In this document: one piece after another, positions 1 to 64,000 of the stretch | Layout: each line of letters begins with the position of its first letter | How positions within the stretch are numbered: position 1 is the stretch's first letter | Assembly (NCBI GenBank): GCA_024998685.1 | Contig: JACOEH010000015.1 | Location: forward strand, 1 to 64,000 | Length of the DNA: 64,000 bases | From: Nitrospira sp. | Lineage (GTDB): Bacteria > Nitrospirota > Nitrospiria > Nitrospirales > Nitrospiraceae | Reading direction: 5' to 3' | Position numbers and translations under genes: made by a program | The notes under the pieces: model-generated | The model's database searches: none | The model's input: the letters and a program-made list of their open reading frames with translations, nothing else | Told to the model about the DNA's origin: nothing

Positions 1-45
1 CATCAAAACTCTCAAGCCGTGAAATGGCAATTATTCACGCAGGAT

Positions 46-942
46 TCAGGTTAAAATCTCAACTGCCTTCTTACGCTGCTCTCTATCCGGATGTGGACCT
101 ACAATAATTCGTCGTATCGGAAGTGTTTCTAGCTTCTGATCTTCAAAAAGATGAATACACGGCACAACTATCCCGTTACGGGAAAAGGCATATATTCTGC
201 GAAAAGGCGTAGTGACCTCATTGGCTAGTTCTTGTTGAATTTTAGGTGATGGCTCACCTACTATTATTCCCACTTCTCTCTCCTCCTTAAAGCCCCTATG
301 CTTCCAAAGTGTGGATAACACGGCAATGCTATTAAATGCCTTATAATCTTCCCAAGACGTCTCTTGCTTAAGACATGCAGCGAAGCAATCACGCACACGT
401 TGGACGTGGTCCAGAACCTGTTTATCACAAACAAATGATAACCCTTCGACACCTTCTTCATATTGCACATCACCAAATACTAGCGTCTCCTCAGAATCAT
501 GATAGTGTCCGGCATCGTTCCGGAGAAATGAGTCTAGCCCCTTAGTGTCAAAAACGATGGCATAGCCTCCATCCTGACCATATCCACGCCACTGACTCAA
601 TAACCCATTTTGAGAAACCCATCCGTCACAGGCTGTACAAAATGAAGTCACATAATGATCCTGCGTTTGTTCTTGTGCCTCTCTGAAAGCTGCAAGAAAC
701 TCAGCCAAGCATTGTTCCAGCGATTCAGAAACATGCTTCTCAAGTTCCGGTTTCAGAATCATCCGTAACCGATTGCCAAAAAAACCTATCACCTCTTCGG
801 AATCGTTAAGAAATCCAGCATGAGTCGCCCACAGTGTTTTGCTGGTGACAATCCCCTTAAGTCCATCGGCAGTTGTGTAGTGCATCAGCTCTGAATGCTC
901 CTCATACACCTGCTTGTGGGGTGGCACACTTAGGTTCGTCAT
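46..942 (-). CDS. DUF2971 family protein
   Basis: The N-terminal third carries the pattern typical of DUF2971 proteins: an HYTT-xx-GLKGI segment, then LWATHAGFLNDSEE, and further on a region with CxxC-like spacing and LSQWRGYG-x-DGGYAIVFD. Members of this family are widespread accessory proteins, often found in defence or mobile contexts, but no biochemical role is established. I chose the ATG at 942. A GTG 14 codons upstream is also open, and neither has a clear ribosome binding site. The gene is visibly more A+T-rich than the Ppx gene beside it, which suggests acquired DNA. It is complete, ending near the left edge of the window. Confidence 0.75.
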   Translation of the reverse strand: MTNLSVPPHKQVYEEHSELMHYTTADGLKGIVTSKTLWATHAGFLNDSEEVIGFFGNRLRMILKPELEKHVSESLEQCLAEFLAAFREAQEQTQDHYVTSFCTACDGWVSQNGLLSQWRGYGQDGGYAIVFDTKGLDSFLRNDAGHYHDSEETLVFGDVQYEEGVEGLSFVCDKQVLDHVQRVRDCFAACLKQETSWEDYKAFNSIAVLSTLWKHRGFKEEREVGIIVGEPSPKIQQELANEVTTPFRRIYAFSRNGIVVPCIHLFEDQKLETLPIRRIIVGPHPDREQRKKAVEILT

Positions 943-1010
943 ATGTTCGCTGACTATACGAGTTTGAAGTGCGATTCTCACCAACAGCTACGGCGCACGC
1001 GGGATTCGGT

Positions 1011-1967
1011 TTACTGTATCGTGATTCGCGCGGCTAAATTAATTAACACTCCTTCCCTCAACCCTAGATCACTCACCAAACACTGTTCTTGCCCCAATGT
1101 CTCCATGACCGTCCGAATGATGATCGCGCCGGCGGCGATGACCTCTTCGCGGTTCTTTTCCAAACCTGGCAGACCGACTCGTTCGACTTTCGTTCGGCTG
1201 AGCAGTGTCTGCTCCAATTCTCGAATCGTTTCCAGCTTCAGTCGATAGTTATGTATACGTGCCGATTCGTAGGTCGGTAGCTTCTGAGCCATCGCCGCAA
1301 GGGATGTAATCGTGCCGGCAGTGCCGACAAACGTTGCCTGATGATAGGTACCCATGCCGGCAACGGCCGCTTTGGTTTCTCGGGCCACCCACTCTCGCGC
1401 TTGGCGTACCTCATCGTCAATCGGAGGATCATGGTGTAAAAGCCGCTCACAGAGGCGGACGACTCCAATATCGAGCGAATGGATAATTGGCTTCTGTCCT
1501 TGCAGATCCAAAATAAATTCGGTACTTCCGCCACCGATATCCAATGCAAGGATCTCCGTTACCTCGGCCGGCAAGCCGGAGCGAATGCCGAGCAAGGTCC
1601 GCCGCGCTTCTTCCTCCCCTGAAATCACGTCAACATCGAACCCGGCTTCTCGTTTGACCCGCACAAGAAACTCGTCCCGATTCGCTGCATCGCGAACAGC
1701 ACTCGTCGCTACAACTGATGACGCTTCGACATGGTGGCTGTTGACGACATTCTGCCACTTTTGTAGACAGTGGATGACCCGATCCATTGCGGCTGGACTC
1801 AGTCGCTTAGTCCGATCGACTCCTTCGCCGAGGCGGAGAATCCGCCGGTCCGATCGGACTTCTTGGGGAGGTTGTCCGGGGGTTAGATCTGCGATTAACA
1901 AACGACAGGTAAGAGTGCCGATATCGATACCGGCGAATCGTCGCGCGTGCGGACGCGGCTCGGTCAT
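1011..1967 (-). CDS. ppx: Ppx/GppA family phosphatase (exopolyphosphatase or pppGpp hydrolase)
   Basis: This is an actin/ASKHA-fold phosphatase. The first phosphate-binding loop (GIDIGTLTCRLLIAD) lies at residues 13-27, the SAVRDAANRDEF segment around 89-100, the catalytic-region GEEEARR at 117-123, and the second phosphate loop (ALDIGGGSTEF) at 141-151. At 318 residues it consists of the two catalytic domains only and lacks the C-terminal HD-type extension of E. coli Ppx (about 510 residues). Known members release phosphate from polyphosphate or from pppGpp, and sequence alone cannot say which activity this one has. It follows the small coiled-coil gene with a 4-bp ATGA overlap, so the two are likely cotranslated, downstream of recG. 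Confidence 0.9.
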   Translation of the reverse strand: MTEPRPHARRFAGIDIGTLTCRLLIADLTPGQPPQEVRSDRRILRLGEGVDRTKRLSPAAMDRVIHCLQKWQNVVNSHHVEASSVVATSAVRDAANRDEFLVRVKREAGFDVDVISGEEEARRTLLGIRSGLPAEVTEILALDIGGGSTEFILDLQGQKPIIHSLDIGVVRLCERLLHHDPPIDDEVRQAREWVARETKAAVAGMGTYHQATFVGTAGTITSLAAMAQKLPTYESARIHNYRLKLETIRELEQTLLSRTKVERVGLPGLEKNREEVIAAGAIIIRTVMETLGQEQCLVSDLGLREGVLINLAARITIQ

Positions 1968-2287
1968 TGCTCGTTCCGAATTTCTTTCATTTCAGCTTCC
2001 AGTTTCTTCCTTGATTCCTTGATCACCTCAACCTCCTTGACGAGACGCACAATCTCGGCGTCGTATACAACCCGCTCTGCCGTTTCGCCCCGTTCCTTCA
2101 TGTCGATCGCGCGCTCACCGATGTCTTTGTAGAGATCGGAGAGTTGCTGATCGAACTTGCGAAGCTCCAGCCGCATGCGAAGCAATTCCGTCTCTTCCAA
2201 TGCACGGCCGGCGGCATGAACAGTCCCCAGCCGTAGCGTGGCGATCCCGGCTCGCACATCATCCTTTATTCGCTGAAAGAGTCCCAC
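1964..2287 (-). CDS. small coiled-coil protein of unknown function
   Basis: This 107-residue protein is almost entirely heptad-rich and charged. LRMRLELRKFDQQLSDLYKDIG (two ten-residue blocks around positions 37-58) is followed by a KEVEVIKESRKKLEAEMK tail, so a helical rod or dimer is likely. There is no signal peptide, membrane segment or catalytic motif. It lies between recG (6-bp gap) and ppx (ATGA overlap), which suggests a recG-orf-ppx transcription unit. I do not recognise the family. Confidence 0.75.
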   Translation of the reverse strand: MGLFQRIKDDVRAGIATLRLGTVHAAGRALEETELLRMRLELRKFDQQLSDLYKDIGERAIDMKERGETAERVVYDAEIVRLVKEVEVIKESRKKLEAEMKEIRNEQ

Positions 2288-2293
2288 GATGTC

Positions 2294-4834
2294 CTAGCTT
2301 ATCGATCCAAGTTCGAGCTTCTTCTCCCATTTCCGCAGCATCGCCTCTCGCAATCCATGATGGGCCGGCTCTTTCAATCGTGGGTCCGCTTGCAGTAGCG
2401 AAAAGGCCTCCTGCCTGGCTTGCTGCAACAGATCCCCGTCTCGCACTAGATTCGCCACGCGAAATTCCGGCATCCCCCATTGACGCAACCCAAAGAATTC
2501 ACCGGGACCTCTGATCCGCAAATCCTCCTCGGCAATCACAAACCCATCGTTGGACCGGACGAGCGCCTCCAGCCGTTCCCTTGCCATAGGCATCGATTCT
2601 TGACTTCCCATCGAACGTCTTCCCAACTGCGCCCTTCTCCGTCCCGGATTCTGAGTCATCAAGAGGCAATAGGATTGCCGGCTGCTTCGCCCCACCCGTC
2701 CGCGCAATTGGTGCAGTTGTGCGAGACCAAACCGCTCGGCGTGCTCGATCAGGATGACGGTCGCATTCGGCACATCCACTCCGACTTCGATCACCGTGGT
2801 CGTGACCAACAGCTGGATCGTTCCGGCCTTGAAGTCAGCCATCACCGCTTCCTTTTCGGCGGCTTTCATGCGCCCATGCAGGAGGCCGACACGGAAGTCG
2901 GAAAATTCCCCGTTCAGTAGCTGTTCGGCTCCCTGAATCGCTGCCTGGAGGTCGGTCTTTTCCGATTCTTCCACCAGCGGATAGACCACATATGCTTGCC
3001 CTTTGGCTCGCAATTCATCGCGTACAATTTGATAGGCACGCCGTCGCTGCGCTTCATGAAAAAGAAATGTTCGCACCGGCTTTCGTCCAGGTGGCAGCAC
3101 ATCGATCACCGATACATCAAGATCGCCATACACCGTCATCGCCAATGTCCGAGGAATGGGCGTGGCTGTCAAGACAAGCACGTCCGGCTTGTAACCCTTG
3201 TCGATCAGGGTCTTTCGCTGCAAGACACCGAACCTATGCTGTTCATCAATCACCGCCAACCCCAAGTTCTTGAATCTCACCCCCTGTTGGATGAGGGCAT
3301 GAGTTCCAATCGCCACCTGACTGTCACCTGATGCCAGCCGCTCGGCCTGTGTCTTTTTTACTGAGGATTTCTCTCCGCCACGCAAGAGAATCGTGTGAAC
3401 CCCTAGGGCCTGCAACGTTCCGGAAAGGTTTCGATGATGCTGCTCCGCTAGAATCTCGGTCGGTGCCATCAACGCGGCCTGATAGCCTGAACCACAGGCC
3501 ATCACCAATGCATGCAAGGCGACCGCCGTTTTTCCGGCGCCCACATCACCTTGCACCAGACGATTCATGGGACGCGGCGAAATCATGTCTCGAAATATTT
3601 CACGAATGACTCGATCTTGTGCCGTCGTGAGACAAAACGGGATGAGACGGCTGAGCTGTTGCAAGAGAGGTGTTCGTGGATTGAACCGCAGTGTCTTCGG
3701 CTCTTCGTGCACCGATCGATGCCTGGTTGCTAGCGCCAGTTGAAGGAGCAGGAGTTCCTCGAACGCTAATCGTCGATGCGCCGCCGTCCTTCCTCGTTCC
3801 AGGAGCTGAAGATCGGTGCCGGCCCTGGGAAAGTGAACATCTTGCAGCGCTTCATGGATCGGGATCAACTGCTGCCGCGCCCGCAGAAGTACAGGCAAAT
3901 GGTCCACAAGCTTTATCTCATGGTCCGTCAAGAGATTCTTCACCACTACCCGCATCTGGCGAGAGGTCCATCCTTTGGTCTCATGATAGATCGGCACGAT
4001 ACGACCGACGTGCAGTGTCGATTCGGTATCCTCTCCGATGATTTCGTATTGCGCCACATCCATTCTCGGGACCATCCATCCTTGTCGAGCTGAGAGCACC
4101 CGCCCGCTCATCATCACCCGGGTCCCCACCTTCAGAAGCTCCTCCAAATAGGGTTGATTGAAGAAGACCACCTGCATTCGCCCGGACTGATCTTCGACAC
4201 CGACTTCCACGACACTCAACCGCCGGCTTCTTGTCAGTTTTGCCTCGCATTTTCCTATCACCCCGCAAATCGAGACCATCATCCCAGGGACCAGATTTCC
4301 GATCGGTGTCATAACCGACCGATCTTCATAACGCCACGGAATGGTCCAGAGCGCATCCTCCACTGAAGCGATATGCAATCGTTGTAGGACATTGGTGCGC
4401 TTCGGCCCGACGCCTTTAACAAAACGAACCGGAAGATTCCAGAGATCGGATCTGCCCGCACTTGTCACTTCCGAGTGACAGGAAGCAGGCCTTGGCGAAT
4501 CCTTCAGCCGGATGGGTTCCCGTCGGTCAACAGCTCGAAGCGCCTTAATGAGCAATGCTGCGGCCTGCAGTCGTCGGCGTTGCTCATCGAAGGGAAGCGC
4601 CGGGTGAAAATCGACAAAGAGATCGCGCAATGCAATCAGACGGGCTTCAATGGCCTTGGGATAAACCTCTTGACGAAGGGCAGACAAGACTTGTGCGGGG
4701 ATAAATGAACTCAGATTTGTGACGGTCCTTAGATGGGCGCAATCGTCTCGGCTCGCAAACTCAATCGGTCGCGCAATGCGGTCCACCCACTCCTGAAACG
4801 GCGTGTGCGGACTCGATTCGGTGAGAGCCTGCAT
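2294..4834 (-). CDS. recG: ATP-dependent DNA helicase RecG
   Basis: RecG is a superfamily 2 helicase that remodels stalled replication forks and Holliday junctions. A wedge/OB domain occupies roughly residues 170-265 (GVIGKCEAKL and MMSGRVLSARQG strands). The helicase core has the Walker A loop GDVGAGKT at 429-436, the DEQH box at 530-533, the TATPIPRT motif after it, and the late QLRGRVGR arginine-finger motif. The C-terminus carries the family's FGLRQWGMPEF segment. At 846 residues it is longer than E. coli RecG (693). The extra 100-130 residues are N-terminal, as in several deep-branching phyla, or the true start is internal. It is the first gene of a short minus-strand unit with the coiled-coil and ppx genes. 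Confidence 0.96.
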   Translation of the reverse strand: MQALTESSPHTPFQEWVDRIARPIEFASRDDCAHLRTVTNLSSFIPAQVLSALRQEVYPKAIEARLIALRDLFVDFHPALPFDEQRRRLQAAALLIKALRAVDRREPIRLKDSPRPASCHSEVTSAGRSDLWNLPVRFVKGVGPKRTNVLQRLHIASVEDALWTIPWRYEDRSVMTPIGNLVPGMMVSICGVIGKCEAKLTRSRRLSVVEVGVEDQSGRMQVVFFNQPYLEELLKVGTRVMMSGRVLSARQGWMVPRMDVAQYEIIGEDTESTLHVGRIVPIYHETKGWTSRQMRVVVKNLLTDHEIKLVDHLPVLLRARQQLIPIHEALQDVHFPRAGTDLQLLERGRTAAHRRLAFEELLLLQLALATRHRSVHEEPKTLRFNPRTPLLQQLSRLIPFCLTTAQDRVIREIFRDMISPRPMNRLVQGDVGAGKTAVALHALVMACGSGYQAALMAPTEILAEQHHRNLSGTLQALGVHTILLRGGEKSSVKKTQAERLASGDSQVAIGTHALIQQGVRFKNLGLAVIDEQHRFGVLQRKTLIDKGYKPDVLVLTATPIPRTLAMTVYGDLDVSVIDVLPPGRKPVRTFLFHEAQRRRAYQIVRDELRAKGQAYVVYPLVEESEKTDLQAAIQGAEQLLNGEFSDFRVGLLHGRMKAAEKEAVMADFKAGTIQLLVTTTVIEVGVDVPNATVILIEHAERFGLAQLHQLRGRVGRSSRQSYCLLMTQNPGRRRAQLGRRSMGSQESMPMARERLEALVRSNDGFVIAEEDLRIRGPGEFFGLRQWGMPEFRVANLVRDGDLLQQARQEAFSLLQADPRLKEPAHHGLREAMLRKWEKKLELGSIS

Positions 4835-4967
4835 ACGGCTGGGATGGTAACACAGCGCCCTTCCACGCTCAACGAACCAGATAAACGCCGGTCGAAGTCC
4901 ATCGACTATTTTTGTCCGATTGCTTGGTCACATTTTCTTAGGGTGCTACACTCGATATCGACAACTC

Positions 4968-6380
4968 ATGTATCGTCGTAACATTAGACATATTCTGATA
5001 CCGCTTGCAGCCGGCCTGGTCCTGGTGATTGGCTACAACCTATTCTTGAGGCCTGTCCTACCGCCACAGACGGTGCAGCTCACAGAAACCGAACCGGTTG
5101 CTCCTCCTCCTGCTCCACCGCAGAGTAGGTCGCCTGAAAGCGAGGCCAAATCGGTTCGTGTACTCGATCAGAGCGTGGTGCCGCCGACCCCGCATGAGGG
5201 CCTGCTGGAAGCCGTTCGCGATGAGATCGAAAAACATAACTTGTCGCTCGCCGAAACGAAACTGAAAGAGCTCCCCCCAGCTGTTCTGTCGGACGCAAAA
5301 TCCAAACCCTTCGTCGCCATCCTATGGAACAATCTCGGTTTGCAACAGGAACGACTCAATGGCACAAAAGTTTCTATAAATGCTTATAAAAGAGCGTCCG
5401 AGCTTGATGACTCAAATTCCGTGATCCTCATGAATCTTGCCCATGCCTATTGGGAACAGCGAGACCGTGCGTTGGATGCAGAATTCCTGATGAAATTGAT
5501 GAAGGTAGCCCCGGATGAACCATTTCCCCACTTGGCCATGGCCGACTTGTTACAAGAACAGGACAAACTGGAAGAAGCGGCGAAACACTTGGACCAAGCT
5601 GCCGACCGAGCAAAGCAGGACCCGGGATTGCAGTCATACCTGGCCGCCGTCACGGCGAAGGTTCGCCGCACTCAGTCGGTTGAATCCCACATGGCGGCAA
5701 GAAGCAGTACTCACTTTGTCGTAAAGTTCGACGGTGAGGAAGACCAGAATACCTGGATCTCAGTTCTGGAGATTCTTGAAGAAGCCTATCGAGAGATTGG
5801 ACAGAAGTTCGGTCATTTTCCCTCGAAGTCGATCATAGTCGTCCTCCATGCCAAGGATTCGTTTCAAGGAGCGACCGGGAGTCCCGCCTGGGCCGATGGT
5901 CTCTATGACCCCGCCCTTGGACGCATTCAGATTCCTACTCAAGGGGCGACCACGGATCGAAAGTGGTTGGCAAGTGTGCTCCGTCACGAGTATGTCCATG
6001 CCCTACTCCATGACCGCTTAGGGACGAGCAGCGGGGCGCTACCGACCTGGTTGAACGAAGGCCTGGCCATGCAATTGGCCGGAGATGCATGGCCCGAGCT
6101 TGATCAGGCTATGAGCGGGGACATCAAAGTGATTCCCTTGATCTATCTGGAAGGCTCCTGGGGCGCCCTGCCGGCCGGTACATCGACCGTGGCTTACTTA
6201 GAGGCTAATTCGGCAACACGCTACTTGATTGAGCGATGGGGAATGGCCGGCGTCGATGAGTTGCTGAAGGCTTTGCAAACCAAGTCGACCATGGCAGCTG
6301 CACTTCAAAACAAACTGTTCGTCTCATACGAACAGTTCCACCGGCAGTGGCTCGAGAGCTTCGAGCGGAATCGATTGTAA
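4968..6380 (+). CDS. membrane-anchored TPR protein with a gluzincin-type (peptidase MA-like) metalloprotease domain
   Basis: I chose the ATG at 4968, which places a single hydrophobic segment (ILIPLAAGLVLVIGY) right at the N-terminus as a membrane anchor or uncleaved signal. A proline-rich linker follows, then TPR-like helices at about residues 85-215. The C-terminal domain has the zinc motif HEYVH at 340-344 and a third ligand Glu in WLNEG at 364, a spacing of about 20 residues that matches gluzincins. The active site appears intact, so an exported protease acting at the cytoplasmic membrane is a reasonable guess; the substrate is unknown. It is divergent from recG and convergent with the next gene. 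Confidence 0.82.
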   Translation: MYRRNIRHILIPLAAGLVLVIGYNLFLRPVLPPQTVQLTETEPVAPPPAPPQSRSPESEAKSVRVLDQSVVPPTPHEGLLEAVRDEIEKHNLSLAETKLKELPPAVLSDAKSKPFVAILWNNLGLQQERLNGTKVSINAYKRASELDDSNSVILMNLAHAYWEQRDRALDAEFLMKLMKVAPDEPFPHLAMADLLQEQDKLEEAAKHLDQAADRAKQDPGLQSYLAAVTAKVRRTQSVESHMAARSSTHFVVKFDGEEDQNTWISVLEILEEAYREIGQKFGHFPSKSIIVVLHAKDSFQGATGSPAWADGLYDPALGRIQIPTQGATTDRKWLASVLRHEYVHALLHDRLGTSSGALPTWLNEGLAMQLAGDAWPELDQAMSGDIKVIPLIYLEGSWGALPAGTSTVAYLEANSATRYLIERWGMAGVDELLKALQTKSTMAAALQNKLFVSYEQFHRQWLESFERNRL

Positions 6381-6391
6381 CTTTTCCCTGC

Positions 6392-7264
6392 TTAGATCGA
6401 TCCCGCTACGGACTCTTCCTGCGATAGATGAGGCCAGGGAGGAAGTATATCGGCCTGATCGCTGTGAGATTGCTCAGGCCCTTCATCGGATCCTCGCTGA
6501 GAGAGCTGATCCTCCCACAGAACTTTCTTTCCGCTGGGGTCATACATACGAATCTTGAAATTAAAGGTGTGGGACCTCGTGAGTGAAATACCGTCCGGCT
6601 GGATCGATCGATCTGCAATCCAATGAGCTCGCGGAATTTGTGTACGGACGGTCGTAAACTCATCCTCCCACACAAGCACCCCGGTCTCCGCATCCATTGC
6701 GCGCAGCAAAAATACCGGCTGCTCCATAGTCGCTTCAACAAGGTGTACCCTCGTAACGGTTGCTCGCCTCGGCAATGCGGTCGATACGACCTTTCCTCCG
6801 GCCTTCCAGTCTGGCTGCACGAGGTTTAGGCGCCCCTCCCATTGGAATACGCCGGTATTTGCGTCGTATACCCGCAATACGAAATTGGAGAGATCTGTAG
6901 CGCCAAGTCCGACGCCGCCGGCAAAAATACGCGGACCGCGGTTCGATCTCACACCGTCGCTTTCTTTGACGGCTAATTCATAAATTTCATTGGACAAGAT
7001 GTCGCCCGATTCAGCGTCATACACCTTTACCGCAATCGTTGAGACGCTGCCCATTTGGTAACCGAACCCTGCGGCCACAATCGCCCTTTTGTCCTCTGTG
7101 CCGATTTCGCCCCACGCCTGACCACTAGAGAATGAGAGACACAAGACGACTGCGACTAACCCACTCAGGATCTTCGAAGAGTCATGGTCAGCACGACCCC
7201 GCAGCTGATCCGTCACATGGACTAGGCTAGAAAAACTCGACAACACATCCCATCTGCGCAACAT
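6392..7264 (-). CDS. predicted exported protein with repeated beta-rich modules
   Basis: A GAGGAGGG ribosome binding site sits just upstream of the ATG. A hydrophobic export segment lies at about residues 33-50 (KILSGLVAVVLCLSFSSGQAWG), after an unusually long polar N-terminal stretch. The mature part contains four versions of the same unit, each with an R-x-Y/M-D-A-x-T/S-G core followed by W-E (VYDAESGDIL, VYDANTGVFQWE, AMDAETGVLVWED, MYDPSGKKVLWED). This resembles strands of PQQ-type propeller proteins, but with only four units a full propeller is not expected. Function is unknown. The downstream end faces the metalloprotease gene with an 11-bp gap. Confidence 0.75.
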   Translation of the reverse strand: MLRRWDVLSSFSSLVHVTDQLRGRADHDSSKILSGLVAVVLCLSFSSGQAWGEIGTEDKRAIVAAGFGYQMGSVSTIAVKVYDAESGDILSNEIYELAVKESDGVRSNRGPRIFAGGVGLGATDLSNFVLRVYDANTGVFQWEGRLNLVQPDWKAGGKVVSTALPRRATVTRVHLVEATMEQPVFLLRAMDAETGVLVWEDEFTTVRTQIPRAHWIADRSIQPDGISLTRSHTFNFKIRMYDPSGKKVLWEDQLSQRGSDEGPEQSHSDQADILPPWPHLSQEESVAGSI

Positions 7265-7336
7265 AGACCCTCCTCAAAAGTTGAACGCATTCTGGAAGAG
7301 GGTCTGTCGTCCGTAAATTCCTCGCAGTTAGGAAGA

Positions 7337-7357
7337 GTCCCCTCGAAAGAGGGGGAC
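7337..7357 (-). terminator. rho-independent-like hairpin after the DCC-family gene
   Basis: The stem GTCCCCTC pairs with GAGGGGGAC across a GAAA tetraloop, with one bulged G. It starts 26 bp after the stop codon of the minus-strand DCC gene. There is no strong U-tract, so it may act as an mRNA end-stabiliser. Confidence 0.5.
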
Positions 7358-7382
7358 CGGCAGAAATCAGGAGTCGCTTACG

Positions 7383-7802
7383 TCAATCCTGTCGATTAAG
7401 GAGGTCGGCTTCGCCAAACCATCGATACCGATGGCGTGCGACCATGCGATAGCCCCATTCGGCAAGCCGTCTGGCAGATGGAAACCGTAACCACCACAGC
7501 AGAAGCTTCCCACCGGGGAGATTGGGGATGAGAGGAAGAAATGCTTCGAACCCCTGGAGCACCTCTCCTGAAGGTCGAATCAAGAAGGCTGCATCAGGGC
7601 GACCGGGACGATAATTCGACCCTAGAATTCTCTTTGCCGTATCGCTCTGATACGCAAGGAACTTCACGTCGGATTCTGCTTGCCCAATTCCTAGCTCTTC
7701 GAGTTTCTGTTTTGTAGACACACACAATCGGCATTCTCCATCATAGACCAGTAGGCAGACTTGCCTGGATAACTGGCCTGCGATCTGCTTCTTGAATTCC
7801 AT
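7383..7802 (-). CDS. DCC-family thiol-disulfide oxidoreductase-like protein (DUF393)
   Basis: The N-terminus has the family signature YDGECRLC: Asp21 followed by the redox pair Cys24 and Cys27. Later come a KFLAYQSD segment and a C-terminal RYRWFGE that are also typical. The 139 residues fit the family's usual 110-150. The fold is thioredoxin-like. A role in thiol chemistry is likely, but the partner is unknown. There is no signal peptide, so it is cytoplasmic or peripheral. It is divergent from the small membrane protein to its right. Confidence 0.88.
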   Translation of the reverse strand: MEFKKQIAGQLSRQVCLLVYDGECRLCVSTKQKLEELGIGQAESDVKFLAYQSDTAKRILGSNYRPGRPDAAFLIRPSGEVLQGFEAFLPLIPNLPGGKLLLWWLRFPSARRLAEWGYRMVARHRYRWFGEADLLNRQD

Positions 7803-7885
7803 GGTGCAGAAAGGTTAGCACTTTGAAATCGCAGGCAACAAGACAACCATTGCCGACGTTTTCCTCCACGGTCTATAGTCTTCCG

Positions 7886-8287
7886 ATGAAACAAGCCGTC
7901 TTGCTGAATCTGCTGATTGGCACGCTTATCGTCGAAACAGGATTCTTCCTCATAGAAAACGGCATACCCACAAAACCGGGCATGGCTTGGAGAATCGGCT
8001 TTTTCATCCTCACGCCTCTGACACTCGCAGTATTGATTTGGCTTCGCCTCCGATGGGCCGCCATGGCTTGCGTAACCTACGCCACGGTTGGATTGGCACT
8101 GGACATAGCCACAATTATCCAGGTGCTGACAAAAGATTCAGAGGTGGGAGTTTCCTTGATAACCAATGTGGTCAGCGGACTCTTCTATTTCCTTTTGATT
8201 ATATCCGGCGGCCGGTCGTTTTTGGACGTTGACCCGGCGCCGATGCCTCTAAAATCCCGTCCTCCCAATCCTCCGTCCCTTTCCTGA
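7886..8287 (+). CDS. small four-helix integral membrane protein
   Basis: The 133-residue protein from the ATG at 7886 has four predicted membrane helices: LLNLLIGTLIVETGFFLI, IGFFILTPLTLAVLIWL, MACVTYATVGLALDIATII, and NVVSGLFYFLLIISGG. No catalytic motif is visible. An upstream start at 7823 would add a polar stretch unlikely to belong. Its last 89 bp overlap the 3' end of the convergent methyltransferase gene. Family not recognised. Confidence 0.7.
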   Translation: MKQAVLLNLLIGTLIVETGFFLIENGIPTKPGMAWRIGFFILTPLTLAVLIWLRLRWAAMACVTYATVGLALDIATIIQVLTKDSEVGVSLITNVVSGLFYFLLIISGGRSFLDVDPAPMPLKSRPPNPPSLS

Positions 8288-9239
8288 TAGGAAGCGATTT
8301 GGCCGTGATGAATCCCGCATCTTTCAGCCACTTGGCCGTTTCCGAGGCTGAATAGGTATTTCCGCCTTCCGTAAACAATAACATCGACACAGCAAACAAA
8401 CTGGCTTCTGCCGGGTACAAACATTCGCGATCGTGCAGGAACGCGTCTTGGATGATGAATCGACCACCGGGTGTTAATGCGGCCAAGGCTCGGCGAAAAA
8501 TGGCCCGGTTCTCTTCGGGCGAATAAATATGCAGCACATTCGAGTACCAGATCACATCATATGAGCCGGGGATAGGATCTTTCGAGAAATCGAGCGGAAG
8601 GTAGGAGAGTCGATGCCTCGCTTTGTGCCTGCCGGCGATTTCTTTGGCAACTTCAAGAGCGGGTTCTCGATCACAGACGGCAGCGCGAAGCGTTGGGTTC
8701 CTCGCGAGAAACGCCATGGCATAGGTGCCTGGCCCTCCACCGAGGTCCAGAAGTGTTTTCGCACGACCCATATGAACTTGCGCAGCAATCGCAGGGGCGA
8801 TTTCCAAGGTCCTATGGTGCATGGCCCACGTGAATTGTCGACGGTAGTCCGGACTGTCTGGAGTATCATGGTCGATCGGCAAGCCGCTCCGCACGGATTC
8901 CGACAATCGTACCCAGTCCGCCCAATGGCGTTTGATCAAATTCAAATATCCGCCACGATATGCGCGATGGTCGGCATTCAGCGCTGTGGCTCCCAGTCGG
9001 CTATTCCGATAGCCGGCTCCTTTCTTCTGTAATACCCCGACGACGGCAAGGTTACGACAAATGATGTCCAAACCCCTTTCGCTGACCTTGAGTTCCCTGG
9101 CAAGATCCGGGATGGTCCACAATCGGTCGCCGACAGTCGTAAAAAGATCCAGTTCCAGCGCAATCAACAACACTCGTGGCAATCGATAGGCTGAGACAAC
9201 GTCGCGAAATTCGTCGAATGTCGTGATTCGTTGCGTCAT
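8199..9239 (-). CDS. SAM-dependent O-methyltransferase family protein
   Basis: The architecture matches small-molecule O-methyltransferases of the hydroxyneurosporene/acetylserotonin type. An N-terminal winged-helix dimerisation domain (LDLFTTVGDRLWTIPDLARELKVS region, about residues 25-95) is followed by a Rossmann domain whose SAM-binding loop DLGGGPGT is at 165-172. Further motifs are the VLHIYSPEENRAIF helix and the GGRFIIQDAF strand. The start was set at the ATG at 9239 because it overlaps the stop of the preceding gene as ATGA. It is the last member of a four-gene coupled operon. The substrate is unknown. Confidence 0.87.
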   Translation of the reverse strand: MTQRITTFDEFRDVVSAYRLPRVLLIALELDLFTTVGDRLWTIPDLARELKVSERGLDIICRNLAVVGVLQKKGAGYRNSRLGATALNADHRAYRGGYLNLIKRHWADWVRLSESVRSGLPIDHDTPDSPDYRRQFTWAMHHRTLEIAPAIAAQVHMGRAKTLLDLGGGPGTYAMAFLARNPTLRAAVCDREPALEVAKEIAGRHKARHRLSYLPLDFSKDPIPGSYDVIWYSNVLHIYSPEENRAIFRRALAALTPGGRFIIQDAFLHDRECLYPAEASLFAVSMLLFTEGGNTYSASETAKWLKDAGFITAKSLPIRKGTEDWEDGILEASAPGQRPKTTGRRI

Positions 9240-9673
9240 GATGCGCTTCCGATTTGCCTGCAGCACCATCGGAGGAGACCTTCCAGCTTGGCGTGATTCT
9301 GCAGATCCGCACTTCGCGCAAATGTGACGGCTACAAACTCGTCGGTCATTTCGGTCTCCTCAACAAACCCGGATTGAAGGAGGAGCGCCCGATATTTGGA
9401 AACGGCAGGCTGCAGAAAGTACTTGGCCTGCTTCGCGACCTCATCCGTTCCTAAATCTTCCGGCGTTCCTTCAGACATGAGCGCCATCACTTCATCCATC
9501 GCCACCCCATACTGGCAAAGAACCTTCCCGTCCGGCCTGACTTCCAAGAGCCAACCATCGTCACCAAGATCCATGACAAGCGGACCATCCGGCTCCAATT
9601 CGTAAAACTGGGGGAAAGATTGCTTGAGATTGGTACGCAGCTGGATCCAGGCTTGGGAAGCTTGCTGCGTCAT
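9236..9673 (-). CDS. conserved hypothetical protein of the four-gene coupled operon
   Basis: About 145 residues, soluble and acidic, with no signal peptide or recognised domain. Features include a FYELEPDGPLVMDLGDDGWLL-like beta-rich segment near the N-terminus and a helical C-terminal half (AKLEGLLRWCCRQIG). The start at 9673 gives a 4-bp ATGA overlap with the TPR gene upstream. The stop overlaps the methyltransferase start in the same way, which is the main evidence that it is a real gene. Function is unknown. Confidence 0.75.
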   Translation of the reverse strand: MTQQASQAWIQLRTNLKQSFPQFYELEPDGPLVMDLGDDGWLLEVRPDGKVLCQYGVAMDEVMALMSEGTPEDLGTDEVAKQAKYFLQPAVSKYRALLLQSGFVEETEMTDEFVAVTFARSADLQNHAKLEGLLRWCCRQIGSAS

Positions 9674-10494
9674 GCCTGCAGCCCTCGGCAAGGTCGTGAC
9701 TGGTACGGATCGGTGAGGCGAGCGCGAAGCGCTTGTAGACGCTGGGTATTTTCTTCAAGTTTCGGCAGGCGATACTTACGATCCATGCGCACCACCTGAT
9801 CAAGGAGGTCTACAGCATCCTGCAAACGCCCCATTTCCTCATAACACTGAGCAAGCACGTATCGGGCGCCGCCGGCGCGAAGCTCGTCCCGCAATCGTTC
9901 GGCGACCGACTGGCTGGTTTGGCAACAAGCGATGGCTTCGTCGTATCGCTTTTGCGTCAAGAATGTGCGGCCAATCATGCGCCAGGCGTCCGCAACACCG
10001 CCCAGGTTACTCAACCGACGCATTAACTCCAACGACCGTTCATAAAACTGAATCGCCTCTTCAAAGCGACCGGTTTCACGAGCGACCAGACCAAGATCCG
10101 AGAACAAGACGGCTTGGGCCGGTTCATCATGCGTTTTGGTCATGAGGTCGAGAGCCTCGAGATAATACGCCTGTGCCCGATCCCATTCGCCCGCATCAGC
10201 CCGGAGATTTCCCAGATTTGCCAGCGTCGTCCCGATGCCTTTCTCATCACCGAGGAGTTTTTGCAATTCCAAGACTTCGTGATAATGCGCTTGGGCAGAA
10301 TCCCGCCGTCCACTGACTGCGCAGATGTTACCCAGATTGCCGAGTGTGGCAACTAGAGCGCGTTGATCACCGGTAAACCGATCATACTCTAATGCCTTGG
10401 CGTAACAGGTATAGGCCTCCGTGTAGTACCCTCGTGAGAAATGTTCATTGCCTTGTCGATTCAATTCTTCGGATAGGCTGTGACGCAATGTCAT
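9670..10494 (-). CDS. tetratricopeptide-repeat protein
   Basis: Most of the 274 residues are TPR units with the W/L-G-Y-A-F-A-P pattern, for example ALATLGNLGNICAVSGRRDSA, TLANLGNLRADAGEWDRAQ and LFSDLGLVARETGRFEEAI (each listed unit about 40 residues apart). At least five to six repeats are visible from residue 10 to 250. No signal peptide is present, so it is probably a cytoplasmic scaffold. It is coupled by ATGA overlaps to the MBL-fold gene before it and the unknown gene after it. Confidence 0.85.
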   Translation of the reverse strand: MTLRHSLSEELNRQGNEHFSRGYYTEAYTCYAKALEYDRFTGDQRALVATLGNLGNICAVSGRRDSAQAHYHEVLELQKLLGDEKGIGTTLANLGNLRADAGEWDRAQAYYLEALDLMTKTHDEPAQAVLFSDLGLVARETGRFEEAIQFYERSLELMRRLSNLGGVADAWRMIGRTFLTQKRYDEAIACCQTSQSVAERLRDELRAGGARYVLAQCYEEMGRLQDAVDLLDQVVRMDRKYRLPKLEENTQRLQALRARLTDPYQSRPCRGLQA

Positions 10495-11093
10495 GACGTC
10501 ACCGACAAGAGTTGTTCCACTTGCTGTTTCCCACCGACAAGAATGGAGGCGCCGTCTCCGACGAGGAGGCTATCGAAGTTGTACTTCAAGAGGCGGAAAA
10601 GCCCCTCCTTGGCCTTCTGGATATCCACATATTTTTCGGCAGGAAGCAGACGGACGGAACCGGGCGGCTTGCCGATCAACGCATCCCCGACGATCAGCAC
10701 CCCTCGTCCTCGTTCGATAAACAATGCCGACTCTCCCAGGGACTTCTGATCCTTCAGATGGATGACCCAAATACCACCGGGTAACAGCTCGCCATCCTTA
10801 TAGGTCGTCGTTGGTTTCACATCCATCTGGGCGGCATCGGCTTCCGGCACTCGGAGCTGACACTTGAACTCTGCCTGATAGACCACAGCCTCTCGGAGAT
10901 GATCTCGGTTCGTGACCAGGATGTAGTCAATCGGCTCATGCCGGCGGACGACCACCCTCGCCTCGGCCGTCATCGGAGGTGGGTCTACGAGGATCTTATG
11001 TTCACCGATCACCAGGAACAATCCGTTGAAGTCGAGCTGCTTCTCGTCTGAAAACCACGACCATTGCCAGATGCCGGGCAAGATTTGTTTCAT
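10491..11093 (-). CDS. metallo-beta-lactamase-fold-like protein with a degenerate metal site
   Basis: The overall order of segments is that of a small MBL-fold hydrolase: an N-terminal GIWQWSWFSDEKQLDFNGLFLV strand pair, KILVDPPPMT in the position of the first Asp motif, ILVTNRDHLRE where HxHxDH normally lies, and VLIVGDALIG where the later Asp (GD) lies. The two leading histidines of HxHxDH are replaced (N-R-D-H), so only part of the binuclear site is left. It may bind one metal or none. It is the first gene of the four-gene coupled operon. Catalytic function is uncertain. Confidence 0.7.
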   Translation of the reverse strand: MKQILPGIWQWSWFSDEKQLDFNGLFLVIGEHKILVDPPPMTAEARVVVRRHEPIDYILVTNRDHLREAVVYQAEFKCQLRVPEADAAQMDVKPTTTYKDGELLPGGIWVIHLKDQKSLGESALFIERGRGVLIVGDALIGKPPGSVRLLPAEKYVDIQKAKEGLFRLLKYNFDSLLVGDGASILVGGKQQVEQLLSVTS

Positions 11094-11146
11094 AGCAAGA
11101 GATGACGCTTAGAGTTGATGGTCAACGGCTTATGGCACAGAGAAAA

Positions 11147-11386
11147 TCACAGATTGCCGATAGCGTCCTGTACCGTTTTGGTGACTTTCGCCTGGATGCT
11201 CGCTTCGCGAGGCAAGTCGATAATGTCGTCTTCGGGTACAGTGATAAATTTACGGTTCGGCCCTTTTGTCAGGGATATCAGAAACATGCTGTTGGATGGA
11301 GTCACGGGGATCACGACTTGCACTGTTTCGTCGATCTCCTTCACCACCTCCAGAAACTTTTGTTTTCCCTCCTCCATCTCATCCAT
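11147..11386 (-). CDS. small conserved hypothetical protein
   Basis: I start this gene at the ATG at 11386, which has an AGGAGA/AGGAAA stretch 6-14 bases upstream; a longer reading frame begins further up without such support. The 79-residue product begins with a helical acidic segment (MDEMEEGKQKFLEVVKEID) and continues with beta-like strands (VVIPVTPSNSMFLISL). No export signal or known domain is seen. Confidence 0.6.
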   Translation of the reverse strand: MDEMEEGKQKFLEVVKEIDETVQVVIPVTPSNSMFLISLTKGPNRKFITVPEDDIIDLPREASIQAKVTKTVQDAIGNL

Positions 11387-11522
11387 CGTTTCCTGTCTCC
11401 TCACCTGTTCGCTTCCCCGCTCTCCAAAGATCCGGTGATCGAGGCTTCGCACCTGCGCGCATCGACCGATGCTGCATCCTACCATGACATTTTTTTGAGC
11501 GGCAACCGCAAGGCAGGGGAAG

Positions 11523-11876
11523 TCAATCCTCGGCAGGGCTCTCGCGCTGGTTCAGCATATCCTCGAGCTGTTCTTTGGTTCCACCCTCAAAGCGAACGAA
11601 CTCGAGTCCGAATCGATCTCCATTCTTCCAACGGACGATGGCGCGGGCAATGATAATCGGAGGACGAGCCTCCGATGCTTGCACGCGTAGACTCAGACCG
11701 GCTCCGATGGGGAATTGAATCCGGCTCTCGATCTCACACCCGGTAATCGTCAGATTGGTCACCGTTCCGTGTCCTGATCGTTCATCTCCCGTAAATAAAG
11801 CCGGATAGTCGACCTGCACTCGGCGTCTGCCCCGTGGCTGCAGTGCTTTCTGATCGTCTTCCGTTGGAGGCGTCAT
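11523..11876 (-). CDS. PilZ domain protein (putative c-di-GMP effector)
   Basis: This 117-residue single-domain PilZ protein has an arginine cluster RGRRRVQVDYPA at about 15-26 that matches the RxxxR element. A second motif NLTITGCEIES around 44-54 corresponds to (D/N)xSxxG, and a late RWKNGDRFGLEFV strand is typical. In the second motif Ser is replaced by Thr, so c-di-GMP binding is plausible but not certain. It lies 20 bp after purF on the same strand and may be the last gene of that transcript. Confidence 0.85.
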   Translation of the reverse strand: MTPPTEDDQKALQPRGRRRVQVDYPALFTGDERSGHGTVTNLTITGCEIESRIQFPIGAGLSLRVQASEARPPIIIARAIVRWKNGDRFGLEFVRFEGGTKEQLEDMLNQRESPAED

Positions 11877-11895
11877 GGCTTCCGTGCAAACGAGT

Positions 11896-13326
11896 TCAGC
11901 GCGCTGATTCGAACAGGCCTAACTGAAGCTCTTCTGCGCGGGTAAACGGGATAGGATAGCGCTCGGTAAAACAGGCCGTACAGTACTGATCGGCTGTCCT
12001 TGGGGCGGATTTTAACATGCCGTCAAGGCTAAGATACGCCAAACTGTCGGCCGTGATGTACTTGCGGATTTCTTCCGTCGAGTGATCGGAGGCGATCAGC
12101 TCTTTTTTCGTCGGTGTGTCGATTCCGTAAAAACAAGGCGAGACGATTGGAGGAGAGCTAATGCGCATGTGGACTTCTTTCGCCCCTGCTTGTCGAATCA
12201 TCTTGACGATCTTACGGCTTGTCGTGCCACGCACCAACGAGTCGTCGATGACGACGACTCGTTTCCCCTCCAATACTTCGGGAACGGCATTCAACTTCAC
12301 CTTGACTCCGAAGTGACGAATCGACTGTTCCGGTTCAATGAACGTCCGTCCGACATAGTGGTTGCGGATCAAACCGGTTTCAAATCGGATTCCCGCCCCT
12401 TCGGAATAGCCAAGCGCAGCCGGCACACCGGAGTCGGGAACGGGAATGACGACATCCGCCGGTACCCATGCCTCTTGGGCCAACTGCCGACCCAATGCCT
12501 TACGTGTGGCGTACACGGCGTTGGCCCCAAAGATGCGGCTATCCGGCCTCGCAAAATAGACGTACTCAAACACACACATGGCCTGATTCTTCTTTGGAAA
12601 CGGATGATGACTGTCGAGTCCCTGATCACTGATGACGATCAATTCGCCCGGTTCCACCTCTCGAACATACTCGGCATCGAGCAAGTCAAACGCGCAGGTT
12701 TCGGACGCCACAATCCAGCTGCTGCGCAGGCGTCCGATGCACAGCGGTCTGAGCCCGTAGGGATCGCGCGCGGCAATAAGTCCGTTGTCGGTCATCAACA
12801 CAACTGAGAACGCACCTCGAACTTGGCTCAGAGCATCGATCACCCTTGCGAGAAAGGAACCTGCTCGCGAGTGTGCGATGAGATGGATAATGACCTCGCT
12901 GTCCGATGTGGACTGGAAGATCGCTCCGTAGGCTTCGAGTTCGTGTCGGAGCATTTGAGCATTGATGAGATTGCCGTTGTGAGCCAAGGCCAAATTACCG
13001 AGTGCAAAATTCACGGTCAGCGGCTGCACGTTCTTCAGATCGTGGCCGCCGGCAGTGGAGTAGCGATTGTGCCCGATAGCCATATGGCCGGGCAGTTTCT
13101 CAAGCACGGATTTGTGAAAAATGTCTGCGACAAGACCCATGCCTTTCTGTATAAAAAATTGGTCTCCATCTCCTGCAACGATCCCTGACGCCTCTTGCCC
13201 GCGGTGCTGCAGTGCGTACAATCCGAGGTAGGTCAGATTAGCAGCTTCTTCGTGGCCGAAGACGCCGAAGACGGCGCACTCGTCGTGAAACTTATCGGAA
13301 GATATGATCGGCAGCTCTCTATTCAT
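11896..13326 (-). CDS. purF: amidophosphoribosyltransferase
   Basis: PurF catalyses the first step of purine synthesis, transferring glutamine ammonia to PRPP. The N-terminal glutamine amidotransferase domain has its nucleophile in DECAVFGV. From the ATG at 13326 this is Cys17, preceded by a short propeptide as in the B. subtilis enzyme. The PRPP loop [14 protein letters not shown] is intact. Cysteines in [17 protein letters not shown] and the closing CTAC pair match the four Fe4S4 ligands of B. subtilis PurF, so this is the propeptide-bearing, oxygen-sensitive type. An upstream TTG (13347) is a possible alternative start. It follows purL with a 21-bp gap. Confidence 0.97.
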
Positions 13327-13347
13327 GATCCTCAACGGGCCACTCAA

Positions 13348-15585
13348 TTAAGCTTGGTTCAACGATCGCTCTACAGAAAATGCCCATCGATCGAGGAGCA
13401 CCGTCACCGGTTGATCAATCACCGGTTCCGCCGACCCTTCATTTCCGACGGACACCATCAATCGCTCACCGGAGACCGCCCCAATCACTTCAGCCGGGAC
13501 ACCAAAACGTCTCGCATGGCCGAGAATGGCCCCTCGATGGACCGGATTGGCCGAGATCACGATCCTGGACTGACTCTCACCAAAAAGAACTGAATCTTTT
13601 CGAAGCCTGCCTCTGGACAATCTTACCACAGCACCCACGGTCCGCTCGGGACCGGAGATACAGCTTTCCGCCAGGGCAACAGTGATACCTCCCTCCGAGC
13701 AATCATGCGCGGACTGTAGGAGTCCATCATGAATCAGCGACAACACGCAGTCATGGAGCATCTTCTCCGAATTCAGGTTCAGATAGGGCGGCGATCCCTG
13801 TTCGCGAGCCTGAACGACCTTGAGGTACTCCGATCCACCCAAATCCTCACGGCAGGAGCCCAGCAAGATAATGTCGTCGCCGTCCTGCTTGAACCACTGA
13901 GTCATCGAACGTTCAGCGTCATCGATCAACCCGACCATACCCAGCATGGGGGTAGGATAAATGGAGAGTCCGTTGGTTTCGTTGTAAAAGCTGACGTTCC
14001 CGCTCACGATGGGGATTTGGAAATGCTCGCAGGCGTCTTTCATCCCTTCGATCGCCATGGCGAACTGCCACATGATATCGGGTCGCTCCGGGTTGCCGAA
14101 ATTAAGACAATCCGTCAAGCCGATCGGTACGGCGCCTGAACAGACGAGATTCCGCGCCGCCTCGGCCACGGCCAACCGAGCCCCTTCATAGGGATTCAGC
14201 AAGCAATAACGGCTGTTGCAATCGACCGTCATCGCCACAGCCTTTTTCGTGCCCTTGATCCGCACCACCGCCGCATCGGAACCGGGTCGCACCGTGGTGT
14301 TCGTCCGCACCGTGTGATCGTACTGTTCGTACACCCACCGCTTGCTGGCGATCGTCGGCGATTCCAACAAGGCCAGCAATGCCGCATTCGCATCTTTCAC
14401 ATCGGGAATGGCGTCGTAGTTCAGGTTCGTCAACATATCCTGATAGGCCGGCGGTTGGTAAGGCCGTTCATAGCGCGGGCCGTCGTCGGCCAATGCCTTC
14501 GCCGGAATTTCCGCAACGACCTTCCCCTGCTCCATGACGCGCAAGATTCCGTCGGCGGTCACTTTTCCGACCACGGCAACATCCAGATCCCACTTCCGGC
14601 AAATTTCGATGCATTCGTCTTCCTTGCCGGCTTTCGCCACCATCAACATACGCTCCTGAGATTCAGACAGCATGATTTCATAGGGCGTCATACCCGGCTC
14701 GCGCCGCGGTACCACCGTAAGGTCCAGCTCGATTCCGTTACCGGCGCGGGAAGCCATTTCACAGGAAGAACTCGTCAACCCTGCAGCGCCCATGTCTTGA
14801 ATCCCGACGAGTAGATCGCGTTCCATCAATTCGAGACAGGCTTCGAGCAGCAATTTTTCCGTGAAAGGATCACCAACTTGGACGGTCGGACGCTTGTGCT
14901 CCGACTGATCGTCGAACGAATCGGACGCCATCGTTGCCCCGTGAATCCCATCGCGGCCCGTTTTGGAGCCGAAATAGATGACGGGATTCCCGACGCCTGC
15001 GGCAGTGCCACGGAAGATCTTGTCCTGATGGGCGAGACCGAGACAAAACACATTGACCAACGGATTAAGGGCATAGATGTCGTTGAAGACAATTTCGCCT
15101 CCCACGGTCGGAACTCCCATGCAATTGCCGTAACCCGCGATGCCGGAAACAACCCCTTTCATGAGATGGCGGTTTTTCGGCTGGTGCAATTCTCCAAACC
15201 GCAGCGAATCGAGCAGCGCGATCGGCCTCGCTCCCATCGTAAAGATATCGCGCAGAATGCCGCCGACTCCCGTGGCGGCCCCTTGATAGGGCTCGATAAA
15301 CGATGGATGATTGTGCGATTCCATCTTGAAAACCACACACAGCCCGTCACCGATATCGACCGCTCCCGCGTTTTCACCCGGCCCCTGCACGACACGAGGC
15401 CCGGTCGTCGGCAGCTTTTTCAAGTGTACCCGAGAACTCTTGTAGGAGCAGTGCTCGGACCACATCACAGAGAACATGCCGAGTTCCGTCAAGTTGGGCT
15501 CACGCCCCAGGATATCGATGATTTTTTGGTATTCATCGCTCGTGAGATTGTGCTGAGCGATGAGGTCTTGGGTGATGAACGGCAT
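13348..15585 (-). CDS. purL: phosphoribosylformylglycinamidine synthase subunit PurL (small type)
   Basis: This is the catalytic subunit of the three-part PurLQS complex that makes FGAM from FGAR, ATP and glutamine-derived ammonia. The active-site region is clear: [15 protein letters not shown] near residues 37-51, the metal/ATP segment MESHNHPS near 89-96, the GGxxRD-type loop ([16 protein letters not shown]), and the second-half motif [11 protein letters not shown]. About 745 residues is normal for the small PurL that needs separate PurQ and PurS, both of which are present in this cluster. The start is the ATG at 15585; a GTG at 15600 is possible. Confidence 0.97.
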
Positions 15586-15753
15586 GCCGGCCTGTATCAC
15601 GACCTAGCAGTCACAGCGACAAAACTTCTATGGGGTGTTCCGAATACCAGGTATGCATGGCACCGCTGCAAGCATCGCTCGACATGATCGGCGAAGCGCG
15701 CATCCGGCGCCTCGCCGAGTCGGTCTGTGTGATCAACGAACCCTGATCCTGTT

Positions 15754-16089
15754 CTACTGCACTTCCACCTTTACGGATGATTCAGCCGCTAAGGTTTCAT
15801 GATCCTTATCTGCCGCCACGAGCTTGATCTCACGGGTCCCGGGTGACATGCCCTTGACCGTTCCTTTCCATCCCTTCTGATATTCCCCATCCACGAAACA
15901 ATGGACATGCGTCGCCTGACTACCCTTTTCGAGATCGTAGACGATTTCGACGTCACTTTTCACCTTCTGACCTTGTGCCGGACTCTTTATCGTTACCTTG
16001 CTGCCGTCATCTGCCGCAGCCCAAACATTGATACCGCTCCCCAAGGTCAACAGACCGACCGCCGCCAACACTGCACCTACACGTCTCAT
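15754..16089 (-). CDS. small secreted protein, predicted Ig-like fold
   Basis: The ATG at 16089 is preceded by AGGAGG. A typical signal peptide follows (MRRVGAVLAAVGLLTLGSGINVWA, cut after WAAA). The mature part of about 85 residues reads as a beta sandwich: VTIKSPAQGQKVKSDVEIVYDL, then HVHCFVDGEYQKGW (segments about 25 residues apart), then GTREIKLVAADKDHE. This resembles the DUF4399-like or big Ig-like exported domains. It lies between purL and purQ on the same strand although it has no obvious link to purines. Confidence 0.7.
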   Translation of the reverse strand: MRRVGAVLAAVGLLTLGSGINVWAAADDGSKVTIKSPAQGQKVKSDVEIVYDLEKGSQATHVHCFVDGEYQKGWKGTVKGMSPGTREIKLVAADKDHETLAAESSVKVEVQ

Positions 16090-16219
16090 CTCGACCCTCC
16101 TCATTTATATGAAAGAAATGTAAGACTGATGCGCACCAACTGACGCAATACTTTACCGCGACCACTTCTCATCTTCAATCCTCCGGAGAGCGATCCCGGC
16201 CAAATCGTCGTGGATACGC

Positions 16220-16936
16220 TCACCGCGCTCCCGCCAACTCCTTCCGCCCCAAAGACGCGATCATCGATTGGAAGATCGCCCGCCCGTCTTCATTGCCCAA
16301 CATCACCTCGGCACATCGCTCCGGATGCGGCATCATGCCCAACACATTACCTTCCGCGTTGCGGATACCTGCGATATTGTCGAGCGAGCCGTTCAGGCAA
16401 GCCTCTGGCGTCACCTTCCCATCTGCCGTGCAATACCGGAACACGGCCTGTGCATTGGCTTGAAGGGCCGCCAATGTCACTGGATCGGTGTAGTAATTCC
16501 CATCCGCATGAGCGATCGGGATTTTGAGCACCTGTCCGGACCTGCAGACATTGGTAAACGGCGTCGCAGCGTTCTCCACTTTGACGTAGGTCTCGCGACA
16601 GATAAAGTGCAGCGACTTATTTCGCAACATGGCTCCCGGCAACAAACCCGCTTCCAGCAGGATCTGGAAGCCATTGCAAATACCCAGTACCAATCCGCCC
16701 TCGGCCGCATATTGTTTCACCGCTTGCATGACCGGAGAAAATCGCGCAATCGCGCCGGTCCGGAGATAATCACCGTACGAAAATCCGCCCGGCAGGATCA
16801 CCGCATCCAGCCCGGTTAGCGATGTCTCCTTATGCCAGACCATCGTCACATCTTGTCTCAGCACGTCGCGAAAGACATGCCGGCAATCGTGATCGCAATT
16901 ACTACCGGGAAAAACGACGACGCCGACGTTGGGCAT
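16220..16936 (-). CDS. purQ: phosphoribosylformylglycinamidine synthase subunit PurQ
   Basis: This is the glutaminase subunit of the PurLQS complex. The class I amidotransferase triad is intact: the nucleophile Cys87 in [11 protein letters not shown], and His204 with Glu206 in MMPHPERC. The N-terminal FPGSNCDHD and [10 protein letters not shown] are family signatures. The length of 238 residues is normal. It lies downstream of purS, separated by about 110 bp of A+T-rich DNA. Confidence 0.97.
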
Positions 16937-17046
16937 AATGACAGTTTTTAGTTTTGAACTTTGAGTTTTTAGTTAATGTCCGATCCACTTATTAAACAAC
17001 TAAAACACTCAACACTACAACTCAACATTCGAGCTGAACGGCAAAT
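16937..17046. repeat. A+T-rich low-complexity spacer between purS and purQ
   Basis: The spacer is built of short imperfect repeats of the AACTAAAA / AACTCAAA type and their complements (for instance AACTAAAAACTCAAAG read on the minus strand). It is much more A+T-rich than the flanking genes. No clear promoter or terminator is visible. Its role, if any, is unknown. Confidence 0.5.
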
Positions 17047-17289
17047 CTATGCGCTCAGCTCGTACCGGTATTCCTCAATAATGGTATTCGCCAGGAGTTT
17101 TTCACACATCTGCTTCACCTCGATCTCGGCCTTCGCCTTATCTGTCTCTTGGAGATTCAGCTCCATGTACTTCCCGACACGGACATTCGCCGCATTCTTA
17201 AACCCCAATGAATCCAGCGCATGCTCAATGGCTTTGCCTTGTGGATCCAAGATGCCCGGCTTCAGTGTGACATGAATTTTGGCTTTCAC
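17047..17289 (-). CDS. purS: phosphoribosylformylglycinamidine synthase subunit PurS
   Basis: This 80-residue protein is the small structural subunit that docks PurQ onto PurL. The sequence begins KAKIHVTLKPGILDPQGKAI and carries the LGFKNAANVRVGKY and MCEKLLANTIIEEY elements of PurS. The start is a GTG at 17289, overlapping the stop of the small membrane-protein gene by 4 bp (GTGA). The frame stays open further upstream, but that part is not PurS-like. Confidence 0.95.
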   Translation of the reverse strand: MKAKIHVTLKPGILDPQGKAIEHALDSLGFKNAANVRVGKYMELNLQETDKAKAEIEVKQMCEKLLANTIIEEYRYELSA

Positions 17290-17504
17290 AACTTGCTCTC
17301 CCGCTTCTCTTCGGCTTCGTTCAACCGATCCACATATTTTTTGATCCAGATGATCACTGCGACAGTGAGCCCACCGCAAAATACCAAGGCGACGAACGCC
17401 CAGCGCCATGGTGACTCGTTCAACCGATAGGCCATCACGCCCACGATGGCCGCCCAAATCACCACCGACGCGATCAGGCCATAATTCAAATACGCCCGCA
17501 ACAT
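17286..17504 (-). CDS. small two-helix membrane protein in the purine operon
   Basis: The ATG at 17504 follows a purine-rich GGAAGGAAAAAAGAAG binding site. The 72-residue product has two membrane helices (LIASVVIWAAIVGVMAY and WAFVALVFCGGLTVAVIIWI) and a charged C-terminal tail (KKYVDRLNEAEEKRESK). Its stop overlaps the purS start, so the two are translationally coupled. No link to purine chemistry is known. Confidence 0.7.
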   Translation of the reverse strand: MLRAYLNYGLIASVVIWAAIVGVMAYRLNESPWRWAFVALVFCGGLTVAVIIWIKKYVDRLNEAEEKRESKL

Positions 17505-17643
17505 CTCTTCTTTTTTCCTTCCACCAGAGATCGGGAGGAGACTCCGGGCTTTGTCCCGCGATATCGCGGAAACTCGGGACACCATACTTCTTGAGCCCGA
17601 ACGGTCCGCGTTGCGGACGGCTCGCGATATTCGATGTTCCGTT

Positions 17644-17697
17644 TAAATTTCGCTTAGAACAGAACAAGTTTCGCCTGCCGAGCGATGGCGAAATTTA
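17644..17697. repeat. inverted repeat downstream of purC
   Basis: TAAATTTCGC (17644-17653) and GCGAAATTTA (17688-17697) form a perfect 10-bp inverted repeat around a 34-base loop. A smaller GTCCGC/GCGGAC hairpin lies about 30 bp to its left. It lies 41 bp beyond the purC stop. It may be a transcript-processing or attenuation structure, or the remnant of a mobile repeat. Confidence 0.4.
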
Positions 17698-17737
17698 GTG
17701 CGGTCGAGTTGACGTGCTTGAGCGGACAAGGCCCAGG

Positions 17738-18448
17738 TCACCCCTCCTCGCAAACTCGCCTTAACACCTCCTGATACGCCTCCTCGACCTTTCCCATATC
17801 CTTTCGAAACCGATCCTTATCCATCGACTCACCGGTCGTCATGTCCCAGAAACGGCAGGTATCCGGAGAAATCTCGTCTGCGAGGATCAGTTTATTGTGA
17901 AAGACTCCGAACTCAAGCTTGAAATCGACGAGCTGCATCTTCCGTTCGGAGAAGAACGGTTTGAGGACTTTATTAACCGCATGACCCAGTTCACGCAGCT
18001 CACGCAACACGCCTGGTGTCGCCACATTCATCAGCCGCAAGTGATCGTCATTGACCAGCGGGTCTCCCAGTGCGTCGTTCTTGTAATAGAACTCAACGAC
18101 CGCCGGGTCGATCCGGTTCCCTTCTTTCAGCCCGAGCCGCTTGGCCAAACTGCCCGTCACGACGTTCCGGATCACGACTTCGATTGGTACGATTCTGACT
18201 CGCTTCGTGAGCATTTCCCGGTCATTCAATCGCTCCACAAAGTGTGTCCGTACCCCGTTTTGCTCCAAGAGCCGAAAAAGCCGCTCGGAGATCTTGTTGT
18301 TCATCACGCCTTTGTCGACGATCGTGCCGCGCTTCTGCGCGTTGAAGGCCGTCGCATCGTCCTTGAAATACTGCACGACCTGATCCGGATTTTCCGTCGA
18401 AAAAATCTTCTTCGCCTTGCCTTCGTAAAGAAGCTCGCCCGTCGCCAT
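17738..18448 (-). CDS. purC: phosphoribosylaminoimidazole-succinocarboxamide synthase
   Basis: PurC joins CAIR and aspartate to make SAICAR with ATP. Family signatures are present throughout the 236 residues: LLYEGKAKKIFST at the N-terminus, the KDDATAFNAQKRG loop, MLTKRVRIVPIEVVIRNVV (about 80-98), and the C-terminal LVDFKLEFG and LADEISPDTCRFWD substrate-binding segments. The length is normal for the bacterial single-domain enzyme. It follows cld with a 22-bp gap. Confidence 0.97.
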   Translation of the reverse strand: MATGELLYEGKAKKIFSTENPDQVVQYFKDDATAFNAQKRGTIVDKGVMNNKISERLFRLLEQNGVRTHFVERLNDREMLTKRVRIVPIEVVIRNVVTGSLAKRLGLKEGNRIDPAVVEFYYKNDALGDPLVNDDHLRLMNVATPGVLRELRELGHAVNKVLKPFFSERKMQLVDFKLEFGVFHNKLILADEISPDTCRFWDMTTGESMDKDRFRKDMGKVEEAYQEVLRRVCEEG

Positions 18449-18470
18449 GATCGGACCTCAGTGGTTCAGC

Positions 18471-19271
18471 TTACTGCGCCAACAGTTCTACAATCTCGTC
18501 CAATGATTTCACCGTACCGAGTATGATCGGATGTCCGAATCGCCGCACATAACGGAATTCCTGCACTTTCTCGAGCGACAGCACCAGGCTGTGAAAATCC
18601 TCCAGCCTGGAAGTTTCAAAATACGTGATGAAGTCCGGATCGTCCAGTCCGCTGGAGTGATAGAGCTTCCGTTTGACCGTCTTCACGTAGGGCAGCGTGG
18701 CGGCGGTATGTTCCTGCATCATCGCGGCCCGCTTCTCCTGATCCAGCCCCCACCACTCGGCCGATTTCCGGATCGGAATCACGATTGCATATGGTTTCTG
18801 GCCAGGCTCACTGATGGTCTCTAAGTCAGCCTTCATCTGATCCGGGAATCCCGGCACATAGTTCGGTTGTTTGGTGAGCCCATGCATGATCCCGACCGTT
18901 TTGAGGTGTTTCCCGAATTGGCTGCTCTTCAGATCCAGGAGAAATTCCTGCGTCTCGCGCAATTCCGCCGCATGAATCCTGAACAAGAGGTCGCCTTGAT
19001 CGGAAAGCCCTCGAAGGAGGTAGAGATCGATTGCCACATGCTCTCGATGCTGCTCCACCACACCTTTCAGCGACGTCAGACGGACGATCCGCGTCGCTGG
19101 GTCCTGCTTCGCCCACTCCTCATTATTGAGCGCGAAGACGGCAAACGTACCGTAGACCCCCGGTTCAGAAAGAAGCTTTTCTCGATCTGCTTTCGCCTGA
19201 GCGTTCGATACCCAGTGGCCACCGATCAACCATATTAGCATTAGCACTGTGACAGCCGGCCGAAGCATCAT
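18471..19271 (-). CDS. cld: periplasmic chlorite dismutase (Cld, long pentameric type)
   Basis: Cld is a haem b enzyme that splits chlorite into chloride and O2. The 266 residues start with a signal peptide (hydrophobic MLIWLIGGHW region, cleavage near AQA-K), so the protein is exported. The C-terminal domain closely follows the Nitrospira defluvii enzyme: EHTAATLPYVKTVKRKLYHSSG contains the proximal haem ligand His188 and, 13 residues on, the distal catalytic Arg201 (His160 and Arg173 in N. defluvii numbering). AEWWGLDQEKR and GLDDPDFITYFET are also shared. Its ATG overlaps the purB stop by 4 bp. Key residues are intact, so activity is likely. Its physiological role in Nitrospira is not settled. 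Confidence 0.95.
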   Translation of the reverse strand: MMLRPAVTVLMLIWLIGGHWVSNAQAKADREKLLSEPGVYGTFAVFALNNEEWAKQDPATRIVRLTSLKGVVEQHREHVAIDLYLLRGLSDQGDLLFRIHAAELRETQEFLLDLKSSQFGKHLKTVGIMHGLTKQPNYVPGFPDQMKADLETISEPGQKPYAIVIPIRKSAEWWGLDQEKRAAMMQEHTAATLPYVKTVKRKLYHSSGLDDPDFITYFETSRLEDFHSLVLSLEKVQEFRYVRRFGHPIILGTVKSLDEIVELLAQ

Positions 19272-20605
19272 TTCGTTACGTTCCCCTTGCGACCGGGCGA
19301 ATGACGGCGGCCCCGCCCAAACACCCGCCGATAGATCTGATCGAGGTGGCGCAGGTAATATTTCGGATCGAAACAGGCCGCAATTTCACTCTGTGTAAGA
19401 TGCTGTGAAATAAACGGATCTTTACCGGCCAATTCTTGTAGTCCGCCCCCTCCCCTCCAGGAAGCCATGGCATTGCGCTGAATCGCTTCGTATGACTCTT
19501 TTCGCTGCGCTCCCTTCTCAACCAAGGCCAACAGCAGCCGTTGCGAATACACGAGCCCGCCCGTCAGTTCGAGGTTCTGTCTCATCCGATCCGGATAGAC
19601 GACCAAGTGCTTGATCAGATCCGTAAGCTTGGCAAGCATGTAGTCGATCAAGATGGTACTGTCCGGCATGATGACTCGCTCGACGGACGAATGGCTGATG
19701 TCACGCTCATGCCAGAGTGCGACGTTTTCCATCGCCGCCAAACTGTTGGCGCGCACAAGCCGCGCCAAACCACAGAGATTCTCCGAGACAATCGGATTCC
19801 GCTTGTGAGGCATCGCGGACGATCCTTTTTGACCTTCAGAGAAATACTCTTCGGCTTCGAGCACTTCCGTGCGCTGAAGGTGGCGGATCTCAGTGGCAAA
19901 TTTCTCGATGCTCGCCGCAAGCAATGCGAGGGCCGTCACATAAGACGCGTGGCGGTCTCGTTGGACCACCTGGTTGGAGACGGGATCAACTTTCAATCCA
20001 AGCTTGGCACAGACATAGTCTTCAATATCCGGTCCCTGGTGCGCGAAGGTCCCCATGGCGCCGGACAGTTTGCCGACCGCAATCTCGTTTCTCACCTGCC
20101 GTAACCGCTCGAGATGGCGCCGGACTTCTTCGTACCACAGGACCATCTTCAGGCCAAATGAGATCGGCTCCCCGTGAATGCCATGTGACCGTCCCACCAT
20201 CACCTGATTCTTGTAGCGGAACGCCTGCTGTTTCAGCACGACGAGGAGCTCATCAACTCCCCTCAAGATCAGATCGAGCGCTTCGGTCATTTGTATGGCA
20301 AGCGAGGTATCGACGATGTCCGAGGACGTGAGTCCCATATGGAGAAACCGATGTTCCGGCCCTACCGTATCCATGAGCGATTCGAGAAAGGCGATCACAT
20401 CATGTTTCGTCACCTTTTCGATTTCGCCAATCCGTTCGACATCGATCTTGGCCTTCTTCCGGATTTTCGCCGCCGTCCCACGCGGCGCCTGTTTGGCCTG
20501 TTCAAAGGCCGCACAGGCCTGCAGTTCAACCTCCAGCCAGATCTCATACTTATGCTTCAGATCCCAGACAGCCTTCATCTGGGGACGTGTATACCGATCA
20601 ATCAT
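19268..20605 (-). CDS. purB: adenylosuccinate lyase
   Basis: PurB acts twice in purine synthesis, releasing fumarate from SAICAR and from adenylosuccinate. The lyase-superfamily signature SSAMPHKRNPI is present, with the TSSDIVDTSLA and GRSHGIHGEPISFG motifs and a DRHASYVTALALL helix. The length of 445 residues is normal. The stop overlaps the chlorite dismutase start (ATGA), so cld is probably translated from the same message. Confidence 0.97.
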   Translation of the reverse strand: MIDRYTRPQMKAVWDLKHKYEIWLEVELQACAAFEQAKQAPRGTAAKIRKKAKIDVERIGEIEKVTKHDVIAFLESLMDTVGPEHRFLHMGLTSSDIVDTSLAIQMTEALDLILRGVDELLVVLKQQAFRYKNQVMVGRSHGIHGEPISFGLKMVLWYEEVRRHLERLRQVRNEIAVGKLSGAMGTFAHQGPDIEDYVCAKLGLKVDPVSNQVVQRDRHASYVTALALLAASIEKFATEIRHLQRTEVLEAEEYFSEGQKGSSAMPHKRNPIVSENLCGLARLVRANSLAAMENVALWHERDISHSSVERVIMPDSTILIDYMLAKLTDLIKHLVVYPDRMRQNLELTGGLVYSQRLLLALVEKGAQRKESYEAIQRNAMASWRGGGGLQELAGKDPFISQHLTQSEIAACFDPKYYLRHLDQIYRRVFGRGRRHSPGRKGNVTK

Positions 20606-20613
20606 GATTTTCT

Positions 20614-20691
20614 CGTCGTTCGTATCTCGTGAAGCGTCGTTCGTAAGGCTGAGCCTCTCGCAAGATACGCTTCACGCTTCACGCTTCACAC
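20614..20691. repeat. intergenic repeat/hairpin between nusB and purB
   Basis: CGTATCT and AGATACG, and inside or next to them GTGAAGCG and CGCTTCAC, form nested inverted repeats. The right end contains tandem CGCTTCA units that run into the nusB stop region. It looks like a dispersed intergenic element rather than a gene. A transcript hairpin here could separate nusB and purB expression. Confidence 0.45.
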
Positions 20692-21121
20692 GCGCCGCCT
20701 CGGCCCGTTTCGCAGCCAACCGCGACTCGGTGGCCAAGGCTTTATCCAGAACCGCGTTCACAAACTTTGAGGCATCGCCATCGCCGAAACTCTTGGCGAG
20801 TTCGATGGCTTCGTCCATCGTGACCTTCGCAGGCACCTCATCCAACCACAACAACTCATACAGTCCGGCACGCAAGATGTTGCGGTCGACAATCGGCATG
20901 CGACTCACCGTCCAATTCGTCGCATACTTACCGATGGTGGCATCAAGCTCCTGTTTGTGTTCCAACACTCCCCGCACCAATCGTTCCGCGAACGCTTTTG
21001 ACTCATCGGACGCCGAGTATTCACGCCAAAATTCGTCGAGGTGCACGGCGGCTTTCCCCTGAATGTCATGCTGAAACAGGATCTGCAAAGCCCGCTCGCG
21101 TGCCTGATGACGGGCTCCCAT
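20672..21121 (-). CDS. nusB: transcription antitermination factor NusB
   Basis: NusB with NusE binds boxA RNA and supports rRNA antitermination. The 149 residues match the family: [16 protein letters not shown] at the N-terminus, then [20 protein letters not shown], and the signature [23 protein letters not shown] with [11 protein letters not shown] after it. It follows ribH with a 5-bp gap, the common ribH-nusB order. Confidence 0.95.
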
Positions 21122-21126
21122 AACCG

Positions 21127-21660
21127 TTACTTCGCAAGCCGCCGCGCGGCCTGCCGTAATCCAGCCGATGGCCCCGCATCCGAATGCTGTCCCATGGTCT
21201 TCACGCGTCTCATCACCATCACCATTTCGATCGCGGACTTCGCTGCCTCGCCGCCACGGTTGAATTTCTTCGTGTCCGCGCGCACCACCGCCTGCGCAAC
21301 CGTCTCAGTGGTCAACACACCGAAGATGATCGGAATATCGGTGTCTAACGCCGCCCGACCGATGCCCCGGCTGACTTCGGCACTAATATATTCGAAATGC
21401 GGGGTGTCACCCCGAATGACCGCCCCTAGGCAGACGATCGCATCAAACCGACCGGACTTGGCCATGGCGCGCGCCACAAGTGGAATTTCGAATGCCCCCG
21501 GCACCCGCAGGACATTTATATTTTCTTTACGGACACCATGGGCAGTCAGCGTGTTGACGCAGGCATTCACTAATTTGTTCGTGACCTGCTGATTGAACTT
21601 CGCAGCGACGATGCCGATTCGAAATCCCTCCGAGCAATCACTCATTTTTCTATGCTTCAT
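21127..21660 (-). CDS. ribH: 6,7-dimethyl-8-ribityllumazine synthase
   Basis: RibH makes the lumazine precursor of riboflavin and normally forms a 60-subunit shell or pentamer. Family motifs are visible: [14 protein letters not shown] near the N-terminus, [16 protein letters not shown] (about 56-71), [18 protein letters not shown] with the catalytic-region histidine, and [10 protein letters not shown]. The 177 residues include a slightly long C-terminal tail. It lies between ribBA and nusB. Confidence 0.96.
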
Positions 21661-21723
21661 CTTTCAATTCAATAGCCGTCTTATCCCAGGCTCAGGAGAC
21701 GCGAAGTGAGCTGACGTGGCGCG

Positions 21724-22932
21724 TCAGACCTTCTTGAGAAGATGCCCCAGCTTCGCTTTCTTTGTCCGAAGATACCGGACATTCGCGGCGTGCGGTGAGA
21801 TCTCGATTGGAACCCGTTCGACGACCTTGAGGCCGTATCCTTCGATCCCAACGATCTTCCTCGGGTTATTCGTAATCAATTTGATCTGATGCAGGCCGAG
21901 ATTCGCCAGAATTTGCGCGCCGACTCCATAGTCGCGGAGATCCGCCTTGAATCCGAGTTGCAGATTGGCTTCAACCGTATCACTCCCTTGATCCTGCAGC
22001 CCATAGGCCTTGATTTTATTCAGCAACCCAATACCTCGGCCTTCTTGATTCAGGTACAAGAGAACACCTCGGCCCTCCTTCTGAATGATCTCCATCGCGG
22101 AATGCAACTGATCGCGGCAATCGCAGCGCAGCGATCCTAACGCGTCGGCCGTCAAACATCCGGAGTGTACACGAACAAGTGTCGGTGCCCCGCTGTCGAC
22201 CGGACCCTTCACCAAGGCAATGTGCGTCACCCCGTCGATCTGATTCTCGAACGCCACCGCCTCAAACTCGCCAAACGTTGTGGGCAATCGTGCGCTCGCC
22301 ATCCGTTTGACGAAGGTTTCCCTTCGCATACGGTATTCGATCAAGGCCTTCACGGTCACCATCCTGAGCTTATGCGTCTTGGCGAATTTCGTCAGCTCTG
22401 GTACCCGGGCCATGGTGCCGTCCGGATTCATGATCTCGCAAATCACCCCAGCAGGCCGTAGGCCGGCCAGCCTGGCTAAGTCGACAGATCCCTCGGTTTG
22501 CCCAGCGCGCTTGAGCACTCCACCTGTCTGTGCCTTGAGCGGAAAGACGTGACCGGGACGGGCGAGGTCACTGGGTTTAGACTTTGGGTCGATCGCCACA
22601 TGGATCGTCGTGGCTCGATCCGCGGCCGAGATCCCTGTCGTAATGTCTTTTCGTGCATCGATCGAAACGGTGAAGGCGGTCCCGAACGTCGCGGTATTCT
22701 CCGAAGCCTGCTGTGGCAACTGCAGTTCCTCCACCCGTTCAGGCGTCAGGGCCAGACAAATCAGGCCTCGGGCATGCGTGGCCATGAAGTTGATCACGTG
22801 CGGAGTCACTTTCTCCGCAGCAATGACCAAGTCACCCTCATTCTCCCGATCCTCGTCGTCCACCAAGATGATGCACTTTCCTTTCTTGATGTCGCGAATC
22901 GCATTTTCGATGCTATCGAAAGGAGTGGCCAT
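21724..22932 (-). CDS. ribBA: bifunctional DHBP synthase / GTP cyclohydrolase II
   Basis: The enzyme supplies both branches of riboflavin synthesis. Residues 1-205 form the DHBP synthase domain with the acidic metal loop [10 protein letters not shown] at 25-34 and the [13 protein letters not shown] segment at 98-110. Residues from about 210 form GTP cyclohydrolase II with zinc ligands Cys259, Cys270 and Cys272 and the [11 protein letters not shown] motif. The length of 402 residues is normal. Riboflavin synthase (ribE) and ribD are not found next to it in this window, so the rib genes are partly dispersed. The 295 bp upstream hold no gene; I see no FMN riboswitch there. Confidence 0.97.
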
Positions 22933-23227
22933 GTCTAAGTCCTACCATTTCACGGCACGACAATTTATCATTAAACATCGAAGATTTAGCAACTCGGAGA
23001 GTGACACATAACCTTGTTTCTGTCATAACTGTCAATCGAAAAAACGGCCTAGATCTATCGAATCCTGCCTGAGCTCTCAGCGGAGAACATCTGTACATCG
23101 GAACATGTCATTGGCAAAGCGTCCCATTCTATCGCATTCGTCACTATGCAATCACGCTCATCCCGGTTTCACCGGCAGAGGAGACCTGGTCGAGGACAAT
23201 CTCATTCGTCATCCGTCATCACGCAAC

Positions 23228-24562
23228 TCAAAACAAATAGATCGCCTCCAGGGAGAGCGTCGACTGGTAACTTGCGGCTCGTTCCCCAATCTGAAAGACG
23301 TTGTGGTCTGACTTGTCATATCGATATTCGAGCCGCGTGATCAGCCACGAAACAGGCTTGAACTGGAACGTGGTCGTAGTTTCCCACAGTGTTTGTGACT
23401 CCGGAGGCGCCGGGGTGGTCGGCGTGGCACCGAAGCAGACGTTGGCCTGGGGCTGATACGCGGTCGTGCCGCGACAAGAGAAGAAACCGCCGGAGTCTTC
23501 GAAGATTTCGCTTCGAAACCTGATGCCCCATCGCTCGCTGAAATCATAGATCAAGTACCCGGCTACTCCCCCCCACCGTTCATGTGTGCCCGGTTGCACC
23601 AGACTGGAGTTTGCGATCGAGGCGTAGAATCCTTCGAGGACCACTGACATGCGTGTGGTCGCTTGCACGGAGAGGAGCCCGCCGCCAAAGAGATTGGCCC
23701 CCCAACTGACTTTGTTGGACCCTATTCCTGGCCCCGTGAATCCGTACAGGGTTAGCTTGACGCGGTCCGATGGAACAAAGGTGACGGACGCTTCGATCCA
23801 TGGCGTCGTCGTGTTCGTAAGGAGATTCCCGTTGATCCGATTGATGACTCCCACCGCAGCCCACACCCGGTCGTTAAATCGGTAGGACACTCGTATGCCA
23901 CGAGTCGTGAAGGGCTGCCCAAGTCCGAAGAGCCAGGATCGGGAATAGTTCGCGTTATATGGGCTCTCAATCGTTTCATATCCGATCAAGGCATTCATCT
24001 GGCCCACCTTCACATCGATCCCATTCCCTTGTGGAACAAGGTATTGGAGATAGAATTCCTGGAAGTCCGCCCACTGGTTAAGTTCGCTCAGATTGGTGCC
24101 TCCGACAAATGCGGAATCTCGGCCCACATTGGTCTTTAGTCGAAACCCGAAGCGATCGATCCCATTGCCTGCCTTCGCTTTACGATCCAACACAAATTGC
24201 GCGAGATTCGGACGAAACTGATTGGAGTTGACGTCAAAAATCCGGAGTTGATTGATCTTATTCGACGGATTATTGAAATTCTGGGTATAGGAACCGTCCA
24301 GATATCCATAGAAGTGAAGATCGAGGCTCTTGGAAAGAAGTCGCTTTTCAACGGCTTGTTCGGTCTCCTTGAGACGAAGGGCGAGATGCGCGAGGCGCTC
24401 GGTGGGAGAACTCGACTCACCTTCGGCGAACGCATCACCAGCAGAGTTCAGGATGACTGAAACAGAGAAGGCCAGTCCGATAACGCAGAGTCGTATCCGG
24501 TCTCGTCCGCTCACACTGCTTGCTCTTCCTGAGCGAGAGATTTCCGTCTGCAACTTGAACAT
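23228..24562 (-). CDS. outer-membrane beta-barrel porin (BBP2/OmpL-like)
   Basis: The protein from the ATG at 24562 has a signal peptide (IRLCVIGLAFSVSVILNSAGDAFA), then a short coiled-coil (LALRLKETEQAVEKRLL) and a long run of alternating beta strands ending in the aromatic EAIYLF, the usual closing strand for BamA recognition. DLHFYGYLDGSYTQNFNNPSNKINQLRIFD (two blocks near the mature N-terminus) is the diagnostic pattern of the BBP2 family. The substrate is unknown. The reading frame is open upstream to 24721, but that part has no export signal. Confidence 0.85.
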   Translation of the reverse strand: MFKLQTEISRSGRASSVSGRDRIRLCVIGLAFSVSVILNSAGDAFAEGESSSPTERLAHLALRLKETEQAVEKRLLSKSLDLHFYGYLDGSYTQNFNNPSNKINQLRIFDVNSNQFRPNLAQFVLDRKAKAGNGIDRFGFRLKTNVGRDSAFVGGTNLSELNQWADFQEFYLQYLVPQGNGIDVKVGQMNALIGYETIESPYNANYSRSWLFGLGQPFTTRGIRVSYRFNDRVWAAVGVINRINGNLLTNTTTPWIEASVTFVPSDRVKLTLYGFTGPGIGSNKVSWGANLFGGGLLSVQATTRMSVVLEGFYASIANSSLVQPGTHERWGGVAGYLIYDFSERWGIRFRSEIFEDSGGFFSCRGTTAYQPQANVCFGATPTTPAPPESQTLWETTTTFQFKPVSWLITRLEYRYDKSDHNVFQIGERAASYQSTLSLEAIYLF

Positions 24563-24744
24563 CCTGGCGTGGAGTCGTCCGCACGTGGCTGGAAGCACCG
24601 TCAATTCGGCGCCTCGGCGCTTGCGAATCCATGCTTGCTCCGATGGTGAGAAGGTATAGGACTCCTCCAACAGCCTTGATGGAACATCACACAGAACTTC
24701 GACCAAGCACACCACCCTCACCCGACCTTGCGACTTTTCCTACG

Positions 24745-25788
24745 CTAAAAGTCCATGAGCATTTGTAGCTGAAACAACGTTCCGCTCTGGCCGGAGGCAT
24801 AGCCGTACAGGAGGTTATTAGCCGGCGAATGGTTGATGCGCTTGACCTCGAACGTGCTCCGGAGGTTCCTGGTCGCTAAGACATACCAATTCATCCCGCC
24901 GCCGTACTCGTTGCCGTCACCGAACGAGCCGAATACGCCGGAGGTTCTGGCGAAGAGTTCGAGTCGTTTCGGAAGGATGGCATAGGAAAGCTGTCCCAGC
25001 CCGCCCCAGACGAAAAGACTCGGGATCGTCTGTGGGGTCGGTCCCCCGCTAAAACGAGGACTGCCGGTCCATCGAGCGTAATACTCTCCGCTCAGGCTCC
25101 AGCCTCGGTACTTGAAGGCCAGATCGTAAGAGAACAGGGTAACGTTGCCCGACGTCAAAGTTACACCGGGAGCTATGGCCCCTGGTTGAAAGAGCGGGGT
25201 GCCGTCAGAAAGGCGAAGGATCGTGTTTTCGGGATTGGTCTGTCCGGATTGCGAATCCGGCTCGCGGGTCACTCGCTGGAAGGTCAGGCTTGTGCCCGTA
25301 CGGAGCACAAGGCTCTCGTGGTACTCCTCGTCTGAATAGCCGGGTCCGAAGGCGCCGAGCGGCTCCCACCAGAGATTGGCTGAGTAAGTCATGTCGGTGC
25401 TGGCGCGAAGTGCGTTGTTGGCCGACGCGTTGAAGTTGTTGTAAATCCCCGCATAATAGAATAGTCCCTCCAGCGGTTGGCCGCTGATCCAGACGCCCGG
25501 ACTAAGCGACGGACGGAAGAAGGTGTTCGCCATCGTCCGGTCGGCGCCGAGCGTGTAGCGGGACGATACCATCCACTCGCGCGTTCCAGGCACATTGTAG
25601 TATCCGGTGGAGAGCGCCAGTCCTTTACTGAACTGGTAGGTCAAGGAACCCATGGCTATCATTGTATTGGTCGTTGTACTACCGAAGACTGTGAGGTTGT
25701 ATTGCAACTTCGGATTCAGGGCGTATCCCGAAAAAACGAACAACCCGCGATTCAGTGAAAAGTCGCTCTGGTTCAGGATGGGGAGCAC
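24745..25788 (-). pseudogene. 5'-truncated outer-membrane porin gene
   Basis: The 347-residue frame reads as the body of a phosphate-selective-porin-like barrel (SLNRGLFVFSGYALNPKLQYN, later LEGLFYYAGIYNNF and SFEVKRINHS-type strands, closing LQMLMDF). It begins at a weak GTG with no signal peptide and no N-terminal strands. Thirteen codons further up the frame is closed by TGA. Without export signals a barrel cannot be assembled, so this is probably a remnant. A real start through an upstream frameshift cannot be excluded. It lies in the same direction as the intact porin. Confidence 0.6.
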
Positions 25789-26127
25789 TTGACCGGAACT
25801 GTCTGTAAAAGTGTCTTTTGTTCATCCTAGCGTCCAGCCCCTCACGACACAACGTTGGGGTTGCACACAACCATCGCCATGCGTAATATCTGACGCGGAA
25901 TCGTCAATTGTAGAGATCGAGAGTCCGATCACTCTCATCGCGAGCGGGAGAATCGTAAAGTCGGATCCGGAGCTCCTGTTCGTCCCAGACAATCCGTCGC
26001 CGTTGAAACGACCAGCCCCACAGCCGATCAGGCGTTCGCAAGCGCGGTAATCGAAAGATAGCTGAACTGTGAAAGGGTTCTACGTTATTGTTGCGGCCTA
26101 GGAGTCTAGTGTAGTCTGCCGTCTGTT
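25789..26127. other. gene-free stretch between the truncated porin and rpoH
   Basis: No supported gene is seen. The left end holds 13 codons in frame with the truncated porin, closed by a stop. A small GAGAG/CTCTC inverted repeat lies near 25920-25940. The rpoH promoter must lie here, but no convincing -35/-10 pair stands out. Confidence 0.4.
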
Positions 26128-27120
26128 ATGTCCATCCTTGACGAGACAGACATGCTGGACGAGCCTGGAGATGCGGATCCTCCCCAGACGGACCAGAACG
26201 AGTCCCCTGCCGGCATTGAGCTGAGTCCTGCTCCTGAGCATGAAACAATCCCTCGTTCCGACACGACTGCCGTGGTACCGGTCACGGCTTTGCAGCAGTA
26301 CTTGGCCGAGGTGCGGCGGTACCCATATCTTTCAAAAGAAGAGGAGCTTCAGCTGTTTCAGGAGTACCAGACACACGGCAGCCGCGAGGCGGCGGTGAAA
26401 CTCATCATGGCCAACCTGCGTGTGTCGGTTTCGATCGCAGCCGAGTACCTCCATACCGGCGCCGACCACATGGATCTGATTCAAGAAGGCAACGTCGGCC
26501 TGATGCAAGCCATCAAGAAATTCGACCCCTCGAAAAACGTCCGCTTCTATGCCTATGCCGCATGGTGGTCACGGGCTTACATCCTCCGTTATTTATTACA
26601 TACCTTTCGGCTGGTCAAGGTCGGGACGACTCAGGACCAGCGAAAACTGTTCTATAACTTAAAAAAGGAAAAGGCCAAGCTCGAACGGGACGGCTTCGCG
26701 CCTGATACGAAATTGCTCGCAGATCGCTTGAACGTACGTGAGCGCGACGTGATCGAAATGGATCAGCGCCTCGGCAACTGGGAGCTCTCGCTCGACCAAC
26801 CGATCGGTGAAGACCAAGACAGCACGCTGCTTGATGTCTTGCCGTCCCACCAAGAACCGGCGGACGAACAGCTCGCCGATCATCAGCTCAAGGCTCTCTT
26901 CAGGACAAAGCTGGCCGAGTTCACCACGACACTGGAAGAACGTGACGAAGATATTCTGAGAAATCGCATTCTGTCCGACCACCCTCTGACTTTGGATGAT
27001 CTGGGCGACAAATACGGCATCACGAAGGAACGGACCCGTCAATTGGAAGCCCGCATCATCAAACGCCTCCGTGACTATCTTAAAAAAGATATTAAAGATT
27101 TTGATCGATTACGGATGTGA
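26128..27120 (+). CDS. rpoH: RpoH-like heat-shock sigma factor (sigma-70 family)
   Basis: After an acidic N-terminal tail of about 50 residues come the region 1.2/2 motifs (YLAEVRRYPYLSKEEELQLF, LIMANLRVSVSIA, DLIQEGNVGLMQAIKKFDP). Region 2.4 follows (YAAWWSRAYILRYLL). The segment TQDQRKLFYNLKKEK matches the RpoH box (QRKLFFNLR in E. coli), which separates RpoH from other sigma-70 members. Region 4.2 (TLDDLGDKYGITKERTRQLEARIIKRLR) is intact. It is followed directly by groES-groEL on the same strand, which fits control of the chaperonin operon by this factor. Confidence 0.9.
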   Translation: MSILDETDMLDEPGDADPPQTDQNESPAGIELSPAPEHETIPRSDTTAVVPVTALQQYLAEVRRYPYLSKEEELQLFQEYQTHGSREAAVKLIMANLRVSVSIAAEYLHTGADHMDLIQEGNVGLMQAIKKFDPSKNVRFYAYAAWWSRAYILRYLLHTFRLVKVGTTQDQRKLFYNLKKEKAKLERDGFAPDTKLLADRLNVRERDVIEMDQRLGNWELSLDQPIGEDQDSTLLDVLPSHQEPADEQLADHQLKALFRTKLAEFTTTLEERDEDILRNRILSDHPLTLDDLGDKYGITKERTRQLEARIIKRLRDYLKKDIKDFDRLRM

Positions 27121-27238
27121 TATCCCGTCATTCACCCACGAAAAATACTGCTGGAATATTGATTTCTCAATAGGTTAGGATGCACAAATCTCCACAGTGG
27201 GGAAAATGTTGGCGCTATAAAAATCCTTTGAGCCCCCT

Positions 27239-27266
27239 CTTGACTTAGGTGAACGAAGGCCTATCT
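27239..27266 (+). promoter_or_regulatory. candidate sigma-32-type promoter of groES-groEL
   Basis: CTTGAC (27239-27244) and CCTATCT (27260-27266) are separated by 15 bases and lie about 100 bp upstream of groES. They resemble the CTTGAA and CCCCAT-T elements of RpoH promoters. No CIRCE element (TTAGCACTC with its inverted partner) was seen. The match is imperfect. Confidence 0.35.
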
Positions 27267-27363
27267 CCACCGAGTCACAGGCTGCCGGGACTGCAAGCGA
27301 GTTCAGCCCAACTTTCAGCCGTAATGCCTAACGAGTTAACTTTCATCAGGAGGAGGTTCTGCT

Positions 27364-27663
27364 ATGGGTACAGCCGAGAAGGAAAAGAAGAATGTGGCCA
27401 AGGGATTTCAGCCCTTAGGCGAACGGGTGTTTGTCACCTACACCGAGGAGTTGGATCGGACCGCCGGTGGTATTTATGTGCCGGATTCAGCGAAAGAAAA
27501 GCCCCAACGGGGAGTGGTTCAGGCAGTCGGGAAGAAAGTGGAAAACGTCAAAGTCGGTGACCAAGTGCTGTTCGACAAGTATTCAGGCAGCAAGCTTCGG
27601 ATTGAGGATGAAGAGTGCTTGATCCTCAAGGAAGAAGACATCCTCGGCATCTTTACCACCTAA
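27364..27663 (+). CDS. groES: co-chaperonin GroES
   Basis: This is the 10-kDa lid of the GroEL folding chamber. The 99 residues contain FQPLGERVFVTYTEE, the flexible mobile loop TAGGIYVPDSAKEKPQRG, and the VKVGDQVLFDKYSG and ECLILKEEDILGIF elements. The sequence GGAGGAGG lies 9-16 bases before the ATG. It is followed by groEL with a 74-bp gap. Confidence 0.98.
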   Translation: MGTAEKEKKNVAKGFQPLGERVFVTYTEELDRTAGGIYVPDSAKEKPQRGVVQAVGKKVENVKVGDQVLFDKYSGSKLRIEDEECLILKEEDILGIFTT

Positions 27664-27713
27664 AGTCCAGCCACAAGCATAGCGGAGAATTACTTAGCTC
27701 ATTCAAATAATAG

Positions 27714-29378
<1,665 letters not shown>

Positions 29379-29441
29379 CCCTTCGACATGCTCAGGGCAG
29401 GCCCTTTGAGGCAGGCTCATGGCACGAGGTTCAGCGAAGGG
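29379..29441. repeat. dispersed CCCTTCGAC...GCTCAGGG-type repeat
   Basis: The element starts CCCTTCGACATGCTCAGGGC and ends with CGAAGGG, so its ends are inverted. In translation on the minus strand it gives the ACPEHVEG signature typical of a repeat scattered through many environmental bacterial genomes. A related, shorter version lies in the relic at 33.5 kb. Confidence 0.6.
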
Positions 29442-29464
29442 CTCGGTGGGAAACCGCCGGGCCC
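29439..29464 (+). terminator. groEL terminator hairpin
   Basis: GGGCTCGGTGG pairs with CCGCCGGGCCC (two G-U wobbles) around a GAAA loop, followed by a T-rich TTTGTGTTT. It lies 60 bp after the groEL stop. The same hairpin type follows the groEL relics. Confidence 0.75.
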
Positions 29465-29638
29465 TTTGTGTTTGCAAGCCTCACCGACGGTTACAGTCAT
29501 CGACAGGATAGTTAGTCGTTGCCCTCTTGAGATCCGGCAAACGATTCCCTGAACGAGCACTTACCTCAAGCAAAGCGACCGGGTCCTTTTTTCACAAATC
29601 TTGAATCCATTCTGCCGACACGGTATAAACAACACTCT

Positions 29639-29824
29639 ATGAAGACATTGCAGGAAATTGAACAAGCGATTGCCACCTTGCCATTACCTGACAGGCTTCG
29701 GCTCTATAAGGACATGCCGCAATTGATCGCCCGAAATGCCGAAGACTTGGACTGGCAGTGGCTGGCCCTCGAAGGTTTCTTCCAGGACGATTCCCCAGAC
29801 GATCACATCTATGATCATCTATAG
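29639..29824 (+). CDS. putative antitoxin partner of a MazF/PemK-type toxin
   Basis: The 61-residue acidic protein (many Asp/Glu; QDDSPDDHIYD near the end) directly precedes a MazF/PemK-like toxin gene and overlaps it by 14 bp, the usual antitoxin-first arrangement. The first half (LQEIEQAIATLPLPDRLRLYKDMP) is helical and could be the DNA-binding or dimer part, but no standard AbrB or ribbon-helix-helix motif is visible. The call rests mainly on context. Confidence 0.65.
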   Translation: MKTLQEIEQAIATLPLPDRLRLYKDMPQLIARNAEDLDWQWLALEGFFQDDSPDDHIYDHL

Positions 29825-30146
29825 GGTTGGCGATGTTGTTTCTGTAAAGTTTCCCTTCGCCGACCTCCAAGCGCAGAAGCAACGGCCCGGCCTGGTGCTT
29901 ATGAGCAACGATATCGACCTAGTAGTCGCCCGTGTGACCACGCACTCTCCACGACATCAGTCCGATGTCGCATTGAACCGCTGGGCTGAGAGTGGCTTGC
30001 CACGTGCTTCGACCGTTCGTCTGACCAAGCTCGCCACCGTGGACCATCGGCTTGTTCACCGTGCCGTGGGGCATCTGCACTCGGAAGACATCCAATCAGT
30101 CATCCAAGCCTGGGACTATTGGCGGCGACTATCGTGGCCAGTCTGA
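29811..30146 (+). CDS. MazF/PemK-family toxin (predicted mRNA endoribonuclease)
   Basis: From the ATG at 29811 the 111-residue product carries the family's opening YRVGDVVSVKFPFAD and QKQRPGLVLMSN segments (residues about 4-35), a VARVTTHSP strand and a SVTVRLTKL-like strand (here STVRLTKLATVD), then a C-terminal helix. Known members cleave mRNA and are held in check by the antitoxin encoded just upstream. Located 430 bp after groEL, it is the first cargo gene of the accessory region. Confidence 0.85.
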   Translation: MIIYRVGDVVSVKFPFADLQAQKQRPGLVLMSNDIDLVVARVTTHSPRHQSDVALNRWAESGLPRASTVRLTKLATVDHRLVHRAVGHLHSEDIQSVIQAWDYWRRLSWPV

Positions 30147-30262
30147 GCCGGTAAAGATCAGCGGTCGATCCACGAAGCCTCTCCGTTGTATTTTCCGCCA
30201 CCTCAGATTATCGGTAAGACACCTCCCCAACTACTCGCTTCTTCTCCTTCCGCTGAACTCCT

Positions 30263-33055
30263 TCAGAGAGGAGAAAAATTCAACGTGCCATTTAACGTAA
30301 TTCGTGAGTCCGCGCTGTTTGCAGGATCCAACAACACATTCGTGAATGAAGCGGTGCCGGCAGATCGATTAACGCTTATACCACTGCATGGTTTGAATCG
30401 TGGATCGTCATCACGGCATTCCCAAGTGCGAGCATCAGGTGTTGCCCCGCTCAGTGATGCACTAAGAAGAACCGCGAAAATCACTCGATTCGTATTGAGA
30501 TCTATACCAATGTTAAATGTTTCGACATCTGTACCTGAGGATTGTGGTTCTTCCCAAGCTACTTCAGCGGCACCAACGCTCTGATGCACTACACCCCTCG
30601 TTCTTTGGGGGTCTGGAGCGAAGACGCCGCCTACCCGCGGTATTGCGCCGGTAATCGTTAATGTGTTGCCGCCACCGGCTCCCCCGGATGGGTTAATCTT
30701 CAGGCTGAATTGTTTTTGATGTGCCTGTGGTGGGTTCCCGGTGTCTCGAACTTGAATAGTGAAGGTCGCAGTCCCTTCGGCTGTTGGCGTACCGCTAATC
30801 ACACCAGTTGATGAATTCAAAGCTAAGCCGGCCGGCAAAGCGCCCACGATCACACTCCATGACATTGCTCCTGTCCCGCCGAACCCCCTCATTGTCTCGG
30901 AATAGGCTCGATTGACTGTCCCTACCGGCAGCGATGCCGGGTTCAAAATCAGGAATGGCTCGAAGGTCAGAGTGCCGTTCAGAGTGACTGGGGGATCGGT
31001 ATTGGCGAGCGGAGCGTTCAGTACCGCATTGGAAAAGGTCACCGTACCGGCGGAGCGGTCTACAGTGATACCATTACACACTGGAGTAACTGGCTTTCCA
31101 AAGCAGTGCCAGCTTTTACCCGGTGAACCCTCAACATCTGCACTGAATAGGAGGCTGATCACACGCCCCGTAACGGCATCAAAGCTGATTCCTACGCCTT
31201 CAGCATAGTTGTCCTTGACTTCATGCCATACAACACTTGCTATTCTTATGGTTTGATCTTGAGCGATAAATTGAGGATTCGCGACAAAGGTACCTCCAAC
31301 GCTGGCCGGCGCATTCGAGACCGTCAATTGTCCCCCACCGGTGCCACCTCCCCCGCCTCCAGCAGAAAGGATCGTGATACTCAGTTGTTGTTCTGCCGAT
31401 TGTTGAGGCGTGCCGCTATCCCGTACACGCATCGTGAGGGGAAATACACCAGCCGCTGTCGGTGTGCCAGTGATGACGCCGGTCGAAGCGTTCAGCGCCA
31501 ATCCTGCCGGTAAAGTCCCAGAGCTGACGCTCCAGGTCTTAGCGCCGGTTCCGCCCGTCGCGGCCAGCGAAGCATTATAGGCTGTGCCCACGGTTCCGGC
31601 GGGAAGTGTTTGGATCGAGATCGACAGCGGTTGCGTGTTCGGCGCAACGATGGAAAGCGTGAATGTCTTCGTCGCGGTCCCACCCGCTGAATCGGTCACC
31701 TTGATGGTGATCGTCGTGGTGCCGGCCGCCGTCGGAACGCCGGAAATAACGCCTGAGGGATTCAACGCCAACCCAGCCGGCAAGGGATTCGACCCGCTGT
31801 TCAGACTCCACACATAGTTCGACACCCCGCCGGCCGCAGCTAGGGTTTGATTGTACGCCGCTCCGACATTGCCTCCGGGAAGGCCCGTCGTCGTGATCGT
31901 CAGTTGACCAGGCCTATTCACGAGGCAATTGGACAGATGAATGTCGGTTGCCGATGGTCCGACAGTCACCGTGTTCGAGATCGGCACAACATTGAAGGTC
32001 TGCAGATCGAATTCAAAGAGACCGAGCTTCGCCCGGCTGCTTTTGCGCATGGCCACTGAGAAAGTACCATCGGCTGCGGTCACGTCGACGGCCGTGCCTG
32101 TATAATCAAGACCCTCCGTTTGCACGAGGGCATTGGCGACCGGTTGCCCATTGGCATCCTTCACACAGCCGGTGACAAAGATCCGCTCCGTAACGATGTC
32201 GGCGTTCCAATAGCTGAAGTGAGCGACCGTCCCCTCGTAATACCGATTCGGAGCCGTGCCTTGTAACGTCGCGCTCCCCTCTTCCTTCCACACCCCCGCC
32301 TCCTCATCGAAGAACCAGAGCGGAACTGTAGCTGGAGGATTGGCAGACTGTGTCCCGAGCGGAATACGAATGGTTGAGGTTTTTCCTCCTGCCAACGTGT
32401 AGCGAGCGCCGACGCTGTCTCTGATGTCGACCAACATGGCACCGAAGCTTTCGATCGGTTGTGTCGAACTGCCGCCGGCGGAAATCCCGTTGAATCCCCC
32501 CGGCATCAAATTGGGGTCTACGGTCGGATTGATCGGGGTCAGCGAAACAGAAACCGTCCCAGCCGGTGTCCCTCCCGCCTGTGGCACTAAGCCATTGGCC
32601 GGAATCGTCACCCGAGCCGGTGAATTGGGCACCGAGACAGTACCGCCCGCCGCCACGGACACCGTTTCCGTGGCGCTGGCCAGCACGAGTTTCACACCCA
32701 GATTGGCGGTCTGTCCTGGCGTTACACGAGCGACTGAAAATGCTTTGGCAAATCCATTCGCTTCTACATGAACGATGATGCGGTCTCCGGCAGGAGCCGA
32801 AACGCTGAATTTCCCATCGGCCGCAGTTGTTGTGGTGCCTGCGTCCGTCTTGACGGTTGCCCCGCTTATGGGTGCGCTGTTCGCTAGCGAAACAACTTTC
32901 CCCGTTACCGTTCCCGCCGCCGGTGTGGCTGGTGCAGGCGTACCTCCACCGGAGTCGCCGCCTCCACATCCAGCTACAAGTGCCAGCATGACGTTCAGAA
33001 CGGCCGCATTAACAACAACTCGACATTGTTTCCCCCCTGCCCAGAGATTGCCCAT
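30263..33055 (-). CDS. large surface lipoprotein with carboxypeptidase-regulatory-like and putative Ig (He_PIG) domains
   Basis: The ATG at 33055 follows GGAGG. A lipobox (LALVAGCGGG) gives a lipid-anchored Cys. A regulatory-like beta domain comes first (GTVTGKVVSLANSAPISGATV). A long central region ends near WFDEEAGVWKEEGSATL and FSYWNADIVTERIFVTGCVKD. Three He_PIG-type domains follow, each with LPAGLALN-x(1-2)-SGVI(S/T)G(V/T)PTA. They alternate with two copies of a domain starting VGGxFxxxPQ and ending GTLxFxP(F/L). The N-terminal half is paralogous to the lipoprotein encoded at about 48-49.6 kb. Adhesion or matrix binding is a guess. Confidence 0.8.
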   Translation of the reverse strand: MGNLWAGGKQCRVVVNAAVLNVMLALVAGCGGGDSGGGTPAPATPAAGTVTGKVVSLANSAPISGATVKTDAGTTTTAADGKFSVSAPAGDRIIVHVEANGFAKAFSVARVTPGQTANLGVKLVLASATETVSVAAGGTVSVPNSPARVTIPANGLVPQAGGTPAGTVSVSLTPINPTVDPNLMPGGFNGISAGGSSTQPIESFGAMLVDIRDSVGARYTLAGGKTSTIRIPLGTQSANPPATVPLWFFDEEAGVWKEEGSATLQGTAPNRYYEGTVAHFSYWNADIVTERIFVTGCVKDANGQPVANALVQTEGLDYTGTAVDVTAADGTFSVAMRKSSRAKLGLFEFDLQTFNVVPISNTVTVGPSATDIHLSNCLVNRPGQLTITTTGLPGGNVGAAYNQTLAAAGGVSNYVWSLNSGSNPLPAGLALNPSGVISGVPTAAGTTTITIKVTDSAGGTATKTFTLSIVAPNTQPLSISIQTLPAGTVGTAYNASLAATGGTGAKTWSVSSGTLPAGLALNASTGVITGTPTAAGVFPLTMRVRDSGTPQQSAEQQLSITILSAGGGGGGTGGGQLTVSNAPASVGGTFVANPQFIAQDQTIRIASVVWHEVKDNYAEGVGISFDAVTGRVISLLFSADVEGSPGKSWHCFGKPVTPVCNGITVDRSAGTVTFSNAVLNAPLANTDPPVTLNGTLTFEPFLILNPASLPVGTVNRAYSETMRGFGGTGAMSWSVIVGALPAGLALNSSTGVISGTPTAEGTATFTIQVRDTGNPPQAHQKQFSLKINPSGGAGGGNTLTITGAIPRVGGVFAPDPQRTRGVVHQSVGAAEVAWEEPQSSGTDVETFNIGIDLNTNRVIFAVLLSASLSGATPDARTWECRDDDPRFKPCSGISVNRSAGTASFTNVLLDPANSADSRITLNGTLNFSPL

Positions 33056-33471
33056 AACGTCCTCCACATTCATTAGTTTCCGGTATCACACCCCTGACAA
33101 ACTTTCACACACAGACAAGGCCGACCGACTGCCACACACAGCTCTCGACTTGATTCATACAGCAGAAACATTCTGACCTTCCGGCTACAGACATGCCGAC
33201 AAGACGCGCTCCACCATAGCGAAACTATTTCTGCTATTCGGTTGTGCGAGGCGAACTGATGAGGAAAACTATGCGGCTTTAAAGAAAAGAGTTTGAGTGA
33301 GTGAGTGCAATGGGAGGACCGCTTGGGAATGGAAGAAAAGGTCAGTCATGAGACCAGCCTCTACCTAGTGCCGCTGAGGGGATATCCTTATGGACCAGTA
33401 CGCTCTTCTACGTCAAGGTTTTCTTGAAAAGAAATTACTTTGGAGATGAGCGAACTATGAACCACTTGAGG
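33056..33471. other. gene-free stretch upstream of the Ig-like lipoprotein
   Basis: No supported gene is present. It must contain the promoter of the minus-strand lipoprotein gene, but no clear promoter was recognised. Its right edge runs into a decayed copy of the groEL 3' end. Confidence 0.4.
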
Positions 33472-33580
33472 ACGGCATGGACAGGATGTACTAACTTTTC
33501 GGCAAGCTTAGGGCAGGCTTATAGCAGAAGGTTCAACGAAGAGCTCGGTGGTTTCCCGCCGAGCCCTCCGTGTTTCAAGG
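33472..33580 (+). pseudogene. relic of the groEL 3' end with terminator (relic A)
   Basis: ACGGCATGGACAGGATGTAC plus TAAC matches the last codons and stop of groEL. It is followed by a TTTTCGGCAAGCTTAGGGCAGGC block and AGGTTCAACGAA, then a GCTCGGTGG / CCGCCGAGC hairpin and CCGTGTTTCAAG. These parts occur in the same order behind the intact groEL; the relic lacks about ten bases in the middle. Only the extreme 3' end is present. Confidence 0.75.
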
Positions 33581-33686
33581 GCTTTTCATGGCATTCTGAG
33601 TTGGTGAGCCCAACCCATGACCGCTTCCCATATCCAGATCCAGCCGACCTTCAAAGAAAGAGGATTCGTCAGATATGCCGGTCGAT

Positions 33687-33725
33687 GTATGCCATGGGAA
33701 CGGCACATCCTTTCCCATGGCATAC
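33687..33725. terminator. perfect 14-bp inverted repeat after the outer-membrane factor gene
   Basis: GTATGCCATGGGAA (33687-33700) and TTCCCATGGCATAC (33712-33725) form a perfect stem with an 11-base loop. It begins one base beyond the stop codon of the minus-strand TolC-type gene. There is no T-tract, so it may stabilise the 3' end of the efflux mRNA or be a protein-binding site. Confidence 0.5.
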
Positions 33726-33726
33726 A

Positions 33727-35151
33727 TCACGATCCTTGTGTGGAAGTCCGGAATTGCTCGAAAAAAGGTTGTAAGTTCCCGCGGGCTCCCGCCAATCCCA
33801 ACAAGGCACGCCACACACCGAGACGGGCAAGCGCGTCCTCGATACTGGCCTGGACGAGCAGGTGTTGCGCTTCGGCGACTTCGACGACTGTCGCAAGGCC
33901 TGCACGGTAGCGGGCTTTCGTTTGCATTTCGGTGTCTCGCGACGCGGACAATTGGATCGGAGTATTGTCCGCCATACGGCGTGCGGCCCTGACTGTCTCG
34001 ACGGCTTTGGCGTGTTTTCCGGTGAGTGCTTGAAGCGCCTGATCGTAGGCGGCAAGCTCCGCCAGCTCATTGTGTTGCTCCACGGAACGCTTGGCACGAA
34101 CGGCGACGAAATCTAAAAACGAAAAGTTGACGGTCAAGCCGCCGGCCCAATTCGGAACGTCGGGGAATAACGCGCCGGCCCCGTTGGTTCTGTTGCCTTG
34201 GTTGTCCCAGCCGCTGCCTCGTCCAAAGAAGGCCGCTTGCAATTCAAACCGCGGTACCCATGCATAATCATAGGCTTCCTTGCGTTTTCGAAATACCTCG
34301 GCGGTCGCCGACTGAGCAATGGCCAGTGGATGGGTCCACGGGGCCGGATCGGGCAACGGGGTGAGGATCGGTCGATTGAGCAACGGACCCGTTTGGACTT
34401 CAATGCGCTCACCGGCGACTCCGAGCATTTCCGCCAATGCGGCCCGAGCGACTTCACGCGCCTGTTCAGCTTGGATAAGCTGGGTACGCGCCATCGCTTC
34501 TTCGGCTGTCGCACGGCTCGAATCTACCCCAGGTCGTAGCTTGCTCTTGACGAGAATCTCGACCGTTTCGGCAAACACATGCCGACGGTCCACGTTCGCT
34601 TGCATCGCTTCCACAGCTTGTTCGGCCATGATGAGCATGAAAAACGCCTCGCCGACCCCCACGCCCACGTCCAATTTGGTTAAATCGGCACCCGCCGCTC
34701 TCTGTCGCTCCTCCGCCCTCGCCGTCTCCATATTCGCCGCGCGCAGTCCGAAATCAAACGGTTCCCATCCAGCCATCACACCTCCGATACTCCCCCACGC
34801 TCCGGCATAGGACTTCCGCGCAAGATCGGGGCCGGTAAGGGGAAGGGTGAAGGCGTTTGGAAAGAACAGCCCTGAAACATTGTTGAAGGTGCCGTTGCTG
34901 ACTTGGTATCCCATATCCAGTCTCGGCAAATACGCGGTTCGTGTCAGATCGACACCTGATTTCGCGGCGGCCACACGGGCGACCGAGACTCGCACGGAGG
35001 GATAGTGATCGATGGCGAATTGAATGGCCTGGTCGAGCTTGAGAGGAGAAGACGGAAGGCTCATCGCTTGCCCGTGAACGACCTGAGGCTCTAAGGTGAA
35101 ACCCAGAGCCAGTAGAACAAGACCGGTCCCAATTATTGTGCATTGCTTCAT
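33727..35151 (-). CDS. TolC-family outer-membrane efflux protein
   Basis: The ATG at 35151 follows GGAGGGAGGGA. A signal peptide is present (TIIGTGLVLLALGFTLEPQVVHG). The body is two repeats of long helices typical of the OEP family: LKLDQAIQFAIDHYPSVRVSVARV near the mature N-terminus (shown in part) and QYRAGLATVVEVAEAQ-like text (here ARYRAGLATVVEVAEAQHLL) in the second half. It closes the RND-adaptor-channel operon and should form the outer-membrane channel of the pump. Confidence 0.9.
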   Translation of the reverse strand: MKQCTIIGTGLVLLALGFTLEPQVVHGQAMSLPSSPLKLDQAIQFAIDHYPSVRVSVARVAAAKSGVDLTRTAYLPRLDMGYQVSNGTFNNVSGLFFPNAFTLPLTGPDLARKSYAGAWGSIGGVMAGWEPFDFGLRAANMETARAEERQRAAGADLTKLDVGVGVGEAFFMLIMAEQAVEAMQANVDRRHVFAETVEILVKSKLRPGVDSSRATAEEAMARTQLIQAEQAREVARAALAEMLGVAGERIEVQTGPLLNRPILTPLPDPAPWTHPLAIAQSATAEVFRKRKEAYDYAWVPRFELQAAFFGRGSGWDNQGNRTNGAGALFPDVPNWAGGLTVNFSFLDFVAVRAKRSVEQHNELAELAAYDQALQALTGKHAKAVETVRAARRMADNTPIQLSASRDTEMQTKARYRAGLATVVEVAEAQHLLVQASIEDALARLGVWRALLGLAGARGNLQPFFEQFRTSTQGS

Positions 35152-35270
35152 AACAATCCCTCCCTCCTCCACACAGAGTGTGTAGTGTTTATACTTCATA
35201 ATGGAATGCTCGATTGCCTAGGACTAATACGAGGGATGACGCTCTGACGAGGATGGGAGGGCGAATCGTC

Positions 35271-36365
35271 TCAAAAGTCAGGTGCCGCCTCAGCCGATCG
35301 CAGATCAATTCTCGTTCCCGGGCGTAATTCATCGGTGCCCCGCACGACCACGGCGTCGAGTGGTTTCAAATCACCAAATACTTCCTGGAGATTGCCCATC
35401 ATTTCTCCCCGCCTGATAGAGACCCATTCAGTGGCGCCGTTGGGATCGATCCGGATGATGAACGTCTGCTCCGTCGTCGCGACCACGGCACTGCGTGGAA
35501 CGAAGAGAGTGGTGTACGGACGGCGCACGGGCCACTCCACTTCAGCAAACATCCCCGGAGCCAAGCGTTTCTTTCCATTTCCAACGTCCAATTCGACCGG
35601 CATCGTCCGAGTCTTCGCGTCCACGGACCGTGCAATGCGCCTCACCACGCCCATGAATCGTTCGCCGGGATAGGCCGACACCGTAAAGGACACCTCCACG
35701 CCTTCGGCGATTTCACCCGCGTTCGCCTCAGGCACAGGAACGACGAGTCTCAATCGGTCGAGCTGTTCTATGCGGAACAGCGGTTTACCTTGCCCGGGAG
35801 TCAGGAGGGCGCCTGGATGCGCCTGTCGTTCGGTGACCCTGCCGTTAAAGGGTGCCGCAATAACCAGATAATCTTCAATTTCCTTAAGTGCGACGACACG
35901 AGCGCGACTCGCGTCCACGGTCTTTTCAGCGACTTCCAAATCATTCACGGCGATCACTCCGGGAGTTTCGGCTGCTGTTCGAAGGTGCCGAAGCGTGATT
36001 TGATCGGCGCGCAGTTTCGCCTCCGCCTCCGCTCGTTGCGCGCGGAGTTCCGGCGCGACTAAACGGGCGAGGACCTGTCCCTGCCGAACGTCATCTCCGC
36101 GGTCAATTCCAATCCAATCGAGGAAACCGGCAACCTTGGGATACAGATCAACAGCCAAGTACGGTAAAAGTTCACCCGGCAGACGCGCACTCGTCTCCAG
36201 TTGACGGAGTTGAACAGGAACCACCTCGACCGTTCGGCGTCGTTCTCTCGACTGGTCTTCGTGAGCCTGCTCTTCTGACGGCGATGCCGTGAGAAAGCTC
36301 GCCAATCCGGCGCTAAGCGCGAGGAGCAAGAACCCGCCGGCCATCATCTTTCCATGGGTCTTCAT
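35271..36365 (-). CDS. RND efflux periplasmic adaptor (membrane fusion protein)
   Basis: The start at 36365 overlaps the stop of the RND gene as ATGA. An N-terminal signal anchor ([19 protein letters not shown]) is followed by the usual half-motif of the lipoyl domain ([37 protein letters not shown], spread over about 37 residues). After it come an alpha-hairpin and the second lipoyl half ([21 protein letters not shown] region). It bridges the inner-membrane pump and the TolC-type channel. Confidence 0.9.
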
Positions 36366-39300
36366 GGATGATCCTGTTCGACGGAAACGCACGGAGTTTC
36401 CTGCTCGGCGGGCGACATCGACGCTTCCGGCAACAACGACGCGGTTCTTGCCCTTCGTTCTCCGTGAGCGAGGGCGAACACAGCAGGCACCACCAACAAG
36501 CTGGATAGCGTGGCGGCGACCAGTCCCCCTATCACTGCACGGCCAAGAGGGGCTGTCTGCTCGCCTCCTTCACCGAGTCCGAGCGCCATGGGAATCATGC
36601 CGACGACCATCGCCAGACTCGTCATGAGAATCGGGCGCAATCGTTCACAGGCGCCATCGACGGCAGCCGCTGTCGCGGAACAACCGGCCCTCCATCGCGT
36701 ATCGGCAAAGGACACCAGGAGAATGGCATTGGCCACTGCAATCCCCATGGCCATGATGGCCCCCAAAAATGATTGCACATTCACGGTTGTTCTGGTCAGG
36801 AAGAGCATCACCAGCACACCGGCGAGAGCGGCAGGCAGTGTGGACAGCACGATGCCCGCATTGCGCCATGATTGGAAGCTGCCGACCAGCAGAAGCAGAA
36901 TCACCACCATCGTGAGCAAGAGGCCGGTGCGCAGCCCCGCCAACGTTTCGCGCATGGGACCGACTTGGCCGCGAAGCGTCACGGTGACTCCTTTGGGTAG
37001 CTGCCCTAACGCGGCAATGGTCTTCGTGACACGATCGGCTGCCCTGGCTAAATCTTCTCCTGCGACATTGGCCGTGATCGTGATCATCCGCTGCATATTG
37101 TGGCGATCATATTCGCCGAGCATCGTCCCTTGGGTCACAGTGGCCACATCCCGCACGTACACCCAGGGATTGCCGTTGACCGGAGTCATGACCGGAATAT
37201 TCCGGACATCTTCCAAGCCGGCCATTTGCACCTGCGGGACTTCGATTTGGATCTGATAGGCGACTCCCGACGAAGGGTCTGCCCAATACATTCGCTGAAC
37301 AAATCGACTCGAAGAAGTGGCCGCGACCAGCGAACGTGCCACATCCTCAGTCGTGACGCCCAGCTGTCCTGCTCGGAACCGGTCCAGGTCAACTTCGACT
37401 GTCGGATACTCCAATGGCTGTCCGAATTGGAGATCGCGCAGCGTCGGAACGGCCCGTAGCTTGCCCATCAGCTCATGGGCAACCGCCATGTTGGCGTCTA
37501 GATTTGGGCTCGTGACGGCAATTTCGATCGGGGTGGGAGAGCCGAGGCTGAGGACTTGGCTGACAAGGTCTCCCGCTTCAAACGAGTAGTTCGTGCCGGG
37601 AAGACGTTCGGGCAGCGTCCGGCGCAGACGGTCCTTCAAGTCCTCGACCGAGATCCCGGCGTCCCGCTTCAAGGCGATCCTCAGCACCGCCTCATGAGGC
37701 CCGCTGGTCCAAAGGTGCAACAGGTTGACTGGGTAACTTGAGCCGACCGTACCGACATACCCAAGTGTCACCCCTACGTTATCAGGCCCCGCCTCTTCCT
37801 CAATCGCGGCGAGCACCTCTTTCGCGAGGACTTCCGTGCGTTCGATCCTCGTCCCATCCGGTGCCCGGAGCCGCACCTGAAATTGCCCGGTATCGGCCGT
37901 GGGGAAAAGCTCGGTACCAAGATACTGTCCCACGACAAAGACGACGATCACGACCACCGTTGTGTACCCGATGAACATAAGCCGGTGATGGGGCAGAAGA
38001 ATCTGCAGGCATCGCCCGTAACCAAGCTTGACGCGCTCGAACATCCCATCCCGTTCCTCAGGAGGTCGCCTGCGGCCGAGCAGCCACACCGCCATGATCG
38101 AGACGAAGGTGCTGGAAAGTATATATGAAGCCATCATGGCAAACCCCACCGCCAAGGCGAGCGGGACGAACAGAGCGCGGCCGACGCCCGTCATAAAAAA
38201 CGATGGAATGAACACGGCCAGCACAGCCAACATCGACACGAAGCGCGGAACGATCGTTTCGACAGCCGAGTCGATCACCGCGCGGGCCGCAGAGGCCTCC
38301 TTTCCGAGATGGGCATGAATACTCTCAATAGCGACCGTCGAGGCATCGACAAGCACTCCCACGGACAATGCTAAACCACCCAGAGTCATGATATTGATGG
38401 TCTGCCCCGTAACCCACAAGGCAACGATCGACCCGAGCAGCGCACAGGGGATGGTCAGGAGCACAATCAGACTGCTCTTCCAACTCCGCAGAAAAATCAA
38501 TACCATCAGCCCGGTCAGCAACGATCCCAACATGATCTCGATGGCGAGCGCCTTGATCGTATTGGTCACGATCGCCGACTGATCGAACTCCAACGAGATG
38601 TCGATATCATCCGGAATAACGGCTTTGAATCTGGGCAATGCCTCCTTGACCCGATTGATCACCGCCAATGTCGAGGCGTCCGCCCGCTTCGTGACCGGGA
38701 TATAGATCGCTCGGCGGCCGTTGAAGAGCGCATACCCGGTCAGGATATCCGATCCATTTTCGACCCATCCGACATCGCGGAGATACACCGTTGGCCCTGC
38801 ACCGGTGCGGATGGGAAGATCCCGGAACTGTTGGATATCGGAAACCACGGCATTGAGCGCGGTGATCGTCATAAGATTGTGGATCCGTACATTGCCTGCC
38901 GGTGTAATCACATTCCCTTTATTGACGGCCTGAACCACCTCTTCCGGAGACATTTGATAGGCGCGGAGTCGCTCGGGATCGACGTGAATCACCACGGTGC
39001 GGGCATTTCCCCCGAAAGGTGGCGGTGCGGAAACACCGGGCAACGTAGCGAACAGCGGCCGCACACGAAACAGCGCCAAATCTTGTACTTCGCCGGCATT
39101 GCGCGTCTCGCTGTGGAACACCAGATACCCGACCGGTGCGCCGCCGGCGTCGTAGCGGATGATGTCCGGAGGCAATGTGCCGGGAGGCATAAAGGCGCGC
39201 GAGCGGTCGACATAGGCTATTGTCTGCGCCAATGCTTGATTCATGTCGGTGCCCGGATAAAAGAAGAGTTTGATGAGCGCGGCGCCTTGAATCGATTTGG

Positions 39301-39544
39301 ACTCAACGTGTTCGATCCCGAGAATGTAGAGGACATGGTATTCATAGAACGAGACCAGATACGCCTCCATTTGGGATGGTGCCATTCCCCCATACGGCTG
39401 GATCACGTAGATGGCGGGCAATCCCAGATCGGGAAAGATGTCGATGGGCATACTGGACAGAGCAAGAACGGCACAGAGCGCCACTGCGACAATGACCACA
39501 AGAACGGTCACCGGCCGTCGCAAGGCGGAAAAAACCATCCACAT
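36362..39544 (-). CDS. RND-family efflux transporter, permease subunit
   Basis: From the ATG at 39544 (GGAG seven bases upstream) the 1060-residue protein has the classic RND layout: TM1 at 11-32, large periplasmic loop, TM2-6 from about 335, second loop and TM8-12. In TM4 the proton-relay region reads [13 protein letters not shown] with Asp400 followed by Ala, where AcrB has Asp407-Asp408. In TM10 the AcrB Lys940 position reads VANAIL, so the lysine is missing. It may use a different relay, as heavy-metal RND pumps do in part. Substrate cannot be told from sequence. The gene follows a sigma-54-type promoter. Confidence 0.92.
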
Positions 39545-39586
39545 GATACGCTCCGTCTGAACTTTCGTGATTCTGAAACAGAATTG

Positions 39587-39602
39587 AGCAAGCAACGGAC
39601 CA
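39587..39602 (-). promoter_or_regulatory. candidate sigma-54 (-24/-12) promoter of the RND operon
   Basis: On the minus strand the sequence TGGTCCGTTGCTTGCT fits the TGGCACG-N4-TTGCW consensus with exact spacing: TGG, CG and TTGCT match, with two mismatches in the -24 block. Transcription from here would start about 30 bases before the RND ATG. The gene immediately upstream encodes a sigma-54-dependent activator. Confidence 0.65.
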
Positions 39603-39796
39603 CGAGGCCGGGTCGTAGCAACAGAAGATGAGCCTGCTCGTCCCGAGGAAGAGGCCTTCCACAAATATCTGAATTGTTCAGGGTTATTCGCCCACCGGAC
39701 ATCCCGATCGGCGCACCGGTCGAAAAGCAGAGAGGAACGGTGATCGCTCAATTCAGCAAGAGTGGGCAGAAATCCCCCAGGGTGAGGGAGTGCTTC

Positions 39797-41191
39797 TCAG
39801 AATTCGGGCTTTCGGACGAGGCCGTACTCGCGAATCTTGTCGAAGAGTTGCCGACGACTGATGCCCAGGAGACGCGCAGCCTGCGTGCGATTCCATGTCG
39901 TATGGCTCAGCGCTTCCTGAATGACGCGCCGTTCGGTCTCCGCAAGAATGTCCTTGAGATGGAATGTGGGTGTTGAAGACGAATATTGAACGGAACTGGA
40001 AGACGGCAATCCGTCGGCCGTAAGATCCTCAGGCTGGATGAGGCGGCCTCTCGTCAGGATGGCCGCCCGGACCAACACATTGTGCAACTCGCGGACGTTT
40101 CCCGACCATGACCGGAGGGAAAGATGCCGCATCGCATCCGGAGAAATCGCCAACTGCGGCCAGTTGTATTTTCCGGCCAGTGTCCGAATGATATGTTCTG
40201 CGAGAACGGGAATGTCGCCACGGCGAGACCGCAGCGGCGGCAATTCGATCATGACCACGTTCAAACGGTAATACAAATCCTCTCGGAAACGCCGTTCGGC
40301 GATCAGCGCGGGAAGGTCGCGGTTCGTCGCCGCAATGATCCGCACATCGACCCGAATCGTCTGTTCGCCACCGACTCGCTCGAACTGTCCATTTTGCAGC
40401 GTGCGAAGAAGTTTGGTCTGCAAGTCGAGACCGAGGTCGCCGATTTCGTCGAGAAACAGCGTTCCTCCGTTTGCCTGTTCGAACCGCCCGATCCGACGCG
40501 TCACGGCGCCGGTAAAGGCGCCTCGTTCATGTCCGAAAAACTCGCTCTCCAATAGCGTCGGGCTGAGCGCGGCGCAGTTCACCTTGACGAAGAGTTTCCC
40601 CGCGCGATCGGAATTGCGGTAAATGGCGTTTGCCACTAATTCCTTGCCGGTGCCGCTTTCACCGAGGATCAACACCGGCTCCTGAGTTGCGGCCACCTTC
40701 CCGATCGTCTTGAACACCGCCAGCATCGCAGGACTGTGTCCGATCAACTCCTCCCCGGAGGAATCTGCCTCATCATTGTTGCTCATCAATGCCCGCACCT
40801 GAGCCATCAAGACGGTCTGCTCCAGGGCCCGTCGAACAGTAAAGAGCACGTCGTCCAAATCGAACGGCTTGGTGATATAGTCATAGGCCCCGAGCTTCAT
40901 CGCTTCGATGGCCGCGCTACTTCCTCCCAAGGCGGTGATCACAATGACCGGCGTGTCCTCCAACCGGTCCTGATGATCGCGCAAGACGTCCAACCCGGTG
41001 CATCCAGGCATCTTGAGATCGAGCAGAACCAGGGTAATGCAGGGGGTTTCCAGCGCTTTGGCGGCTTCCATACCGTCCGCAGCTTCCACGACCCGATAGC
41101 CCTCCGATTCCATGAGTACACGAAGGTTTGTCCGGATGACCGGGTCGTCGTCGGCAACGAGGATGGTGTCTGAATCGCGGGATAGCATCAT
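39797..41191 (-). CDS. sigma-54-dependent response regulator (NtrC family)
   Basis: The receiver domain (1-120) has the acidic pair in VADDDP, the phosphoacceptor Asp58 and Lys108 in YITKPF. The AAA+ domain has Walker A GESGTGKE at 177-184 and the sigma-54 contact loop GAFTGA at 224-229, both intact. The C-terminal Fis-type helix-turn-helix reads TWNRTQAARLLGISRRQLF. It follows the histidine kinase gene by 5 bp and precedes the pump genes, so it probably activates the -24/-12 promoter in front of the RND gene. Confidence 0.95.
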   Translation of the reverse strand: MMLSRDSDTILVADDDPVIRTNLRVLMESEGYRVVEAADGMEAAKALETPCITLVLLDLKMPGCTGLDVLRDHQDRLEDTPVIVITALGGSSAAIEAMKLGAYDYITKPFDLDDVLFTVRRALEQTVLMAQVRALMSNNDEADSSGEELIGHSPAMLAVFKTIGKVAATQEPVLILGESGTGKELVANAIYRNSDRAGKLFVKVNCAALSPTLLESEFFGHERGAFTGAVTRRIGRFEQANGGTLFLDEIGDLGLDLQTKLLRTLQNGQFERVGGEQTIRVDVRIIAATNRDLPALIAERRFREDLYYRLNVVMIELPPLRSRRGDIPVLAEHIIRTLAGKYNWPQLAISPDAMRHLSLRSWSGNVRELHNVLVRAAILTRGRLIQPEDLTADGLPSSSSVQYSSSTPTFHLKDILAETERRVIQEALSHTTWNRTQAARLLGISRRQLFDKIREYGLVRKPEF

Positions 41192-41196
41192 GGTTG

Positions 41197-42573
41197 TTAC
41201 CGTTCACCCGTTGGAAACACTACTCGGAACGTCGCGCCCGGATCCGATTGCGTGACCAGTTCGATAACTCCGCCATGTTGAAGGATGATCTCGCGGCACA
41301 ACGCCAATCCCAGACCCGTCCCTTCCGGACGAGTGGTGAAGAAGGGTTCGAACAAATGCCCACGGTCTTTTGACGAAATGCCGGAACCGGTATCTGCGAT
41401 GGTCAGCTCCACGGCCTGTGCCTGTTTTTGCCAACGCGTACGGCAATGGAGCCGGCCGCCGTGGGGCATGGCTTGCAGCGCGTTGGTGGCCAGGTTCAAC
41501 AGGGCTTGACGCAATGCGGTCGGAGATCCCAGCACCGGCGGCAATCCTTTTCCCAGATCAGGCTCGAGTCGCACGTCTTGAGCAGTCGCTTGGGCCTCCA
41601 GCAACGTCAATGTCTCCGCCACCAACTCGTTCATCTGGATCGGCCGCCGGTCCGCATGTTCGGCCCTCGCGAAATGCAAAAGACGAGTGAGAATCTCGTT
41701 GAGACGGTCTGTGGCCTGCACGACCGCATCCACGGAACCCATGATATGAGCTCGATCGGGAAACCGTTGCCAGAGCTGAATCGTCGAGCGGATGCCGGCC
41801 AAGGGGTTTCGAATTTCGTGCGCCACGCCCGCGAGCAATTTCCCGAGTGACGCGAGCTGCTCCGATCGTCGTAATTCTTCCGTGAGTTTTTCCTGCGCCG
41901 ATCGTTGCCGTGCCAGCGACCGACTGAGCGTGAACGTCAGCACCAGGGCCAGGGTCAGGCCCGCTAAGGCGAGGCCGACGGAAATTTCATAACGACGAAG
42001 TTGGCTTTGCAGTTGCTCCGGTCCTGTCAGGCGAACCATCGTCCAGGTCGCAGCGGGCGCGGGACGTTCGGAACCGATCGCCTCCGTCACGACCATGACA
42101 CGACTGGGACCGATATCCCGAACGGTGAAGAGGGAGGTTTGTTCCGAGAGGCTTTGTTGGGCTTGTTGGCGAATCAAGGGCGCTTCCAAAGGCGGCGGAT
42201 CGGTCCTTGACGGCTCCACGGGGTGTCTAGCGCCGGCGGTCGGAAAGCCGTATCCGCTGAACCGATTCGCATCGCGTAAATAGAATCCCCCTTCCACACC
42301 GGGAAAATTGGTGAGAACTCGATTGGCGACTGAGGCTAACGTTTGATGCAACTTCTCCAGCTGTTCAGGGTTTTGTCGCGACATCGATCGAAGAGCTGAG
42401 CCGGCAGATTCAGCCATGAGGTGGCTGGCTTCTTGAAGGGAAGTGCGAATCTGCAGTTCTTGCTGCGGAAGCGTCGCGGCAGAATGCGCGTTGTACAGGA
42501 GCGTGCCGATAGCCCCAAGCAAAAGGGCAACGATGACCCCGCCCTGCAGACGTGTGCTCCAGATTCTCGGCAC
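41197..42573 (-). CDS. membrane sensor histidine kinase
   Basis: The start is a GTG at 42573 with AAGGGTGAG a few bases upstream; the open frame upstream runs into the groEL relic and is not coding-like. The protein has a first membrane helix (GGVIVALLLGAIGTLLY), a periplasmic sensing domain, a second helix (ISVGLALAGLTLALVLTFTL), then the HisKA box GVAHEIRNPLAG with His252. The HATPase domain follows with N-box NLATNALQAM, G1 DTGSGIS and G2 GTGLGLALC. The layout resembles ZraS/AtoS-type partners of NtrC-family regulators. The signal is unknown. Confidence 0.93.
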   Translation of the reverse strand: MPRIWSTRLQGGVIVALLLGAIGTLLYNAHSAATLPQQELQIRTSLQEASHLMAESAGSALRSMSRQNPEQLEKLHQTLASVANRVLTNFPGVEGGFYLRDANRFSGYGFPTAGARHPVEPSRTDPPPLEAPLIRQQAQQSLSEQTSLFTVRDIGPSRVMVVTEAIGSERPAPAATWTMVRLTGPEQLQSQLRRYEISVGLALAGLTLALVLTFTLSRSLARQRSAQEKLTEELRRSEQLASLGKLLAGVAHEIRNPLAGIRSTIQLWQRFPDRAHIMGSVDAVVQATDRLNEILTRLLHFARAEHADRRPIQMNELVAETLTLLEAQATAQDVRLEPDLGKGLPPVLGSPTALRQALLNLATNALQAMPHGGRLHCRTRWQKQAQAVELTIADTGSGISSKDRGHLFEPFFTTRPEGTGLGLALCREIILQHGGVIELVTQSDPGATFRVVFPTGER

Positions 42574-42673
42574 AGGCTCACCCTTGTATTTCCAGTTTCG
42601 CCGGGCGTTCTTCGAAATACAAGACCCGTACCATGGCCGCTGAACTTCTCCCACGAACCATGCGCACCAGATA

Positions 42674-42775
42674 GACACCGCCACGGTATGGAGAAGGAAA
42701 GGGATGCACTAAGCAGATGCCCTATACCAATAGCTCGGAAGCTTGAGGGCGCCGGTTGGGAAATCGGCACAACCC
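42674..42775 (+). pseudogene. relic of the groEL 3' end with decayed terminator (relic B)
   Basis: GACACCGCCACGGTATGGAG, then GAAGGAAAGGGATGCACTAA, matches GCACAGCCACGGCATGGAGGGGATGTACTAA at the end of groEL apart from a short insertion. Behind the stop come ATAGCTCGGA and GAGGGC as in the 50.3-kb relic, then a degenerate GCCGGTT...AAATCGGC hairpin. It lies between the kinase gene and parD. Confidence 0.65.
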
Positions 42776-42848
42776 TCCCCTTAACGCGAGCATCATAAAT
42801 ATGATAAAATGTGACTAATGAATCACTCAAGAGGCTATGGAGGCTAAT

Positions 42849-43124
42849 ATGTCCAGCATAGAACGTATGACTATTACCATGCCAGCCGATATGGCAGCGG
42901 TTATCAAAGCTGCAGTTGACGATGGCGACTACGCATCAACCAGCGAAGTTGTGCGCGAAGCACTGCGCGAATGGAAGCTCCGACGAGTGGTCCAGTCGCA
43001 GGAACTTGCCGCGCTGAAAGCGGACATTGACAAGGGGCTGGCAGACGTTGCCGAAGGTCGCGTCCGCGACTTTGATCCAGCAAAAATCATTGCGCGCGGG
43101 AGGAAGTTATTAGCCAAACCCTGA
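42849..43124 (+). CDS. parD: ParD-family ribbon-helix-helix antitoxin
   Basis: The ATG at 42849 is preceded by GGAGG with a 5-base spacer. The 91 residues have the ParD form: RMTITMPADMAAVIKAAVDDGDY strand and helix, STSEVVREALREWKL second helix, and a C-terminal toxin-binding tail (ALKADIDKGLADVAEGRVRDFD). It should repress its own promoter and neutralise the toxin encoded downstream, with which it overlaps by 16 bp. It is the first gene after groEL relic B. Confidence 0.9.
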   Translation: MSSIERMTITMPADMAAVIKAAVDDGDYASTSEVVREALREWKLRRVVQSQELAALKADIDKGLADVAEGRVRDFDPAKIIARGRKLLAKP

Positions 43125-43426
43125 TCCTCCGTCTTACCGACACAGCGGAATCCGACCTTGCAGAAATCTGGGCATATATTGCTACTGAGGCGGATGAAGC
43201 GATTGCGACCAATTTTCTTGAGCGTATTGCCAAGACCATAGATATGGTGCGGCAGTCTCCGCTGATGGGAACAGCTCGCGAGCAACTCGGCAGCGGCTTG
43301 CGCGTGACGTTTCAGCATCCCTATGCCATTTACTATCAGGTCAGCGACTGCGAACTTATCATTGTTCGGGTTTTTCATGGCGCACGGGATGCCATCGCCA
43401 TCGCTGAACAAGGCGGGTTTCTGTAA
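43109..43426 (+). CDS. parE: ParE/RelE-superfamily toxin with an unusual start codon
   Basis: The frame gives a full ParE toxin: LRLTDTAESDLAEIWAYIATE at the N-terminus (residues about 7-27), FLERIAKTIDMVRQSPLMGT, and the C-terminal strands YAIYYQVSDCELIIVRVFHGARD. No ATG, GTG or TTG lies at the right place. The best-supported start is ATT at 43109, because GGGAGGA lies five bases upstream. A CTG at 43121 overlapping the parD stop is the alternative. Known ParE toxins act on DNA gyrase. An unusual start may keep toxin levels low. Length (105 residues) is normal. Confidence 0.8.
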   Translation: MSQTLILRLTDTAESDLAEIWAYIATEADEAIATNFLERIAKTIDMVRQSPLMGTAREQLGSGLRVTFQHPYAIYYQVSDCELIIVRVFHGARDAIAIAEQGGFL

Positions 43427-43433
43427 GGATGAC

Positions 43434-43628
43434 ATGAAACGAGAATACGATTTTTCAAATGCTGTGCGGGGCAAATTCTACCGGAAGGGAGTGGAGCTGA
43501 GTTTCCCTATCTATGTGGATGGGTCCATGCACCAGCGTCTCGAGCGCCTTGCCAAGAAAAAACCGGTGACAGATCTGGTGAATCAATTGCTTAAAAGGGA
43601 CCTGGAGTTATTGGAAAGCTTGTCGTAA
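43434..43628 (+). CDS. small BrnA/CopG-like putative antitoxin
   Basis: The 64-residue protein begins MKREYDFSNAVRGKFYRKG, continues ELSFPIYVDGSMHQRLERLA and ends TDLVNQLLKRDLELLE. This is the layout of small ribbon-helix-helix-like antitoxins often found alone or beside toxin genes. It starts 7 bp after parE, so it may be cotranscribed with parDE. No second toxin is visible beside it. Confidence 0.65.
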   Translation: MKREYDFSNAVRGKFYRKGVELSFPIYVDGSMHQRLERLAKKKPVTDLVNQLLKRDLELLESLS

Positions 43629-43714
43629 CTCCAGGCAATCACGTGACGGCATCTCGTTAACAGCCGTACATCCGGCGCAACTACGCAACGAGCCATCTGT
43701 GCTCAAATCTTCTA

Positions 43715-43975
43715 TTACTTTACAGGTGATGCTCCATTTGTTGTAGGTTGTGCGTCTGCGGGTTTAGATTCTAAATCACAGTCCTTTGTGCGGATCGTAT
43801 CAATGGAATCTCGCTCAACACTTCCTTTCACTGTCATTTTCTTTGCATCGTTCGTCATCTCCGCATATTCACCCGCATGACCATACAAACTAGGAGTCCG
43901 TCGTTCTGCCAAACGATCGGGCAAAACAGGAGCACCGCATCTACGTATGAATATCCCCCTTCGGAGTAAGGACAA
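43715..43975 (-). CDS. doubtful small open frame in the 43.6-44.1 kb gap
   Basis: The frame of 86 codons starts at a TTG and has no good binding site. The product is charged, with a Thr/Asp-rich C-terminal half and no recognisable domain. It may be a gene remnant. Apart from it, the 448 bp between the antitoxin-like gene and the next lipoprotein hold nothing I can support. Confidence 0.25.
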   Translation of the reverse strand: MSLLRRGIFIRRCGAPVLPDRLAERRTPSLYGHAGEYAEMTNDAKKMTVKGSVERDSIDTIRTKDCDLESKPADAQPTTNGASPVK

Positions 43976-44076
43976 AATTATCTACTGATAGGGGCACTCG
44001 GCTCTATGTGGGTACATATGCTGCACTGTACAAACAGCTGTCCAGCACCAACAATTACTTAAAAGGAGAGCGGGTT

Positions 44077-44424
44077 ATGCAAAACAGGTTCTTGATACTT
44101 CCACTGGTTGGCCTACTATTGAGTGGGTTAGTTATCGGTTGTGGACATATCTCAGGCGGAGCCGCGCCTTCAACGGAACCATTGATTCCCGGTTCCTATC
44201 GGGAAATCGGACCTGTTTCTGGGGAAGATTGTGTGGGCTATATTCTGGGGTTGATCCCTATTAGCGATGGAAATGAAACCAAAGACGCGATTGCTGCGGC
44301 CTTAAAAAAGTCTCCTGGCGCCACAGCGCTTGTGAAGGTAACTGCTGACACATACTCTCAAAACTATATTGTCTATGCGCGTGTCTGCACGCAGGTCCAC
44401 GGTGTTGCAGTAGCCCCCAAGTAA
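44077..44424 (+). CDS. small lipoprotein (TRL-like)
   Basis: The ATG at 44077 follows AAAAGGAGAG. The signal sequence ends in a lipobox (SGLVIGCGH), so the protein is lipid-anchored. The mature part of about 93 residues includes CVGYILGLIPISDGNETKDA and AAALKKSPGATALVKVTADT, a pattern I associate with TRL-like small lipoproteins. Function is unknown. A strong terminator follows. Confidence 0.7.
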   Translation: MQNRFLILPLVGLLLSGLVIGCGHISGGAAPSTEPLIPGSYREIGPVSGEDCVGYILGLIPISDGNETKDAIAAALKKSPGATALVKVTADTYSQNYIVYARVCTQVHGVAVAPK

Positions 44425-44438
44425 TCTCATAGCCATCC

Positions 44439-44468
44439 GGCCCCCCTCTTCGCTTGAAGAGGGGGGCC
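44439..44468. terminator. bidirectional terminator between convergent lipoprotein genes
   Basis: GGCCCCCCTCTTC and GAAGAGGGGGGCC form a perfect 13-bp stem with a GCTT loop. It lies 15 bp after the plus-strand lipoprotein stop and 9 bp from the stop of the convergent Sel1-repeat gene. Confidence 0.85.
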
Positions 44469-44476
44469 TCGAAACG

Positions 44477-45217
44477 TTAGCGGCTCAGATAACGCCTTCC
44501 GACCATCCACTCCTTTGCCAATTGTTGCGCCTCGGCGATCTGGGCAGGTGTCATTCGTGCAGCAAGTTCATCACGAGACTGTGCCCCCAGATGTTCTCCA
44601 TTCACTCCACCCAAATGGTACCATTTATAGGCCTGCACAAAGTCCGGTGTCACGCCTTTCCCATGCTCGTACATAAAGCCGAGTTTTGTGAAGGCGAGCG
44701 CGTTTCCTTGTTTGGCAGCCAAAAGAACCCAGAATAGAGCTTGCTGATAATCCTCACGGCATCCACGCCCGTTGTAATACAGCGTTCCTAGATTGACTTG
44801 AGCATCGACGTTGCCCTGAAGAGCGGCTTTCTCATACCAGTGACAGGCTTGAACATCGTCCTGTGGCCCGCCCTGCCCACCACGGTACAACTGGGCGAGG
44901 TTATACTGCGCGACTGCTTGCCCTTGCGCCGCTGCCTGTTCGAAGTACTGCCTAGCCTGCGCATAGTCTCGAACTACCCCGCGCCCATTGAGATACAGCC
45001 ATCCGAGACTCGTCTGTGCTTGCGCATGTCCATCCTCGGCCAATGCTCGCCATTCATGCATAGCTACGGCATAGTCCCCACGCTTGTAGGCATCCAACCC
45101 GGACGAATAGTCAGCCCATACATCGGTCGAGAGACAACCCGACGACACCGCAAGCGCCAGAGGAAGTATTACGCGCACGAGTAATGCCCTTCTTCTCCCA
45201 TCCTGACAGTCTCTCAA
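44477..45217 (-). CDS. Sel1-like repeat lipoprotein
   Basis: The 246-residue protein has an export signal with a lipobox (LALAVSSGCLS). Four to five Sel1-type repeats of about 36 residues follow, for example AQTSLGWLYLNGRGVVRDYAQA, AQYNLAQLYRGGQGGPQDDVQA and AQVNLGTLYYNGRGCREDYQQA in successive units. Such repeats form helical solenoids for protein contacts. It is convergent with the TRL-like gene. Confidence 0.85.
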   Translation of the reverse strand: MRDCQDGRRRALLVRVILPLALAVSSGCLSTDVWADYSSGLDAYKRGDYAVAMHEWRALAEDGHAQAQTSLGWLYLNGRGVVRDYAQARQYFEQAAAQGQAVAQYNLAQLYRGGQGGPQDDVQACHWYEKAALQGNVDAQVNLGTLYYNGRGCREDYQQALFWVLLAAKQGNALAFTKLGFMYEHGKGVTPDFVQAYKWYHLGGVNGEHLGAQSRDELAARMTPAQIAEAQQLAKEWMVGRRYLSR

Positions 45218-45306
45218 CCGGCAACAAAGTTGTACAACTGATGCTTGTACGATAGTATCAGGCGCTACAAGCTCAGCCTGCGCTGAAAAGGTTGGAGACC
45301 TGTCTC

Positions 45307-45750
45307 ATGAGAGGTCTATACCAGTATAAATACACCCTAAGCATACCACGCGATGCTCAAAGCGTCGTGCCGCTCATCCTTAGCATCGCCATATGTTTGC
45401 TCTCGCTTCCCGGATGCGGCTTCATGCTCCATGGAGACAAGCAGGTTATTACGTTCGACTCAAAACCACCCGGTGTTACGGTCACGCTTGATAACGTCGT
45501 CCAATTTGTCACACCTCACACCATCGTCTTAGCACGATCATCGAATCATCAGGCCCTGTTCAAAAAAGACGGATATGAGCCACAACACCTCTCGATCAAG
45601 CGCGAATTCTTGATAGGCCCCTCCATCATCGGAAATATTCTTCCGCTCTTTCCGGTTGGCTTGACCGTCGACGTCGTCACTGGAGCCGCGTGGGGGTTTG
45701 AAAAAGACTACCTCGCCGTCGATATGGCCAAATCAAAGACACAGCCATGA
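45307..45750 (+). CDS. PEGA-like small lipoprotein
   Basis: The ATG at 45307 has GGAG nine bases upstream. The signal ends in a lipobox (LLSLPGCGF). A PEGA-like strand follows (VITFDSKPPGVTVTLDN), and the C-terminal half holds a hydrophobic GPSIIGNILPLFPVGLTVDVVTGAAWG segment (in two parts) that may sit in or on the membrane. Its stop overlaps the start of the next gene as ATGA, so the two are cotranslated. Confidence 0.72.
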   Translation: MRGLYQYKYTLSIPRDAQSVVPLILSIAICLLSLPGCGFMLHGDKQVITFDSKPPGVTVTLDNVVQFVTPHTIVLARSSNHQALFKKDGYEPQHLSIKREFLIGPSIIGNILPLFPVGLTVDVVTGAAWGFEKDYLAVDMAKSKTQP

Positions 45751-46757
45751 CTGCGTACCCGCTATGGAGATGCCGCGCTCTCTTGCCGGTAAGCTTGTGG
45801 CTGGCGGCACTCGGCTCGGCAATATCCGGCTGTACCGGACCAGCGGTCTCTGCATCCACAAGCGAGCGACCGCTGGAGGTCAACGAGGATCACCATGGCA
45901 TACCATTCGTCACGACGACCTCTCGCCCCATTCCATTTACACTGGCACCCGGATCAAAAATAGGCCTCCTGCACGAAGACCGTGACGAGACCGACCGACA
46001 AGTTCGGGTCGCGCTTGAGCAAGCCATCTTCTCGCTCAAAGCCTCCGTCTCAAATCTCATTGTCGTGGAACGACGCAGCGTTGGAGATCTTGAAACGGAA
46101 TTTCGCTTTCAGGCTAGTGGGAAAGTGAAGGATCAAGATCTGGCCAAGATCGGGCACTTTTTAGGCTTGGATTACGTGGTGGTCTTCGATTCCCTCTATC
46201 AAGACCTAAACGAACTCTACGGGTTGCGAAACCAGATCGATACCTGGGAGGTCACACTACCGCTGAAGATTATCGCCGTGAACACGGCGGAGATGAAACT
46301 CCACTGCCTGGCAACCGCCACGGCCCATGTTGGGAAACAGATGACGGCCGTAGAAGTGCGACTGCTCAATCAGGAAGCCCTCAGCGTCGCAACCGCTCTA
46401 GTCAGCCAATGTCTGTCTTCCTCATTGCAAGGAGCATCCCTCCATAGAGAGAACGACATCATTCCGGCCATAGGAAGTGAGGGTCTTACAGAGCAAGATA
46501 TGGATGGATACAAAATGGAGATGAGACAAGTTTCCCACCGGGGGAAAGAATGCTTCTCTTCCCCCGGTGGTCTTTTCCTAGCTACCGCTAATACCGGTAG
46601 TAATACCCATAGTACTGGTAATAATGGAGGCAGTTCCGGTATTGATTGTATGAATACATCAAATTACTGCAGGTCCAGCCGGGCTGCCAGCCGGTCGGGG
46701 GATGCAATTGTGGCGGCAGCGTGCCCTTCTGAAGCGCCTGCTCCAAATAAGCCATGA
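45747..46757 (+). CDS. CsgG/LpoB-like lipoprotein with an aberrant C-terminal tail
   Basis: A lipobox (GSAISGCTGP) is followed by a domain reminiscent of CsgG/LpoB: VRVALEQAIFSLKASVSNLIVVERRSVGDLE (in part), LAKIGHFLGLDYVVVFDSL. From about residue 255 the frame runs through a strong terminator hairpin and then antisense to a convergent gene. The tail is low-complexity Ser/Thr/Asn and not protein-like. A shift of +1 just before the hairpin would meet a TGA at once, so the natural stop was probably lost by a small indel or point change. The first 250 residues appear sound. Confidence 0.65.
   Translation: MTAYPLWRCRALLPVSLWLAALGSAISGCTGPAVSASTSERPLEVNEDHHGIPFVTTTSRPIPFTLAPGSKIGLLHEDRDETDRQVRVALEQAIFSLKASVSNLIVVERRSVGDLETEFRFQASGKVKDQDLAKIGHFLGLDYVVVFDSLYQDLNELYGLRNQIDTWEVTLPLKIIAVNTAEMKLHCLATATAHVGKQMTAVEVRLLNQEALSVATALVSQCLSSSLQGASLHRENDIIPAIGSEGLTEQDMDGYKMEMRQVSHRGKECFSSPGGLFLATANTGSNTHSTGNNGGSSGIDCMNTSNYCRSSRAASRSGDAIVAAACPSEAPAPNKP
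46535..46570 (+). terminator. terminator hairpin inside the end of the CsgG-like frame
   Basis: CCACCGGGGG (46535-46544) and CCCCCGGTGG (46561-46570) are perfect partners, extended inward by AAAGAA and TTCTCTT, and followed by TCTTTTCC. Its position inside an open frame suggests that the frame originally ended before it. Confidence 0.8.
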
Positions 46758-46920
46758 TCGAAGCCTTGTCACCCGAATTGAATGGCCGATCCAGCACATT
46801 CTGATTCAGCTGCTTCTGCATGGCTTCCATATCTTCTTTTTCTCCGGCCTGCGATGCGCCACTCCATAACAGGGTCGCTATTCCGACGCTCAAGCAGACG
46901 GCTAGACTCTTTCGCGTCAT
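46588..46920 (-). CDS. small exported protein with a tyrosine-rich C-terminus
   Basis: The ATG at 46920 follows GGAGGAAAG. A signal peptide (SLAVCLSVGIATLLWSGASQAG) precedes a helical charged part (KEDMEAMQKQLNQNV). The C-terminal 22 residues are dominated by Tyr (YSYNQYRNC, then HYYQYYGYYYRY). Two cysteines in this region (WTCSN and RNCLHY) could pair in the periplasm. The family is not recognised. Confidence 0.7.
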   Translation of the reverse strand: MTRKSLAVCLSVGIATLLWSGASQAGEKEDMEAMQKQLNQNVLDRPFNSGDKASIMAYLEQALQKGTLPPQLHPPTGWQPGWTCSNLMYSYNQYRNCLHYYQYYGYYYRY

Positions 46921-46959
46921 CAGCTTTCCTCCATCCACACACCGTGTATGTGCGGCTTT

Positions 46960-47739
46960 CTAGAACAACCCGGAGAGTGCACGGGTCAGCCCCTGCGTCA
47001 GAGCCGGCGCGGCTTCATCATAGTCCAGGTTCGCCTTGTTCGCCGAACTGACCACCCGCGTCCGATACTTCTTAAACTTCGTGACTTCGGACGACGTTTG
47101 CTGCTGCGTGCCGCCCATTCCCTGCGCGAGGTTTTGCTGGCTGTCCTGACGAACGATGACGCCGTCGGCTGCTTTCTCGACCACCTGAATATCAGTGATC
47201 ACAGTGAAGTAGATATCTTTGACGAGCGAGCCCGTCACAAACTCCGTGGCTCCTCCAAGAGCCGCGCCGGCCAGTCCGCCGGCAGCAGCTCCGGTCCAGC
47301 CTCCTGCCGCAGCGCCAACTCCCGCGCCAGCCAATCCGCCCACCGTCAGCGCCCCACCATAACCGGCCTGCAACGCCGCCTGCGCCGCCGTCACATCATT
47401 CTTCCCAACTTGGAGCACATTGGCTTGAAGCCGATAGTAGGCCTCCTTGGGATCCTGCGTAACCCGGTACCCACGTTTCGTCATGGCGGCCTTGATGGGC
47501 CCCTCTAAATCGAAATTGTCTTTATCCGAGGTATTCCGCACTTCGACATACATCACTTTTTGTTCGGGACCGACCGGGTCCAAGAAAATCGTTTCGCTCA
47601 TCTTGGTTTGCACATCAAGATTCCGCTTGGTGATCATCGTCTGCGAGGCCGCACAACCGGACAACAACATCAGCGCTACTCCCGCCATAGCGACACATGC
47701 CGCCGCCAACGATCGTGAGTTTCTAGTCCTCTTCATCAT
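46960..47739 (-). CDS. traT: TraT-like outer-membrane lipoprotein
   Basis: The ATG at 47739 follows AAGGAGGG. A lipobox (LMLLSGCAAS) is followed by the TraT pattern: TMITKRNLDVQTKMSETIFLDP (in part), YVEVRNTSDKDNFDLEG and IKAAMTKRGYRVTQDPKEAYY. A central glycine-rich hydrophobic stretch (AGAGVGAAAGGWTGAAAGG) and the closing FKKYRTRVVSSANKANLDYDEA also fit. TraT on F-type plasmids gives surface exclusion and serum resistance; chromosomal homologues occur widely and the role here is unknown. No conjugation genes are nearby. Confidence 0.85.
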   Translation of the reverse strand: MMKRTRNSRSLAAACVAMAGVALMLLSGCAASQTMITKRNLDVQTKMSETIFLDPVGPEQKVMYVEVRNTSDKDNFDLEGPIKAAMTKRGYRVTQDPKEAYYRLQANVLQVGKNDVTAAQAALQAGYGGALTVGGLAGAGVGAAAGGWTGAAAGGLAGAALGGATEFVTGSLVKDIYFTVITDIQVVEKAADGVIVRQDSQQNLAQGMGGTQQQTSSEVTKFKKYRTRVVSSANKANLDYDEAAPALTQGLTRALSGLF

Positions 47740-47983
47740 CAGCCCTCCTTGGCTATAGGTGATGGCCCATTGCAGTGAATACATCAGATGCACTATCAAT
47801 AACGTTGACGGTTCCTATGGAATTACAGATTCGACACAAATCCCCCACTCGACGAGCGCGAGAGGGTGGCACAATCTCTCACTCATTGCCAGATCCACAA
47901 GGCCCTATTATCCTGCCAAACGGACTGAGCGCATGAACCGCTATCCGGAGGGCTCGGCGAGTACACTCGCCGAGCCCGGAGCC

Positions 47984-49579
47984 TTAGTTCACATTGCAGA
48001 ATGTCGGAGTTCCTCCTGGTGATAGGGCTGGCTCCTGATCAAGCCAGGCATTCACTGGAGTCACTGACACATTGCATTGTGCATCCACGGCGATATTGAA
48101 GACATGCCACCAAATCCTCGCGCCTTCTCCAGCTGGCGGCGCAAAGACGGTAGTGTTTCCGGCTCTTATCAGCTCCACACGTGCAGGAGACTCAGTGATG
48201 CCCGGGTTCTGCGTCTCGCTGAAATTCTTCACGGCATAAGTGTAGGTCCCCTGCATCAACTTGGTGATTGTCACGACTTCGGGCCCAAAGCTGGTGAGAT
48301 CATCCACGTCAAGACTCGCAAAAGGCAGGGCAGTCAGGGAACCCTTCGCGCCGAAATACACATGACCGGCGTTGGGCGTAAACAGATGAGAATCAAGATC
48401 GAGGGGGCTCGTGCCCCAGGTCAGCTTGATCTTGAAACCGCTGCCGGCGGTGGTCGTAACGAGGCACGGATCCAGCGCAATGTTCGCTCCTGCGGGACCG
48501 GCAGTCATTGTGTTGGTTAATAGCGCGCCAACAAGGGCTGTAATGGTCGCCTTACCATTCTTGCGGATAGGAATCTGAAACGACCCGTCTGTTGCAGTAT
48601 AGACACTTGAAAAACCTGAATAGTCAATGCCATCGCTTTCCACGATAGCGTTGGCGACAAGCTGGCCCGAGGCATTCTTCACGCATCCGCTCACGAAAAT
48701 GGTCTCCATCACTAGATCCGCATTCCAGTAACTAAAACGGGTCACACTGCCTTCATAGTAGCGATCGGAACCGTTCGTGACGAGTGTCGCTTGTCCGTCT
48801 TGTATCCATCGCCCAGTCGAGCCGTCGAAATAGAAGAGCGGAATCGTTGATGGCACATTGGTGGAAGGAGTGGAAGGGGTTCGCGTGCTGACCGGGATGC
48901 GGATAGTTGAGGTATTTCCTGGAGCCAGACTATAGCGCGCGTTGTTGCTGTCACGAACATCTATCAGCATGGCCCCGAAGCTCTCAATCTGAGCGATACT
49001 TCCATTAGTGGAAGCGGTGAAGTCTCCAGGCATATCACTCGTTGTAGTCGCCACGTTGATGGGTGTGACCGAAACCATGACATTAGCAGCGGGAGATGCT
49101 CCCGATTGTGGGATGAGTCCGTTAGGCGGCAATACGATTTGGGCCGAAGAGTTCGGTACGGTTACTGTGCCTCCGGTCGCAATCGCCACATTCTGAGTGA
49201 CGCCATCTTTCAAGAGTTGTATGGTCAGCGATGTGCTCTGGCCTGCTTGTACGCGGGTAATCCGAAAATTCTCCGCAAACCCATCGGCATCCACACGCAC
49301 CACAGTTCGATCAGCCGCAGGCACAGCAAGCGTATAACTGCCATCAGCCCCGGACGAGGCCCGCGCAGACCCTGCCTCGATCGTTGCATTCGCGATGCCT
49401 CCCGAACCATCTGAAGCAATTACACGGCCGGTAATAGTCCCATTGGGAGAAGGTGGTGGTGCTGCCGGTGGCGCATCCTCCCCTCCGCATGCTGCAAGGG
49501 TCGAGAGCAGTAAGAGCGCGGGTATCACACACCAAGCCCGATACCCTGAACACACTGGACGCTGATGGTCTCTCTTCAT
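47984..49579 (-). CDS. surface lipoprotein, paralogue of the 30-33 kb Ig-like lipoprotein
   Basis: A lipobox (LSTLAACGGED) is followed by the same regulatory-like N-terminal domain and central region as the protein at 30-33 kb: GTITGRVIASDGSGGIANATI, VDADGFAENFRITRVQAGQS, SFGAMLIDVRDSNNARYSLAPG and FSYWNADLVMETIFVSGCVKN all have direct counterparts. The C-terminal part differs: LTWGTSPLDLDSHLFTP recalls DUF2135-type domains instead of He_PIG repeats. The two genes lie in different cargo segments of the accessory region. Confidence 0.78.
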   Translation of the reverse strand: MKRDHQRPVCSGYRAWCVIPALLLLSTLAACGGEDAPPAAPPPSPNGTITGRVIASDGSGGIANATIEAGSARASSGADGSYTLAVPAADRTVVRVDADGFAENFRITRVQAGQSTSLTIQLLKDGVTQNVAIATGGTVTVPNSSAQIVLPPNGLIPQSGASPAANVMVSVTPINVATTTSDMPGDFTASTNGSIAQIESFGAMLIDVRDSNNARYSLAPGNTSTIRIPVSTRTPSTPSTNVPSTIPLFYFDGSTGRWIQDGQATLVTNGSDRYYEGSVTRFSYWNADLVMETIFVSGCVKNASGQLVANAIVESDGIDYSGFSSVYTATDGSFQIPIRKNGKATITALVGALLTNTMTAGPAGANIALDPCLVTTTAGSGFKIKLTWGTSPLDLDSHLFTPNAGHVYFGAKGSLTALPFASLDVDDLTSFGPEVVTITKLMQGTYTYAVKNFSETQNPGITESPARVELIRAGNTTVFAPPAGEGARIWWHVFNIAVDAQCNVSVTPVNAWLDQEPALSPGGTPTFCNVN

Positions 49580-49820
49580 GCGAATCTCCTTTTTGTGAGT
49601 GAAGCTCGATTGTTCCAGCTTGAGTCTTCGACCTGTGCGGCATTCATTTTCGATTTTTGAGTTCCAACTCCAAGTGCACCATTACCAATTTGATTTGAAT
49701 GGGCTACGGTGTTGCCATGCGAATATGAGCAGCGCACCCTACCGATTTAAGCCCTGGAACTTATATCCCACAAAGGAACAGGACTGAATGTCTCCGTCTG
49801 TTATTTTTAGGCCCTACTGT

Positions 49821-50180
49821 TTAATAGGGCCATATGTGCCTAGTAGGGAAGTCGTGCCATGGAGTGAGAAGTGAGGATGGAGTTTGGTATTCAGACACTT
49901 TAAACAACCGTTGGCAGAGAGTTCCTAAGCAAACCTCTGGATTACCCGTATGTCCTAGAGCTGCACGAAAGAGAGGAGGCTTCTGTGGCCGTGAGAAAAA
50001 CGAGAGAAATTGATCGTGCACCATCTTTGTGCAGTGAGCATGGTCGTTCGAGAATCGCTTGCGGGCCGCTACGCGATCCTCCGTGCCGTACCCCATCCGG
50101 ATGGCGCAACGCTCCAATTCTTTCTCTTCGGCGGGAAATGAATGGGTCTGGAGGTCATGGACCACTTCTTCTCCACTCAC
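49821..50180 (-). pseudogene. duplicated, truncated 3' end of the GlnE-like gene
   Basis: The 119-codon frame contains VVHDLQTHSFPAEEKELERC and IRMGYGTEDR near its start, then HTKMVHDQF-like text (here HCTKMVHDQFLSFF) and PLFRAALG. Residue for residue this parallels the C-terminal end of the intact GlnE-like protein encoded at 50.4-52.1 kb (MVHDLQTHALPERSEELQRC, VRMGYGMDDR, HTEMVHRTFRSFF, PVFKATL). The original stop is lost and the frame continues into unrelated sequence. It has no upstream part and is joined directly to a groEL relic. Confidence 0.8.
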
Positions 50181-50220
50181 CTCACCACCCTCATCTGGTC
50201 CGACGCATGACGGCCTTAAT

Positions 50221-50320
50221 ACTCTCGACCGAGGTCGTGATCACCGAACTCCCTGAGGAGAAGAAAGAACCGGCTATGCCGGGGGGCGGACACAGCCGGA
50301 GACATGGAGGGATGCACTAA
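50221..50320 (+). pseudogene. relic of the groEL 3' end (relic C)
   Basis: The translated relic reads [20 protein letters not shown], then GGHSRRHGGMH, against [20 protein letters not shown], then [11 protein letters not shown] in the intact groEL. The nucleotide match is high over about 95 bp up to the stop codon. Nothing of groEL upstream of the last 35 codons is present. A terminator hairpin of the groEL type follows. Confidence 0.88.
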
Positions 50321-50361
50321 AACTCAAGAGCTGATGGCCGATAGCTCGGAGAAAAGCATGA

Positions 50362-50387
50362 GGGCTCGGCGGGCAACCGCCGAGCCC
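50362..50387. terminator. groEL-type terminator between relic C and the GlnE-like gene
   Basis: GGGCTCGGCGG pairs perfectly with CCGCCGAGCCC around a GCAA loop and is followed by TTCGTATTTTT. It is 27 bp from the stop of the convergent GlnE-like gene and could serve both directions. Confidence 0.85.
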
Positions 50388-50413
50388 TTCGTATTTTTGG
50401 CTCCCTGCTGCTG

Positions 50414-52138
50414 CTAATGCTTGGACGCTATCGTCTTGAGCGTTGCTTTAAAAACGGGCGAAGTCGTCGACTCGACAAAAAACGATCGAAACGTACGGTG
50501 AACCATCTCCGTATGGCGTTGATGGTCGGCCTGGAACGATTCGATTGCCTTCTTGCGATCGTCCATTCCGTACCCCATCCGGACCGCGCAGCGCTGCAAC
50601 TCTTCTGATCTTTCAGGAAGCGCATGGGTCTGGAGATCATGGACCATCTGCAACTTATGCTCGACATCGCGTAAGAACACATATGCGGCAGTCAGCGCAT
50701 CGCGCTCTTTGATGGAGAGCAGTTTCTTCTGAGCCAGCCGGTTCAGCGAACCGAGCGTGCTGCGATCGAGGAGCGCCGGGACCTTTCGCCCGGCCAAGAC
50801 TTGAACGGTCTGTACAAAAAACTCGATCTCTCGAATCCCGCCGGTCCCCAACTTCACGTTGCGTTGTGCATGGCCACGGTCCGTCATTTTCGCGTCGATC
50901 ATGTCCTTTACGGCGCGAACATCCTGCACAATCACCAACGCCTTCTCGCGATCCAATTTCTCCTCTGTCCCCAACACAAACGGCCTGACCACCTTGAGAA
51001 AAGCCTGCCCGACTTCGTAGGAGCCGGCTACCGGCGAAGCCTTCAACAGAGCCAATCGTTCCCAGACTTGTCCACGCACCAGGTAATGCCGTTGATAGCC
51101 GGCAAGCGAGCGGGCTAATTGTCCGACGGATCCCTCCGCACGTAAACGTAGATCGACTCGAAAGACATACCCTTCCCGCGTAGGTTCCGTCAGAGCCCTC
51201 GTCAATTCACGGGAGAGAATTTCAAAATATTCCTCATTGGAAACACCGACGCCGGCCGGCTTGGCCGCATGTCTGCCTGACGGCGTTCTGGTTTCTCCAT
51301 CATCAGACTCGTAAATGTAGAGCAAATCAACGTCGGAACTGTAATTCAATTCATGTCCACCGAGTTTCCCCATCCCGATGACAGTGAACTTGGTCTCCCC
51401 CCATCGTCCCTGCCGGTTTTGATGCATGGGAACGCCATACTGCCGCTTGAGATCCGCCTCGACCATCTCGTAGGCCGCCTGAATCAGCAGGCAGGCTAAA
51501 TCGGACAATGAGCCGGTCGTCTCCGATACTGTGGCGAGACGAAGAAGATCCCGCACGCCAATACGCAGCATTTCCCGCCGCCGAAACCGTCGCAGAGCGT
51601 CCAGCTTTAATTCCTTGGAAGTCAGGTGCCCGATGCTGTTCCGAAGTGCTTTCTCCATCCCTCTCCGCGTCGGAAGTCGTAATAAAACCTCCTCTTCCGC
51701 CAACCAATACACCAACGTTGGATCTCGGATCAGCGTAAAGGACAAGGCGTCGCTGTTGCCGAAGATCCTACAGAGAAGATCGAGCATGCGCGGCCACGTG
51801 CGCAAGTAATCGAGAAATGAGGTGCGGGATACGCCGGCCAACATGCGCTCCCAGCGGTTCAGCGCCTGATCCGGGTCGGCCGTCCGGGAAATCGATTCCA
51901 TCAACATCGGCAGAATATCGGCCAGCCGCCGGCGTTGAATCGGGTCGCCTGCCATCGCGTCGAGGTTGCGGTCAGCTTGATCGAGATCACGCAGACCATA
52001 AGCCGACAAAATGGCCCGCACTTCCTCGACATTCCGCTTGGCAGCGAGCAAAGCAGGCCTCGGATCCGGCTTGGAGGCATCATTCCGAGCTGAGGACCGG
52101 ACTTGTGGGCATTCAGGCGGTACCGAGAGACGACTCAT
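50414..52138 (-). CDS. glnE: GlnE-like adenylyltransferase, single-domain form (574 residues)
   Basis: GlnE enzymes add or remove AMP on glutamine synthetase. This protein has one nucleotidyltransferase domain with the motif GKLGGHELNYSSDVDL at 257-272 (Asp269 and Asp271 as metal ligands), preceded by a helical region and followed by the GlnE signature KLGTGGIREIEFFVQ. E. coli GlnE has two such domains in 946 residues; here only one is present. A second GlnE-like gene runs divergently 65 bp away. A truncated copy of this gene's 3' end lies on the other side of a terminator. Confidence 0.88.
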   Translation of the reverse strand: MSRLSVPPECPQVRSSARNDASKPDPRPALLAAKRNVEEVRAILSAYGLRDLDQADRNLDAMAGDPIQRRRLADILPMLMESISRTADPDQALNRWERMLAGVSRTSFLDYLRTWPRMLDLLCRIFGNSDALSFTLIRDPTLVYWLAEEEVLLRLPTRRGMEKALRNSIGHLTSKELKLDALRRFRRREMLRIGVRDLLRLATVSETTGSLSDLACLLIQAAYEMVEADLKRQYGVPMHQNRQGRWGETKFTVIGMGKLGGHELNYSSDVDLLYIYESDDGETRTPSGRHAAKPAGVGVSNEEYFEILSRELTRALTEPTREGYVFRVDLRLRAEGSVGQLARSLAGYQRHYLVRGQVWERLALLKASPVAGSYEVGQAFLKVVRPFVLGTEEKLDREKALVIVQDVRAVKDMIDAKMTDRGHAQRNVKLGTGGIREIEFFVQTVQVLAGRKVPALLDRSTLGSLNRLAQKKLLSIKERDALTAAYVFLRDVEHKLQMVHDLQTHALPERSEELQRCAVRMGYGMDDRKKAIESFQADHQRHTEMVHRTFRSFFVESTTSPVFKATLKTIASKH

Positions 52139-52203
52139 GGCGCGGCATTATACTGACTGGCTCCGCTACGCACAATGAAACCCGTTCGGGTATACTGAAG
52201 CCC

Positions 52204-54483
52204 ATGACGATAGGCTCTCTCGATCGCACATCGCTTCTCAACTCGGTTCGTCCGCTCTGCCCTGATATCCAATCCGATGTACTTCAAGATTTTTTCGCCC
52301 GCATGGACGAGGAATATTTCCGGCGGTTCGAACCTCCGACGATTGCCCTGCACGTCCGATTGACGGCACAACTGACACCGGAGCATCCCTGCGAAATCGT
52401 CTTTGCCGAACAACCGGATAAGCGGTTTGAGATTACGATCGTGGCCTATGATTACTTCTCCGAATTTGCCACCATTTGCGGCCTGCTCTCGGCATTCGGC
52501 CTCAACATTGAGGAAGGGCATATCTATACATTTGCCGAAAAGACCGTTCCGCAATCCGCGCGCGCCGGTTGGACAGGATACGGACCGCGTGTTCGTGCAA
52601 AGGGCGCCCTTGGTCTGAACAGAAAAAAAATCGTGGATGTGTTCCGCGTCTTACCGATACCGGGCGAAGAGTTGGGCGTGACCCAACAGAAGCAATTGTC
52701 CGACGCGCTTCATTCGGTGATCACATTGCTGGACACAGGACAATTCGAGGAAGCGCGGCTCGCAGTGAATCGGCGTCTGGTCGAACAGCTCGGCAAGCGA
52801 CGCGGATCCTTCAGCGGTCTGCTCCATCAGGTACAGATCACGTTCGACAACAGCCGATCTCCTACCGACACCATCATGGACATCCGCTCGGACGATACTC
52901 CCGCTTTTTTGTACGCCTTCGCCAACGCCCTCGCGATGCGCAACGTGTACATCTCTAAAGCCCGGTTCGACGTCGAGGATGGGAAGATTCATGATCGTTT
53001 TTATGTCCGCAACCGTCACGGCCAAAAGCTCACCGACGCGACCGATCAGCAACAGTTGCGTCTGACGGCGGTCCTCATCAAACAGTTCACCCATGCCCTC
53101 ACCTGGGCCCCCGATCCGACCAAGGCCCTGGAGGCCTTTGATCAGTTCCTTGATCTGACGGTCCAGCAGGCAAAAGGAAAGGCTCAGCAAGAAACCTTGG
53201 CGTTTCTCAGCGACAAGAAGACCTTTCCTCTCCTCGCCCGACTGCTCGGCGCAAGCGATTTTCTCTGGGAAGACTTTCTGCGTCGCCAATACAGCAACCT
53301 CCTGCCGCTCCTGCAAGGCTATCGTGACGCCCCACTCATGACCACGAGAACGACGCTTCGCAAAGAACTTGATCGTGAGGTCAACCGGGCCAAAACCCAC
53401 GAGGACCGGAAGGCGGCGCTGAACAGCTTCAAGGACCGTGAACTCTTCCGCATCGACATGAAACATATCGTTGAGCCGGACACTGCCCTGCCGGATTTTT
53501 CCGCCGCCTTGACTCAACTGGCCGAGGTCATTGTCGAACGAAGCTTGAAAGACTGCCAGACCAAGTTGGATAAGCTGTATGGCCCAGCGCGCTTGGCGAA
53601 TAAAAAGCCCTGTCCCTTCACTGTTCTCGGCTTAGGCAAATTCGGAGGCAAGGAACTGGGCTATGCCTCTGATATTGAAGTGATGTTCGTCTATGGCGAC
53701 GCAGGCCGAACCGGCGGTAAGCAGTCGATCGAAAACAGCGAATACTTTGAGCGGCTCGGCGCGGAACTCTTACAGTGGATCGAGGCCAAGCAAGAGGGGA
53801 TCTTTCATCTGGACGTACGCCTCAGACCCCACGGCGGGAAAGGTTCGTTGACGAATCCGTTCGACGAGATCACGAGCTACTATAGTGACCACGGGCTCGC
53901 GGCCCCTTTTGAACGTCAGTCGTTGATCAAATTGCGGCATGTGGCGGGTGACGCAGCTCTGAGTAAACGCGTCGAAGCTCATCGCGATAGTTACGTCTAC
54001 AGCCGTAAACCTTGGGATCTTCGTGTCGCCCTCGACTCGCGCCGTCAACAATTGAAGCAACTCGTGGAGCGAGGCACGATCAACCTCAAACATAGCCCCG
54101 GGGGAATTGTCGATATCGAATATGCGGTCCAGTACCTCCAGATCATGCACGGCCATCGACTTCCAAGCCTCCGTACTCCCAACACCATGCAGGCGCTGGC
54201 TGCTCTCGTCGATTGTGGTCTTGTCACGAGACAAGACGGGGACGTACTCCGCAAGGCCTATTTCTTCATCCGGATGCTCATCGACGGTCTTCGCATGGTC
54301 CGCGGCAATGCCAAAGATCGTGTTCTCCCACCTGTCGATTCCGACGAATTCATCTTCCTCGCCCGCCGCGTGGGCTATACCACCGACGACTGGCAAGCAG
54401 GGGCGCGCCACCTTCAGACGGATATCTCGCAGCACATGAAACTCACCAAAGAGTTCTTCGAACGAACATTTGGGCGTCTATAA
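52204..54483 (+). CDS. GlnE-like adenylyltransferase with an N-terminal ACT-like region
   Basis: I start at the ATG at 52204; the frame is open earlier but only as antisense to the divergent gene. Residues about 75-115 (FEITIVAYDYFSEFATICGLL, then SAFGLNIEEGHIYTF) look like an ACT domain of the GlnD type. A helical middle part follows, then a GlnE-like transferase domain with GKFGGKELGYASDIEVMF near residue 478. The second metal ligand is Glu (D-I-E) where GlnE normally has Asp. The late HSPGGIVDIEYAVQYLQ matches the GlnE helical signature. The ACT part could sense an amino acid such as glutamine. Confidence 0.82.
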   Translation: MTIGSLDRTSLLNSVRPLCPDIQSDVLQDFFARMDEEYFRRFEPPTIALHVRLTAQLTPEHPCEIVFAEQPDKRFEITIVAYDYFSEFATICGLLSAFGLNIEEGHIYTFAEKTVPQSARAGWTGYGPRVRAKGALGLNRKKIVDVFRVLPIPGEELGVTQQKQLSDALHSVITLLDTGQFEEARLAVNRRLVEQLGKRRGSFSGLLHQVQITFDNSRSPTDTIMDIRSDDTPAFLYAFANALAMRNVYISKARFDVEDGKIHDRFYVRNRHGQKLTDATDQQQLRLTAVLIKQFTHALTWAPDPTKALEAFDQFLDLTVQQAKGKAQQETLAFLSDKKTFPLLARLLGASDFLWEDFLRRQYSNLLPLLQGYRDAPLMTTRTTLRKELDREVNRAKTHEDRKAALNSFKDRELFRIDMKHIVEPDTALPDFSAALTQLAEVIVERSLKDCQTKLDKLYGPARLANKKPCPFTVLGLGKFGGKELGYASDIEVMFVYGDAGRTGGKQSIENSEYFERLGAELLQWIEAKQEGIFHLDVRLRPHGGKGSLTNPFDEITSYYSDHGLAAPFERQSLIKLRHVAGDAALSKRVEAHRDSYVYSRKPWDLRVALDSRRQQLKQLVERGTINLKHSPGGIVDIEYAVQYLQIMHGHRLPSLRTPNTMQALAALVDCGLVTRQDGDVLRKAYFFIRMLIDGLRMVRGNAKDRVLPPVDSDEFIFLARRVGYTTDDWQAGARHLQTDISQHMKLTKEFFERTFGRL

Positions 54484-54681
54484 CTCCCAAAGAACCCCCT
54501 CCCCACCTCATCCCTTATGAGTTATAGGGAAGTCCTTCTATAATTCATCAAAGTGGACTATCCGACGATAGAACAAATTTCTTCCGAGGATTCGGTTACG
54601 CTCGACTTTCTGAATGGGTATACTTCAATCCCCTAAGACTCCTTTGGTTTGCATAGAGTGACTGAGCCAAACATCTTTTAT

Positions 54682-54740
54682 ATTCGGCTCACATTTCATA
54701 CTCATCATGAGCCGAATAGATGTATAATCGGCTCATGAGC
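54682..54740. promoter_or_regulatory. palindromic operator overlapping the fic start
   Basis: ATTCGGCTCA (54682-54691) and TGAGCCGAAT (54708-54717) are perfect inverted partners. A third copy, ATCGGCTCATGAGC (54727-54740), contains the fic start codon. The same elements recur in front of the Fic pseudogene at 62.1 kb, which supports a binding site for a regulator, perhaps Fic's own winged-helix domain. Confidence 0.7.
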
Positions 54741-55835
54741 TACAACTGGCAACTGAATGACTGGCCCACGTTTCACTATGAGTTATCCGACCTAGAGGAT
54801 ACTCTCCTCTCGTTTGCAGAAAGAACCGGGCACATCAGCGGTCTCGCAAAAGGTTTATCAGCCGAGGAACAGACCGAAGCCGCCATTGAGTTGATGACGA
54901 CCGAGGCCCTCAAGACCTCGGCGATCGAAGGAGAACTCCTCAGTCGAAGAGATGTTCTGTCATCAATCCGAAGGAATCTCGGCCTAACGAAAGAGGCACC
55001 GACCGGTGATAAAAGAGCCATAGGCGTCGCAACCCTGATGACCGATGTCCGTCAGAGCTTTGCGGCGCCTCTCTCTCAAAAGAAGTTGTTTGAGTGGCAT
55101 CGGATGATCATGGCGGGACATCGATATATCCAGTCCGGCCGATGGCGAACCCACGCAGAACAGATGGAGGTCATCTCCGGGCCAGTTGGACATGAGACCG
55201 TTCACTTCGAGGCTCCCCCATCATCGATCGTTCCCCACGAGATGGCGCGTTTCATTGAATGGTTCAATGATACCGGCCCCGACGGAACAAGACACATCAA
55301 GAAGGCCGTGGTGCGCTCCGCTGTCGCACACCTCTACTTCGAGTCGATCCATCCGTTTGAAGACGGCAATGGCCGTATCGGTCGAGCCTTGTCCGAAAAG
55401 GCGTTGTCTCAAGGTCTCGGACAGCCTGCGTTGCTCAGCCTCTCACGTGTCATCGAGGCTAAGCGGAACGACTACTACGACGCACTGCAGCAGGGGCAAC
55501 TGACCAATGAGATCACATCCTGGATCACCTGGTTTGCGAAGATCGCCCTTGAGGCACAAGTTCAAGCAGAAGAGCACATCGACTTTACGCTACGAAAAAC
55601 ACGTCTATTCGATCGCTTTCGAGGCCGACTCAATGAACGTCAGACCCAAATCCTCCGACGCATGCTGGAGGAAGGTCCGAAAGGCTTCGAGGGCGGCATG
55701 AGCGCTAAGAAATACATGTCGATTACGGGCGCACCGAAAGCGACCGCCACGCGCGATTTGCAGGATCTAGCAAAGAAGGGTATCTTCGCGCCCACCGGCA
55801 GTGGCCGGAGCACCCATTACCAGATCAACCTATAA
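54735..55835 (+). CDS. fic: Fic-domain protein with N-terminal DUF4172 and C-terminal winged helix
   Basis: Fic proteins transfer AMP or related groups to target proteins. The inhibitory-type helix motif TSAIEGELLSRRDV is at about 69-82 (the S-x-I-E-G form). The catalytic loop HPFEDGNGRIGRAL is complete, near residue 213. The C-terminal part (AKKYMSITGAPKATATRDLQDLAKKGIFAPTG, in two pieces) is a winged helix-turn-helix. The ATG at 54735 lies inside a palindromic operator, so self-repression is plausible. The DUF72 gene follows after 7 bp. Confidence 0.93.
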   Translation: MSYNWQLNDWPTFHYELSDLEDTLLSFAERTGHISGLAKGLSAEEQTEAAIELMTTEALKTSAIEGELLSRRDVLSSIRRNLGLTKEAPTGDKRAIGVATLMTDVRQSFAAPLSQKKLFEWHRMIMAGHRYIQSGRWRTHAEQMEVISGPVGHETVHFEAPPSSIVPHEMARFIEWFNDTGPDGTRHIKKAVVRSAVAHLYFESIHPFEDGNGRIGRALSEKALSQGLGQPALLSLSRVIEAKRNDYYDALQQGQLTNEITSWITWFAKIALEAQVQAEEHIDFTLRKTRLFDRFRGRLNERQTQILRRMLEEGPKGFEGGMSAKKYMSITGAPKATATRDLQDLAKKGIFAPTGSGRSTHYQINL

Positions 55836-55842
55836 ATGAGTC

Positions 55843-56589
55843 ATGGCTTCTTACATCGGCCTATCGGGCTATTCATACAAAGCTTGGCAGGGACCTGATC
55901 GTTTTTATCCACCCGACATCAAATCAACCGCTTTCCTTCGCTACTACGCCACGAAGTATCGGACTGTTGAACTCGATGGTGTGTGGTATCGGCTCCCGAG
56001 CGAAAAAACTGTGCAGGCGTGGCTCACCGATACTCCTCCTCACTTTCTCTATGCACCGAAAGCCCACCGAGGAATCACACATATCCATCGCCTCAAACCT
56101 GAAGGGCTTCCCATGTTAATGGCCATGCTGCAACGGCTCGACCCACTTCATGAAGCAGGTAAACTCGGCCCGATATTGATTCAACTACCCCCTAATTTGA
56201 AACGCGATGACGGGCGGCTGGAAACGTTTCTTGGATCCCTGCCGACGACCCATCAGTGGGCCGTAGAATTTCGACATGAGAGCTGGCAGGCTGATGAGAT
56301 CGAAAGGATCTTGCGGCGGTATTCGATCGCATGGGCGGCAGTTGAGACGGATGAGCATGAAGCAGAATACCGAGACACAACTCGGTTTCGCTATGTTCGA
56401 CTTCGCAAAAATGCATACGGCCAGACCGAACTCCGACAATGGGCTGAACGATTTCAGAATGCTTCTCAACAGGGACAAGACTGCTTTGTCTACTGCAAGC
56501 ACGAAGACGATGGCTCTCCCTGGCTCTGGGCAGACGAACTTCACCGGCTCCTGAATTCCGAGACAATTTCAAAGCAGCCTTGGGGCTGA
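55843..56589 (+). CDS. DUF72 family protein
   Basis: The 248 residues match DUF72 (YecE-like) throughout: YIGLSGYSYKAWQGPDRFYP at the N-terminus, then KYRTVELDGVWYRLPSEKTV, FLYAPKAHRGITHIHRL, LPPNLKRDDGRLETFLGSLP and a final DCFVYCKHEDDGSPW. The fold is a TIM-barrel type; the biochemical function is not established. It lies 7 bp after fic and is probably cotranscribed. Confidence 0.92.
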   Translation: MASYIGLSGYSYKAWQGPDRFYPPDIKSTAFLRYYATKYRTVELDGVWYRLPSEKTVQAWLTDTPPHFLYAPKAHRGITHIHRLKPEGLPMLMAMLQRLDPLHEAGKLGPILIQLPPNLKRDDGRLETFLGSLPTTHQWAVEFRHESWQADEIERILRRYSIAWAAVETDEHEAEYRDTTRFRYVRLRKNAYGQTELRQWAERFQNASQQGQDCFVYCKHEDDGSPWLWADELHRLLNSETISKQPWG

Positions 56590-56762
56590 ATCGACCTGCC
56601 GGCATACTCTACATCGGTACGTAAAATCGACTTCGCTGCGGCGACCGAATAGACCCGCTACGTCGTCCGACCCTCATTTGAGAATCACGTCTCCGCACGA
56701 CTCACTGGTCTTCGATGGCGCAATTGATATGAATTTCTCCCCCCAAAGGTGGGCTGTTTTCG

Positions 56763-56782
56763 GATACCTCGCTAGGTATCCT
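56763..56782. terminator. hairpin between the DUF72 and Kelch genes
   Basis: GGATACCT pairs with AGGTATCC around CGCT, followed by TTCACC. It is 58 bp upstream of the Kelch gene and may terminate the fic-DUF72 transcript. The surrounding 250 bp hold no gene. Confidence 0.5.
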
Positions 56783-56839
56783 TCACCGGCACAGAACGCG
56801 CACGAATAGTGCCCAACTTACTGAACGAGGTGACGGCTC

Positions 56840-59089
56840 ATGATCTCCGGTGAATGCCTCACGCGATTTATCCGTTCAGGCTTCCTGCTCGCTCCATTCT
56901 TTCTTCTTGCCTGTTCAAGTGGGGGCGGAGAAGAAAGCGCCCTGTCAGGTTCTTCATTGACATCTGACGGTCCCCCGATGACATGGGCACTGAAGAAGCC
57001 AATGCCGACACCCCGCACGGAATTTGGCGTGGGGACCGTCAACAATAAGATCTATGCGATCGGAGGTTACTCGAAATCGGGATCTGTTCTCCGAACAGTG
57101 GAAGAATATGACCCCGCCACAGATACATGGACTCGCAAAGCGGACATGCCGACTCCGCGCCGCCAATTGATCGTGGTCTCCGTCAATAACAAGATCTATG
57201 CGATCGGCGGAGTCAACTTCTCCTCGGACCCGAATAACTTGAACTATTCTTATTTCACGGAGGAATATAATCCCGCCACCAACACATGGGCCCCAAAAGC
57301 CGACATGCCGACTGGTGGAACAGTGAACAAGGTGCTCGGGAATCGTTTTATCGGTGGGGCTGTTGCAAACGGAAAGATCTATATCGCAGCCCACAACGCT
57401 ACTGGAACACCATCGCCCATCACGCACGCACTCGAGTACGATCCCACTGCAAATGCGTGGACGACTAAGACACAACCTCCGTTTAGTTACACGCGTTATA
57501 CGGTAGCATCCTTGAATAACAAGGTGTATGCCCTTTCCGACATCGGAGAACTGGCGGAATATGATCCGCTGAAAGATAGCTGGATCATCCGGCCTCCATT
57601 ATCAACGCCCCGCTTTCGCACCGGCCTTGCCTCCGTTGGAGGGAAACTTTTTTCCATTGGCGGAGCACAGAACGCCTCCCCTGTCAGTACCGTGGAAGAG
57701 TATGATCCTGAGACCCAGAACTGGGCCTTGAGAGCATCCATGGCCTCTCCCCGCGTCTCAGTCGCAGTTGGAGAGGCGCTCGGCAAGCTGTATGCGATTG
57801 GTGGGTCTTCAAATGCCAGTGAGACCTTCCCCTCTCCCCTTGCTACGGTAGAAGAAGGCACGATCCCTCCCCCTGGGTCAGTCCTTCCGATTCCAACCGG
57901 CGACGCAGTCACGACCGGCAATGGTCAAGTAACCGTCAGGTGGAATCCTGTTGCCGGAGCAACATCTTATAATCTCTACATGGCCTCGGACATCAATCTT
58001 GATCGAAGCAACTATGTCGGCTTACCCGATGGAGCAAAGTTTGTCGGTGTTCTCTCTCCCCATACGATCACAGGGTTGACCAATGGCAAAACCTATTACT
58101 TCTTCGTGACTGCAACCGATGCCGGTCGAGAAAGTGAAGAATCTTTCGGCTCTTCCGCTACTCCGGCAGCCCCACCGGGCCTTCTCTGGCGCACGAGAGC
58201 ATCGATGCCCACACCTCGCCTCGAAGCCGGTGCTGCGGTTGTGAATGGCAAAGTCTATGTCGTGGGAGGATTTTCAGGAAGCGCGCTGTCGACAATTGAA
58301 GAATACGATCCGGTTACGGATACATGGACGACCCGAGCCGACATGCCTACTGCCCGCCGCTCTCCCGTTGTGGCCACGGCAAACAACAAAATCTATGCGA
58401 TCGGAGGGATGAATTACATTGATGTCAACCAAGTGACATACTCCTACGCCACTGAGGAGTATGACCCATCGACCAATACCTGGACTTCCAAAGCTTCAAT
58501 GCCGACCGGTAATTCTGTGAACTCCATCCTCGGCAATCGCTTTATCGCCGGTACGGCCGTTAACGGCAAGATCTATATTACCGTGTTCAACAACGGCGGC
58601 GCTCCGCCGATTTCCTCGACGTTCGAGTATGATCCAGCGACGAATGCGTGGGATACCACCAAGTCGCCGGTCCCCTTCGGCAATGCCCAGTACGCCGTGG
58701 CATCATTGGGCGGAAAACTGTATACACTCACATCTGGTTCATTTGCAGAATATACTCCCGCAACCAACACATGGATCATTCGACCATCCCCTCCACAGAC
58801 TCTCTCCCAAATGAGACTTGTTGCGGTTCCCACGAAGAACAAGCTGTATGCGATTGGGGGCTATAGTGTCTCGGACGTCCACGATACCGTACAAGAATAC
58901 GACCCCGCTTCTAATGTTTGGACGACACAAATCTCTGTTCCGCTTCCAAGACATTCTACAACGACGGCTGAAGCAGGAGGAAAGGTATACGTGTTCGGAG
59001 GCTCCTTTTTTCCAGATTTTGTCAATGTAGGAGGAGTCCCAACACCCATGAGGCCACTTCCTGTATCAGATGTAGAAGAAGGTCAATAG
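56840..59089 (+). CDS. lipoprotein with two Kelch propellers joined by a fibronectin type III domain
   Basis: A GAGGTG site precedes the ATG. The lipobox FFLLACSSGG anchors the protein. Kelch units (NNKIYAIGGY, VEEYDPATDTWTRKADMPTPR and similar) run from about residue 45 to 345. A fibronectin type III-like domain follows (GNGQVTVRWNPVAGATSYNLY, LTNGKTYYFFVTATD) at about 355-440. A second Kelch set runs from 450 to the end. The second set repeats the first nearly unit by unit, including the odd MPTGxxVNxxLGNRFI element, so the gene grew by duplication. A carbohydrate or adhesion role is possible but unproven. Confidence 0.88.
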   Translation: MISGECLTRFIRSGFLLAPFFLLACSSGGGEESALSGSSLTSDGPPMTWALKKPMPTPRTEFGVGTVNNKIYAIGGYSKSGSVLRTVEEYDPATDTWTRKADMPTPRRQLIVVSVNNKIYAIGGVNFSSDPNNLNYSYFTEEYNPATNTWAPKADMPTGGTVNKVLGNRFIGGAVANGKIYIAAHNATGTPSPITHALEYDPTANAWTTKTQPPFSYTRYTVASLNNKVYALSDIGELAEYDPLKDSWIIRPPLSTPRFRTGLASVGGKLFSIGGAQNASPVSTVEEYDPETQNWALRASMASPRVSVAVGEALGKLYAIGGSSNASETFPSPLATVEEGTIPPPGSVLPIPTGDAVTTGNGQVTVRWNPVAGATSYNLYMASDINLDRSNYVGLPDGAKFVGVLSPHTITGLTNGKTYYFFVTATDAGRESEESFGSSATPAAPPGLLWRTRASMPTPRLEAGAAVVNGKVYVVGGFSGSALSTIEEYDPVTDTWTTRADMPTARRSPVVATANNKIYAIGGMNYIDVNQVTYSYATEEYDPSTNTWTSKASMPTGNSVNSILGNRFIAGTAVNGKIYITVFNNGGAPPISSTFEYDPATNAWDTTKSPVPFGNAQYAVASLGGKLYTLTSGSFAEYTPATNTWIIRPSPPQTLSQMRLVAVPTKNKLYAIGGYSVSDVHDTVQEYDPASNVWTTQISVPLPRHSTTTAEAGGKVYVFGGSFFPDFVNVGGVPTPMRPLPVSDVEEGQ

Positions 59090-59380
59090 GATGGGCGTTC
59101 CTCTTTCATCATCGCCGCGACCTCGTACGAATGACCGTCACCGTCCGTACTCGTAACGCCACTTGGTTGAATAATCCAGCAGAACACTTCACGGAGTCAG
59201 GAGTTGTTTCTAGTCCGCACGGATACCTTCGTCCGACGGCGATACTCATGGTTGATTAACGTCCTCCTCACCTGTTTCTTTCCCGCCACAACCGCGTGCT
59301 CTTTTTCCCATAATTTCGTACCCTTAAGCTTGGTAGAGTTCTGACCGATAGAGCTCCTAAATCCCAACGAAGGGCCCCCT
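59090..59380. other. gene-free stretch upstream of the HDOD-GAF gene
   Basis: No supported gene or clear regulatory motif is seen in these 291 bp. Confidence 0.35.
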
Positions 59381-60952
59381 ATGACATCATCGAGCACGGC
59401 CATGGAATCGGCCTTCATCGACTCAATCCGCCCTCGTCTCCATCAAAAACTCAGGCCTCTCGTCGACGAATCCAGCAGCTGTCTACCTATCTTGCAATCA
59501 ACCTGTCAGCAAATTCTGAATCACATGGGACCGCAGTCCAACGCCGTGAATCTTGCCCGGGTGATCAGCCGAGACCATGGACTGACGTGCAAAGTTCTGC
59601 AAGTGGCAAACAGCATCGCCTACAGCCCGCAGCAAACGATTGTGTCGGTCCCCCATGCGGTCAGTTGGCTTGGGCTCGACACCGTCCGGTCCCTCGTGGC
59701 TGCGGCACATCTTGTCGAACAACTGCAACATTGGCCGGTTCGCCAACACGAATTCCGAACCTTGATCGCCAAGTCTCTCATCTCTGCGACCTATGCCGGC
59801 GAATTGGGAATGGCTATCGGATACCCACAGCACGGGCAGTTGTTTACCGGCGCCCTCCTGTACTCGATCGGAGATTTGGCCATTGCCTATCAAGACCCGG
59901 ACCTTTTTCTCGCTCTCCAGTCTATTTCCAAGAAAACCAAACGCCCGGCGGAGTGTGTGCTTCAAGAGACGCGCCTCATTGGTGTACCACGGCTGACCTT
60001 GGCCCACGCGTTGGCCCATATGTGGAAGCTACCGGATGATCTGATCGAGCTCTTCCGGCATCCAGAGGATCTGCCGATGGAGCATTGGCAAAGTGGGCTC
60101 CAAACCTACCGAGGTATCATCGTCGGCTCCATTCGCCTGGTCGCGTCGTTGACCGACCCCGCTCCACGGACCGCTATTGAGGAAGCTAAGAAAACTCTCC
60201 AACTCGGAAGCGGACTCTCATCGGGCCCATTCACGGATTTGATGATTCGAGCCATGGATCGGGGACGTCAACTCATCCGCTCAATGGGCTTGGCAATCGA
60301 CTCCTCCGATGAAGCCCTGTCACCATCACACGAGCAGAACGCCACCGGATCAATCCCGCACCCGCCCTCCATCAAACCGATGATCGGCAAAGAACAGGCG
60401 GTATTCCCACCGCGAAGCGAACCGGCTGCTCCCATTCGCACTAAGCCGCTTGAAATACTCCAAGCCTTTCAGGACTCGCTGCAAGCAGCAAAAGATCTCA
60501 ACGGTCTACTCGGGACATTTGTACAAGCCCTACATCGGGATGCCGGATTTGACCGTGTAGGTCTGTCACTTCTGAACCAAAACGATAGTGATCTGCTTGT
60601 CGGAAGACTGGTGCTTGGTGTGAATCCTCCAGCACCCTACCTCCGTTCCCTATCAGGCTCACTCAGCCGGGAGCATCAATTTTTCCTCACGGTTCTCAAG
60701 CGAGTCGATTCACTCTTTATTTCTAACTTTTCAGACCAGATGGGCAGGACTTTGAAGCAGGACTTTATCGAGGTCTGGAAACCGACATCGGCGATCGTCG
60801 CGCCGTTACGGGTGGGAGCGAAACCGATTGGGCTCATCTACTGTGATCGAGTCACAACCAGCCGACCGGTGCTAGCCCAAGACTACCAAGCATTCCAGCT
60901 ATTTTTCGCCCAGACGACCCTGGGCCTGAATCGATTGGCCAGCATACTGTAG
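59381..60952 (+). CDS. HDOD domain protein with C-terminal GAF-like domain
   Basis: The N-terminal half is an HDOD module: VNLARVISRDHGLTCKVLQVANS at about 46-68, then ISVPHAVSWLGLDTVRSLV-like text (here VSVPHAVSWLGLDTVRSLVAA) and LTLAHALAHMWKLPDDLIELFRHPE. A Pro/Ser linker at 305-355 leads to a GAF-like domain (FVQALHRDAGFDRVGLSLLN, later SAIVAPLRVGAKPIGLIYCDR). Such proteins act in signalling, often with c-di-GMP or cell-cycle circuits. It is convergent with a second HDOD gene. Confidence 0.87.
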   Translation: MTSSSTAMESAFIDSIRPRLHQKLRPLVDESSSCLPILQSTCQQILNHMGPQSNAVNLARVISRDHGLTCKVLQVANSIAYSPQQTIVSVPHAVSWLGLDTVRSLVAAAHLVEQLQHWPVRQHEFRTLIAKSLISATYAGELGMAIGYPQHGQLFTGALLYSIGDLAIAYQDPDLFLALQSISKKTKRPAECVLQETRLIGVPRLTLAHALAHMWKLPDDLIELFRHPEDLPMEHWQSGLQTYRGIIVGSIRLVASLTDPAPRTAIEEAKKTLQLGSGLSSGPFTDLMIRAMDRGRQLIRSMGLAIDSSDEALSPSHEQNATGSIPHPPSIKPMIGKEQAVFPPRSEPAAPIRTKPLEILQAFQDSLQAAKDLNGLLGTFVQALHRDAGFDRVGLSLLNQNDSDLLVGRLVLGVNPPAPYLRSLSGSLSREHQFFLTVLKRVDSLFISNFSDQMGRTLKQDFIEVWKPTSAIVAPLRVGAKPIGLIYCDRVTTSRPVLAQDYQAFQLFFAQTTLGLNRLASIL

Positions 60953-61074
60953 CTTAACACCTAACAGGTGCTGCCCCTGCTCAATCGGAAGATGCTGTGC
61001 ATTCACCAAGGTCGGTGAAGAACACACATCGAGCGGTCGGAGCCTATTTCCTGGTCCGGCAATTTGATGAAACA

Positions 61075-61932
61075 CTACGCGGCCATAGCGCGAGGCTGGA
61101 TAACCGCCAAGGTCTCTTGCAGCTGGGCACAGGCGTCCGTGAGCAGTGCCGGGAGGTTGGCCGGCATAACCCGTGTGGCGGTGACGGCATGGGGGTTAAA
61201 CGGGAATGTAGCAGGTCTCCGACTCGGCTCGAGTTCTTCGTAGTCGGCGACGACGCCGGCCAGATGGACGATAGACGCATGAATGATGAATTCACCGGCG
61301 TCGTTTGGGCTTAGTTGGCAGCGAATGGCCTGTTCAATCTGCACGGGCATACCCCAAGATCGAATGAGTTCGGCCCCCACTTCCGCGAAGTCGCACCCAA
61401 TGTTGGACTGTTCCACTTCCGCCAGGGATGTTCCGAGATAGCCCGCTTCGATGAGAGCAGACTGGGCCCGTTGCGGAACGGTCTGATAGAGGACAAGGTG
61501 GCCAATATCGCGTAGCAGGCCTTCGATGAAAAATCGCTCGCTGTCGTTGATGCCACAGGACTTCGCGATCTTGCCGGCGAGCAGGGCGCAGAGCACACTT
61601 TTGCGCCAGAACTTGGGGACATCCATCAGTTGAATCGGCATCCCGGCGAAGGTCCGTCCGACGGTCGTGGCGGTGACGAGATCATTGATGGCTTGCATCC
61701 CAACGATGTTGACGGCGCGGGTGACGGTGTCGATCTGTTTGGGAAACTCATAGAGCGGGCTGTTGACGATGCGGAGAAGTCTGGCTGAGATGGCCGGATC
61801 CAGCTTGAGGACGTCGGCAAGGTCGGCCATGGTTGAATCGGGGTTGTCCACCACTTCCCGTACGCGGAAGTAAATCTCAGGCAACGTGAAGACGGTGGTG
61901 CAGGACTGGACCAATTCACTCGCCGATGGCAT
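61075..61932 (-). CDS. single-domain HDOD protein
   Basis: The 285 residues are an HDOD domain: LADVLKLDPAISARLLRIVNSPLYEFP at about 35-61, VTRAVNIVGMQAINDLVTAT, and later FIEGLLRDIGHLVLYQTVP, where catalytic HD proteins have HDIG; here it reads RDIG, which supports a non-catalytic signalling role. It ends GSWGMPVQIEQAIRCQ-like (RSWGMPVQIEQAIR) followed by a helical tail. It faces the HDOD-GAF gene. Confidence 0.88.
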   Translation of the reverse strand: MPSASELVQSCTTVFTLPEIYFRVREVVDNPDSTMADLADVLKLDPAISARLLRIVNSPLYEFPKQIDTVTRAVNIVGMQAINDLVTATTVGRTFAGMPIQLMDVPKFWRKSVLCALLAGKIAKSCGINDSERFFIEGLLRDIGHLVLYQTVPQRAQSALIEAGYLGTSLAEVEQSNIGCDFAEVGAELIRSWGMPVQIEQAIRCQLSPNDAGEFIIHASIVHLAGVVADYEELEPSRRPATFPFNPHAVTATRVMPANLPALLTDACAQLQETLAVIQPRAMAA

Positions 61933-62069
61933 GGTGGGGTCCTTTCAGTTGTGACCGGCTTCCGCTCTCATTATCGGTTACTATTGGTCAGGACCATAGA
62001 GGAAACGGCCGGAAGAGAGAGAGATTCCATGTGATCAAGCAGAATCAAAGGTGCCGAGAGTCTATTGTA

Positions 62070-62104
62070 GGCTCATGAGCCGAATATGCAATCAATTCGG
62101 CTCA
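62070..62104. promoter_or_regulatory. Fic-type palindromic operator in front of the Fic pseudogene
   Basis: GGCTCATGAGCCGAAT (62070-62085) and ATTCGGCTCA (62095-62104) repeat the elements in front of the intact fic gene, in a different order. The conservation of the site beside a dead gene suggests recent duplication or that the site is still used. Confidence 0.65.
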
Positions 62105-62149
62105 ACTTGCAGACACCATCGAGACGAATAGGGATATAGTTTGACGGGA

Positions 62150-62470
62150 TCGCTTTTCGAGGAGATGCGGTTTGGCCGACACCGAATGATTATACAGGGC
62201 CATCGGCATATCGCAGCCGGTTGCTGGAGAATGCACGGCGAACCGATGCAAGCGGTCTCCTGGCTGATTGGGCATGAACGCGTGCATTTCGAGACGCCAC
62301 CGTCTTCGCAAGTACCGGAAGAAATGCAGCGAACATTCAGTGGTTCAACGACACCACCCGTGCGGTCAATCTTCGCGCGATGAGCCGTCACGGCTAGGCG
62401 CTATTTGCAGGATTTGGCCAGGAAGCGTATTTTCGTGCCCGGTCGAGAGATCATATCTGTAGGCCGTTAA
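62150..62470 (+). pseudogene. decayed Fic-family gene
   Basis: Two pieces of a DUF4172-Fic protein are recognisable. The first reads LFEEMRFGRHRMIIQGHRHI and later HERVHFETPPSSQVPEEMQR, matching the middle of the intact Fic (LFEWHRMIMAGHRYIQ, HETVHFEAPPSSIVPHEM). The second reads RYLQDLARKRIFVPG, matching the C-terminal winged helix. The catalytic HPFxxGNGR loop and the first 100 residues are missing. Frames differ between the pieces. Confidence 0.8.
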
Positions 62471-62516
62471 AGAACGAGCGTATAACCTCTCCAATTCAGA
62501 AAGCACCGGGATTGCC

Positions 62517-63788
62517 GTGTTGAAGGATGAACAAGCTGTCTCGCTATTAAGAAGAGCAGAAACAGTCCTTCAACAGCAATTGCCTATTCTCAGAGGCCAC
62601 CTTGCCAAGGCAGAACATCGGTCAGGTGCATTATGGGAACTTCTCGTCATAGACGAGGCTTCCCGCCTTGGACAAATCGATTATGAACCTCATGATGCTG
62701 GTAGAAGTCCCGATTTGCAACTTCACTTACCAAACAGTCGAAGCATCTGGCTTGAAGCCACGTTCCTATACCAGAGTTTCTGGGAGCAAGAGCGCGTATC
62801 TAATGAACTCATTAGATGGATCTATGGGGAAGCAGTTCGCCACGGAATAGATTGTCCAAAAATTGAATATCGGTTAGATGGTGACCCAAATAACCTTGAT
62901 GGACCTAAACGGAATCTTCCCGCGTTGCATGAGATTAAGAGGTGTATGAAGGAGGCAGGGTTATTGAAGTGGTTTAAAAGCATTCAGTCACAACCACTCG
63001 AACAGCACAATTTTGCACCATCACAATATTCACTCACCCTCTACTACCGACCTCATGCAGTTGGTCGGTACGTTTCAGGTGGAGGCCTAGTTCAAGAGAC
63101 TCCTAAGACTATAACTAGACATGCTGTATACATAAAGATGCGAGAAAAAGCTAAACAGTGCAAAGTTGTCGGTGGGCCAAACCTCATTCTCATAGGCAGT
63201 GATCAAAGCTCAGCGGTCTCATCCCTGGCCAGTCCTGGACTTCCTACTTTTCAGAAGGCTGTCATGGCAGCTTTCGCTGCAGAAAGCTCTTTATCCGCAG
63301 TAATCATTGTTCAGATAGGGACTCCATCAGCTGGAGTGTTTGAGCGACCAGCACGACGAGCGCGCGCTGAGCTTTTCGTGAACCCATACGCTGCTTCCCC
63401 CCTCACACAGCAAGAAACAGACTTGTTCCGTACCATGAACTTCAATCGCTGGAGATACACTTACCCATTGGACAAGTGGGAACACCAAGACAATGACCCG
63501 CATAGAAGCATTACGGGAACACTTACCTACAAGATGAGAGACGAGAAAATGGAGCTAGAAATACCAGCGAATATAGTTGTACAAGCCCTTGCAGGACAAA
63601 CGACTCTAGCCAAGGCCTTTTCACTAAAGGAGGATGATCCTGTAGTGCAGGCCCTCAGAAGTGGTTGGCTTATAGAGTCTTGCTCGATGAAAGAAAGCGA
63701 TGTAGAAGCTGCAGAATCAACCAAAGTTATCTTGCGCATGACTCCGCCACTGCCTTCCATGTACTGGCCTGAAAAGCGCAAGAATTAG
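62517..63788 (+). CDS. hypothetical protein, possibly nuclease-like
   Basis: The 423-residue protein starts at a GTG directly followed by TTG, without a clear binding site. Near the N-terminus LWELLVIDEASRLG (Glu41), SPDLQLHLPNSRSIWLEAT (Asp66, Glu80) recalls the order E...PD...ExK of PD-(D/E)XK nucleases, but the last residue is Thr instead of Lys. The rest is alpha/beta with no known domain. Base composition is visibly more A+T-rich than that of neighbours. It is an accessory gene; a defence role is a guess. Confidence 0.7.
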   Translation: MLKDEQAVSLLRRAETVLQQQLPILRGHLAKAEHRSGALWELLVIDEASRLGQIDYEPHDAGRSPDLQLHLPNSRSIWLEATFLYQSFWEQERVSNELIRWIYGEAVRHGIDCPKIEYRLDGDPNNLDGPKRNLPALHEIKRCMKEAGLLKWFKSIQSQPLEQHNFAPSQYSLTLYYRPHAVGRYVSGGGLVQETPKTITRHAVYIKMREKAKQCKVVGGPNLILIGSDQSSAVSSLASPGLPTFQKAVMAAFAAESSLSAVIIVQIGTPSAGVFERPARRARAELFVNPYAASPLTQQETDLFRTMNFNRWRYTYPLDKWEHQDNDPHRSITGTLTYKMRDEKMELEIPANIVVQALAGQTTLAKAFSLKEDDPVVQALRSGWLIESCSMKESDVEAAESTKVILRMTPPLPSMYWPEKRKN

Positions 63789-63878
63789 TGCGAAGAAAGA
63801 GTGGGGTCTTTTTCAATTTTGGCTTTGGTGCATTTCTGATCTGCCGCTTATTATGCGCGACAGGCATCTCGCTTCATG

Positions 63879-64000
63879 CTAGGGTTGCGTGCTGCTGATC
63901 GCCTGGGCGCGTTTCTCGTCCAATTCCGCCCAGCGGGCGTAGAGACGCTCAACATCGGCCTGCGCGGCGTGAAGTGTTGTATACCGCTCTTGCAAATCAG
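63879..64000 (-). CDS. C-terminal end of a probable ABC-F ATPase (partial)
   Basis: Only the last 39 codons are in the window; the gene runs off the right edge. The segment TTLHAAQADVERLYARWAELDEKRA is a coiled-coil end of the kind closing Uup/ABC-F ATPases. The assignment rests on this short tail. Confidence 0.5.
   Translation of the reverse strand, partial: DLQERYTTLHAAQADVERLYARWAELDEKRAQAISSTQP

Follow-up and report, generated by a model that had tools for sequence, protein, structure and literature searches.

Homology-facilitated illegitimate recombination, in which a homologous anchor on one side and an illegitimate joint on the other integrate foreign DNA, is known from transformation in Acinetobacter, Streptococcus and Pseudomonas stutzeri. 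It has also been described for E. coli conjugation (PMC3240628) and has been proposed to shape the type VI secretion system (T6SS) immunity-gene arrays of Vibrio, where part of a resident gene is exchanged for an incoming module, the older parts are shifted downstream and components come from other strains without an integrase (2017, PMC5361080). A similar displacement process was put forward there for Rhs tips; as cited in that paper, Rhs C-terminal displacement leaves orphan 3′ ends in series (Jackson et al. 2009), with a constant 5′ gene, a variable 3′ end and old tips downstream in direct orientation. The interval between groEL and glnE in Nitrospira resembles these arrays in that it holds 3′ fragments downstream of the live genes, in live orientation and of other-strain origin (exceptions, G004 and G076). 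Sequential displacement is already known from T6SS and Rhs loci, and here it concerns two housekeeping genes that face each other. What is displaced in the Vibrio arrays are effectors whose retained immunity genes are under selection, whereas at groEL–glnE they are housekeeping-gene tails, the cargo is unrelated and both sides of the convergent pair are used; Rhs tails, by the account cited, are functional toxin tips, whereas tail change in groEL and glnE looks like a by-product. Tyrosine-recombinase genomic islands in gene 3′ ends also restore the gene end and leave the displaced end at the far side, but at groEL–glnE the breakpoints vary and no integrase was found on the contig. Moreover, homology-facilitated illegitimate recombination is known from laboratory-selected single events, in contrast to the repeated natural events at one locus to which our data point. 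Our literature search found no paper joining groEL, glnE and Nitrospira, and none pairing this type of recombination with toxin–antitoxin modules.

The window analysed here is a 64,000-nucleotide stretch from a Nitrospira sp. draft genome (W; the other genomes compared carry G-numbers). Throughout the genus, groEL and glnE are convergent and face each other. Among the 53 genomes with both genes on one contig, the gap between them was 82–151 bp in 26, 316–798 bp in 6 and >1 kb in 21; that is, 27 of the 53 are expanded (0.3–21 kb), the widest being the window itself, with approximately 21 kb of accessory DNA between live groEL and live glnE. The preliminary description, made from the window alone, had supposed that the two genes were once direct neighbours and had pointed to other Nitrospira genomes for adjacent convergent copies; these are present genus-wide, and 26 of the 53 genomes retain the direct adjacency. 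For a control convergent pair (window positions 4920–6380 and 6392–7264), the gap was 21–82 bp in 18 of 19 genomes (for the nineteenth, the retrieved stretch did not yield the partner); in those 19 genomes, the groEL–glnE gap was tight in 5 (Fisher p = 3e-5). Foreign DNA has landed repeatedly in the groEL–glnE interval of Nitrospira, and this hotspot is rich in toxin–antitoxin modules: Pfam families among 68 sampled proteins of small inserts in relatives included ParE (6), ribbon-helix-helix antitoxins (4), HEPN (2), TumE (2), ParD (2), PIN (2), YoeB (2), HicA (1), PemK (1) and nucleotidyltransferases. A PADLOC scan of module proteins gave candidate matches alone and no confirmable established defence system. 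The interval offers a concrete place to study how toxin–antitoxin modules enter slow-growing nitrifiers.

Beside live glnE, the window carries a minus-strand glnE 3′ fragment (49953–50164), 40 bp of filler, a plus-strand groEL 3′ fragment (50205–50319), a terminator and then intact glnE (Table 1). BLASTN within the window aligned the groEL piece (50205–50320) with the live groEL end (29263–29378) at 84% over 117 nt (E = 1e-28) and part of the glnE piece (50073–50164) with live glnE at 80% over 93 nt (E = 1e-15), and nhmmer searches with profiles of the live gene ends of the genus recovered the groEL end plus terminator (50208–50396; E = 9.5e-39) and the glnE end (49953–50164; E = 5e-38). On these matches the composite of broken glnE and groEL ends noted in the preliminary description is real, and its topology (groEL, terminator, accessory DNA, glnE fragment, groEL fragment, terminator, glnE) is as stated there. 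The assignment of the whole 119-aa open reading frame (ORF) at 49821–50180 to truncated glnE holds above approximately 49953; the ORF has no Pfam match and glnE homology stops near this position, so that the ORF is glnE in part only. Searched against the genus, the filler (approximately 50165–50204) gave no match of its own. The stop codons of the groEL fragment and of glnE lie approximately 95 bp apart, the spacing seen in genomes with groEL and glnE directly adjacent.

Table 1 Features between live groEL and live glnE in the window
Feature	Position	Strand	Evidence or remarks
Live groEL, 546 aa	27738..29378	+	Pfam Cpn60_TCP1 7.5e-79
Terminator of live groEL	29434..29473	+	3′UTR of CTTCGACA..CTCAGGGC type, common to G061/G083
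MazEF-like toxin–antitoxin pair	29639..30146	+	Antitoxin ORF 29639–29824 (presumed from position); PemK/MazF toxin ORF 29736–30146 (Pfam PemK_toxin 1.9e-10)
Ig/carboxypeptidase-regulatory-domain lipoprotein	30263..33073	-	Top layer; homologue adjoins groEL fragment in G093
groEL-end scar 2: last codons, 3′UTR, terminator	33472..33575	+	nhmmer E 3.6e-16 and alignment
RND efflux operon (TolC-like, HlyD-like, AcrB-like), sigma-54 response regulator, histidine kinase	33727..42684	-	
groEL-end scar 3 (probable): GGGATGCACTAA, degenerate UTR, terminator	42672..42756	+	nhmmer E 4.2e-4 and sequence
ParD-like antitoxin (42837–43124), ParE-like toxin (to 43426), antitoxin-like ORF (43323–43628)	42837..43628	+	Called by resemblance (ORFs, translations), no individual scores
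Sel1-repeat protein, lipoprotein-like and uncharacterized genes	44477..49579		Layer common to G001, G049
Carboxypeptidase-regulatory-domain lipoprotein	47984..49579	-	Last member of the 44477..49579 layer
Displaced glnE 3′ fragment, codons ~499–567	49953..50164	-	Tail type of live glnE of G075
Displaced groEL 3′ fragment, codons ~510–546	50205..50319	+	BLASTN, nhmmer
Terminator between groEL fragment and live glnE	50361..50396		
Live glnE, 574 aa	50414..52138	-	Pfam GlnE 1.9e-60, GlnD_UR_UTase 4.9e-30

We consider this junction to be probably one scar in a stack of sequential insertions, each replacing a gene 3′ end, in the convergent groEL–glnE intergenic region. Two interior groEL-end scars, missed in the preliminary description, lie within the accessory DNA (33472–33575 and, with a weaker match and hence only probable, 42672–42756, bordering the RND module). 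The DNA just 3′ of the first aligns with the DNA just 3′ of live groEL in G080 and G001, in both of which the RND module stands directly behind live groEL; live groEL would therefore once have ended at this scar, and 29379–33471 would have arrived later with a new groEL tail. That the terminator at 33536 is a mere look-alike was ruled out, as alignment places it within the groEL end. The focal groEL fragment is probably the oldest layer, being the groEL end nearest to glnE and having direct-neighbour spacing. The window thus probably records three layers, and at least two, each bounded by a recognizable gene end. Across the genomes, the nhmmer profile detected groEL-end scars in W (three), G093, G076 and G092 and copies of the UTR plus terminator in G042, G047 (two), G056 and G077. 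All groEL scars are on the plus strand, the orientation of live groEL (terminator-only profile matches on the minus strand were disregarded as palindrome echoes), and terminator hairpins recur at module borders. An assembly chimera, conceivable given that the window comes from a 105-contig draft, is exceedingly improbable, as the same kind of groEL fragment lies beside glnE in the independent genomes G093 and G076 and scars recur in many assemblies, including on long contigs. The groEL 3′UTRs of W, G061 and G083 contain a CTTCGACA..GCTCAGGGC stretch that resembles a dispersed repeat (window positions 29379–29430 and 33495–33530) and is missing from the other UTR type.

On the glnE side, a profile search located 16 displaced tails in 12 genomes (G001, G004, G018, G044, G047 (2), G049, G050 (2), G051 (3), G056, G063, G075 and W), all in the orientation of live glnE and all inside the interval; none lay outside it in the 983 kb searched. 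These tails are accompanied by differing cargo and break at approximately codon 480 in a TumE-linked group (G004, G018, G063, G044, G049 and G050), at codon 452 in G047 and at codon 499 in W. The glnE fragment of W matches the live tail of G075 best (80% over 172 nt, 145 bits, versus 76 bits over 93 nt for its own glnE); the nucleotide match between the two glnE ends of the window anticipated in the preliminary description thus exists, but between different alleles. Likewise, the G063 fragment is 93% identical to the G011 tail versus 86% to its own, and the 3′UTR of the groEL fragment in W resembles those of G075, G010 and the sister species G074, that of live groEL those of G052, G061 and G083. 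In the last 200 nt of live glnE in G051, identity to G078 drops from approximately 95% to 65% and identity to G011 climbs from approximately 75% to 85%; live glnE of G051 is chimeric with a donor tail, and that of W may be. The foreign fragment alleles, the UTR types and the parent switch in G051 together indicate that live gene tails have been exchanged between clades, most simply together with cargo. Core-gene tails such as that of glnE, when exchanged between species by such events, can mislead gene trees. Polyphyly of the B-type glnE tail was set aside as support, because the gene-body tree fits one origin.

Other scars are closer to home. In G004 the glnE fragment shares 95% identity with the resident tail, and in G076 the groEL fragment shares 99% with the resident end, which means that some scars fit simple duplication, and plain duplication or within-species transfer also occurs (G076 and G004). 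These scars, together with a true tandem of a 1,693-bp unit at 98% identity in G047, speak for the origin that the preliminary description had envisaged, namely that the groEL–terminator–glnE junction was duplicated internally in tandem and its first copy then took up all the accessory DNA; this origin yields the observed order exactly. In W, however, the glnE copies are different alleles, the groEL copies differ in UTR type and two further groEL ends lie within the supposed single insert; the insert was therefore not one piece, and the relatives vary. We find tandem duplication distinctly unlikely as an explanation, and the allele differences (glnE fragment and groEL UTR) rule it out as the single cause in W. 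The repeated unit of G047 (contig C15, 1284957–1289959; locus L051) comprises a glnE tail, a terminator, a VapC-like PIN toxin and an antitoxin-like ORF. In G050 (contig C6, 113029–131421; locus L052), glnE breaks off at codon 416, and 16 kb away lies a glnE end with 100% identity over 107 nt to the G018 tail; glnE seems here to be interrupted by a large insert, or misassembled, and one of the two glnE pieces of G050 may be the terminal part of this broken resident gene.

In the succession of 3′-end-replacing insertions that we favour, incoming DNA from another Nitrospira would bring a groEL (or glnE) tail, a terminator and attached cargo. Homologous recombination inside the resident gene would occur on one side and illegitimate joining on the other, leaving the live gene whole with a donor tail and the resident tail displaced behind the new cargo. 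At the focal joint, donor DNA ending in a foreign glnE tail would have been joined to codon 510 of the old groEL end beside glnE, and further rounds would have given the groEL-end scars at 33472 and probably 42672. One-sided homologous recombination with illegitimate joining accounts for the pattern and would require no integrase, and no tyrosine or serine recombinase (PF00589 and PF00239) was detected on the window's contig (C21). This manner of joining is our inference, as are the direction in which each event ran and the entry of the DNA by uptake; the W genome encodes homologues of ComEC and DprA, which is compatible with uptake but no proof of it. The same order could also arise by Campbell-type integration, in which a circle with groEL fragment, terminator, accessory DNA and glnE fragment, its ends sealed where glnE codon 499 meets groEL codon 510, would enter by a single homologous crossover in groEL. 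This is very unlikely: it calls for a circle of unexplained origin whose ends met precisely between two broken genes, the interior groEL scars demand repeated events, and parts of a linear arrangement, with accessory DNA and glnE tail running into intact glnE, are found in G001 and G075. If the interval is an ordered record of insertions, comparison of strains would allow one to measure how often homology-facilitated illegitimate recombination occurs in nature, from which donors and with what polarity, and would do so outside toxin-tip loci.

One regularity runs counter to successive 3′-end replacement, as random joining does not predict it. In W, G093 and G076 alike, the groEL fragment begins at codon 510, with ATG where groEL has GTG, and the left flanks are unrelated. 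A pattern scan of 84,980 species, in which the window's own genome may be absent, found the ATG-type copy elsewhere only in the records of G076 (JAOUEB010000089.1) and G093 (CABVRX010000017.1). Gene 3′ ends are classical attachment sites for integrative elements, and a site-specific element that uses the groEL 3′ end (approximately codon 510) as its attachment site and carries a replacement tail would fit both the shared start and the scan, the present cargo being decayed or integrase-less descendants. We nevertheless regard such an element as unlikely, given that other groEL scars start near codons 536–539 and glnE scars at approximately 452, 480 and 499, and that no integrase or resolvase was found on the contig or among the 25 most common families in the sampled module proteins. 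Nor was an IntI or other tyrosine recombinase, as expected of an integron cassette array, found on the contig. The coincidence at codon 510 may reflect chance, a preferred joining point or a small ORF; the fragments that start there (at 50205 in W) could encode a peptide of approximately 37–39 aa. Doubtful but conceivable is a wider form of sequential tail replacement, an integrase-free cassette system in which toxin–antitoxin and other modules would move between Nitrospira species with a groEL or glnE tail as landing homology and groEL codon 510 as preferred joint, core-gene tails serving as general attachment sites for gene capture.

Several neighbouring features were also observed. Two divergent GlnE-like genes adjoin each other in the window (50414–54483) and are kept across the genus, one encoding 574 aa and the other a longer ORF of 888 aa with a further match to an ACT-like model. 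A single GlnE domain is present in each, which gives the impression of a split bifunctional GlnE. Open frames of approximately 763–772 aa in many relatives indicate that the true start of the longer gene is probably downstream of 51817. Just past this second glnE-like gene lies a gene for a Fic/DOC family protein with DUF4172 (54720–55835). In G021 (contig C1; locus L099, 12683–13045 in the glnE-minus orientation), a groEL end stands by a run of N near glnE, with full groEL approximately 960 kb off, which is probably a scaffolding gap.
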